From positions 188,021-252,020 of the forward strand of contig JAAOMT010000603.1 in assembly GCA_016748015.1 (NCBI GenBank): DNA of 64,000 nt. Direction: 5' to 3'. Below the pieces are notes generated by a model. The model made no database searches, had not been told where the DNA came from, and saw nothing but the letters and a program-made list of their open reading frames with translations. Both the position numbers and the translations under genes were made by a program. Positions 1-64,000 of the stretch are shown one piece after another (positions within the stretch are counted from its first letter, which is position 1; each line of letters opens with the position of its first letter). Source of the DNA: Geosiphon pyriformis (Eukaryota; Glomeromycota; Glomeromycetes; Archaeosporales; Geosiphonaceae).

Positions 1-163
1 TACTATGAAATTAGATTTAAGCAGTTCTAAGATCTTAATCACTAAGGTAGACAGTTTAGAATCGAAAATAGTCACTCTTAAAATTTCAGTCAATTCAGTT
101 TTGGCAAGATTGAATCAATTGTATGCTGGCTTGGCTTTTTTAGTAAACCTCTTCTTCTAATAA
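1..163 (+). pseudogene. LINE A ORF1, C-terminal remnant
   Basis: This is the last ~54 codons of the ORF1 protein. The local translation (SSKILITKVDSLESKIV) matches the same region of copy E (SSKILTTKVGSLESKIV), a heptad-like stretch that is probably coiled coil. The stop at 161-163 corresponds to the ORF1 stop that overlaps the ORF2 start in copies C and D. Here the overlap reads TAATAAGT instead of CAATGAGT, three C-to-T or G-to-A changes. The upstream part is outside the window. Confidence 0.7.
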
Positions 164-3100
164 GTAACTTAATTTGGAAGATAGCTATGTGTAATGTTTG
201 TGGCATTAATGTCCCAGCCAAGCAGAAAGATGTTGTGTGCTGGCATCTTAATTCTGGTATTATGATTTCAATTATTACAAAAACAAAGTTAAAGTCTAGC
301 ACTAGGTCATAGATCATGAGTAGATTTGATAAGATGCAAATTTTTATTTCTGGTTTGAATAAGGGTTTATTCAAAGCTGGAGTAGCTATTATTATAAACA
401 GTTTTTTGGCTCATCATGTTTCTAAGATTGAGGAGATTCTTGATCATTTTATTTTAGTTTAATTTCTCTTTAAAGGCAAGCTTTCAGTTACAATTTTGGA
501 TTTATATGCTGGTGCTTCTGTTGAGATTAGATTTGGATTGGCTATGGAGGTCAACTTTCTTATAGCTAAGGCAGTTAACTCCAGCAGTTTTGTGGTTTTG
601 GGTGGAGATTTTAATGAAGATGAATCTAAGAAGAGTGCAAGTTTCAGAAAGTGTCTCAATTTGGGATTGGTCAATTCTTTATCAAAAAGTTCGGTTATAA
701 GAAGTTCTATATAGAAAAATTCAAAGAATGCTAAAAAAACAATTAATTATATGTTTGTCTCTTTAGATTTGATTAATACAATAGTATGTTGTAATGTTAT
801 GGATGTTAATAAACATTTTGATACTAATTATTGTGCAGTTACTATGTCAGTGAGTTTAGGTGGACTTTTGAGTATACTGTTATGGTTGAAATCTATATTT
901 CTTATTAATTATCACATGTATTAGCCACTGATGTCATATAATTAGCCACTTTATTTTTAGATAGTAATCATTAATCTGATCATTGACCACTTTTGATAGC
1001 TATATAAGCAATAAATCTCTTAGCTGTAGAAAAGCATATATAAATTAAAGAAAAAAAAGAAATAAAATAACAACTTTATTTTAATTCTTCTCTTTTCACT
1101 AATCTTCTTTTCTTTACCTTTAAGTATCTAAACATTTTAGAATAAAAAATTACTTGTTGGCATTTACCTACCCTTTTCCTAACTTGTATAATTATAGTAT
1201 TTGAAGATTATTGAATAAAATGTGACTGAAGAATACATCTGATACCTAATATTGAATTTTAAGAGTGCTGACATAAGGCATAGAATTATACCAGTGTGTG
1301 ATCATTTGTTAACAGTACAGACTATCCCTCTACCTTCAGATTTCCTAGTTATCTTTTGAAAAGTATAACAACTAAAATATTATGAGACTGATCTCATACA
1401 TTAAATTCATACTTATTCAATTTACTCTTTGAAGTTGAATTCCCTTTGATTTCTTTCATTACCCTACAATCTTGTTCTCTTTTGCTATCCATTAGCTTGT
1501 TACTCCAATCCATAACAATACAATTATGCTCTCTTTATAAACAAACAAATAGAAATTATTAAAATTTTAATTTTAAGAGTGCTAATATTATTAAATAGAC
1601 CAAGTTCAAAAAAGCTATAGTGATAAATGCCACTATGTTTTTTAATAAGTTTTTTGTGGCTGTGAGATTTTTAGATTTGGACACAATATAGAATGCTGTT
1701 TGCAAAGCTATGTGTCTATTAGTTGAGAAAGTTTTTAGAAAAAAATGATTCAAGAATTATGACAGTATCTTTACTAAGGAGTCATCCAGATTTCACAAAC
1801 TAGAACTTTTGGTGTTTAAGATTGTTAAAACTTTTTGTCTGGTTTTTCATGATGAGTTTGCTTTATTGCTGAATACATGAGGCTATTTTGATACTGTTAA
1901 TGCTTCTGAAGTGAAATTTTTTTCCTTTTAGAGTCTTATTTTAATGCTATTAGGTCAATTTTGGCTAAGATTAAGAAGTTTTATTGCTCTTCTAAGATAT
2001 TAGAGTTGGGATGTATTAGAGAATCTCAGATCAGATTGGCAATTAATAAGAGAATAGAAGATTTTGAAGTGAACAAGAGTTATACTATCAGAAATGTATT
2101 GAAATATTCCTTTCACAAAATAGTATTAAACCATTTGGTCATTGATAATAAATTGGTTCTGAAGCCTAATTTGATTAAGTCCAAGATAAACATAATTATA
2201 AAAAGCTGGACTAGAAAGTGTGAAGTAATTACGAATTTCTCTAATAATTGGTCTTATTAGTATCATTCATTGGAATATGTTTTTGATAATGTTTTCTCAA
2301 ACATAATAAGCCCAGTTAGTTTTGATGAATTGCTTAGTGTGGTTTTTAATCTGCCTAATGGCAAGGCTGCTGGTCTTTCTGGTATTTTGAATAAACTCTA
2401 AAAACATTGTGACAAATCAGTTTTGAATATGTTTTTGGTGTTTTTGAATTCTTTTTTATCTTGTGAATCAGTGCCTAATACTTAAAAAAGAGCTTGGGTT
2501 TCAATAATTCTCAAACCTTATGAGTAAAAAAATGTTTTTATAAACACTAGACCTATTGCTTTGATTAAAACTGTCTGTAAAATACTCTTCAAAATTCTCT
2601 CTAACAGGATCTCTTTAGCATGTGACATTTCTAATGTTCTCCATGAGAACAATTTTTTAGTTTTAAAGAGTATAATAATACAATCTCCTATCTTTGTTAT
2701 TGGTTTAGTAGTTAAAGATGTCTTGAAAAAAAACTGCAAACTCTGGCTGGTTTTATAAAACATGTAGTAGACTTATGATTTTGTTGAGTGAAAACATCTA
2801 AGGAAAAGTTTGGTCAAGATAAAAATATGTGGCAAGTTTATTAAGTTTTTTGACAGCATTTATAATGACCATGTTAACAAAGTAATAACTGACTTTGGGT
2901 TAATGAGTAAATACTAGGTGCATAATAATTTGGATCAAAAAGAGGTGTTTTTACTTCTTTTTTGGCACATATTTTATGATTCTCTTCTGTATAAAGTTAA
3001 AAGACAGAAAAGTGTGTATAGGTATAGGTTGAATTCTTATTTTGTTGTTAGGACTGGTTGTTTAGAATTTTAAGCTGAATTGATATCTTTTCTTGCTGCT

Positions 3101-5450
3101 AGTGCTTTTGTTGATAATACAATCTGAGTTGGTAGCAGCCAAACTGCTATCCAACACATTCTTAATATTGCTAGTAAATTTTTTTGAATCAATAACATCT
3201 TAATTAATAATGACAAAACAGTGGTCATTCTTGTCAATTGCAGAGTTGAATGCCCTTTTTTATCAATTAGCTGTTTGCCTATTTCTATTGCCAAAAAGTG
3301 GAAGTCTTATTGCTATCTGGATATTTTTTTATCTACTGAGAGTTTGTTAAAGTCTAATTTTGTTAAAGCATATTTGGATGTCCAGTTTTTTGTCAATCTT
3401 GTTTTTAGGAAGGCCATTTCTGATAAGCAGTTTTCATATTTGGTGTTGGCAGTTCTCCATCTTATTGTAAGCTATAAAATACAATTTAGCTTTGTTTCTA
3501 TTAGTGTGTATAATAAGTGAAATGTTTTGATTCATAAAAGCTTGAAGTCAAAGTCTAATCTGCTTCTCAATTTCTCTAATAACATGTTTTACTACTTTTC
3601 ACTATATGGTTTAAAAACTTTTAAGCAAGTCTAGGCTGAGAGCAAAATTGCTTCTGTTGTGTGTTTTGTGAACTTTGTTGGAATTTTGGGTCGTTTGTTT
3701 TTACACAGGTCTCATAATTTGCAAGTTTTATTTTGGTGTCCACTTTACTCTTTGATTTCTTCAGCTTGTATAAAAGTCAATACTTCTAATAATTTTTTGG
3801 CAAGTGTGGTTTGTATCTTTTTTGAATACAATTTATCTCTAAGTAGTCATATAAACAATTTTTTTCATTTTCATAGTAAAACTTTTATGTTAACTGTTCT
3901 TGGTAAATCCAAATTTTTTAAGTTTTTCCCTTTACTTCAGCAGTATGGCATTGCTTTTGTGGACCAGCTTCATGGTAAAAATAGAGCTATTTTTAATTGG
4001 AAAACTTTTAAACATTGAAAGAGACTGAACCCATGTGGCTCAATTTCTAACTGATTTAAGTTTTCTGTTAATTTTTTCAGTAATGTGGTTTTTTTTTCTA
4101 TGTGTTTCTCTTTTTTGGATGTTTTTGGGCTCTCAAATGTTCTTAAGTCTAGTAAGTTTGAGATAGTTTGCAATTGTTTTTTAGATGTTGATGCTGGTGG
4201 TCTTTTTGTTTATACAGATAAATCTTTAAGAGACTTGGAAAAATTTAGCATAAAGGCTGATGTGGCAGTTTTTTTAAGGACATTAACTTAGGTTTGAGTG
4301 TCAAGATTTCTGGTTTGATGTCTTCTATTTTGGTGAAGTTGTAAGCTATAATATTGGCTTTTAAGTGTGTTCTATCTTATAGTTCAGTTCATTTTTTTAC
4401 AGACAGTCAAGCTGCTTTGGATGCATGTAAATCAGAATTAAGTTTAGTGTATCCAGATTTTAGGAATTATTGTTGGGTCAAGCATTAGCACATTGTAAAC
4501 ATTATTCAGAAAAAAAATTTAAATGTTAGCTGGTACAAAGTAAAGGATTACTTAGGTGTTTTGGGTAATGTATATGCTAACATACTTGTCGATACTGCTT
4601 TTTTTTTTGGTACCTTTTTCCTCCTTAATTAGAAAAACATTATATTTTGGCTAAGAGTGATGTGGTTTTTGGTAATTTTAGACATTTTGTTTATGAGGTC
4701 TTCTAGTCTATTTATTGTGTATATTGAGAAGTTGGTTTTGGTTCTAAAATTCTGAATAGTAGTTTACTCTTAGATATTAATTGGTTTATTTTGTCCTTGG
4801 TATGGCATTCTGATTTACACATAGTTGTTGGTTTCACTAGTAAGTTTATTACTAGTGTTTACATGTACTTTATAAAAGCTTTGCACTATTGGCTGTTAGT
4901 TGCTGTTCAGAAGTGCCTATATGACAAACATTATTCCAGTGTATTGTGTTTGTATTGTGATAATGTTGAGATCTTGAACTATGCTTTTTCTTGTATGGTT
5001 GATGATTTTGTTTGTTGCAGTCTATTGGATGCTTATGTGGTTGCTTGGAATACACTCTCTGATTTTTCTCATTTCTTTTCTTGTGTGTTTCAGTTGTTGT
5101 CCTCTTGTGTTCTGAATATTGTAGTATATACAGCTCTTTATAAGAGCTTTGTTTTTAATGATTGAATTCAAGAGGCTGTATTTGTCTTTGGGAATTTCAA
5201 AGTTGTGAATCAGAAGGTTGTAAACTTTGTGCATGATTTCTGTTTTGCTTTTAGGGATGAGATTTGGTTAGTCTATGCTAAACACCATGTCTTTATGAAA
5301 AAGAATGGACTTATACTATGTAATAGTTTGGCTTCAGTTCCAGTTTTTGGGTTGTTATTAAAGTTTTTTAATGGTGTGACTAAGTTGCTTAATATTGATG
5401 AGATATTTGGTGCTAGTTTTGGTTTTCATAAATCTTGCTTGTTTTTTTAG
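160..5450 (+). pseudogene. LINE A ORF2 (endonuclease-RT-RNase H), dead copy
   Basis: By comparison with copies B and D, the endonuclease runs from ~170 to 900, the reverse transcriptase from ~2280 to 3520, RNase H from ~4195 to 4620 and the zinc finger plus C-terminal tail from ~4900 to 5450. Many in-frame stops and frame changes break it. The start codon equivalent at 160-162 is ATA. The endonuclease motif TETK reads TKTK, which loses the catalytic Glu. The RT catalytic box reads FVDN (near 3108-3120) instead of FxDD, followed at once by a stop where other copies have Trp. The RNase H region keeps a TDSQAALDAC motif (near 4400). Confidence 0.85.
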
Positions 5451-5569
5451 GTGTTAGAAACCCAGTCTTAATTTATATAAGTACATAGTATTGTTTTGAT
5501 CAGCTTGAATGGCTGGTCACATGTAAAAAATGTATGATTTACACCTAGTTTAAATTAATTATTTAATGT

Positions 5570-6412
5570 TATTACGGGATGGTTTTCTTGTTATATTTAA
5601 TTGCTGATATCCTGCTTTAATTGCAATCAGTCTTTCGTGAGTTCCTCAATTCTATTTGTGTGATAATGTCACTGTTACACTAAAGGCTTTCTTTTTACTG
5701 TTGCAATGTAAGTTATTCTTTAATTCTTGATTGTTGTGTGTGTTTATGTACTCCTTCTCAGAGGCTGAACTGAAATCTACCCACTGTCTGGGGTCTTCTC
5801 TGAGGCTATCCTTGCAATTGCCTGATGTGTTTCTCTAATCTAGAAACACAGAATGTTAATGGTCTTTAGCGCTTTTCTAATTCTCACAATAAAGCTTTTA
5901 TCAATTAATAACAACGTGAATAATCTTGATCAAGGATTATTCTTCCAAGGGTTTCAGTTGATGAATGATANNNNNNNNNNNNNNNNNNNNNNNNNNNNNN
6001 NNNNNNNNNNNNNNNGTTTTAAATATTTCTTTTTGATTTTTAAAGGTTTCTTGGGATATTTAATTTGAAAGTATGATTTAAAGTGGAGTTTGTTGGATAA
6101 AATTGGATCTATTGCTTGATAAGTTATGATTTTTATTACTTGATTGATTCTTTCTCAATATTAAAACTACTGTATATATACATGTTTGTAGTTCTACGAG
6201 AAAATACTTTCTTTTTGATATTTCAACCTGGTGCTTGCTGCTATCACCAGTTGGTGTTGGCTGCTATTGTAAACTGGTGCTTGCCACTATCGCGAGATGG
6301 TGTTTGCTACTATGTTAATCATTACCTTTCTAAGATTATTAGTGTGCTATATTATGATTGAATAGTTTGTATTATTTTTATGATTCTTTTTGCTAAATTC
6401 TTAAACCGTAAC
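5570..6412. mobile_element. Unclassified ~0.84 kb element inserted in LINE A
   Basis: This segment interrupts the LINE A 3' UTR. AATGT flanks both sides (5565-5569 and 6413-6417), and removing the insert restores the UTR as seen in copy B, so AATGT is a likely 5 bp target duplication. The left end is TATTACGGGATGG and the right end is AAACCGTAAC, so the ends share a short inverted TTACGG. A second, strongly decayed copy lies at 25669-26494. I see no convincing coding sequence; the two open frames here (5853 and 6116) are short and not conserved in the other copy. It is probably a non-autonomous DNA transposon. It contains a 45-N gap. Confidence 0.65.
5971..6015. other. Assembly gap (45 N)
   Basis: A run of 45 N lies inside the nested element. 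The second copy of the element has about 190 bp between the matching anchors, so the hidden length is probably not large. Confidence 0.99.
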
Positions 6413-6461
6413 AATGTATTATATTAGGTAGTGTTTGAACTTTACTTATTAAAAAAAAAAA

Positions 6462-7865
6462 TTTATATCAAATAATAATTTTTTGTTAAATAGCAATTTT
6501 AATAATACTATAATATTAATTATATAATTTATATTAAAGACAAACTTTAATAATAATAATGATAAAAATTTAACAAAATTAATTATTATATCTCTAAAAA
6601 AATAGCCAATAAAAAATATATAATAGAAAATATATTGTAAAAAATATTTATTTAAATTATTATTTTTATTAAAAATTTAATATTTATATATTATTATGGG
6701 TAAACTTAGAGAATATGTTTGTAATATTTGGTATTTATAATTTAATATTAAGAGCCAGTTGATTTTTGAATAAATTAATATTTGTTGTAAAGTTAATTAT
6801 TAGTTTTTAAAGATTTTTTTATTTGATATTCTATTTGTTGAGTTTTTTTATTATAAAATACAAAAATATTGTTTCTTTTAATGTATTGTTATATTTGTGT
6901 TTTTTTTCAAGTTAATCAAGTACAGTTATTAAAATCTAGCATTGTTTTTTTGTTTTTTGATAAGCAAACAAAATAAAATTAATATTCAAATTTAAGAAAA
7001 ACTTTTATTTTTTATTAAATTATTATAAAGTTTATTTCCAGACAATTAATTTTCAATGTTACTGTTCCATAAAAAATAAAAAAAAATAAAAAATAAAAAA
7101 TAAAAAATTAGTATTCTATTAATTATTATGATTAAAAACAATTAGTTTAAGTTATTAAGATTTTAAAAGCATTTATGCTAATTACATCTGGCTTGAAACA
7201 AAACTAAACAAAAACAATTAATTAGATTTCAATACTTAACTATTATAAGATCATAAACTTGTAAATTAAACAATAATATTTTATTTAGTAAATTTAAAAT
7301 ATAAAAAATAAAAATAAAAAAAAAGTTTTTAAGCTAAAAATAAAATAATAATATTAATTTAATTCTTATATGTTCTGTTTTTTATCTGTTAAAACTATTA
7401 CTTTTTATATATATATTTTAGTTCTATAAAATTGTTTTTAATTGCTTATTAATATTAGCTATTATTTACTATTTTAGCTATTGTTTTGTTTTTTTACACT
7501 ATAATTAATTCTTTTATATTATTACTAATTATTTTATATTATTGTGTATTATCTTATATTATCTTGAATTATTTTATGTTATTTTGTATTATTTTGTATT
7601 ATCTTATTTTTTTATGTTATCACATGATAATTACATTCTTTTAATAGTTTTGAATTGGTTTTTTACTCAGATAATATTATTTTTTCTTTTTAAAATTGAG
7701 TTTTTGCAAAATCATAAATATTTTCAAAAATTGTTCTTTTAGTATAGTGTTTAATTATTGTGTTAAATATTGTTTTTTATAGTTTCTTAAACTAAAAATT
7801 TGTTATTTATTCAATATTATTAACTATAATAATTTTTAATGAATTTTTTAACAGTATAACTAAAC
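6462..7865. other. AT-rich desert between LINE A and LINE B
   Basis: This is almost pure A+T with simple-sequence patches such as AAAAATAAAAAATAAAAAAT near 7080-7110 and TATTATTTTGTATTATTTTG near 7560-7600. I see no gene. It may be fully decayed transposon sequence, but no homology is visible by eye. Confidence 0.6.
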
Positions 7866-8010
7866 AATATAAAACTTCTTTCTTTCCTTTGTCCAAAATT
7901 CCCAAAAAAGAGTCAAAAGTTTTTTCAAAAGAAGTTTTTTTACCATTCAGTACAATAAATCAAAACCGTTCTTCAATTACGAGGCCATTGTTGGCTCTGT
8001 TATTGCTGTT

Positions 8011-9805
8011 ATAAAAAAGACTATTAAAGTTTCTGGTTCTGAGAGTGGTTTCAATGTGGTTGTATCGAGGAAAAAGAGGAAGGGAAGTGTATTGACAGAG
8101 GGTGTTGATAATAGAGGGGTTGCTACTAAAGCTCCTGGTGTTTGTTCATAGGATTCAGAGACTAGGGATACTACTAAATCTGAGAGTATTGATATGGAAG
8201 AGGAGTATCTGGTAGAGGAGACCAGCTTTGATTATGGTGAAGGTGGTGCTCTGGCTGGTGGGAATCATGATCAGACACCCACGAGTTCAAAAGTTAAAAC
8301 CAAGAAGGTGTTGGACAAGCCATTGGGAAAGATTGATTTCTCAAAGAGTAGTAATAATGATGGTGTTCTCTCGAATACTCCTCTTGAGCTCCCCCCTTCT
8401 ATGAAAAACTTGGTCAATGTTCCAGTCAAGAAGTCATTCACGTTGGATATTGGCTTGGATAAGGTGGCCAACAAATCTTCTCAGGAAAAGCTTGTGGTGG
8501 TGAAGATATTATTTTCTGAAATCAATGGTTTTGGGGGGGGCGTCTACCCCCTCAAAATTCTCAGGGATTATCAGAGCAATGTTCACTTCCGAATTGAGTC
8601 TAATGAAAGCTACTGATAAGGCTGTGAATGCGAAGATCCTAGTAAACACTAATCTCAAAAAATCTTCTGGGTGGTTAGATCGGACTGTGGTCATAAAAGA
8701 AATTCTGATTGGAATGTTAGCTGAGGCTGTGCACACTGCGCTATCCGAGTTTGGAGTTGTTAGGGCAATTAAGATGCAATTAATCGGGCTGTGGCAAAAG
8801 ACAGTGGTAGATTTCAAGCAATCAGATCAGGCTGATTTGGTTGCAGCTGAGTGGTCTATTCTGATTGGAAAAGATGCTGTATGTGTGGCTAGGGCTGATT
8901 CAGACAAAGAGGCATGGGACACAAGGGATTGACATAGGATGCTGCTCTACACATTGCCAATAGAGACTAATGCTCATGATATCTGAGACTTTGTTAGGTC
9001 TGTGGGTGGGAAAACATGTGTCATTAATTGTCATCTTGTTACGTATGCTCAGGCCAGATGCACTGTTGTTTGCTTCAACTCTGCTGAGTCATTGAATGCT
9101 GTTGTGGGAACCATGCCAGTACTTAAAAATGCCAATCTCCGCTGGTCTTGCCTCATTTCTGCTAAATGTGCCAAGTGTGAGAAGTTGAGTTATACGTCAT
9201 TGGGTTGTGTAATTGGTGGGAAATTTTCTTCTGGTAATTTGTCGCGTAAGGCTTTTTCAAACACAGATAAAAGCAGACTGGCAGCCATCTATGCCAAACG
9301 CTCAGCTCCAGTTGCTCATCTGGTCTCTTTTGGTGATTTATCTTGGGCAAAGGTTGCTCGTGGGTCTTCTTCTTTCTCCTTTTCTAGTCAGAATGTTTTG
9401 TTGAATGATGGCTTCTCTTTGGAAATGAAGCCATCCCTACTGGTTATGATAGAAGTCAACAATAGGTTTGCCGCTCTTAAGTGCAGTTTCGCCAGCCTTG
9501 TGGAACAAGTTAATAAGCTGGCTAAGAAGTTGGATGCACTCAGATCAATGGTTTCCCAGCCTAGCCCTGGATGTCAGCCATTGGTCACCCCTTCATCACA
9601 GGATCAAAGGGCGGATATAGTAATGAGTGAGGGCTTGGGTGTGTTTACTAATGGTGAGACTGTTGCGGGAGCAGTGTTTTTTGATATGTCTTCAGTATCT
9701 AAGCTGGAAGATAGCATGAAATGTCTAATGGAAACAGTTCTGGGCCTTTTGGCCAAAGTGGATAGTATAAGTGTGCATTCAGTGTTCCTACCCTTCACTC
9801 AATAA
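8011..9805 (+). pseudogene. LINE B ORF1 (nucleic-acid-binding gag-like protein), broken
   Basis: The start equivalent of copy D's Met reads ATA at 8011. The N-terminal half (8194-8616) is acidic and low-complexity. The frame then shifts at a run of eight G (8533-8540) where copy D has seven. The second half (8525-8932, then 9002-9805) holds an RRM-like region (TVVIKEILIGMLAEAV), a CCHC-type knuckle and a coiled coil. The knuckle reads CAKCEKLSYTSLGC, with Tyr where copies D and E have His. A stop at ~8930 and another at ~8985 interrupt it. The ORF1 stop TAA at 9803-9805 overlaps the ORF2 start position. Confidence 0.8.
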
Positions 9806-12800
9806 GCAGTTTAGTCTGGAAATTTGCTACGTGCAATGTTAGGGGCATAAACAATCCTGCTAAGCAAGAGGACATTATTAGATGGCATAAAGAAATGAAC
9901 AATTTGATCTCTATCATTACTGAAACAAAATTAAAAGGTAAGGTTTGTCTGTGGATTGCAGATAAGTTTGATGATGTCCAAGTGTTCACTTCTGGTTTAG
10001 ACTCTGGTCACTTGGGTGCAGGTGTTGCTGTTATCATGGACGTTTCTTTGGCTCATTATGTGTGCAAGGTTTCTGAGGTGCCTGGTTGGCTCCTGTCTGT
10101 TAAATTACTTTTCAAGGGTAAACTTTCTGTGTTGATTCTGGGGCTTTATGTTGGTGCTTTTCCAGCAGTTCAATTCTCTCAGGCTGGTAAAGTCAACTCG
10201 CTCATTGCGAAGGCTGTTAATGAATCTTCTTTCATTGTTCTTGGTGGCAATTTCAATGAAGATGGTTCTCATAAGTATACAAGTTTTAGGAAGTGCCTTG
10301 ATTTGGGTCTGGCAAATTCTTTGGTCGGAAGCCCGGCTGTGAAATTGCCCACTTGGACAAATTCTAGAGGTGTTAGGAAAACAATTGACTATGTGATGGT
10401 TTTTTCAAATTTGGTTAATGTGATAGTATACTGCAGTGTCTCAGATATTGGTGAGCATTTTGAAACAAACCATTAGGCTGTTTCTGTGTCTTTGGGTTTG
10501 GGTGGTTTATTGAATGTGCAGTTGAACTCTCTTTGCAAACAGGCAAATAGAAATTGTTGGAAGTTTAATTTTAAGGGTGCTGATGACATGAAATGAAACA
10601 AGTTCAAGGGTGCTATGGCTGCTAATGCCACCATGTTCTCTGACGATTTTATTGTCTCCCAGTGATTCTCAGATTTGGATGCAATGTGAGATATTGTTCG
10701 CAAGATAATGGTTCTTTTAGCTGATGAGGTGTTCAAGAAAAAATGGTTTAAGAAATATGATAGTGTCTTCACTAGAGAATCATCCAAATTTCATAAGTTA
10801 GAACTTTTGATATCAAAGCTGGTTAAATTCATTTCACTGTTGGATGTCTGGAGTTCTTTTGATGATGATAACGCCTCTGTGGTCAGATCTCTTTTTCTCT
10901 CTGGCTCTCCTCTTGATACTGTTTGGTCAGCCTTTTCTAAGATCAGAAAAACCTATTGCTCACTTAAAATAACAGAATCGAAGCATGTAGAGGAATCTCA
11001 TATTAAATCAGCAATCAATAAGAGAATAGAAAGTTTCAAGCTGAACAAGGGTCACACTATTCAGAGCATTCTAGAGCGCCCTTTCTGTAAAGTTGTTTTG
11101 GATCACTTAGTTGTGGACAATAAGCTAATTTTGAAACCTGGTCCTATGAAATCAAGGGTAATCATGGAAGGATGAACTAGGAAGTGTAGAGTGGTTCCCG
11201 ATGTCCCTAATGTGTAACACCATTAGTATTGGCCATTGGATTACGTTTTTGATGAGGCTTTTTCTGGTGTAGCCAATTGAGTTTTTGGAATTGTTCGGTG
11301 TGGTTTCTGATCTGCCTATTGACAAAACTGCTGGTTTTTCGGGTATTTCAAATAAGCTGTGGATGCATAATAATAGGTTTGTTCTGAATATGCTCTTGGT
11401 GCTTCTGAATTCTTGTCTGTCTCATGAGTTTGTGCCTGGTCCTTGGAAGAAAGCTTGGGTTTCGATGATCCCTAAACCATACGAGTGGGAAGGTGTCCTT
11501 ACAAATACCTGACCTATAGCCTTAATTGAGATAACTCACAAGATCCTCTCCAAGATTTTCTCCGACAGGATATTGCTGGTGTGCAGTGCTCATGACATTC
11601 TTCATGGAGATAATTTTTCAGTTTTGAAGAGTACAACTACCCAAACTCCTATTTTTGCTATTGGTTCGGTTGTTGAGGATGCTTTGGAGAAAAACAGAGA
11701 GCTCTGGCTGGTATTGCAGGACATGTGAAAAGCATACAACTCTGTTGGGTGGGAGCATCTTGAGAAGTGTTTGGTCAGAATCAAAATGTGTGGCAAATTT
11801 ATTTGCTTTTTCAGTAATATTCATAAGAATCGGACCAATTGGGTTATGACAGATTTCAGTTTAACTAATGGTTATAGTGTACATGATGGGTTGAACCAAG
11901 GAGAAGTTTTTTCCTTCCTTCTTTGGCACATATTTTATGATCCTCTTTTGTGTGAAGTCAAGCATCAAGAGAGTGTGTACAGATATAAACTTAATTCCCA
12001 TTTTGTCTCTAGGAGTGGTCACACTGAATCTCATGCTGGGTTTTCTACTTTTTTCACTGCTGGGGCTTTTGTTGATAACACAATTTGGGTTGGCAGCAGT
12101 CAGACTACTACTCAACATATTCTCAATGTTGCTAGTGAATTTTTTCAGATTAATGACATTTTAATTAATAATGACAAAACTGTGGCCATTCCTATTAATA
12201 GCAGAATCAGCAATCCGTTTCTTTTCATCAGTAGTTTACCCATTTCTATAGCCAAAAAAGGTGAATCTTATCAGTATCTTGGTATCTTTCTCTTAACTGA
12301 TGGTCTTTCTAAGCCTAATTTGGCTAAAGCACATTCAGACGTTCATTTTTTCAGTAATTTGGTTCTAAAGAAAGTGGTTTCAGATAAGCAGTTCTTGTAC
12401 CTAGTGTTGGCAGTTCTCCAACCTATAGTTAACTACAAGATGCAGTTCAGCTTTGTCTCTATTAGTGTGTGTGACAAGTAGGATGCTCTGATTTGCAAGG
12501 ATTTGAAACTTAAATCTGGTCTTCCTCTTGATTTTCCTAGTAACACAATTCATCATCCTTCTTTTTATGGTTTGAGGTCCTTTTCACAATGTTAATCTGA
12601 AAGCAAAGTTGCTTCACTTATTAGTTTTGCAAATTCCTGTGAAGTTCTGGGTCAATTGTTTAGTCACAAATCTTACGACTTGCAGGTTCTGTGTTGGCAC
12701 CCCATTTATCCATTGAGTTCACCGGCTCGTACCCATGTCTGTGTTTCCAATAATTTCTTGTCAGGTTTGGTATGCATTCTTCTTAAATGCAATTTGTCTT

Positions 12801-14443
12801 TAGGTGGCTCTTTGGCCAGCTTTTTTCAGTTTCATAATAGAGTGCCTATATCTGCTGTTCTGGGCAAATTCTTGTTTTTCAAATACTTGCCTTTTCTCCA
12901 GTATTATGGCATTGCCTTTGTGGATCAGCTTCAGGATCATCATGGGGATATCTTTGATTGGTACACCTTTAAGTGGTAGAAAAAACTGGATCCTCGTGGC
13001 CTGGTTCCTGAGTGGTTTGGGCACTCTGTTGCATTTCTTAGTGGTGTATCTTCCTCTCCTTTGGCTTTGAGTGGTGTTGGTCCTGTAGACATTTGTGGTT
13101 CTGATGATTTTGTGTCTGTATGTAATCATCTTTCTCGGGTTGATACTGATAATTTGTCTGTGTATACAGATAGATCGGTGAAAAATTTGGGCATGACTGG
13201 TTGTAGGGCCGGGGCTGCTGCCTTTTTTGAGGATATTAACTTGGGTTTGGGTGTCTATGTTCAAAGTTTGATGTCGTCTATTTTGGCGAAGTTACAAACT
13301 ATAGCATTGGCTCTGAAATGCGTACCTGTGGATTGTTCTGTTTGCCTGTTTTCAGATAGCCAGACAGTTTTGGATGCTTGCAAGTCAGAGGTTAACTTGG
13401 TGTATCCTGACTTTCACAATTGGTGTTGGGTTGAGTGCCAGCATATTAGGAATATTATCTGCAAAAAAAATTTGAGAGTTAGCTGGCACAAGGTCAAGGG
13501 CCACTCTGGTGTGTTGAAAAATGATTGCGCCGATAGCATTGCTAATGCTGCAGCTCTCTCTGATTGGTTTCTCCCTTCTGATGTTGCTGAATGGTTTTTG
13601 TTGGCAGATGGTGGTATTGTTTCTGGTAATTCTAGGCACTTTGTTCAAGATGTTTTTCGTGCTATCTGTCAGGCGTGCTGGGAGATCAGTTCTGGTTCTA
13701 GGTTTCTAGCTGGTGATTTGCACTCGGATGTCAATTGGCTTACCTCTTCCAGAGTTTGGCATCCAGATTTGCATATGACGACTGGTTTTACCAGCAAGCG
13801 CACTGCTGATATTCGTACTTACCTTATGAAGGCTTTGTACTATCAGCTTCCTGTTGCTATTTGAAAGTATGTTTATGATAAAAGTTACCCTAGTGTTTTG
13901 TGTCTGTATTGTGGTGAGATGGAGGTGTCTGATCATGTGTTCTCTTGTATGATTGATGATACGGCTTGTCATCAGGTTTTGGAATCCTGTATGTCTTCTT
14001 GGAAGGTGCTTTCTGGTCTCTCTCTCCCTTCTTCAAGTGTTTTACAGATGCTGTCAATCTGTGCTTCAGATTTCCTGATATTCTCAGCCCTTTGCAAAGG
14101 TTTTGTTTTCAAAGAATGGCTTTAGGAGACTGTTTCTATCTTCCATGATCCCAGAGTTGCTAGCATTAAAATTGCTGATTTTGTATGCTCTATTTGTGTT
14201 GCTTTTAGGAATGACATTTGGTTGGTCCATGCTAAGCATCATGCATACATGGAAAAAAATGGCCTGATTCTAGTGGATGGTTCAGTTCCTGTCTCAGTTT
14301 CTGGTTTGGCTTCAAGATTCTTGAATGGTGTGGTTAAACTGCTTGGTGTTACTGAAGCTTTTGGCATTCGTTTTGGCTTTCGCAAATCTTGCTTTTTTTT
14401 TTCAGGTATTGGTGACTCAGTTACAGTTAATATAATTGCGTAG
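9802..14443 (+). pseudogene. LINE B ORF2 (endonuclease-RT-RNase H), broken
   Basis: The start equivalent is ATA (9802-9804); in C and D it is ATG. The EEP endonuclease (~9815-10500) keeps the Glu motif ITETKLK but reads LGGNFNEDG for GGDFN and NH for DH. The reverse transcriptase (~11230-12480) includes NQGEVFS and the catalytic box FVDN, so the second Asp is Asn. RNase H (~13140-13560) shows SVYTDRS, FSDSQTVLDAC and KGHSGVLKNDCADS. A zinc finger follows (CLYCGEMEVSDHVFSC, 13900-13948), then a conserved tail ending at 14443. At least six in-frame stops break the frame, for example at ~10474, 11173, 12479 and 13862. Confidence 0.87.
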
Positions 14444-14555
14444 TGTTGTCCTGACTGGCTCGAATGGCTGGTCACGTGTGGAAAGTGCATGATTCATGCC
14501 TAGTTTAGATTATTTCTTTGATGTATAGTTCTAGGTAGTGTTTGGATCTCGCTTA

Positions 14556-14580
14556 TTAAATAATAATAATAATAAAAAAA
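14556..14580 (+). repeat. TAA-repeat tail of LINE B
   Basis: About five TAA units run into an A run directly after the 3' UTR. It matches the tail of copy D on the other strand. Confidence 0.8.
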
Positions 14581-17220
14581 CAATATTTAAATACTAAGTA
14601 TAACTAATATGTTGTCTTATAGTGTAATGTTAAGTTGTTTCTTCTAACAATTTTTTTTACTTATTTAAAAACTTTTTTGTTGAATATTTATTTATTGTTA
14701 TTTATGTATAATGTTTATAGGTTTAGTTTTTTGCCAATTTTAAAAAACCAATATGTTAATAGAAATTTTTTTTCATATAATTAAGTTGTTTAAAGCTTTT
14801 TTGATTTTTTTAAGTATTTAAGTATATGAATTTTTTTTTAATCTTTTATAAGACTAGAAACATTTAATTCTAGTTGAATTTTGTTTACTTTTTTTTTATT
14901 TAGAGTTCTATATTGTATCTCTTTTTTATCAATTGTAATTTCTATTGGTATTGTAAATTATTGAATTGTTTTAAATAGTTGTTATTAAAGTTTTAGAATT
15001 TTATTTAAAAGATTTATACTAAGAATGTTTTAAGCTTTTTTTTCCATTTTTTTAGTATTTATATATTTAATTTATATAATTCAATTTTTTGTAATTAGAC
15101 TGTATTTCACAATAATAATTAGTTTTAGATCTTATAAAATATTTTTAAGTTTGATTAATAAAATTTGTGTTCCTAGTTAAAAGATAATTGATAATAATTT
15201 TTGTGTTGTATAATAAAGTTTTAAACAATTTTCATGTACAGCTTTTTTTGAAATTCTGTTTTTTAATTATAGTTTATAAGCTCTATTGTTAAGAATTTTG
15301 TATATATAAAATAATTTATCTTATTTCAAATCAAATTTTTTATTCTACTCTTTTTTAGCTTTTGTATAATATAATAATATTTTGTTTTTTATCTTGAATT
15401 TAATTAGTTGTTGTAGTATTTATTATTAATACTTTTGTAAATATTATTGTGTTATTAATTTTAAAAAATAAATAAATAAATTTTATTATAAAATAGTTTA
15501 ATATTTCTATTGGCTATTATAATTTAAGATATTATAATATAATTAACTTTAAAACTTAATTAGTTAATTAATTAAAGTATTATAATGGTTTAACAGATTC
15601 ACTATTTAAAATAAATTTAATTAGTGTATTATTTATTGTTGTTTTTATATATATAATAGTAATTAAACATTTCTTATTTAATACTGTTTTATTAAATATA
15701 GCTTTATTTTTTTATCTTAAAAAAATAATAATTATAAGACTATTATCTTTAGTAATAACTGTTAGTAGTATAGTTTGATTTAAAATTTGATTTTTAAACA
15801 AATTTTTAGCTTTAATTATGTTTTTATTATTATTATTTTCAAAATTCAAGTTTTTTAATATATTAAAATAAGTTTGTCAATAATTTTAATAGTTTAAATT
15901 GACTTGTTAACTAAGTTTTATGTGGTTTGTGTTTTTTTGAATTATTATATTTTTATTTTATATGAATTGATTTTAGGGTTCGAAATACCAATTTGAATTG
16001 ATTATTATAGATTATTGCTAATAAATTCTTTAATTTTGATATGTAATTAAATATTAATATTTTATTAATATATATTAATTTTTGAATATTTATAATAATA
16101 TATAATAATTGTTTTTATGTATTTTATATATTATTTGTATTTAATATTAATTAATTAAATGTTTTATGTATTTGCAAAAATAGCAAATATGTATTTTTGT
16201 TTTAAAGTCTTAATATAATAAGCAATTTTATTAATTATTATTAAATTTCTGATTATATTTTTAAAGTATTTAATAAGTATTGTTTTTTTTAAGTTTAGAA
16301 TAAAATAACTTTTTGTTTTTTTAAAGTTTTTATTTAATTAAAATACTTTTTTTTTAATATTTTTGTTTTATTTTTTTCTATTATTATGTTAATTATTTAG
16401 TTATAATTAATTTTTTTTAGTTAATTTAAGAGCTTTAACTAATATAACAACTTTTGTTAATAAATTAAGATAAGCAAAGTATATATTTTTTAAAATATTA
16501 GTTTTTAATTTTTTAAAATTTAAGAATTAGTGTAATATTTTTGTTTAATTGCTTCAATTTAATAACAAATTTAATTAAATTAAGCAAAATATTAAATAAC
16601 AGTTTTATTTATATCTTGTTTAATAATATTAAATTTGTTTTAAAATTGTATTATAATATTTAAATTATTAAAGTATTTTAATAGTATATTTTTAAATTAG
16701 TTAAAGCTTGTAAATTTTGTTTTTAAGTTTTAATATTATAAGTTGGCAATGTTTTTTAGAAAAAAAAATAATGTTTAAATTGCTTTTTAGTTATTTCAGT
16801 TATTTGCTTAGATGTTTTTTTGACTTTTTTAAATTATATATATATGTCTATTTTTTTTTAAAAATTGGTTAATTATGTAATATATAATATGGCTATTTTA
16901 TTATTATTTTCTGTTAATAAGTTTAATAATTTAAAAAAAGTTAAGAAAATATTTTTTTAAATGTTTCTAAAAATAACTTCTTTTATATTTGAGTTTTTTT
17001 TTTAGTTATGAATTTTTAGGTTTTTTGTTTTAATGATTAGTTTTGTAATTAGTTTTATTTTGGTTTTTTAATAAGCTCTTTAAATTTTAATTCAAATTTT
17101 TTTTCATAATGTTTAAACTTTACTCCAAATTTTGATTAAAAAAAAGATTTTTAGAATAGTAATAAATATTTTTTTGTAATTAATATATTTTTTTAATTAT
17201 ATTGTTTAAGCTTTTTAATA
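14581..17220. other. AT-rich desert
   Basis: About 2.6 kb of extreme A+T sequence with long T and A runs. There is no open frame of note, no RNA gene and no visible similarity to the named elements. The next element (Tc1 type) begins exactly at its end. Confidence 0.6.
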
Positions 17221-17254
17221 TACAATCTGGGACAAAAAAAATTGGACAAAAAAA
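17221..17254 (+). repeat. Left terminal inverted repeat of the Tc1-type element
   Basis: It starts TACAATCTGGGAC and continues with an A run and TTGGACA. It pairs with the right repeat over ~33 bp; the core GACAAAAAAAATTG is identical. Confidence 0.82.
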
Positions 17255-17377
17255 TGCATCTTATAAAATTTGATTTAGTTTAATCAATTTTGGTTAGATT
17301 GTGGCAAAGTTAGTTGGAAATGAATACAAAAATAAGTGGCTATTGGCTTATATATTTTTTTTAATTCTTATGTAAAA

Positions 17378-18315
17378 ATGGCAACATCCAAGCAAAAAAT
17401 ACAATAACAAATAGTATTGTATTTTTGGAATCAAGAAATACAAATTGCAGTGAAAATACAGAAGTGAACAAATATACTATGTTCTATTATTTACAATATT
17501 CTTAAAAAACTCGAAAAAACTGGGGTGATGGAGCATACAAGTGGAAATAGTTAGCCAAAAAAAATTAAAGGGGTTGCTTTGCGAGTATTATAATTGTACA
17601 TCAAATGGGATTTCTTAATTTTAATAAGAACTTTGACAACAATTTTGTCAAAAATAAATGTAGAGGTATTCTATAGAATAATTGGAAGGCATTTAGCATT
17701 TTTTGGTTACAAAAAAGATCTTTCTTGGGCCATTCCAATGCTTACTAATAAACATAAAGAGAGATGTTTAGAATGGACTTACCAATACTTGAATAACAAT
17801 TGGAACCAAACTGTTTTTACAGATAAAACAGTTTTTTGTTTATTCTGGAACATACTAAAGTATTGGTATAGAGATTTACAGTTCACTCATGCTATAAAGG
17901 AGAAAAAACAAGTTTATTTTGTTTTACTGAAATAATGAATAGTTATTTTTACATAGAAATTTTTTATACTCACCTGTTTGAAATTAGAGAAATGCTTGGG
18001 CATAGATGGCAGTTCCAACAAGACAATAATTTGAAACACAAAAACAAAGTTTTCCAAGCCTTTATAGCTGCCAATATTAATAATGTTCTTGACTGGTCTG
18101 CCAACTCACCTGACTTAAACCCTATTGAAAACTTGTAAGCTATTGTCAAGAATAAGGTAGAAAAGTGAATGCCCAAAAATTGTGACCAGTTAATGCAGTT
18201 TATGAAAAAAGAGTAACAGATGATTTTCAAATCTATCCTTATTAAATTAGTAGAATTAATGAAATGGTATTGTGAGATGATAATTGTAAATAAGAGAAAA
18301 AGAATATTATATTAA
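17378..18315 (+). pseudogene. Tc1-family transposase, broken (DD34E)
   Basis: The ATG at 17378 opens MATSKQKIQ and then meets a stop. The frame continues through an N-terminal helix-turn-helix-like region with three more stops to 17935, shifts by one frame, and continues to 18315. Catalytic motifs are visible: first Asp in VFTDKTVF (~17815), second Asp in WQFQQDNNLKHK (~18024), and Glu in SPDLNPIENL (~18130). Exactly 34 residues separate the second Asp from the Glu, as in Tc1. The stops follow from CAA or TGG changing by a single transition. It is not functional as read. Confidence 0.85.
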
Positions 18316-18383
18316 TTTTCTATTTTTCTAATGATATATTTTTTGTAAAATTTGGTCCATTAATTAAAGCACAATAATTAGTT

Positions 18384-18416
18384 TTTTGTGTTCAATTTTT
18401 TTTGTCTCATACTATA
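18384..18416 (-). repeat. Right terminal inverted repeat of the Tc1-type element
   Basis: Read on the minus strand it is TATAGTATGAGAC followed by an A run and TTGAACA. Differences from the left repeat are mostly transitions. Confidence 0.82.
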
Positions 18417-18801
18417 ACTGAAAATTTTTAGTATTTGTTAAGTTAATTTAAATAATAATATGTCTTTTAATAAAATTTTTTTTTTAATAAATAAATATAT
18501 TGTTTTTTTACTAATTGTACAATGATTTTTTTTGGTGTTTAAATGAATATTTTTAATTTTTGTTGGTTTTTTTTATGACTAATTTCTGAATTGTTAATGT
18601 AGTTTTTGGTGTTTTTTGTAAATATTAGATAATTTTTGTTGATATATTGCTTAATTTGTAATAAATTTAAATAATAGTTATGACTATTTTTATTTTTTTT
18701 TTTGTAATATATTATAATAAATTTTTATATAATTAAAGTTTTATGTTGTATAATTTTTTTTTCTCCTTATATAATAATTTATTTTAATATTAATATAATA
18801 T
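18417..18801. other. AT-rich spacer
   Basis: Short A+T-rich stretch between the Tc1-type element and the 3' end of LINE C. No gene seen. Confidence 0.5.
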
Positions 18802-18938
18802 GTTTTTTTTTTATTAAGCATTTAATGAGTAAAGCCCAACTGTTATCTAGTACATAGAGCCAAACTAAGTGGCCCAAACTAAATGCAACTCACATATTAA
18901 CAACATGTGACTAGTCACTCAGGCCAGACGAGGCAACA

Positions 18939-21900
18939 CTATACACTAATATTAACACGAAGCTTACTATCCAAACCTGAAAAAAAGAGGCAAGGCCTAA
19001 GATGGCCAAAACTGACAGCAAAAGACTCAGCAATGCCAAGTATTCTTACTACACCATCAAAAAGCACAGAAGACACACAACAGAACAAACCCAACACTAA
19101 AACATTATTACCAACCAAGCCAGTCTTCTCCATGTTCACCCTGAATCTAGATCTAACCAACCAGACCTTAGATTAATACAACTCAACCAAAAACCTCACA
19201 AAATCAACCACAATACAGGAAGCCTTCTTAACATTATTGAAAACACCTGCCACTTCAGCACACCAAACCTTCATCACGAAACTCTTACATAAAACTGAAT
19301 ATCTGCCAATATCCAAATAACAAGAATCAAGGACCTAAAGAACAGAAGAGGAGAACAGGTTATGAACACCAACCAAAGAAGTCCAGCGTGCAGAAGCCTC
19401 CAGCAAAATCTTGCCCTGGATATGAACATCCTGTGAACAAGTGAAAACATAGTCCAGCAGCTCCACCTCCCCACACAACAAACACTGAACATCTGAATAA
19501 CATCTATTATACAGCCTCTTTCTGACTGCTATCAGCAATCTCTTATGCAATGCCTTTATCAAATATGTATGAAAATCTACTGACTTGCAGCTAGTAAACC
19601 CAGCAAGCATGTGTGAATCAGGATGCCAGATCTTTACAAAAGCAGCCCAATCAAAATCTCTCAACATGTTAGCCAAAACCACATCTTGACCAGAACCAGC
19701 CTCCCAATAAGCATGACAAATAGACCTAAACACATCCCTAACAAAGTGGCAGGCATTGTCTGAAACTACAGTGTTATCAGTGACCAAAAAACACTTTCAT
19801 ATTCTTATCAGCAAAACAAAAAAAGAGCAGACAGCCTCTCTTGCGAATCTATCAGCTTCCATATTACCAAGAACACCAGCATGACCTTTGACTTTAACCC
19901 AACTCACACTAAGATCCTTATCCTTAATCAAGTCGAAAACATGTCTCCTCTCGACTCAGCATCGATTGCAGAAATCCGGAACTTCAAGCAACATCTCAGA
20001 AATGCACGCATCAATAGCAGCTTGACTGTTGAGATACAACATTACAGAACTAGATGAGGGAACACATTTCAAAGCCAGAGCAACAGCCTGCAACTTCACC
20101 ATAGTAGAGGACAAAAAGCCACAAACTTTGACTCCAACACCCAATCCCAGAGCTGGGAAATACGCAGCTGCACCACTTAATACATCAGCAGATCCAGCCC
20201 CCTTCAAAGACCCATCCGTATATGCCTCAAAACAGCCAGACCAAATCTCATGTAAACTATCCTGCATGGAGGAGAACACATCAGACTTCAAAATGTTCAA
20301 ACCACCAGATTGAACAGCAACAAATAAGTGAGAAGAAAAAAAACTCTGATCCAGAAAGTACTTAGAAGCAACTGTAAACCAAAGAGGCACAAGGCCCCAT
20401 GGATCTAAACACTTTCAGTGATGAAAAGTCTTCCAATTCAACAACAACTCCTTTTTATCGAAAAGCCGATCACCAAAAACAACACCAAAATGCTTAAGAG
20501 AATGAACAGAATTGAAGTACAAAGACTTCCCAAGAATCAAAGACATCGGAAAACAACCAGGATGACAGAAAGCATTGAGGAGATTGTTCACTAAAGAGAG
20601 ATCAATATTCATCAAAATCTTCACAACACCCACTAAAAAATTGTTCACCAGACTAACACACAACTTGATAGGATACTGAAAAGAATTCAAAGGGGTCCAA
20701 CTCAGAACCTGCAAGTCCAAAAACCTATGTTCAAATAAGTGGCCAAGAACACTGGATGCATTAGCAAATGAGACTAAGAAAGCCATCTTTTCCTCAGACT
20801 GCACCTGCTCAAAAGATTTTAGACCATACAGAGAAGAATGATGCAGAGCAGCATCAGGAAAGTGACGAGGTAGATGTGTCTTAGATCTGAAGCCCTTCCT
20901 AACTAAAACATCCCACTTGCAACAAATACCAGATGAAATAAAACTAAATTGCATATGATAACTAACAATGAGCTACAAAACAGCCAACACCAAGTAGGAA
21001 AACTGCTTATCTGTAATCACCTTCCTGAGCACCCTGTTGACAAAAAAACAAACATCTGAGTGAGTTTTGGCCAAACTTGGTTTGGACAACTCTTCAGTTG
21101 ACAAAAAAATTCCCAAATATCTGTGAGCTTTACTCTTCTTGGTAATAGAAATCGGCTGATTATTTATACTCAAAGTAGCAATCTTAATACCCTGATTAAT
21201 AGGTATAGCCACTCTCTTCTCATTGTTTATGGAAATATCATTAATATAAAAAAACTCACTAGCGATATTTAAAGCATATTGCATGGAAGCTTGACAATCT
21301 CTAATCCAAATCATATTATCCACAAAAGTGCCAGCAGCAAAGAAGGAAGACATCCCACCACCATTCTCAATTCTGTCAGTCCTTGCCACAAACTTAGTAT
21401 CAATATAATAACCACACAGATATTCATGCCTTTTAACCTTACACAAGAGCAGGTCATAAAAGATTCTCCAAAGAAGAGACGAGAAAACTTCACCCTGATC
21501 AAGGCCATCATGCACCCTATAACCACTCAAAAAACCAAAATCAGTCATCACCTTATTAACTCTGTCCTCATAAATGCTACCAAAAAAGTCAATAAACCTG
21601 CTGCACATTTTAATACAATGCAGACTAGCTCTTAGGTGGTGTCAACCAACAAAATCATATGCCTTGCACATATCCTACAAAACTAACTACAGTTCTCTAT
21701 TTTTTTCAAGAGCATTCTTAACCACTGATCCAACAGCAAAAACAGGAAATTGTGTTGAAGTACCCTTTAATACCAAGAAATTGTCACCATGGAGAATGCC
21801 AAACCTACTGCACACAAAAGAAATCCTATCTGAAAGAATCTTGGAGAGAATCTTTCTGGCCATCTCTATCAAAGTGATGGGATGAGTGTTTGTCAAAACT

Positions 21901-23629
21901 CTATCCCAATCATAAGGTTTTGGGATCATCGAGACCCAGGCCCTCTTTCATAACGCAGGTACTGAACCAACAGACAAATACACATTCAACAAAACCAAGA
22001 GACACTTCATCACTTCCTTACCACCCCACTTCCAAAGTTTATTAGAAATGCCAGACAAGCCAGCAGCTTTGCTATTAGGCAAACCACCAACAACCAAAAG
22101 CAATTCATCCAAAGTAATAGTACTCATAACACCAAAAAAAGCATTATCCTTAACATGAGCTAAAAGGGCATACTGATGGGCCCAGAGATCAGGCAGCATT
22201 GAAGGCATCATCTGTCTCCTCGTCCAGCCTTTCATGATACTATTAACTTTCAACTTTACCTCTTTAGGCTCCAAAACAAGCTCATCATCAATGACTAAAT
22301 GATTCAACACAACCTTTCGAAAGGGCCAATCCAAAACACTCCTGATCATGCTACTCTTGTCAGAACAAAACTTTTCCATGTGCTTTTCAATAGCTTCTCT
22401 GATGGAAGCCTTCTGCGCCAATTTCGATTCATACAATTTGAACTTTCTGTACTTTTTTTTGATGATTGACAAAAACTTAAGAATGGCAATCTTCTTCCAA
22501 CCTGATTGAACTATATCCATCAACACGAAAGCCTTGTCAGCATCCAAAGTAGACCATTTCCTCACAAAATAATTAAAACCAAGAGTATTAGCCGTGCTGA
22601 ACTTTTTGACAATTTTGATGATTAGCAACTCCAAGCACAGAAACTTAGAGGATTGTTTATTTTTCGAACACTAAAATTTACTGAACCAATGACGAGAAAA
22701 GATTTCATCTACAGAATCTACCAACACCTTTTTTAGCAGAGACTACATAGCATCCAGATCTTGCTCAGCAGCAGCGGCAAGGAAATCATCCTTCATTCCC
22801 AAAACCATGACAGAAGAGCAGTTCCTAAAACGAGACTGTCCAGTAACATTTGCATTCTTGATATTAAACTTCCAGTGATCTTTGTTAGTCTGCTTGCACA
22901 AGCTATTCAAATGAACATTCAAAAGTCCATCCAAACCAACAGAAACCATAACAGCATTGTAATTGGTGTCGAAAAAGTCTGACACCAGGCCAACTCTATG
23001 GCCAGCCACAGCAGAAACCAAATTTTCACTAACAAAAATGAAATCAATAGTTCTTTCGACCCTCCTAGAATTATCCCATGTGGTAGTCCCAACTAAAGGA
23101 TGACCAAAAAATGAATTAACCAAACCCAAACTCAAGCAAAACCTGAAGCTTGCACTCCTCCTAGATCCATTTTTGTTGAAATCCTCACCTAAAACAACAA
23201 AAGTGCTGGAGTTAACAGCCTTAGTAATGAGAAAATTCACTCAGAAGCCTAACCAAAATGAACACCAGAAGAAGCACCAGCATACAATCCAATAACAGAA
23301 ACTGAAAGTTTATTTTTGAACAGAAGCCATACAGCAACAACTTGGCCAGAGACTTTCTCAACTTTAGAGACATAATGAGCCAAAGAATTGTTCATGATGA
23401 TGGCAACACCAGCACTGAGAAAACCAATGTCCAACCCAGAAGTAAAAATACAGACACTTTCATATTTATCCTTGATCTATAGATCAACAGAAGATCTTAA
23501 TTTTGTCTTAGTTACAAAAAAGATTGTAAAGCCAGAATCCATGTGCCAACAGAGAACATCTACTTGCTTTGCAGGAACATTGAGACCCCAAACATTACAC
23601 ATAGTGAGTTTCCAAACCAGGTCACTCAT
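18939..23629 (-). pseudogene. LINE C ORF2 (endonuclease-RT-RNase H), broken
   Basis: The ATG at 23629 sits in an ATGA overlap with the ORF1 stop and opens MSDLVWKL. The endonuclease (~23620-22900) reads VTKTKLR, so its Glu is Lys. The RT region lies at 22634-20973, with DQGEVFSSLLW and a catalytic box FVDN (~21310). RNase H lies at ~20290-19850 (EAYTDGSLK, LYLNSQAAIDAC). The zinc finger CLLCGEVELLDYVFTC is at ~19490-19440 and the tail ends at 18939. Several stops and frameshifts break the frame. In RNase H the usual Asp of SDSQ reads Asn (LNSQ). Confidence 0.85.
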
Positions 23630-25374
23630 TGGGATGAAGAAGGCAAAGGAACACCCAAACTAAAGCACATACCATCCAAACAAGCCAACACCGAACCAAT
23701 AGAAGCTTCCAAGGATGCTAACTTAGATTTCAAACCACTCACCTTGCCAGTGAGAACCTTAGAGCTACTCAAACCGAGAGTAGGCTTACCAACAATGGCA
23801 GCAAAAGAGGGATGAGGAGCAGACAACATCGAAGCACCATCCAAAACTATATCTGAGTCTAAACTCAAAGCCAAAGATGCAGAAGTGTTAAAAAGACAAG
23901 TAAGAGATGAGGACACCAAAGGCACCAGTTCAATACTGGCAAAATGCCTAATGATAGTAGACACTCAGTCAGAAAGAAGCTCTAATGAGCATTCCAAAAA
24001 AGCCAAGCAGTCATTCAAAGAAGAGACATTACCAAAGCCATGATGCAAAAAAGGGATATAATTTGGCCAGCTGGAGATGCCTTTTCTCAGAAACAAAATC
24101 TTTAGAAAATTTAGCCAAAGATAATGATGGCATATTATTAGTAGAAGCATCATATTCAAGTGCCAAATGTCCAAAACGCTCACACCTTCCACACTGAACC
24201 AAATCCAATCTAGCCCAAGAGAGTCGCACACCACCAAAAATAGGCTCAGTGTAAAAGGCGGAATCCAAATCTCTCTCAGATTCAAAGCCAACCACAGCAC
24301 AGCAAAATCTACTACCAGTGTCCAAAGAATGATTAATAATGCAAGTTCTACCACCTGTCCTATCCAAAAGAGTACCAAGATTGTGTGCAGTTGTTTTCAC
24401 TGGCAAAGTAAACAGAAGCACTCTAAAGCAATCCTTAGATGCTCATGTATCACAATCTCCCACAGCCATAGCTACACAAACTGAGTTTTTTCCAATGAGG
24501 AATGACCATTTTGACACCAATAGCTCAGCCTGCCCCAATTCGGTGAACTCTATCACAGCCTTCTGCCATATGCCAATTAACTGAATCTTGATTGATCTGA
24601 TCTCTCCAAACTCGGCAGCTGTGGCGACAATTATTTCCTTTGGTGTATCCATGAGAATTTCTTTGATCACCACAGCCCGATCTGAATGCACTCCTTGTTT
24701 TTTGAGATTGGTGTTTATAACAATTTTATTTTCTCTGGCCAATGATGCAGCCATTTCCATGCTCTTTTCTGATGTAAACATTGATCTGATGATCCCTTTG
24801 AATTTTAAGGGGGTAGTGGCCCCCCAAAACCATTGATTGTTGAGAAAATTTTTCTAATTAACTGAGTCTTCACCATTGCTGATTTACCTTCCACAGCTGA
24901 GAGATTAATATCCAAAGCAAATAATTTCTTAACCGACACCTCTACAGGAGTTTTGATGACCTTGGAATTAATCCAAATCTTATCCAAAAGAACCTTTTTC
25001 CTAAGGGGAGATGGAAGAGGCTTCACCTCTTCATCCATTTTAAAGTCAAGAGAACCAATAGGAGAACCAAAATTCACACCAGTATTCACTCGTTTAGTCT
25101 TGGGAGTATTAACAGCTGAGTCCAAGAGAAAACCATCAAAACCACCAGACATACTAACATTATTATTATTACCAGATAGGCTCTCCATATCAGAATATAT
25201 ACTAGCACCAGAACCAGACTTCAAAAAAACATTCTTTTCATCACCAGAGTGTTTAACATTTCCAAGAGAAGCTTTCTTTCTTTGTAAAAAGGAACCACTA
25301 GCAGGATCATGAAACACGCCCTTAGGAGCCTTCTTACTAGACATGCTGCCACTAAAGACAGCCTTCAAATCCAC
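23626..25374 (-). pseudogene. LINE C ORF1, broken
   Basis: It starts at an ATG (25374; MDLKAVFSGSMSS). The first 189 residues are Ser/Lys-rich and end in INGFGG, where a run of six G (24821-24826) breaks the frame; copy D has seven. The second part (24781-24443) is RRM-like, with VVIKEILMDTPKEI. The third part (24421-24029) has the second RNA-binding-like block and a knuckle reading CGRCERFGHLALEY, where Tyr replaces the last Cys. The fourth (23964-23626) is Ser-rich with a coiled-coil-like stretch. The stop TGA (23628-23626) overlaps the ORF2 ATG. Confidence 0.8.
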
Positions 25375-25496
25375 AACGAAAGGGTTGTTAGTTAAAGAAA
25401 TGTTGATATATTATTAACAAAAAAAACAAAAAACTTCTTTTCTTAGAAAAGTGCTCATTGGGGTTTTTTGGAGGTAGGAGAGAAAAAAAGTTTTTA

Positions 25497-25668
25497 TAAT
25501 ATATAAAAATATTTTTAGTTAAATAATATTTTAATATTATAAATAAAAAACATAATAGAATTTAATAATAGTGAAATTAGTTTTTGCTATTAATTTGGTT
25601 TTTTTTAACAATAAATTATTACTAATTATTATTTTTTTTAAATTTCTATTTTTATAAAATTTACTAAA
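25497..25668. other. AT-rich spacer
   Basis: A+T-rich DNA between the 5' end of LINE C and the decayed 0.83 kb element. No gene seen. Confidence 0.5.
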
Positions 25669-26494
25669 TATTACGAAATAATTTTTTTGGTATATTAAAT
25701 ATTGATATTTTTATTTTAATTACAATTAGTTTTTTGTAAATCTCTTAAATATATTTATGTAATATTATTAATATTATATTAAAGACTTTTTTTCTGATAT
25801 TATAATATAAATTATTTTTCAATTTTTAATTGTTGTGTATATTTATGTATTTTTTTAAAAACTAAACTGAAATTTATTTATTGTTTTAAGATTTTTTTTA
25901 AGTTATTTTTGTAATTGTTTAATGTGTTTCTCTAATTTAAAAACATAAAATGTTAATAATTTTTAATGTTTTTCTTAATTTTTACAATAAAGTTTTTATT
26001 AGTTAATAATAATATAAATAATCTTAATCAAAATTATTTTTTCAAAAAATTTAGCTAATGAATAATAATTTTATTTAGTAAATAACACAAGTAATTTTTT
26101 TAATACTTTTAATTATTATAATTTAATTTTTAATATTATTTTTTATTTTTTTTTAATTAAAAGTTTTTTTAACTATTTATTTAAAAATAAAAACTAATAA
26201 ATAATTAAAATAGAAGATTAGAAGCTAACAAAATAATTTTTTTTAATATTAAAATTACTATATATATATATGTTTGTAGTTTTATAAAAAAACACATTGT
26301 AATACTTTTTTTTTAATATCTTAATTTGATATTTACAATTATTATTAGTTGATACTTACTGTTATTATAAGTTAATACTTGCTGTTATTATAAAAAAATA
26401 TTTACTATTATATTAATTATTATTATTATTATTATATTATATTATAATTGTATAATTTATATTATAATTTTTTACTAAATTTTTAAACTATAAT
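25669..26494. mobile_element. Second, heavily decayed copy of the 0.83 kb element
   Basis: This aligns with 5570-6412 from end to end: TATTACGAAATAATTTTTTTG for the left end and AAACTATAA for the right. Internal blocks include TTGTTGTGTATATTTATGTA, AATGTGTTTCTCTAATTT and GTTTGTAGTTTTATAA. Nearly all differences are C-to-T or G-to-A relative to the other copy. In one 47 bp block (5775-5821 against 25871-25917) I count 19 differences: 16 are such transitions, 3 are transversions, and none is a transition in the opposite direction. No coding potential remains. Confidence 0.75.
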
Positions 26495-26672
26495 TGCAGT
26501 TATTTGTATTTATTATTATTATATTAAACTTTTTTGTAATTTTAAATAAAATCTTAAATAAAATTTTTTTAGTAATAATTAGTCTTTTTTTTAATATAGA
26601 TAATAATAACAATAATATGTTTTTTAAAATAAGTAAAAATTAATTATTAATTGTATTATTAAATATAATATA
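26495..26672. other. AT-rich spacer
   Basis: A+T-rich DNA between the decayed element and the tail of LINE D. No gene seen. Confidence 0.5.
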
Positions 26673-26673
26673 T

Positions 26674-26698
26674 TTATTATTATTATTATTATTATTTA
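26674..26698 (-). repeat. TAA-repeat tail of LINE D
   Basis: About eight TAA units on the minus strand (TTA on the plus strand) end the element, next to the UTR that begins at 26699. It is a microsatellite-like tail as in copy B, but longer. Confidence 0.8.
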
Positions 26699-26811
26699 AT
26701 GAGCGAGGTCCAAACACTACCTAAAACTATACATCAAAGAAATAATCTAAACTAGGCGTGAATCATGCATTTTCCACATGTGACCAGCCATTCGAGCCAG
26801 TCAGGACAACA

Positions 26812-29800
26812 CTACGCAATTATATTAACTGAAACCAGGTTACCAATATCTGAAAAAAAAGAGCAAAATTTGTGAAAGCCAAAACAGATGCCAAAAGCTT
26901 CAATAACACCAAGCAGCTTAACCACGTCATCTGAGAATCTTGATGCCAAACCAGAAAGTGAGACGGAAACCAAGCCATCCACCAGGATTAGGCCATTCTT
27001 TTCTATGTATGCATGATGCTTAGCATGGACCAACCAAATGTCATCCCTGAAAGCAACACAAATAGAGCATACAAAATCAGCAATTTTAACGCCAGCAATT
27101 TTGGGATTACGGAAGATGGAAACAGCCTCCTGAAGCCATCCTTTGAAAACAAAACCCTTGTAAAGAGCCAAGAACACCAGAAAATCTGAAGCACAGGTCA
27201 ACAGCAGCTGTAAAACGCTTAAAGAAGGGAGGAAGAGACCAGAAAGCACCATTCAAGAAGACATACAGGATTCCAAAACCCGACGATGAGCCGCACCATC
27301 AATTATACAAGAAAACACATAATTAGACATCTTCATCTCACCACAATACAGACACAAAACACTAGGGTAACATTTATCATAAACGCGCTTTCGAACAGCC
27401 ACGGGAAGCTGATGGTGCAAAGCTTTCATGAAGTAAGTACAAATATCAGCAGTGCGCCTGCTGGTGAAACCAGCCACCATATGCAAATCAGGGTACCAAA
27501 CTCTAAAAGAGGCAAGCCAATCGACATCCGAGTGCAAATTACCAGCTAGAAACCCAGAACCAGAACCAACCTCTCAGCATGCCCAACAAACAGCATGAAA
27601 AACATCTTGAACAAAGTGTCTAAAATTACCAGAAACAATACCACCATCTGCCAACAAAAAATGTTCATCCACACAAGGAGGAAGAAGCCAAACAGAGAGA
27701 GCTGCAGCATCAGCGATGCTATCAGCGCAATCATTTCCCAACACACCAGAGTGGCTCTTAACCTTGTGCCAGCTAATCCTCAAATTTTTTTTGTGGATAA
27801 TATTCTTAATATGCTGGCACTCAACTCAACACCGATTTCAAAAGTCAGAATACATCAAGTTCACCTCCAACTTGCAAGCATCCAAAGCTGCCTGGCTATC
27901 TGAAAACAGGCAAACAGAATGATCTACAGACATGCACTCCAGAGCCAATGCTACAGCCTGCAACTCCACCAAAGTAAACGACATCAAACCCTGAACACAG
28001 ACACCCAAACCCAAGTTAATGTCCTCAAAAAAAGCAGCAGCTCCGGTCCTACAACCAGCCATGTCCAAATTTTTCACTGACCCATCCATATACACAGACA
28101 AACTATCAGCGCTAATCCAAGAAAGATGATCACATACAGACACAAAATCATCAGAACCACAAATGTCCATAGGGCCAACACCACCCGAAGCCAAAGGAGA
28201 GGAAAATGCACCATTGAGGAATACAACAAAGTGCCCGAACCACTCAAGAACTGGACCACGAGGATCCAGTTTCTTCCATCACTTAAAAATGTACCAATCA
28301 AAAATATTCTCATGACAATCTTGAAGCTGATCCACAAAGGCAATGCCATAATGCCAAAGAAAAGACAAGTACTTGAAAAACAAGGATTCGCCCAGAACAG
28401 CAGATATGGGCACCTCATCACGAAACCAAAAAGAGCTGGCCAAAGAGCCACCTAAAGACAAATTGCATTCAAGAAGAATGCGTACCAAACCTGACAAGAA
28501 ATTATTGGAAACACTGACATAGATACGAGCCGGTGAACTCAATGGATGAATGGGGCGCCAACACAGAACTTGCAAGTCATAAGATCTGTGACTAAACAAT
28601 TGACCCAGAACCCCGCAGGTGTTTGCAAAACTAATAAGTGAAGCAATCTTGCTTTCAGACTGACATTGTGAGAAGAACTTCAAACCATAAAAGAAAGGAT
28701 GATGAATTATGTTACTAGGAAAATTGAGAGGAAGACCAGATTTAAGTTTCAAACCCTTGCAAATCAGAGCATTCCACTTGTTGTACACACTGACAGGGAT
28801 AAAGCTGAACTGTGTCCTGTAGCTGACTATAGGATAGAGAACAGCCAACACCAGGTACAAGAACTGCTTATCTGAAACTGCTTTTTTTAGAACCAAATTG
28901 CTGAAAAAACGAACATCCGAATGCGTCTTAGCCAAACTAGGCTTAGAAAGACCATCAGATAAAAGAAAGATGCCAAGATACTGATGAGATTTGCCTTTTT
29001 TGGCTATGGAAATGGGTAAACTACTAATAAAAAGAGATGGGTTGCTGATCCTGTTATTAATAGAAATGGCCACAGTTTTATCATTGTTGATTGAAATGTC
29101 ATTAATCCGAAAAAATTCACTAGCAACATTGAGAATATGTTGAGTAGCAGTCTGACTGCTGCCAATCCAAATTGTGTTATTGACAAAGGCCTTAGCAGTA
29201 AAAAAAGTAGAAAACCCAGTCTGAGATTCAGCACAACCATTCCTAGAGACAAAATGAGAATTGAGTCTATACTCATACACACTCTCCTGACACTTGACCT
29301 CACACAAAAGAGGATCATAAAATATGTGCCAAAGAAGAGGAGAAAAAACTTCTCCTTGGTCCAACCCATCATGTACACTATAACCATTAGTTAAACCAAA
29401 ATCTGTTATAACCTGATTGGTCCAATTTCTATGAATATTACCGAAAAAATGAATAAACTTGCTACACATTTTGATCCTAACCAAACACTTCTCGAGATGC
29501 TCCCATCCAACAGAGTCATACGCTTTTCGCATATTCTGCAGCACCAGCCAGAGCTCCCAGTTCTTCTCCAAAGCATCCTTAACAACCGAACCAATAGCAA
29601 AAATAGGAGTTTGGGAAGTTGTACCCTTCAAAACTGAAAAATTATCCCCATAAAGAACATCATGAGCACTGCACGCCAGCGATATCCTGTTGGAGAGAAT
29701 CTTGGAAAGGATTTTGTGAGCCGTCTCAATCAAGGCTATAGGTCTGGTATTTGTGAGAACACCTTTCCATTCATATGGTTTAGGGATCATTGAAACCCAA

Positions 29801-31491
29801 GCTTCCCTCCAAGAACCAGGCACAGATTCATGAAACAGACAAGAATTCAGAAGCACCAAGAGCATATCCAGAACAGACCTATTATTATGCATCCACAGCT
29901 CATTCAAAATACCCAAAAGACCAGCAGTCTTGCCAATAGGCAAATTAAAAATCACATCAAACAATTCCAAAAACCCAATTGGCTGCATAACACCAAAAAA
30001 AGCCTCATCAAAAATGTAATCCAATGGCCGATACTGACAGTGCCACACATCAGAGACATTGGGAACCACTCTACGTTTCCTAGTCCATCCTTCCATGATT
30101 TCATCCACCCTTAATCTCACAAGACCAGGTTCCATAACCAGCTCATTGTCAACGACCAAGTGATCTAAGATGACCTTATGGGAAGAGCACTCCAGAATGC
30201 TCTGAATAGTGTGACCCTTGTTCAGCTCGAAACTTTCCATCCTTTTATGGATTGCTGATTTGATTTGAGATTCCTCTACATGCTTCGATTCTGCCATTTT
30301 AAGTGAGCAATAAGTTTTTCTGATCTTGGAAAGAGCTGACCAAACAGTATCAAGAGGAGAGCTGGAGAGAAAGAGAGACCTAACTACAGAGGCATTATCA
30401 TCATCAAGAGAACCCCAGACTTCCAACAGTAAAATGAATTCGTCACAACAAATCGATCAAGAAGCTTTAACCAGCTTCGATATCAAAAGTTCTAACTTAT
30501 GAAATTTGGATGATTCCTTAATGAAGACACTATCACAGTTCTTAAATCATTTTCTCTTGAACACCTTATTAGCTGAAAGAACCATTATTTTGTGAACAAT
30601 GTCCTACATCGTATCCAAATCTGAGAATTGCTGGGAAGCAATAAATTTATCAGAGAACATGGCGGCATTAACTGCCATAGCACCCTTGAACTTGTTCTAT
30701 TTTGTATCATCAGCACCCTTAAAATTAAACTTCCAACAATCTCTATTCGCCTGTTTGCAAAGAGAGTTCAATTGCATGTCCAATAAACCATCTAAATCCA
30801 AAGACACGGAAACAGCCTGATGGTCTGTTTCGAAATGTTTACCAACATCTGAGACACTGCGGTGTACTATCACATTAACCAAATTTGAAGAAACTAACAC
30901 GTAGTCAATCATTTTTTTAACATCTCTAGAGTTTGCCCAAGTAGGCAATTTCACAGCCAGGCTTCCTACCAAAAAATTTGCCAGACCCAAATTAAGGCAC
31001 TTCCTAAAACTTGCACATTTACGAAAACTATTCTTATTGAAATCACCACCAAGAACAATGAAAAAAGATTTATTGACAGTCTTTGCAATGAGAGAGTTGA
31101 TCTTACCAGCCTGAGAAAACCAAACCACCAGAGAAGCACCAACATAAAGCCCCAGAATTGACACAAAAAGTTTACCCTTGAAAAGTAATTTAACAGACAG
31201 AAGCCAACCAGGCACCTCAGAAACCTTGCACACATGATGAGCCAAAGAAATGTCCATGATAACAGCAACACCTGCACCCAAGTAACCAGAGTCTGAACCA
31301 GAAATAAACACTCAGACACCATCAAACTTATCTGCAATCCACAGACAAACCTTACTCCTTAATTTCATTTCAGTAATGATAGAGACTAAATTGTTCATTT
31401 TCTTATGCCACCTAATAACATCCTTCTGCTTAGCAGGATTGTTCATGCCTTTGACATTGCACGTAGCAACTTTCCAGACTAAACTGCTCAT
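26812..31491 (-). pseudogene. LINE D ORF2 (endonuclease-RT-RNase H), near-complete but inactive
   Basis: The ATG at 31491 overlaps the ORF1 stop (ATGA) and opens MSSLVWKVATCNVKG. The endonuclease (31491-30700) has ITEMKLR, LGGDFNKNS and TDHQAVSV. The RT frame 30426-28279 contains NTRPIALIETAHK, DQGEVFSPLLWHIFYDP and the box FVNN (~29187-29198), both catalytic Asp replaced by Asn. RNase H (28194-27574) shows VYMDGSVKN, LFSDSQAALDAC and SHSGVLGNDCADS. The zinc finger CLYCGEMKMSNYVFSC lies at ~27350-27305 and the tail ends at 26812. Stops lie at ~31315, 30424, 28279 and a few other places. The function would be target-primed reverse transcription of the element's RNA, but the active site is lost. 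Confidence 0.88.
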
Positions 31492-33282
31492 TGAGTGAGG
31501 GATAGAAACACCAAACATGTATCTAAACTATCCACTTTGGCCAAAAGGTCCAGAACCATTTCCATTAGACACCTCATGCTGTTTTCTAGCTTAGACACTG
31601 AAGACATATCAAAAGACTCCACTCCCACGACAGTCCCACTACTAGTGGACACACCCAAGCCCCCATTCATCACTACATCCGCCCCTTGATCCTGTGATAA
31701 AGAGGTCACCAATAGCTGACATCCAGGGCTAGGCTGAGGAACCATTGGCCCGAGTGCATCCAACTTCTTAGCCAGCTTACCAACTTGTTCTGCGAGGCAG
31801 GCGAGACTGTGCTCAAGAACGGCGAACCTATTGTTGACCTCCATCATAACTGGCAGGGACGGCTTCATCTCTGAAAAGAAGCCATTGTCTACCAAAACCT
31901 TCTGACTAGAGAGAGGGAGCGAAGAAGACCTGCAAACAACTTTTGCCTAAGAGAGACCACCAAAAGAGACCAGACAAGCAACTGGAGCCAAGCATTTGGC
32001 ATAAATGGCTACCAGCCTGCTTTTATCCGTGTCTGAGAAAGCCCTACGCAGTGAATTACCAGAAGAAAACTTCCCACCAACTACACAACTCAATAACGTA
32101 TGACCCAACTTCTCACACTTGGCGCATTTAGTAGAGATAAGATGAGACCAGTGGAGATTGGTGTTTCTAAGTACTGGCGTGGTTCCCACGGCAGCATCCA
32201 ATGATTCAGCAGAATCGAAGCAAACAACAGCACACCTGGCCCAAGCATACATAACAAAATGATAATCAATGACGCACATTTTCCCATCCACAGATTTAAC
32301 AAAATCCCAGATATCATGAAGCATTAGTCCCCATTGGCAATGTGTAGAGCAGTGCCCTATGTTGATCTCTTACATCCCATGCCTTTTTGTCTGAATCAGC
32401 CCTGGCCACATGTACAGCATCTTTCCTGATTAAAATGGACTACTCAGCTGCGACCAAATCAGCCTGATCCGTTTGCTCAAATTCTATCACTGCCTTCTGC
32501 CACAGCCCAATTAACTGTATCTTAATCACCTTAATAACTCCAAACTCAGATAGCGCAGCACACACAGCCTCAGCTGATGTTCCAATTGGAATTTCTTTTA
32601 TGACCACAGCCTGATCTGATTGCTCAGATGATTTTTTGAGATCAGTATTTACTAGGATTTTTGCATTTACAGCCTTATCAGTAGTTTTTATTAGACTCGA
32701 TTCGAAAGTGAATGCCACTCTGATGATCCCTGAGAATTTTGAGAGGGTAGATGCCCCCCCAAAACCATTGATTCCAAAAAATAATTTCCTCACTACCACA
32801 AGCTTTTCTTGAGAAGAATTGCCGGCTACCTTATCCAAGCCAATATCTAACGCGAATGACTTCCTGACTGAAACATTGACCAAGTTTTTCAAAGGAGGGG
32901 GGAGCTCAAGAGGAGCATCTGAGAGAATACTATCACCATCACTATCCTTTGAGAAATCAATCTTTCCTAACGGCTTGCCCAATGTCTTCTTGGTTTTGAC
33001 TTTTGAACTCGTAAGTGTTTGATCATGATCCCTACCAGCCAGAACACCACCTTCACCAAAATCAAAGCTGGTCTCTTCTACCAGACACTCCTCTTCCATA
33101 TCAATACTCTCAGACTCAGTAGTGTCCTCAGTTTCTGAACCCCATGAACAGCTCTTCTGGACTTTAGAAGCCACTTTTTTGCCACTGGAACCATTTTTCA
33201 AAACACCACCTCTTCTCTTCTTTCTCGACAAAACCATCTCAAAACCATCACCAGAACTAGAACTCTTAGCAGTCTTCTTCAT
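31488..33282 (-). pseudogene. LINE D ORF1 (nucleic-acid-binding gag-like protein)
   Basis: The first ATG is at 33282 (MKKTAKSSSSGDGF), though the frame is open upstream to 33369. The order is a basic N-terminus (RKKRRGG), an acidic stretch (ESESIDMEEECLVEE), a Lys-rich region, an RRM-like block (VVIKEIPIGTSAEAV), a stop at 32440 (TAG for Trp), a second RNA-binding-like block from 32324, and an intact CCHC knuckle CAKCEKLGHTLLSC (~32120-32080). A coiled coil follows (VGKLAKKLDAL). The G run at 32754-32760 has seven G and keeps the frame. One extra T near 32310 shifts the frame relative to copy B. The stop TGA is at 31490-31488. Confidence 0.83.
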
Positions 33283-33428
33283 AATAGCAGTATTTGGGCC
33301 AACGGTGGCCTTGTAATCGAACAAAAACAGTTTAGAGATATTGTACTGAATGGTGAAAACTTCTTTCAAAAAACTTTTTAGACTCTTTTTTGGGATTTGT
33401 GGATGAATGAGAGAAAGAAGTTTTTAAA

Positions 33429-33617
33429 ATATTTTATATTATAATATTTTTTAGTAAATTATTATTATTTTTAAAAACAAAACAAAACATATTTTTAAAT
33501 ATATTTTTAATTAATTAACTTATTAAGTTATTTAATTTTAAAGATTGAACTAATCAAATAAAAATTAAATCAACTATTTTTTTCTGTTTTTTGGTATTGT
33601 TTTTTGGTATTGTTTTT
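33429..33617. other. AT-rich spacer between LINE D and LINE E
   Basis: Only ~190 bp of A+T-rich DNA separates the 5' end of D from the tail of E. It contains two near-identical GTTTTTTGGTATT units (33586-33612). Confidence 0.5.
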
Positions 33618-33637
33618 TTTATTTATTTATTTATTTA
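33618..33637 (-). repeat. TAAA-repeat tail of LINE E
   Basis: About five TAAA units on the minus strand, directly after the 3' UTR motif ACTTCACTAGT. The unit differs from the TAA units of B and D. Confidence 0.75.
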
Positions 33638-33750
33638 ACTAGTGAAGTTCAAATACTACCTAGTATAATACATCAACTTAGTAATCTAAACTAGGCATGA
33701 ATCATGCATTTTTCACATGTAACCAGTCATTTAAGCTAATCAAGACAATA

Positions 33751-36700
33751 CTATGTGTCTATATGAACTGAAACTACACTATCTAAATTTGAAAAAAACT
33801 GACAAAAATTACAAAAACCAAAACTAACACTAATGGCATCAGCAATACCCAACAATTTAACTATACCAGCAGAAAACACCAAAGAAAGCTTAAACACTGA
33901 GACCAGAACAGACCCATTATGTAAAATTAGTCCGTTTTTTTCCATAAAAGTCTGGTGTTTGACATAAGTCAACCAAACTTCCTCCCTGAATGCAAGGCCA
34001 AATTTGTGTACAAAGTTTACAACTGTTTGACCTGTAATTTCAAAATCTTTAAAAATAAAAAAAAATTTCCAATACCAATTATTGAAAACAAATCTTTTGC
34101 TTAAAGCAACACACATGACAACATTGGAAGAACAAAAACTTAAACACTATAACACACACGAGACTGTGCAAAACAGACCAGAAATCACCTTCCAATTGGC
34201 AGCATAGGTGTTCAGCAACTGAACATGAATATCAGAATTGAACGAGCAAGAAAAAGTGTGGTCTGAGATCTCAATATCTTTACAAAACAAACATACTACA
34301 CTCAGATAATTCTTGATATACAAACACTTATGAACAGCAACAGGAAGCCAGTGATACAAAGCCTTTATAAAGTAAGTGCGAGCTCTAGCAGTACTTCTAC
34401 TAGTAAAACCAGAGGCCAAATGCAAATTAAGATGCCATACCAAGGATGACCTAAACTAATCAATGTTAGCATGCAAAGTGTCCACCAAAACTCGAGAACC
34501 AGAGCCAATCTCCTAATATGTCCAATGGACAGACTAAAATATATTACAAACAAAATGTCTAGAATTAGCAAAAACAATGCTACCACCAGCTCTAATATGA
34601 CAATTAGCAATACAATAAGAGAGATACAGATTAGAAAAGCAAGCAGCCTTTGTGAAAGTATCAGCACACTCATTGCCCAAAACTTCCAAATAACCCTTGA
34701 TCTTATGCCAACTGACTTCCAAATTTTTTTTATGAATAACACCCATGATGTAATGATGCTTAATTTAACACCAATTTCAGAAATTAGGACACAACAAGCC
34801 CAACTCCAATTTACATACATCCAAAACAAACTGACTGTCTGAGAAAATTTGAACTGAACTAAAAGAGAGAACACACTCAAGTGCCAAAACAATAGCTTGT
34901 AGTTCAGCCATAGTAAAGAACACCAATCTAGAAACTTTAACACCCAAATTCAAACCAATGTTTCCAAAGAAAACTGCTGCACCAGTCTTTATGTCTGAAG
35001 TTCTCAAACTGCTAAGAAAACTATCTGTATAAACAGAAAGACAACCAGCATTAACACTTAACAAATAGTTACAAATAACCCCAAATTTATAAGACTCAAG
35101 AATGTTTAACAAATTAATGTTCACCAAAAGAGGCAAACAAATGAAAGAAAAAAGAGCACCATTAAGAAAATGAACAGAAAGCTTGAACCAGTTAGGAATT
35201 GGGTCATGCAGGTCCAATTTTTTCCACCACTTAAACGTTTTCCAATCAAAAACTGCACCAGCACAATTGTAAAGCTGTTTAGCAAAAGCAATTCCATACT
35301 GCCAAAGTGAAAAGACATTTAAAAAACTTAGGACTACTGAGAACAAAAAACAAAGAGATACCACCTCAGTAACAAAAAGCATTAGTCATAAGATCACCCA
35401 AAGACAAATTATACTTGAAAAAGATGCAGACTACACTAGCCAAAAAATTATTTAATGAATCAACATTAACACGAAACAGAAAAAGCAAAGGATAATAAAA
35501 ATTCCAGCTAAGCACTTGCAAATCATGTGACCTATATGCAAACAGACAACCCAGAATGCCAACTGAATTTGAAAACCAAACAACAGAAGCAGACTTGTCC
35601 TCAGCTTGAATCTGTTCAAAAATCTTTAAATTATACAATGAGAGATAATGAAGTACATCATTAGAAAAGTCATGTAGAAGACCAGATTTGGACTTTAAGT
35701 TTTTGTGAATTAAAGTGTCTTACTTATTATACACACTAACAAGAACAAACCTAAATTGAGACCTATAGCTGACAATTGAGAAAAAAACCACTAACACCAA
35801 ATACAAGAACTGTTTATTAGAGATAGTTTTTTTCAACACAAAATTGGCAAAAAAATGAACATCCACATAAGTTTTAGCCAAGCTGGGCTTTAACAAGCTC
35901 TCAGTAAACAGAAAAATACCCAGGTACTAATAAAACTCCCCTTTTTTAGCAATAGAAATAGACAGACTATTAATCAACAAAAAAAAGTGTACAACTTTGC
36001 AATTAATGAGAATGGCCACAGTCTTGTCATTGTTGATTAAAATGTTATTAAGCCAAAAAAATTCACTAACAATATTGAAAATATGCTGAGTAGTAGTTTG
36101 ACTGTTACCAATTCAAATTGTATCATTGACAAATACATCAGCAGCAAGAAAAGATATCAAACCAGCTTAAGATTCTAAGTGACCAGTTCTGGCAATGAAG
36201 TGCGAATTCAACTTGTACCCACATATACTTTTCTGTCTCTTGATTTCACACAACAGAGAATCATAAAATATGCACCAAAGAAAAGGTGAGAATACCTCCT
36301 CTTGGTCCAAACTATCATGCATTTAATAACTGTTTGTTAACCCAAAATCAATCATAACTTTGTTGACCCAACTGTTGTAAATGCTGCCAAAAAATCAAAT
36401 GAATTTATCTCACATCTTTATTCTTACTAAGCTTTTTTTAAGATGCTTCCATCTAACAGAGTCATAAGTCTTCTGCATGTCCTATAATACAAGCCATAGT
36501 TCATGGTTCTTCTCCAAGACATCTTTAATAACTGAACCAATTGCAAAAATAGGAGATTGTGTTATTGTGCCTTTTAAAACAGAAAAATTATCCCCTCTGA
36601 AAACATCAAAAACACTGCATGCTGAAAAAATTCTGTCTGAAAGAATTTTGAAAAGGATTTTGTAAGCTATTTCAATCAAAGCAATTAGATAGGTATTCAT

Positions 36701-38437
36701 AAAAACTCCCTTTTACTCATATAGTTTGGGGATTATTGACACCCAAACTTCTCTCCAAGACTTAAGAACAGACTCATAACACAAACAAGAATTCAAAAGC
36801 ACCAAAAACATATCCAAAACTGACTTGTTACAGTGTTTTTATAATTCATTTGAGATGCCAAAAAAACCAACCGCTTTTTTATTAAGCAGATTTGAAATCA
36901 CACTGAGCATCTTATTAAAACCAATTAAGCACATCACACCAGAGAAAGCATCATTAAAAATGTACTCTAAAGATTAATATTAGTGACACCAGTTATTAGA
37001 AATATCAGTTGTCATCACATGCTTCCTAGTCCACTTCTCTATAATTACATCCACTTTGGCCTTAACCAGATCAAGATCCAGAACCAATTCATCATTAACA
37101 ACCAGATAATTCAGAGTAATCTTGCAAAAAAAATACTCTAATACACTCCTAATAGTATAACTCTTGTTTAACTTAAAGCTTTCCATCCTTTTATTGATTG
37201 ATGACCTGATTTGAGAAACTCTAGCACACTCCAATTCCGACATCTTAGAAAAATGATAAAACTTCTTAACTTTAGCCAAAACTGAACAAATAGTGTCAAA
37301 ATGAAAACCCAAAAGAAAGAAAAACTCTACCACAGAAACATTAACTGCATTCAAACTGTGTTATTTAACAAGCAAAAATACAAACTTCTTACTAGAAATC
37401 AGATGAAAGGCCTTAACAATTTTAGACACCAAAAGCTTCAGCTTGTAAAACCTAGACAACCCCTTTGTAAAAACACTGTTATAGCTCTTAGATTATTTTC
37501 TCTTAAAAACTGTATCAGCTGATAGACACACCACTCTGTGAAGTGTATTTCATATTACATCCAAGTCCGAGTGCTTTCCAGATGCAAAAAACTTATTATA
37601 AAACATAATAGCATTCACTGTCATATTTTCTTTAAACTTAACTCACTTGATATCATCTATATCTCTGTAGTCAAATTTTCAACAATCCCTATTTGTTTGC
37701 TTGTAAAAGAAGTTTAGCTGCATATCAAGCAATCTACCTAAACTCACTAATATGGAAACAGTCTGATAATCAGTATTAAAAAATTTTCTAACATTAAACA
37801 CATTATGATCTACCACAGCATTAACCAAGTTCAAAAAAATGAACAAAAAATTAATTGTCTTAGCCACACCCTGAGAGTTAGCTTATGTTGGCATTTTTAC
37901 ATAAGAATTTCTACTCAAAGAATTGACCAAACCAAGATCCAGACACTTTTTGAAACTGGCACATTTATGAGAACTATCCTCATTAAATTTGTCATCCAAA
38001 ACAATAAAAGAGAATTTATTCATGGCTTAAGCAATCATAGAATTAACATTACCAGCTTGGGAGAATCAAACCACAGGAGAAGTATCAACATAGAGCCCCA
38101 GAATCAAAACAGAAAGTTTATTTTTGAAGAATAACTTGAGAAAGAGGAGCCAACCAAATATTTCAGAAACCTTATACACATGTCTTATCAATAAATTGTC
38201 CATGATAATTGCAATACCAGAACCCAAATGACCAGAGTCTAAACCAGAAGTAAAGACCCAAACACCATTAAACTTATCCATAATCTATGGGTAGACTTTA
38301 TTCTTCAACTTAGTTTCAGTAACAACAGAAATCAAATTGTTTACTTCTTTATGCCAATGAATTATATCAGCCTGTTTCACAGAATTGTTTATACTCTTAA
38401 AATTACATGTGGCAATTTTCCAAACCAAATCACTTAT
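33751..38437 (-). pseudogene. LINE E ORF2 (endonuclease-RT-RNase H), dead copy
   Basis: The ORF2 start reads ATA at 38437 where C and D have ATG. The endonuclease keeps VVTETKLK and GLDSGHLGSGIAIIMDN but has stops. The RT catalytic box reads FVND (~36123-36134): the first Asp is lost and the second kept, unlike the other copies. RNase H has VYTDSFLSS, IFSDSQFVLDVC and KGYLEVLGNECADT, with Tyr for the usual His. The zinc finger CLFCKDIEISDHTFSC is at ~34295-34248. The tail ends at 33751. Stops and frame changes are frequent. Confidence 0.83.
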
Positions 38438-40345
38438 TGAAAATTGGAGGAAACTGACAAATTCAAGCCAGAACACAAACAATTCAATCTTACCAAAACT
38501 GAATTAACTGACACATCTAACACCACTATTTTAGACTCCAAACTACCTACTTTAGTGGTTAAAATTTTAGAACTACTAGAGCTGAAACCAGACATCTCAA
38601 TATTAACACTAGTGAAAAGAAGAACAAATGGCACCAACACATCATCTATGGCCATATTTGAATCCAAACCTGATTCCAAAAATACAAAAGCAACAAAAGA
38701 GGGGGTAAAAGGTAAAAGTGCCAAAAACACCAATTCAACGAGACTTAACTTTTTTAAGATACCAGAAACTTGGTCTGACAAGAGCTCTACAAAGCATTCT
38801 AAAGAAGCCAAACAGTCATACAAGTTAGAATTACTAGGGGAAGCAAGAATTGCAGAAAAGATTCCAATACCAGAAGATAAACTAGTACCAGAAAAAAATG
38901 AAAAAACCACATATAAAGGAGAGCCACCAGCAACTTGGGCCCAAGTTTTACCACCAAAAGAAACCAGGTGGACAATTAGAGCCTGCTTCTTCTTATATAT
39001 ATTGGCTAAACAAATCTGATTATAAGCAGTCACCACCCACCTATTACAAACACCTGAATTCTCACCTAAAAAACAATCACTAAAGATGTGACCAAATTGT
39101 TTACACAATGCACAGCAAACCAAAGAGAGACCAGCCCAGTGCAAATTCATATTCTTAAATACTGGAGTAGAACCAATAACAGCCAATTTGGATGCTTTAT
39201 CAGCAAAACACAGAATTACACATTTATTATGCACATATAAACCAGGATTATGGCCAATGAAGCAAGTTTTTCTATCATATAAATCCAGCAAATCTAATAA
39301 ATCATAAGCTGTGATACCAATTGGAAAGTATAATAATAATCTTTCAGTACTCATGTTTATTTGTTATCAATAACCTTTGTTATACACACAAAGTTTTTTT
39401 CTATGAAAACAGACTATTTAGCTGTGACCAAATCAGCTAATTCAGATGATTTATATTCCACAAAAGCTTTTTGCCACAAATCAATTAATTGTATCTTGAT
39501 TGACACAATCTTGCCAAACTTGGAAAAAACAAATTTCACAGCCAATTTGGGAAGATTAACAGGAATCTTCTTGACAACAATTTCTCAATCTGAGCATTTG
39601 TTTATTTGTCTAACATTATTATTAACTAAAATATTCTTACTAATAGTTAATTCTTTTGTCTTTTTCAAACTTAATTTGGATGTAAGAACTTTGAGAGAGT
39701 TAAAGCTCTTCCAAAACCATCCACTTAATAAAAGATTTTTTTTACTGAAATTAACTTATCACTAATAGACTTGCCAAATACTACAAAAAACTCAATATTA
39801 AGTGCAAAAAATTTTGTCAAATTGAAACTCTGCCTTTCTGGGACATATAACTCGAGTGACAGCAACTGATTGGATCCAACAATTACACAAAAAGGAAGTT
39901 TTAATGCTTCATTATTGTCACTCATATGTCTAAATACAGGCCATTTTGGTGGGTTGTCTAACATGTATGTTCAAATGTGAGTTTTTTTCAGAGTAGTATC
40001 ATTCATATTATCATCCTCACCTGATTCTGTGTAATTGGTTTTTTCAGCAACTGTGTTTGTCATATTTTCAACATCCAAAAGTCCAGTTACACTGCTATTA
40101 ACACTGCCAACTTCATTATCTCACAATATTACAGACTTTCCACTAAAGACACCAATATCAATAAGATTTAACAGGCCAGCAGATAAGTTAACCACACTGA
40201 TATTCACAATAGACTTTTTTAGTTTTTTATAAGACACATTTCAGAAGTAAATGCTTTCTACACATTTGCTCTTAGCACTTGAGTGAATCTCCAAACTAGC
40301 CAAGTTTAAACCAAAACCATCAGCAGAAGCATTCACTAGATCCAT
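38434..40345 (-). pseudogene. LINE E ORF1, broken
   Basis: The ATG at 40345 opens MDLVNASADGFGLNLASLE and meets a stop after ~35 codons. The tract matching the G7 of copy D reads GGAAGAG here (~39708-39714) and is in frame. The RRM-like part (39600-39380) is broken by several stops. The last 306 codons (39354-38434) are open and hold an intact CCHC knuckle CALCKQFGHIFSDC (~39110-39068) and a coiled-coil-like end. The stop TAA (38436-38434) overlaps the ORF2 start position. Confidence 0.78.
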
Positions 40346-40485
40346 AACAACAAAAGGAGAAAAGTCAAAAAAAATAATTAAAGAGGAGACAAGGAGAAAA
40401 AGAAAAAAAACTAAATAAATCTTTGATAAAATTTTGCTTTTGTTGTGGTCAAGAGATCGACAAGAGAAAAAATTTTTATTTTATT

Positions 40486-42563
40486 GTTTTTAATAATATT
40501 TAAAAAACAATTTTTAATTATCAAAAATTTTTTAAATAAATAGTATTTACTTTAATACTTAGTGTTATTTTTAAAATTAAATTAGCTTTTATTAATTTTT
40601 TGTTTAATTTATTGTTTGGCTTTGTTAAGTTTAAATCAATTTTAAAAAACAATATTAAGTTGTTTTATATAGATTTTGCTTTTAATGTTTTTTAGTTATT
40701 GTTATTAAAATTTTTTTTAATAATTTTTTTTTCTTAACTATACTTAAAATTACAAAGTTTTTTGTAATAAATTTTGTTTTTATTTTTTTTTTATTGTATT
40801 TTGTAATGTTTTTTTTAACATATTTTTTAATATTATTAAAAATACTCTTAGTGTTTTTTGTTATTATTTTGGTTAAATTAAAGTTTATTAACTTATAATA
40901 ATATGTTATTGTTTATTTTAAAAAAAAATTTTAATTGTTATTGTTTTTGTTTATTGATTTATACTAATAAAAAAAGAAAGTATTAGAATTTTTTTTGTTT
41001 AACCAAAAAAATTATTATTTTAAAAAATATTTTTAAGACTAAATTAATTAATTTTTTTTTAACTATACTGCTTTTGAAATTAGTAATTTGATTTTTTAAG
41101 TTAGTAATTATATTTATTTATTTTTTGTTCTTTTAATTTTTATTATTGTTAATGTTTTGCTATTATAATCTTTAAATTTTTAGAAATTTTAAATCTTACT
41201 ATATTAAAAATTAATATATTATATAAATATTGTATTTAATAAAAAACTTTTAAATATTAATATTACTAAAAATATTAGAATTTTAATTTGGTTATTTTAA
41301 TTAAGTTTATTAGTTATTTTAATTATTTCTTTTTGGTTAAAAATATATACAAAAATCTTAAAATACTTTTTTTTTGGTTTTTATAGAATATATTATTAAG
41401 AATTTTATTACTATTTTGGCTAGTTTGTTTAAAAACTTTGCTAATTTTAAAGCTAAAATAGAATTTATTAACATAAATTATAAAAATTTAAATACTATTA
41501 AAAATATTTTTTAAATAGCTTAATTATTAATTATTTAATAGCTTTATGACAAATAAATAATCTTAATATTAAGTATAATATTAAAAAAACCAGAGATTTT
41601 ATAAGTTGAATTTTTTTTTGTTTTTTTTAATTTAGCTTAGATTAATTTAAGTAGTTAATTATATGTAAAAAGCATTTAATTTGAATTTTACAATAAGTAT
41701 ATTATATTAAATAGTAATTAAATTATATTTTATTAAAACATAATAAAAAAATCAGTTATTATTTTATAATATAAGTTTTAATAATAAAAAAATTATTATA
41801 ATTAATTATACAAAAACCAAAGTTTATAATATTTTAATAAAATTTATTTTAAATAATAAATTTGTTAAAAATATTATAATTTTTTAATTAATTAGCCAAC
41901 TAAATTTTATAGTTAATTAAAATACTATAATTTAAAAAATTATAATATATAAAAATACAAAATTATTATATTTACAAAAATATTAAGAATAAATATTAAA
42001 AATAAATCTTAATAAATAATAATTGGTTTACAAAAAAAATTATTTTAAACTAAATTATATAAAAATTACAAATTAATTATTAAAATTAACATATCTGAAT
42101 TTTAATAATATATAATTATTTTACCAAAATTATTATTAATAAACAATTTATTTTTAAGTTTAAAAAATCCAAATATTGTTAATTATTAAAACATTTTAAG
42201 TTTTATAAACTAATAATTAAAAACCAAAATTATTATTAATATTAATTTTAAAAACAAAAAAAAACAACCAAATTAAATAATAGTAATTTTATAATAATAT
42301 AATTAATATTACCAATAACTTAAAATTAAAATATTTAATTTATCAAAAAATATTATTATTAATAATTATTTATATTGTATTTTACAAAAACTTATTTAAT
42401 TTCAATATTTTTTATAATAATAAATAATATAATAAAACTTTATTTTATTAATTATATTTGATTAAAAATATTTGTTTTTGTAAATTAAATTTATTTTTAA
42501 TATATAGATTATTATTTTGTTATTATATATATATTATAAAATATATTTTTTAAAAGAAAAAAG
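40486..42563. other. AT-rich desert before the gene block
   Basis: About 2 kb of A+T sequence. No open frame, RNA gene or recognisable element was found. Composition rises abruptly near 43.2 kb, where the kinase 5' region begins. Confidence 0.6.
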
Positions 42564-44702
<2,139 letters not shown>

Positions 44703-44722
44703 NNNNNNNNNNNNNNNNNNNN
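44703..44722. other. Assembly gap (20 N)
   Basis: A run of 20 N between the two exact copies; the right copy begins immediately after it. Confidence 0.99.
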
Positions 44723-46861
44723 TTTTTTTTATATAATTATATAATTACATATAAGTTTGTTTATTTTTTAAAATTATTTTATAGTTGTTTAATTATTAAT
44801 TATAAATATATTAATATATTTTTAAATACTTTTTTATTAAGTTTTATATTTTAAGAAAAAAATTTATAAAATTTATAATTAAATTAAAAATTTTAAACTA
44901 ATTAACAACTCTTTAAAATAAGTTACTATATTTAAAAATCTTCTATAATTAAAGTTAAATAACAAAAAAAACTTAAATTTAAAAATAGATTACAATTATA
45001 AAATTAGGCCAAAATTCTAACAACAATATATAAATATTAAATTTGGAGTTATTTTCAACAAAATAAATATTATTAAAAACACAAAAATTTTTAATAACAA
45101 GAATAAAAATTGTAAATAAATTACAATAATTACAAAATTTATAAACAGCAGTATAAAAAATATTTATATAATTGTAAAATTATAAACTTTTTAAAATTTC
45201 AATGGATTATAACAATTATAAAAATTATAAAAAAAACAGTATAAAAAACATTTTTGTAATTACAAAAGTTGTAACAAACAATTTTATATGACTTTGCATT
45301 AAATACATTATATATATCAAATCAAATTAAATCTTGAAAGAATTAACCAAATGTTAGTTTTTGGTAATTGCTTTTTGTAAAAATCCAAAGTTCTTGAACA
45401 GGATTTATTTTTTTCTAAAAAAAAAGTTAAAATTGTCTTTATTTCTTATAAAAATTGATAAAATTCTATTTGGTGAAAGGTAAAATTATCTTCTTGCTGG
45501 ATTTTAACACTTAATTCATTTCCAATATCCAACATTTTTACAGAAAGGCAGCACAAGAAATTTTGAAGTGTTGCACAAGGCCTTAAAGGTTGTAATGATT
45601 GAGGTGAAACTAAATATTTGTTATGTTCGAGGAAATCAAGATTCGAAATGTATAATTAAAAATCAAACATGAATGATCGCCACTGTCACAAATTTCCGAG
45701 ACCGTTGTTTTTAGGCATTCCAGCTTTTTCTTAAGGATATTTAAAAGAATTTCTTATTCAAGACAAAGCCTCAGAAATGGTCAAAGAACAGCAGCAGCAA
45801 CAATATCAACAGCAATACACACATCACAATCACTATCAATACCATCAACAGCAATATTCACAAGCCCAACCTTTGCAACATAACTTACCTCCAGGTCTTC
45901 CAGCAGCTCTGGTTCAAAATCCACACGCTGCTTCACTAACAATCTCAGCCAATTCACCTGCACTGTCATGTAGTAGTAGCAGTAGTAGTAGTCACAGTAA
46001 AGCACCTAACGGGTTATCAATAACTGGACAAACACACTTACCACTATTAAATCAACATAATTCATATTCAATTTCTCATCTTCCCAATAATCCTTACCCA
46101 ACTTCCTATAGTAGTTATTCACAGCAGCAACAATTCTTTGCACAATTGCAAGCTTCTCAACACCCTCATGACTTACAACCTTCTTTTCATCAAGTTAACA
46201 ATGGGCCTAACGTAAATGTAAAGTTTCATCTGACAGACTTCTCCATCTGTCGTACTTTAGGGACTGGTTCGTTTGGTCGAGTACATTTAGTTCAATCAAG
46301 GCGTAATAATAAATATTATGCAATGAAGGTGCTCAAAAAATCAGAAGTGGTCCGTTTGAAGCAAGTGGAGCATACCAATAATGAGAAACGCGTTCTTGAG
46401 CAAGTAAATCATCCATTTTTAGTAAATCTGTGGGGTTCTTTTCAAGATAGCGCAAATCTTTATATGGTAATGGACTATGTTGTTGGAGGAGAGTTATTTA
46501 GTGTTTTAAGGAAGACCAAGGTATTTTTTGATTTATCATTTATTAACTCTAATTTGGAAGGAATCTGATTAGTCGAATCAATTGATTAATCAACAATTTT
46601 AACAACCGCATCTATCTGCTTAATTTAGAGATTTCCAAATCACGTGGCACAGTTCTACGCATCTGAAGTATTATTGGCATTTGAGTATTTGCACTCTAAA
46701 GATATCATTTATCGAGACCTAAAACCCGAGAACCTATTATTGGATCGACATGGACATATAAAAATTACAGATTTTGGATTTGCCAAACATGTTCCCGATA
46801 TTACTTGGACTCTATGCGGTACGCCTGATTACTTGGCCCCTGAAATTATACAATCAAAAGG
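44723..46861 (+). repeat. Exact duplication, right copy
   Basis: Same 2139 bp as 42564-44702. Its right boundary (46861) lies inside kinase exon 2, and the gene simply continues, which marks this copy as the one joined to the correct downstream sequence. Confidence 0.93.
45669..45734 (+). other. Possible upstream ORF of the PKA gene
   Basis: A 21-codon frame (MNDRHCHKFPR...) ends in TAA 42 bp before the kinase ATG. It also exists in the duplicate (43510-43575). Whether it lies in the mature 5' leader is unknown; a GT-AG intron could remove it. Confidence 0.3.
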
Positions 46862-47279
46862 TTATGGCAAAGCGGTGGATTGGTACTCGCTTGGTGTTTT
46901 AATCTTCGAAATGTTAGCCGGGTACCCACCATTCTACGATGATGATCATATGCGACTTTATGAAAAGATACTAGGTGGTCGAATAAAATATCCAGGATAT
47001 TTTGAACCTGCTGCTAAAGAATTATTAAAACGATTATTAACGGCCGATCTTACCAAAAGATATGGAAATCTGAAGGGTGGCAGCGAAGATATTAAACGAC
47101 ATAATTGGTTCAGGGGTGTTGATTGGGATCGTGTCTTAAGGCGAGAGATTCAGGCTCCTTATATACCAAATGTGAGTGGGGAAGGTGACTCGAGCAATTT
47201 TGATTTGTACCCTGAAGAACGTGAACCTTATGGGGAGCCTTCCACTGACAAGTATCGTGAAAAATTCCCGAGTTTCTGA
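45777..47279 (+). CDS. cAMP-dependent protein kinase (PKA) catalytic subunit
   Basis: Two exons, 45777-46520 and 46629-47279, with a 108 bp GT-AG intron; 464 residues. Residues 1-148 are a low-complexity leader rich in Gln, His and Ser, with CAG/CAA runs. The AGC kinase domain starts at ~151. It has the glycine loop GTGSFG (162-167), Lys184 in YAMKV, catalytic YRDLKPEN (Asp278), DFG (296-298), the activation-loop Thr309 in [14 protein letters not shown], and a C-tail ending EKFPSF. PKA phosphorylates Ser/Thr targets after cAMP frees it from the regulatory subunit. A long Gln-rich leader is common in fungal PKA. It could be called TPK; I cannot tell paralogues apart. Confidence 0.94.
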
Positions 47280-47903
47280 TTCGGGACTCTGAGGAAATGA
47301 TGATTCACGCTCGAGAGAATTCTAAGAAAAAAAAGATGATGTTGACCAAGGAAAAATTTAACTGGAAAGTTTTATTTCCTGATTGTCTAAACGCTTATGA
47401 GGAAGAAGGGAAAACCCTTTCTATTGCCAGTTCAGAAACCCAACTAATCTACTGCGTAGAATTTCAGATTTACTGAATTAAAAGGGCAATTTTATAATTT
47501 ATAAAGCCTCAAAATGAACTTTTGTTCAATATGTGTATACCAGCCGTAATTTTTGTATTATTTATTTCAATGAAATAGTAGCAAAAGATCAGCTACGATA
47601 TCATTTCAATCTACATTTTGGAAGATGGAAGTAATTGCATGACCAAAAATTTGAAAAGGGCAAAGTAAATAAAATATGAATCCTAGTAATATCTTGTGGG
47701 TATTTGGTTGGCAAGCTTAAATTTGGAAAGTATCCCAAGACTCGTATCTACACTTCCAAATAAGCATTTCTTGAATTGGAATCACATCAATATATATCTG
47801 AATTTTCAGGACGCCCTTCCTTCGATGTATAACGCTCTTTAACCACCTATGTCTTAAATGAAAACCATCATCAAATCATATACCGTTATCAGGCTGGCAT
47901 AGA
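47280..47903. other. Convergent intergenic region, PKA to LSM2
   Basis: About 620 bp of 3' flanking DNA of both genes. No open frame or RNA gene was recognised. Confidence 0.6.
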
Positions 47904-48634
47904 TTAACGAGGTGCAGGTGTCGGTTGTTGAGCTTCCCTACGCGCAGCATCCTGTAACAAAGCAGTATCAACTGCACTCGCTGGAAGTTTCACATACCGA
48001 ACTACTGATCCACGTATGAAGCAATTCTTTACGGCCATCTAGGGTAAAGCCCAGAGCATGTTTCCACCGTAGTATTAGAAAAATAAAACTAAGCACAAAA
48101 AATAAAATTACGAACAAAGAAACATTTGAAATCTACCATATGAGGATACTTGAGCTCCTCCATTACGTGAATATCGTCCAGTTTAATATTTAAGAATTGA
48201 TCTACAGATACCAGGATCCCAGTAATTGCTAGGTCATTTTTGAGTTCCACAGTCACCTGTTGACCCACAAGTGTTTTAAAGAATGAATAAAACAACTGTG
48301 TGTATTAGGGTTTGGCGGACGATTGTAGAAAAAGATCTTATTAGCCAGAGTATGAAAAGAAAAACATATCAATCAATAAAGAGCATAATAGCCGGAACAC
48401 ACGAGTATTTAGTTAAGATAACGGAAAATTGATGTATGATGTTTCTGCAACTTTATTAATAAAAAAACAACTGCGAAAGCCAAAGTTTTTTTTAAACTTT
48501 CAGAATGTTGCGAATGCGTAAAATTGTAACTGTAATTTCCTATTTCCACGAATTTGCAAAAGGCAGATTTTAAACCTAAACCCCTCAACCGCACAATAAA
48601 ATAAAAATTCAAGAATTATTACTCACATTACCAT
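47904..48634 (-). CDS. LSM2: U6 snRNA-associated Sm-like protein LSm2
   Basis: Three exons on the minus strand: 48634-48632, 48295-48137 and 48038-47904; 98 residues (animal and yeast LSm2 are ~95). The product starts M|LFYSFFKTLVGQQVTVEL and includes the Sm1 motif (DQFLNIKLDDI) and the Sm2 motif (NCFIRGSVVRYVKLP). LSm2 is a ring subunit of LSm2-8, which binds the U6 snRNA 3' end in the nucleus, and of LSm1-7, which acts in cytoplasmic mRNA decapping. Exon 1 holds only the ATG codon before a donor GTAATGTGAGT. The 336 bp intron ends in CACAG. The second intron splits HM|MAVKN. Confidence 0.93.
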
Positions 48635-48854
48635 TTTTGAGAAAGAAAATATAGATTTGTAAAGCTTGTAGATTGTTTATTTCAAAAGTTTTACGGGTCA
48701 ATATTAAATTTTGAGGTGGCGTAGGAGCAAATTGATATAGCAGAGTAACACAGGGATACTTTGTCCAAGAATGTGGCTGATAAAGACAGGTTTTTTATAA
48801 ATTGTAGATTTCGTTCCATTATCCGTAATAAATTAATACTGTCCTAATAATTCC
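48635..48854. promoter_or_regulatory. Divergent promoter of LSM2 and ATG101
   Basis: The 220 bp between the two start codons must hold both promoters and both 5' leaders. I see no canonical TATA box placed for either gene. Confidence 0.55.
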
Positions 48855-49997
48855 ATGAATCCCGAGGTATTTCCGATCGATTTGGTAAGTTCTTTTTGCA
48901 TCCTTTCTTGTGACCGCAACTTATTAAACTTATCAATTTATCACCAGACGGTAGACCGTGATCTCGTCGGAGGTGTTTTACGCGGTTGGTTATGCAGTTA
49001 TCTCTATTGTCTTTCTGATATAGAGGGATTGAGTTTTCTACAGGAATATATGCATGAACCATCGCTTTCTCGCATGCTTTCATGTGCCCAATATAAATAG
49101 CAATCCTACATACTATCCTGTTCTATCGCGTTTATACAAACGTAAAACCAAAAGACGTGGATTTTTTGGAGATAACCTATGTAAAATATCCGAATCTTGT
49201 CTCTTGTTGATTCTTCTTGAACCATCAATCTCCAATTGGTTGTTTGAATAAGCAGCTATTCTTGGTTCATGTATATTATTACTGTTCAAGGATTAGTATA
49301 GGATATTAGAGGAAAGTTTTCTGAATAACTCGAATAATTCAATTAAAGGCGGCGATCGATGATCCCGAAATCGAGAAGGAAGTAAATGAGAAAGTGAAAC
49401 AATTTGAGCGTAATCTCGAAAGTCATGCTAGCCAAAAGGGCCAGGTTTGTTAGTGCATCGAAATTTCATAAATATCTATCCCGTTTTTGGGATTGGTAAG
49501 TAGTATATCTTCAAGAAAAACGAGGAATTTAACACTTCTCCAAAGATTGCCGTAATGTTTCACGAAAAACGTACCAAAAAAGCTTGGTTTTCCAAATCCG
49601 AAGAGGAAATCTGCTGGGAACAGTGGGCCATTACTATAAAAACTATAGTATGCCGCAGAGAAATTGGTATAATTTTTTTGCCAATTTTCTTCCCAGTTTC
49701 AAATATCAAATTTTAATATTATAGTCTCAACTTTTTTAGATCAATTGAAAATGCGAAAAGATATGAATAAACAATTGAATTATTGTCTTCTTAACATTAT
49801 ACGTTTTGTAAATGAAAAAAAGGATCATATTCCCCCCATTACCGAGGATAATAAGAAGAACCCATTCCCTTATCAGGTACACTTCCCATTTTGATCATTG
49901 AATATTGTCACGTTGTCTTGTGAATCATGATGTCCTCTTAGATCGTTATACCTGCAACCGATGACTCCTGGGGCTCGATGTTGAAGAGGATGCTTTA
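48855..49997 (+). CDS. ATG101: Autophagy-related protein 101
   Basis: Seven exons: 48855-48884, 48948-48984, 49101-49180, 49349-49444, 49546-49666, 49740-49876 and 49941-49997; 185 residues. All junctions are GT-AG and in frame. Visible segments are MNPEVFPIDL, TVDRDLVGGVLRAILHTILF, KPKDVDFLEITY, AAIDDPEIEKEVNEKVKQFE, then KKAWFSKSEEEICWEQW and a C-terminus DDSWGSMLKRML. Atg101 is a HORMA-domain protein that pairs with Atg13 in the Atg1/ULK1 kinase complex at the start of autophagosome formation. It occurs in animals, plants and many fungi but not budding yeast. The length fits short fungal forms (human ~218). The exon 2/3 junction was fixed by the conserved LHTIL block. Confidence 0.9.
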
Positions 49998-50460
49998 AAA
50001 TTCATGTTTAGAACAACTTCCTTCCATATTTGCCTTTTTGTTAGAATGAAATTCTAGACCATGCCTCCCGTATTATTTTGAATTTTTGTTTTCTCAATTG
50101 ATAATCATAATTTATTCATCATTAACACCCTCTGAGAGAATGTAAAAGAAATCCGAAGGTTTTTCTCATTCGAAACACAAACGAATACTCTGGTCGCCTT
50201 ATTTGCACTTATCTCATAATTGGTTGTTTCGTATCATATCCTTGTCCTAGACAGAGCAAACACATTGGATTTTTGGAACTTTGAACTATACCAATCAACA
50301 ATCCATGCATGTATGTTTTTGATAAGGATAGAAACGGTGCTATATCGCCCGTTTTTCTTTTCGAGAATTTAGCTACTAAATTATATATTAGTATATAGCT
50401 TAAAAGGCTGAAAAGATTGAGGGACTGGAGGAATAAGGTTCCGTAGCAAAAGAATTGGTT
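49998..50460. other. Convergent intergenic region, ATG101 to NSP1
   Basis: About 460 bp of 3' flanking DNA. Nothing recognised. Confidence 0.6.
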
Positions 50461-53284
50461 TCACCCGAAATTGCTTCGACGTTCTTCTGCTTTTCTATTG
50501 CGCACTGTATCCAAAGCATTCTGAGTTTCTCGAATTCGATCAGACATTTGGCTAGCAGTTTGATCAATCCATTGTAGTGATATTAAATGGGCGTTGAGAA
50601 TTTTGACAACTTCCTCAACCTATAAAATCGGATTTGATTAATAATGAAGAGTTCATGATAGAATTTATGAATCACAATTGCCAATATTATTACAGCATCA
50701 TCTTCTGCGTCTTCCATAATTCCTTCATTGTCGGGATCGTTTGAAACATTATCTATCCCAAAAGAAGTGTTCCGATTGATGTCAGTGATAATTGTCGACA
50801 ACTGTTGACTCATCGAAACCAAATCACGATTAATAGTTTCAGCGAGCTTATAACTGTTTATGACAAAATGAAGTAATTCTTAGTGAACTTTTAACGATGA
50901 TAATAAAAATATTCGCTTCCGCAATAAAACAAACGTTTTTTCTCTGGCCTTATCGGCCTTATTCTCTTTTGGAGCCTCATAATGCCTGGATTCGTAGTGT
51001 TGTAATAACTTTTCCATCTCTTGTTGCTTTTGTTCGAAATTTGCCAAGCTGATTTCAATTTCTCTTTGAATACCGTTGGCCTGTTCAATTTGTGCAACCA
51101 AATTAACCACCTTAAAGGGGTTTTTGAAAAATCAATAGGTTGATTCACATTGGGACAATAAATTATTATTGAAAACATGTCTTTTTTTTTTGCGACTTAC
51201 CCTTCCATTATTTTCCATTACTTTTAAATCCCATTCTGCAACCTCAACTGCCTGATTATGAAAAGTACGTTGACAATCTGTCAAATCCTTTGACCATCGA
51301 TTGATCATATCACTAATGGATGCATTCTGTAACCAGGTGGAGACTTCAGGAGTCGACGGAGCAGTCACTTTTGAGGGAGTAACGGTAGTGGTAAGAGTAG
51401 GAGCAGCAGCAGTAGTTTTGGCAGGAAGAATCGCAGCAGCAGTGCTAGCTGCTGCTGAGGTAGCTGTTTGGATTGTGGGGAGGGTTGAACCTGATTTATT
51501 GGTTGTTTCTGTTGGGATGAGATTTGATAATCCTGAAGAAACTGTCGTGGTTCCTGCCTGAGTTGTGGAAGTTATGTTAAATGGTGTTGCAGTGGTAGTC
51601 GAGGGTATTAATGGTGCGGTGAGGAGACCCGAGGGAGGCTTTTTCGTTGGATCAGCTTGTCAAGATCAAAAGGTTACCAGTAAAATTAAATTATGGTGCA
51701 TGCAGGAACTTATGTAAAATTAAATTGATAAGGGCACTGATTACCTGATGCTGTGACTTGTGTTGTCGCTGGCAAAGCTGCTTTTGCTTCCTTATTAAAG
51801 GTGAGATTGTTGGATGATGAGGTGTTGCTAGTAGCCCCATTCGCGACCCCTAAACGGGAAAAAATACTTTCCTTTTGAGCAGTGGGGGCTGGGGGCACAG
51901 ATGTAGATGCCGCAGTATCCTTTGTTTGAGCTCCAAAAGGAGTTTTCTGATCAGATACAAAAGAGCTGAAACCTAATGAAGAACCTGCTGTAGTTGCTGA
52001 TGAAGGCTTGTTTCCTAATCCTGCTAAGCTATTGAATCCAGCAGAATTTTGAGATGAAGAGGCTAAGTTGAAGACACCAGACGTAAACGATGTGTTATCT
52101 TTGTTATTATCGGTACTGGGTTGTTTATTTAGCAATGTACCGAAAGATGAGTTAGTAGATAATTTTGAAGTGGTCTGATTAGGATGAGAGAGAACAGGAA
52201 ATCCGGTAAAGGGTTTGGATTCAGGTTTGGAAACAGATGGTACAGTAGATGCACTAGAGTCTGATTTACTGAGAGTTCCAAATCCCAAAAAATCACTACC
52301 AGTTCCAAACGTAGAAGATTCAGTTGAAGTCGGAGCTACTGACGCTCCAAACTTTGATTGAAACGCGGAAGATCCTGCGGAAGTTTGCGCTGAAACACCA
52401 AACGCATTAGGAAAAGCCAATGCCCCGGTGGTCCCAGTTGAGGTTGTTGTTGAGTTGGAGGTATTAGTCGAAGGAAATGTAGATGCCTTGCCAAAACCAA
52501 AGCCAAGATTAGGAGCACTCGTGCTTGCAGCAGCACCAAAAGAGAGAGTACTTGTCCCTGAAGCTCCAATTGATGGTTTATTTGCTTGAGCAAAGAAGGA
52601 TGATGTAGTTGCTGGAACACCCGAAATTGAGTTGGTTGGTTGAGCACCAAATAAAGATGACTTAGTTGCTGAAGGGACACCAAAGCCACTGGCACTTGGT
52701 GCTCCCGTAGTAGAAGCAGCAGCAGCAGTAGAGGGTGTGCCAAACGCAACCGGAGCATTCGATGCTGGGGCACCGAAAGCAGACGTATTAGAGCCTTGTG
52801 ATGGAAAAAATGACGAAGGCCCTTTGTTTGTTTGGGAACCAAAAAGGGAACCATCATTTACTACCGGAGAGCCGAAAAGTGATGGGGTAGTGCCTGTTGA
52901 ACCGAAGGTCGAAGAGCCCCCACCTAGGGGCTTAAATCCGCCCTCTTTGCTACTAAAAATTCCTGTGTTCGCCGACTGCGTAGCATTTGAAGAATCAGAA
53001 GCTCCGAATAAATGTGTACTTGGGCCTTGTTGAGCTGGTGCATTAAAAGGTGCAGAATAACCCCACACGAGTTTCGAGTTTGTAGTTGCTTGTGCTGTTT
53101 GGTTATTTGCGGCATTACTTTGCCCTAATGACGGAGTGACACTTTGCCCTGGTGCTGATCCTAAGGAAAAATTTGTATTAAAATATAGTTTCAAACGGTG
53201 ACAACTTCTATAGCCATAAAATTCACCCCATTGCGATTTTGTTGCCGAATCAGCGTTCGAGTTATTGTTCGGGTTGAAGGACAT
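50461..53284 (-). CDS. NSP1: FG-repeat nucleoporin NSP1 (Nup62 family)
   Basis: Six exons: 53284-53227, 53160-51745, 51655-51201, 51110-50935, 50853-50694 and 50619-50461; 807 residues. The first ~490 residues are Ser/Thr/Asn-rich with many FG motifs (SLFGS, AFGAP, FGFGK, SFGTL). A Thr/Ala-rich linker follows. The C-terminal ~270 residues start at PEVSTWLQNASISDMINRWS and form the coiled-coil NSP1_C domain (VVNLVAQIEQANGIQREIEI, LAETINRDLVSMSQQLS), ending SNFG. The FG region forms the permeability barrier of the nuclear pore channel, and the coiled coils assemble with Nup54/Nup58-type partners. The first intron is 66 nt, a multiple of three and open, so its removal is inferred from splice signals. 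Confidence 0.92.
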
Positions 53285-53810
53285 ATTTGGAAAAATTCAA
53301 GCAGAGTAGTTGAGCACGGCCTTGAAATTTAATAGCAAGCTTTTTTCAAAATAATAAATAATGATCTACCACATCAAACAAATCTTATCTGATAAAGTTT
53401 TTACTCTATTTAGATAAAGAAACTTGTTTATTAACTAAAATTGTTTCAACTTTGATGCCAACTTTATGTAAATGATTGAACCAGAATTTTCTTGTAAACA
53501 TTTGGGTGACATTAGCAACATAGGGTGATAACATCTCTCAAATATCACTGTATTTTAATCCTCACCTCATGATCGGTCAGACCAAAAGGTTTTGATCTTT
53601 ATCCTGCGGTATTAGCATAGCAAGAAGATGCAATTTCCATGTTCTAATCAGAGTGAACAGGAAATTTGCAAACTCTTGTAAAAAGACTTGAGATGGAGGG
53701 AGGTAAAGGTGGTCTCTGGAATGAAATTATAGTCTATTGAAGTTTAGTAGTTTTTGCTACGAACCATTTTCAAGAGTTAATTATCTATTAGCCATATGCC
53801 CAAAGGTGTT
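53285..53810. other. Intergenic region, PRP16 3' end to NSP1 5' end
   Basis: About 525 bp holding the NSP1 promoter and PRP16 terminator on the minus strand. No gene recognised. Confidence 0.55.
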
Positions 53811-58824
<5,014 letters not shown>

Positions 58825-60520
58825 TCTTGAGATGAATTGACGACTCGAAATATATGGTATACTGTAACAAAATCAGAAAGTCAAAAAATTGTTGATCATA
58901 ATATATTATTTACTGAGTCAATATATTATGGGCCACCTTTAGTCTACCGTCAACAATTTAGTCATTTTCTGAATAGCAAAGACCAAGAATACGATTGATA
59001 TGCCCGCAGCCTCATAACTATAATGAGCTGGAAGAAACACCCACACAAGCGGGCTGGCAAGGCTTTTGCTTCAACCTCTCTAGGTAATAGACGAGTCTGA
59101 AGAGTGACAGCTTTTTGGAGGGGGTGATTTCGTCCTTGTGACCTGTCTCGGTGGTTTAATATTTAGTGGATTATCTTTTCGTCGGCTTTACTAACTAAAC
59201 ATTCTATCATTAATAGAATCAAAAGAAATGGGAGCTGGGTAAATGTTAGATTAATGGAAAAGCGGCAGTTGGTAGCCATAGGTGAGCGCACAGCTTTCAC
59301 AGTACGAAGTATTTGATCGGTCGATATGTCGAAGGATATGGGATGATTGAAATACTTAAATTTTCACCTCCTTTTTGCACTTTTTTTATCGCAGGAGGGA
59401 CATATTAGTGCCATTCTGTGTTCAAATTTTCAACAACAGATTCCCCAAAGGTTAGAGGATACGGACTTTGGTTTGGAAGATCTTAGTTCATCCAAACTTA
59501 ACGAAATTAATGAACAACATTGATTTACTCAAAGATAACAATTAAATTTATTATGACCGCTTTTTCAATTAGCACAAACTTGAACAGGGAAATATATAAC
59601 TCCTTATGCTTCAGATCCATTGGACACTTTCGCCTTTACAAGCACTTAACCGATGAAGAGCAAAACCATAATTAGAAATTCGTTGAATAAACTATAATCA
59701 AACTGAGGAGTTTAGAAAATATGGCAATCAGTTTACAGAAGATGTACGTGAAAGAGCTCAGATTCGATTCTTATTCCCAGGTCCTTTGTCCAGAGTAGAT
59801 TTGATTCCCATTACCATGATATCGCCCAACAAGTCCTTACACATTGGAAGCATCCTTGTGGATATTGGCCAATATCTAATATTTTACTGAAATTTCTGTA
59901 AAAAATTCTGTCCGCTTAGAAGCACCAACGAGTCATGAATCCAAGTGGTTTGGTCTTGAAAGAACATTTACGATAGATGCCATAGTGTATATTCTGAATT
60001 GTTAATGAATACTCAAACATTTTTGTTAAATATTATTGGTGACTATATGTTTCATCCTCACGTTCTGGATCACCATTGATTTAATTCTATTGACTTACAA
60101 GGAAAGACCTCTGGAAGTTTATCATATATATGTATTCAGTGTTGTTGTGAATAAACAATTCCTGTCAAACACCTTACACAAGCATGAACAATTTAATATT
60201 CTAGATGACCTTTTTTTCATTCCAAGTATAATCCTACTTTGAGATTATATCATACCTTAACCAAATCGCCCAATACACATTCTTTGAAATGGAACAAATA
60301 ATCCTACGATATTAGGACAAGAAAAACTTGCTTAAGCGTTTTGCTGTATAGCATATTTAAGATTTTCAAAATTTCTAGACTCCCTAATGCTAAAATTAAG
60401 AATATTAAACTTTACCGCACGATTAAGAATAATATTATCTAACGACCAAAGGGCCTCATAAAATGAATATCAAGTACGTGAATCTATCTTGGCAAATGAA
60501 AATTCATTATTCCCGATCGT
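58825..60520. other. Unresolved region between PRP16 and the UHRF1-like gene
   Basis: About 1.7 kb of gene-like composition, unlike the AT deserts. On the plus strand an acceptor-like TTATCGCAG ends at 59394 and is followed by 42 open codons (EGHISAILCSNFQQQIPQ...). A second open stretch ends at 59890 (EDVRERAQIRFLFPGPLSRV...). A short ATG exon with a GGTGAGC donor lies at ~59254-59281 but does not join the first stretch in frame. I recognise no family. This may be a small spliced gene, a decayed gene, or chance. Confidence 0.3.
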
Positions 60521-62570
60521 TCAGGCCTTAGAATGAGAACTTTTTTTCTTTCCCGTAGTCTGAGGCTTAACCTCATGATATGAAGGAACCAAATGGTTGA
60601 TTATAGCGATCAAATCTTTGTTAACTTCAAGAACATCTTTGATCTTTTTCATTTCTTGATTATTATTGGATGATTGGAGATTAAAACGGCAAGTGGGGCA
60701 CTTTCCATCATTATTTTCTAGCGCACGTTCAAGGCATACTCTACATGCGTTATGCTCACATGGAGTCGTAACAGGAAATTTTGCCATTTCTTGGCACACA
60801 GGGCACATGAATTCTTCGCGAACTTTATCGATAAATTCTGCTTCATTTGTAGTTTCTGCTTCAAGGACAAGGGCCCAAGCCCGAGTGTTACGTTTGTCAT
60901 TTTTAATCAGCGTTTTCAATTTTGTTGTGGGGTTGTATTTATTGAGTTTGATTTTCTTTTGAAATATATTTTCCGAGGATTCAGCCAATTCATCACTACT
61001 ATCTGCCTTAAGGTCCTTACGCTTAGTGCTAGTCTTTGAACCTTTTTCTTTTTTATCTTCAGGAACGTACATTTCTAGGCCAAGTTTTTTGACTCGAGCT
61101 TTACCCTCGAGAGTCCAAGGAGCTGGCTCATCATCATCACGGCGCATTCGGTAACGCCATACATAGAATTTGTTTTTTCCTTTTTCACGCCAATACTAAG
61201 CATATTCAAAAAATAGAAAAAATAATACATAGAAATGATCTTTACAGGATTCCTTTGAAGAAACTTAAAAACAGGGCAAGGAGATTACCTCCACCAATTT
61301 ATATAAGCCATCGTAACGACATCCCTCTTTTGGGGCATATTTTGGGTTGTGTTTATTTAACCCATGCCCGCGTACAACTCTAATCGGCTGACTTTTACGC
61401 CAGTCCTTAGCTTTGGCACCTGTTTTTTCATTGATCGAGGCATTACAGGTGCGAGCGAGTGCTAAATTAGTTAATTTCAATTCTTGATCTTTAGACTGTT
61501 CATTGGTCCTCTTATTTCCTGAGAGATCCCTGCCACCGGCTCCCGTATAAGTAAATTCCTCGCCATTATCTACATCTTCTGGATAACCCCCACTCAACAC
61601 GAGTGAAACAGCCCCTTGTTGTGAACTACCAGCGATTCCAGCAACATGAGGTCTATGGACTCCTGCTTCCGAGCAGTTGATTCGATAAAGCCATGAAGAA
61701 CCAACTGGAATACCGGGAATTTTGCCAACGTGATCTTTATCAACAATAGTACAGGTTTTTGATCGGCCAACACAAGCCATACCACCACCCCATTGTTTGG
61801 TTTGTGTCGCTGAAGCCATTTTTGCCTTTTTGGTCTTTGAAATATCTAATTTTTTTCCAGCAGTTAATACTTCTTGATCATCATGTCTACATTGGGAGCA
61901 ATACCTTGGTAGAAAAAATTAATAAATGAATAATAATTTATCAATTTTATTGCAATTAGAAAAAGTTCAAAGGTACATACCAGTCATCGGGTGGTAGTAC
62001 AGTGATTTCTGGTTTTAAACAAGCCCAGTGGAAATAACTTTCACATTCGTCGCAGACTATTGTATGTTCCTCATCATCTTTCTTTCCGCATACGCTGCAG
62101 CCGCATTCTTTACAATTTTTTTTAGGATTATTTTTGCATCGATTACAAAAATAATCCTCTTCGGGTACTTCTTCAGAGTTGACAGGAGCTGCAACAGTTA
62201 CATAAACTTCTGAAGGGTGCAAAGACACGTTCGATACCCCTATTTCAACTCCAGATGGCTCTTCAATTTTTTCGGGTTCCAACTGCTGACTTGGGCAAAA
62301 ATCTTCAGTTTTGTCAATTCTTACGTGACTCTCCTCGGTCACCTCAGCTTTTAGGGAGACGAGTACAATATTTCCATTTTTGATATCATATTCAAAAAGT
62401 GTATTTCCATCTTCGAGTTGCTTCCCGCCAAAAAATAGGCGGAGACGATGGACCGGATAATCTTTTTCGCCCAAAGCTTTTGAAATATAAGGTCGCACTT
62501 CACTCACGTCTTGGGTAAACTTGGCTTCAATTTTTTCTCGCTTACCTTCAGCGACCACTGTGAAATACAT
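60521..62570 (-). CDS. UHRF1-like UBL-PHD-SRA-RING protein
   Basis: Three exons: 62570-61981, 61904-61289 and 61195-60521; 626 residues, GT-AG introns. Residues 1-75 are a ubiquitin-like domain ([20 protein letters not shown]). Residues 142-203 are a pre-PHD/PHD finger ([32 protein letters not shown]). Residues ~234-402 are an SRA domain ([23 protein letters not shown]). A C3HC4 RING spans C533-C571. In animals and plants this order marks UHRF1/VIM-type proteins that bind hemimethylated CpG through SRA and ubiquitinate histone H3 to recruit the maintenance methyltransferase. The tandem Tudor domain of animal UHRF1 is absent: only ~65 residues lie between UBL and PHD. Confidence 0.93.
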
Positions 62571-62860
62571 ATTTTAGAAAAGAATACTCTACCTTAAACA
62601 AATTTCTCGAAAGTTGACGATAGTTCAGTTTTTGTTATAATGTTACGCGTATCTTTCATCTTATTTTTTACGTGTACCAATTTTAGTAACCGATGAAAAG
62701 ATTTTTGATGATCAGTCCGAAATTTGGAAATTAAATATTTATTCAATATAAACTTTCTAAAATACTATCCGGAATTCTCTGGCATAACGTTTGGCTGCTT
62801 CTTAATATCTATCAATAAAATTTAGTTCACAATGAAGTTTAGGATATGTGTTCTGCTTTT
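62571..62860. other. Upstream region of the UHRF1-like gene
   Basis: Holds the presumed promoter on the minus strand. No TATA box or other site can be assigned with confidence. Confidence 0.4.
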
Positions 62861-63034
62861 TCAATTACTTCTGCATGCATAACAAAAAGTGTTTTTGTTT
62901 TTGCATTCTTTGCATTCTTTGCATTTAGCCAAATGTCTTTCTAATGGCCATTTTTCTCTTTTTAATAAAACTTGATGGATTCCTTTAGGTTGTTTTCTTA
63001 ATTTTTCATTAGAATAATTTAATGAAAATACCAT
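62861..63034 (-). pseudogene. Fragment of a DDE-type transposase-like protein
   Basis: A 57-codon frame from ATG 63034 to TGA reads MVFSLNYSNEKLRKQPKGIH, then KREKWPLERH and the Cys array CKECKECKNKN. The pattern (PKG, W-P-L, clustered Cys) resembles the central part of DDE endonuclease proteins common in fungal transposons. The array is encoded by a tandem 9 bp repeat (TTTGCATTC on the plus strand, near 62900-62925). No flanking domains remain. Confidence 0.4.
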
Positions 63035-63078
63035 GAATTAATATCGATTATTTGGTTCAAAAATATGTATCATGCATT

Positions 63079-63150
63079 TCTGGTTGTTTTTCACCAGATT
63101 TAAGACCTATTTACTGTGCTATTAAAGCATTTTTTTGGTATGTTGCATGA
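63079..63150 (+). pseudogene. Possible Tc1-type transposase C-terminal fragment
   Basis: A short frame reads FSPDLRPIYCAIKAFFWYVA and stops. It resembles the SPDLNPIE...K motif of Tc1 transposases, with Glu lost. It is too short for a firm call. Confidence 0.3.
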
Positions 63151-64000
63151 TTTGAACTGTTATTAAAAGTAAAACACTTATACAATTTAAATAAAGCACT
63201 TTAATTAAATATTTAATTTAATATTAATTATTATCTTTTTCTGGCTTTAAATAACAACATCTTTTTTTGAAAATGTTGGATGATTTTGAATATTAACAAG
63301 TTTAAGTTATAGTTTTTATTTACTTTTATAAAAAATTTATTGACCATAATTAATCTTTTGTTTTGTGTTTTAAATAATAACAATTTTTTATTTTTTGCTC
63401 GAATTTATTTTTTGTTAATATTAAAATAGCATATATACTTATTATGTGTTATTAATATATGCTATTCTTAAAAATAAACAAAACTTTAATGATATTTTTT
63501 TTTATATTTAATTATAATTTTTTTTGCAATTTTAATTTTATTATATTTTGTAATATATAATTATATCTTTATTATTCATTATTTTAATTTTTGTTTTTTC
63601 TTAATATAATATTAATAATATATTGTTAATTATTTAAATATCTAATTTGTTATACATGTTAAATTTTATTATTAATAAATATTATTGTTATAACTTTTAA
63701 ATTAAATATTTATTTTACTATAATTATATATTATTTAATTATTAATATATTTAAAAATTAAATTTTTATTTTACATTAAATTAAATTAATTATTATTAAT
63801 TTTACATAAATTTTTTTTAATTAATATTATTAAAAGTTTTTTATTTTTAATTACAGTTAATAATTTTTAATTTACTATTTTTATATTGTTATTAAAATTT
63901 AGTTTAATTTTATTAATATAATATTGTTTATAAAAGATTTTTAAAAAAATATTATTTAAATTTAAATTTGTTTAAAAAATTGTTATTTGGCTTTAACTAT
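63151..64000. other. AT-rich desert at the right edge
   Basis: Extreme A+T DNA like that at 14.6-17.2 and 40.5-42.5 kb. No gene seen. Confidence 0.6.

Follow-up and report, generated by a model that had tools for sequence, protein, structure and literature searches.

Change from C to T, on both strands, far outpaced all other base changes in an LTR family of Geosiphon pyriformis; it occurred in all sequence contexts, was about fivefold faster at CpG and proceeded without bursts. The family is represented by two copies, A and B, in the stretch of DNA analyzed (64,000 nucleotides, hereafter the window; Table 1). The reading that we prefer, with confidence that is about evenly balanced, is a slow, transposon-biased C>T change in all contexts, a RIP-like erosion rather than RIP, which would probably arise from deamination of 5-methylcytosine (5mC).

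Table 1. Features of the window, with positions counted from its first nucleotide.
Feature	Position	Strand	Details
Copy A, young LTR (Ty3/gypsy), best read as solo	5570-6412	+	45 bases are N
Copy B, old, decayed LTR (family of A), best read as solo	25669-26494	+	GC 10.2%
Left target-site duplication of A	5565-5569		AATGT, read in the sequence; matches 6413-6417
Right target-site duplication of A	6413-6417		AATGT, read in the sequence
LINE copy P	7793-14609	+	RNase H domain in 12980-13864
LINE copy Q	26645-33497	-	open 725-aa reverse transcriptase frame at 28279-30456 (RVT_1, 2.9e-12)
LINE copy R, AT-richer	1518-5574	+	GC 29%
LINE copy S, AT-richer	33608-38440	-	GC 32%
LINE T, distant relative	18903-24838		
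AT-rich stretch	41001-42500		GC about 9-10%
Gene island	47300-62700		250-bp windows of 29-49% GC
UHRF1-like host gene	60521-62573	-	ubiquitin-like, PHD, SRA and RING domains in that order

The ends, the target-site duplications, the flanking sequences shared among copies and the interior of one element (L036) make solo LTRs of a single Ty3/gypsy family the best reading of copies A and B. The copies inspected from the set returned by a genome search with A have ends of the form TG(TTACGG)...(CCGTAA)CA with small variants. If the LTR end is CA, as in these other copies, the duplication beside A is ATGT instead of the five bases in Table 1; other young copies have 4-bp duplications, e.g., CCAG, CTGG, CTGC, GTGC, and CTGT, and no recognizable target-site duplication was found in the flanks of B. 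One common sequence follows some copies and another precedes others, as expected of 5' and 3' LTRs. The LTR of L036 is adjoined, on the opposite strand, by a region with the Ty3/gypsy order of reverse transcriptase (RT), RNase H and integrase; profile matches in this single element, whose interior is mostly N, include RT_RNaseH (8e-38) and Integrase_H2C2 (2e-14), with RVT_1 below the cut-off (24.4 vs. 29.6 bits). The family thus combines TG..CA LTRs, short duplications and, in one element, L036, the RT-RNase H-integrase order, all of which characterize Ty3/gypsy elements, and the plus strand of the window is best read as antisense to the element genes.

Searches of the 124.7-Mb genome placed A in a young set, with matched pieces 88-100% identical and mostly 97-99% (40 of 940 candidates scored, A included), and B in an old, AT-rich set, in which the other 39 copies were 76-86% identical to B (40 of 1244 candidates scored, B included). 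An rRNA locus of this genome, with eukaryotic SSU and 5.8S rRNA, contains a glomeromycete primer site that has one mismatch; G. pyriformis belongs to the Archaeosporales of the Glomeromycota. A has a GC content of 31.6%; its membership in the young set led us to reject A as the ancestor of B. The proposal that B is part of a neighboring LINE was also rejected because A and B share an orientation while the adjoining LINEs are in opposite ones. Some loci were of unusual structure: one (L025, contig C395) has tandem LTRs, with a second LTR behind a partial one, and another (L089) has an old, AT-rich LTR fragment between GC-richer ends that, by eye, resemble an inverted repeat, as if it lay within a DNA transposon. 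An end sequence similar to that of L089 seems, again by eye, to be present near positions 5500-5560 of the window.

The original prediction was that A and B align end to end and differ almost only by C>T and G>A toward B, on both strands and at sites not limited to CpG. The copies did align end to end, over 776 ungapped, unambiguous sites with 67.4% identity, and the direction was borne out on both strands (82 C>T and 84 G>A, 166 in total, vs. 9 T>C and 5 A>G, 14 in total). "Almost only" was too strong, given that transversions made up 73 of the 253 differences (29%; 48 A<->T, 20 G:C>T:A, four A:T>C:G, and one C<->G) in addition to the 14 reverse transitions. Normal frequencies of transversions and reverse transitions had been named as evidence against a directional process; A and B come part of the way to such frequencies (73 and 14 of 253), and the family does not (31 and 14 of 361). 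On the plus strand, C had become T at 20 of 25 sites before A, seven of eight before G, 10 of 13 before C (one gapped) and 44 of 67 before T (three gapped); as predicted, non-CpG sites were strongly affected, in this pair and in the family alike. Within the limits given for each control, the A-B excess exceeds that expected from chance or composition.

The spectrum was characterized across the family by aligning 118 copies, which comprised A, B, 57 young, 20 intermediate and 39 old copies, the class being the search that returned them. Their GC ranged from 0.34 to 0.08; intermediate copies occupied 0.20-0.30 and none of the sampled copies fell between 0.143 and 0.199. Each copy was compared with its two nearest neighbors where those agreed (triplet count), which used the 113 of 118 copies with at least 600 letters and left out five shorter ones. 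The rows of L025 (tandem dimer) and L051 (contig end) were dropped; a count of 34 copies was made also without L034, L035, L054, and L055. The 55 young copies had 316 terminal C>T changes (176 C>T plus 140 G>A) over 11315 C/G sites, compared to 10 T>C, four A>G and 13 A<->T over 24882 A/T sites and 18 other transversions. Per site, C>T was about 50 times as frequent as A>G and about 53 times as frequent as A<->T. A stricter count of the same 55 copies admitted only changes seen in a single copy and dropped columns changed twice, so fast sites, CpG above all, were undercounted; it gave 84 C>T, 11 reverse transitions and 18 transversions (C>T 26 times A>G and 32 times A<->T). The first count, with 34 copies, gave 70, 9, and 16, respectively. 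The implied equilibrium GC was 2.9% by triplets vs. about 8% from the 34-copy count, by hand. The three counts thus disagree in magnitude and in equilibrium GC and agree in direction.

In intermediate and old copies, C>T common to the neighbors mimics T>C and biases the triplet count; the ratio to A>G was therefore taken from young copies only. With this bias, the counts were 561 C>T, 113 reverse transitions and 46 transversions in intermediate copies and 383, 776, and 353 in old copies. When the 40 old copies, B included, were compared instead with a young copy (L042), C>T had occurred at a mean of 0.67 of C/G sites, with A>G at 0.028 and A<->T at 0.038.

Every context contributed to the change in the young LTRs. 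The C>T rate was highest at CpG (75/676, 0.111), followed by CpC (57/1578, 0.036), CpT (89/4100, 0.022), and CpA (95/4960, 0.019), and CpG differed from the rest with an odds ratio of 5.4 (p 5e-26). No preference for CpA was found in the 55 young copies. Non-CpG cytosines alone had changed at 241 of 10638 sites, a rate roughly 43-fold that of A<->T (13/24882; ratio by hand). CpG methylation alone was rejected as the cause, given this excess, which requires non-CpG methylation or another cause. Old copies compared with L042 had the same leading context (CpG 0.81, CpC 0.71, CpA 0.67, and CpT 0.63), and a preceding T or C mildly increased the C>T rate in old and young LTRs. In the 34-copy count, CpG accounted for two of the 70 C>T changes and was not elevated; the probable reason is that columns with repeated changes at CpG drop out, and 52 CpG counts remained under a similar strict-singleton rule. 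The two strands were not equally affected: on the window strand, young LTRs had C>T at 174 of 4975 sites vs. G>A at 138 of 6118 (odds ratio 1.57, p 1e-4), a 1.57-fold asymmetry that is unexpected under a fully symmetric process.

The distribution of changes among copies bears on whether they arose in a burst. Strict singletons per young copy had a mean of 2.05 and a variance of 2.46, which is near-Poisson, and none of the 55 copies was hypermutated; the near-Poisson singletons therefore indicate slow decay with no burst. Copies with more C>T also had more A<->T (Spearman 0.74, 113 copies, with the count biased in old copies). C>T builds up slowly and in parallel with transversions until GC has fallen to about 10%. 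By RIP indices, B is a nominal pass (TA/AT 1.12, substrate 0.72) and the AT-rich stretch in Table 1 nearly passes (1.11 and 0.75, respectively). A scan of the window with these indices classified 10 of 250 segments as RIP-like, or 15 of 250 with a looser cut.

LINEs provided a second transposon test. Between copies P and Q there are 893 transitions and 107 transversions, a transition-heavy spectrum like that of the LTRs. Within their reverse transcriptase frame, transitions at codon positions 1, 2, and 3 numbered 85, 62, and 109 and transversions eight, zero, and six, a pattern close to neutral decay. The context rates were 0.515 at CpG, 0.303 at CpA, 0.254 at CpC, and 0.215 at CpT, so there may be a weak CpA preference among non-CpG sites in this pair. 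When the differences were polarized with other LINE copies, the P branch had 73 C>T/G>A vs. 62 reverse transitions with nine transversions (five A<->T), and the Q branch 80 vs. 68 with eight (five A<->T); C>T thus still far exceeded A<->T on both branches. We ascribe these near-equal reverse counts, provisionally, to C>T in the AT-rich outgroups because a T common to them can hide an ancestral C. Compared at sites where P and Q agree, R had 562 C>T, 210 reverse transitions and 307 transversions, and S had 606, 290, and 449, respectively. The distant relative T had 536, 448, and 1071, an ordinary mixture.

Host genes and gene duplicates, all of them coding, served as controls in place of the non-repeated intergenic DNA in which an equal spectrum had been named as a second refutation. 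A Sel1-repeat gene adjoining the gene of a putative DNMT2-like methyltransferase (L017), so read from its sequence, has paralogs at 139 places (40 of 193 candidates scored), and 20 of these, 78-87% identical to the query, were compared together with the query. The 21 sequences had 289 terminal C>T changes, 285 reverse transitions and 508 transversions (ts/tv 1.13); these paralogs are older, with a nearest distance of 12-19%, and their polarization is worse. CpG was the fastest context here also (54/395 vs. 0.037-0.069 elsewhere). At third positions, C>T exceeded A>G 4.7-fold and A<->T 6.9-fold; the frame was that of L017, in which an internal stop and a change of frame led to the exclusion of bases 572-608. 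The Sel1 family (L017 and 20 loci, L135-L154) has a third-position GC of 11.9%, near 12%, vs. 25-32% at fourfold sites of four window genes. Another observation was a DNMT1-superfamily gene (L009, contig C318) with a second, inverted copy about 32 kb away (L013) that is about 90% identical and is without part of an exon. This duplicate had 33 C>T, 20 reverse transitions and 24 transversions (ts/tv 2.2, unpolarized) over 1100 columns, which were restricted to stretches at least 75% alike. The LTRs differed from the Sel1 set in C>T against the rest (Fisher, p 3e-96) and from the methyltransferase pair in ts/tv (Fisher, p 1e-6). Part of the AT bias is genome-wide because Sel1 third positions are AT-biased and CpG is fastest in Sel1 too. 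Host DNA is thus moderately AT-biased and transposons add a several-fold C>T excess; the LTR spectrum, which neutral drift would produce in other DNA of the genome as well, was absent from both coding controls.

DNA flanking the LTRs became poorer in GC with LTR age, from 0.31 beside young copies (58) to 0.23 beside intermediate (20) and 0.14 beside old copies (39) across 117 loci, which fits a regional process or simple co-aging. The C>T rate of young copies was 145/4937 where flank GC was at least 0.33 (24 copies), 97/3346 where it was below 0.28 (16 copies) and 70/2810 between these values (14 copies), and no correlation with flank GC was found (rho -0.04, 54 copies). Within the window, AT-rich stretches of 8.6-14% GC meet the gene island at a sharp boundary. 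Positions 47300-51100 (GC 30-42%), which contain genes in part (LSM, ATG101), returned only themselves from the genome search. Two head-to-tail copies of 2139 bp at 42564-44702 and 44723-46861, 20 bases apart and spanning the start of a protein kinase gene, represent either a very recent duplication or an assembly artifact; they give no spectrum because they are 100% identical.

Components that could methylate transposons were detected in the genome. A ubiquitin-like/PHD/SRA/RING layout is that of a reader of maintenance methylation in animals and plants, and animal UHRF1 reads hemimethylated CpG. The UHRF1-like gene of the window (SAD_SRA 3.1e-39, ubiquitin 1.2e-11, PHD 3.6e-9, RING 1e-10) is a candidate partner of a DNMT1-type enzyme. 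A profile search of the genome with PF00145 gave 10 exon-level matches at seven distinct loci, two of which match DNMT1 chains in PDB; another has a weak, adjoining BAH-like stretch (21.1 bits vs. a 30.8 cut-off) for which a PDB search gave no match. Motif VI reads ENV in five of the seven loci (L009, L010, L012, L014, and L017); the reading excludes L015 and L016, and L013 is without this stretch. None of the five loci read has the EQT or EET motif VI by which RID is defined in the accessible part of one paper (PMC6709928), and the arbuscular mycorrhizal fungal (AMF) clade is stated, in the excerpt available of another, to have RID (PMC8298701). Loss of uracil repair was considered and rejected because uracil-glycosylase matches exist in the genome. 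These comprise four pieces matching TIGR00628 'ung' at contig C271 (best 1.8e-14, fourth 0.29; none above the whole-protein cut-off) and one PF03167 match at contig C282 (25.2 bits vs. a cut-off of 24.3), whose GINPG motif we take to be of the MUG/TDG type.

Methylation data are at hand for a related fungus. For Rhizophagus irregularis, excerpts of two studies give 32.5-49.5% of cytosines methylated (PMC8298701) and mCG sites equal to 13.8% of cytosines, mCG being low in older transposons (PMC8647823). If both figures are right, much methylation lies outside CpG there, which is a lead, as the methods differ. 5mC is nearly undetectable in early-diverging fungi generally, according to the part available of a 2026 review (PMC13297926).

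Taken with the spectra, these components suggest how the decay might come about, and we infer that the C>T excess follows transposon silencing. Transposons would be recognized and silenced, and DNMT1/DIM-2-like enzymes, together with the UHRF1-like reader of the window, would methylate their cytosines at CpG and in other contexts. Deamination of 5mC would then yield T that is poorly repaired, during nuclear division and with no pre-meiotic burst, and copies would drift to about 10% GC. The original prediction had likened the footprint to RIP or to deamination of methylated cytosine; the two-strand C>T excess in transposons, not limited to CpG and absent from both host controls, stands, and known RIP is not supported. 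A stronger version would be that Geosiphon, of a lineage long considered asexual, has a dedicated, transposon-directed C-to-T mutator that acts continuously in nuclear division, in every context and without RID; we regard this as unlikely. Screens tuned to CpA could miss such a mutator because its context is broad.

Plain AT drift, in which mutation is biased to C>T genome-wide, selection alone keeps genes GC-richer and dead transposons display the neutral spectrum, is possible but doubtful. The equilibrium GC implied by young copies (2.9% or about 8%) is not far from that of the AT-rich stretches, Sel1 third positions are low in GC, and flanks decay alongside the LTR. However, the methyltransferase duplicate, though without part of an exon, still has a ts/tv of only 2.2, fourfold sites of the four window genes keep 25-32% GC, and the Sel1 third-position ratio of C>T to A<->T is 6.9 vs. 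32-53 in young LTRs, and selection would not readily depress a third-position ratio to that extent. Faster C>T mutation of heterochromatin through late replication and poor repair, with neither methylation nor transposon recognition, would account for the fall of flank GC with LTR age class at the 117 loci and for the sharp junction of gene island and AT-rich stretches. This regional explanation appears quite unlikely, as the mutation rate of young LTRs is the same whether their flanks are GC-rich or AT-rich and the fivefold CpG rate in LTRs points to methylation for a part at least, although Sel1 genes likewise change fastest at CpG.

Two further explanations involve known deaminating or mutating systems. 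LINEs are usually copied at the target, and the LINE pair has the same spectrum as the LTRs, which argues against APOBEC-like deamination of cDNA during retrotransposition, before insertion. The 1.57-fold asymmetry does run in the direction that deamination of minus-strand cDNA would give (G>A on the coding strand of the element), but change continues with age, flanks are AT-richer beside older copies and both strands are affected, and we consider such deamination very improbable. Classical RIP, in which repeats sensed by homology are mutated in a pre-meiotic burst that requires RID, is largely contradicted and seems to us barely credible. C>T on both strands, the nominal index pass of B and near-pass of the AT-rich stretch, and the RID stated for the AMF clade (excerpt of PMC8298701) are in its favor. 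Nevertheless, many copies remain mostly 97-99% identical with near-Poisson singletons, LTRs have no CpA preference, five methyltransferase motifs read ENV rather than EQT/EET, and few window segments (10 of 250, or 15 with the looser cut) are RIP-like by index. The Sel1 repeats, 78-87% identical to the query, were spared as well, and the DNMT duplicate also has an ordinary spectrum.

If slow, transposon-biased C>T decay is the correct reading, mutational decay of transposons extends to an early-diverging fungal group, the glomeromycetes; a dedicated mutator would, if real, bring RIP-type genome defense to early-diverging fungi. The finding offers an explanation for AT-rich intergenic DNA in glomeromycetes and makes it possible to test cleanly if the decay is driven by non-CpG 5mC. 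Even if drift or heterochromatin mutability is responsible, the spectrum and the clock can be used to date these elements. Our search of titles and abstract openings, mostly of open-access papers, found no spectrum of this kind described for Geosiphon or for any other glomeromycete. RIP-like signatures are described as unique to ascomycetes in the part available of a 2025 survey (PMC12543289) and as present in 10 genomes of Ascomycota and Basidiomycota in that of a 2026 review (PMC13297926), and RIP was not detected in the glomeromycete Gigaspora margarita, as cited in an excerpt of PMC8647823.

The nearest known case is the Dim2-dependent mutation of the ascomycete Zymoseptoria tritici, a mitotic C>T change of transposons linked to the cytosine methyltransferase DIM-2 and called a mitotic version of RIP, in which more than 98% of C>T is at CpA and CpG is not mutated (excerpt of PMC8016269). 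Both systems have a C>T excess in transposons over genes and no burst; unlike Zymoseptoria, Geosiphon LTRs changed in all contexts with CpG fastest, and the enzyme link proposed here is a deduction. The RIP-like context of Microbotryum is reportedly TCG/CGA, whereas that of Geosiphon is broad. This basidiomycete with expanded Gypsy elements resembles Geosiphon in having RIP-like mutation of transposons outside the ascomycetes (partial text of PMC5381629). RIP of Neurospora and other Ascomycota likewise affects both strands of repeats, where C:G becomes T:A, and leaves AT-rich relics (excerpts of PMC13297926 and PMC12543289). In contrast to RIP, decay in Geosiphon is slow and burst-free, has no CpA preference in LTRs, spares host duplicates and is accompanied by no RID-type motif in the loci read. 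Silenced transposons of plants and vertebrates undergo clock-like C>T through deamination of 5mC at CpG. Geosiphon LTRs share this clock-like C>T change and differ in the decay of cytosines outside CpG, which runs at some 43-fold the rate of A<->T.
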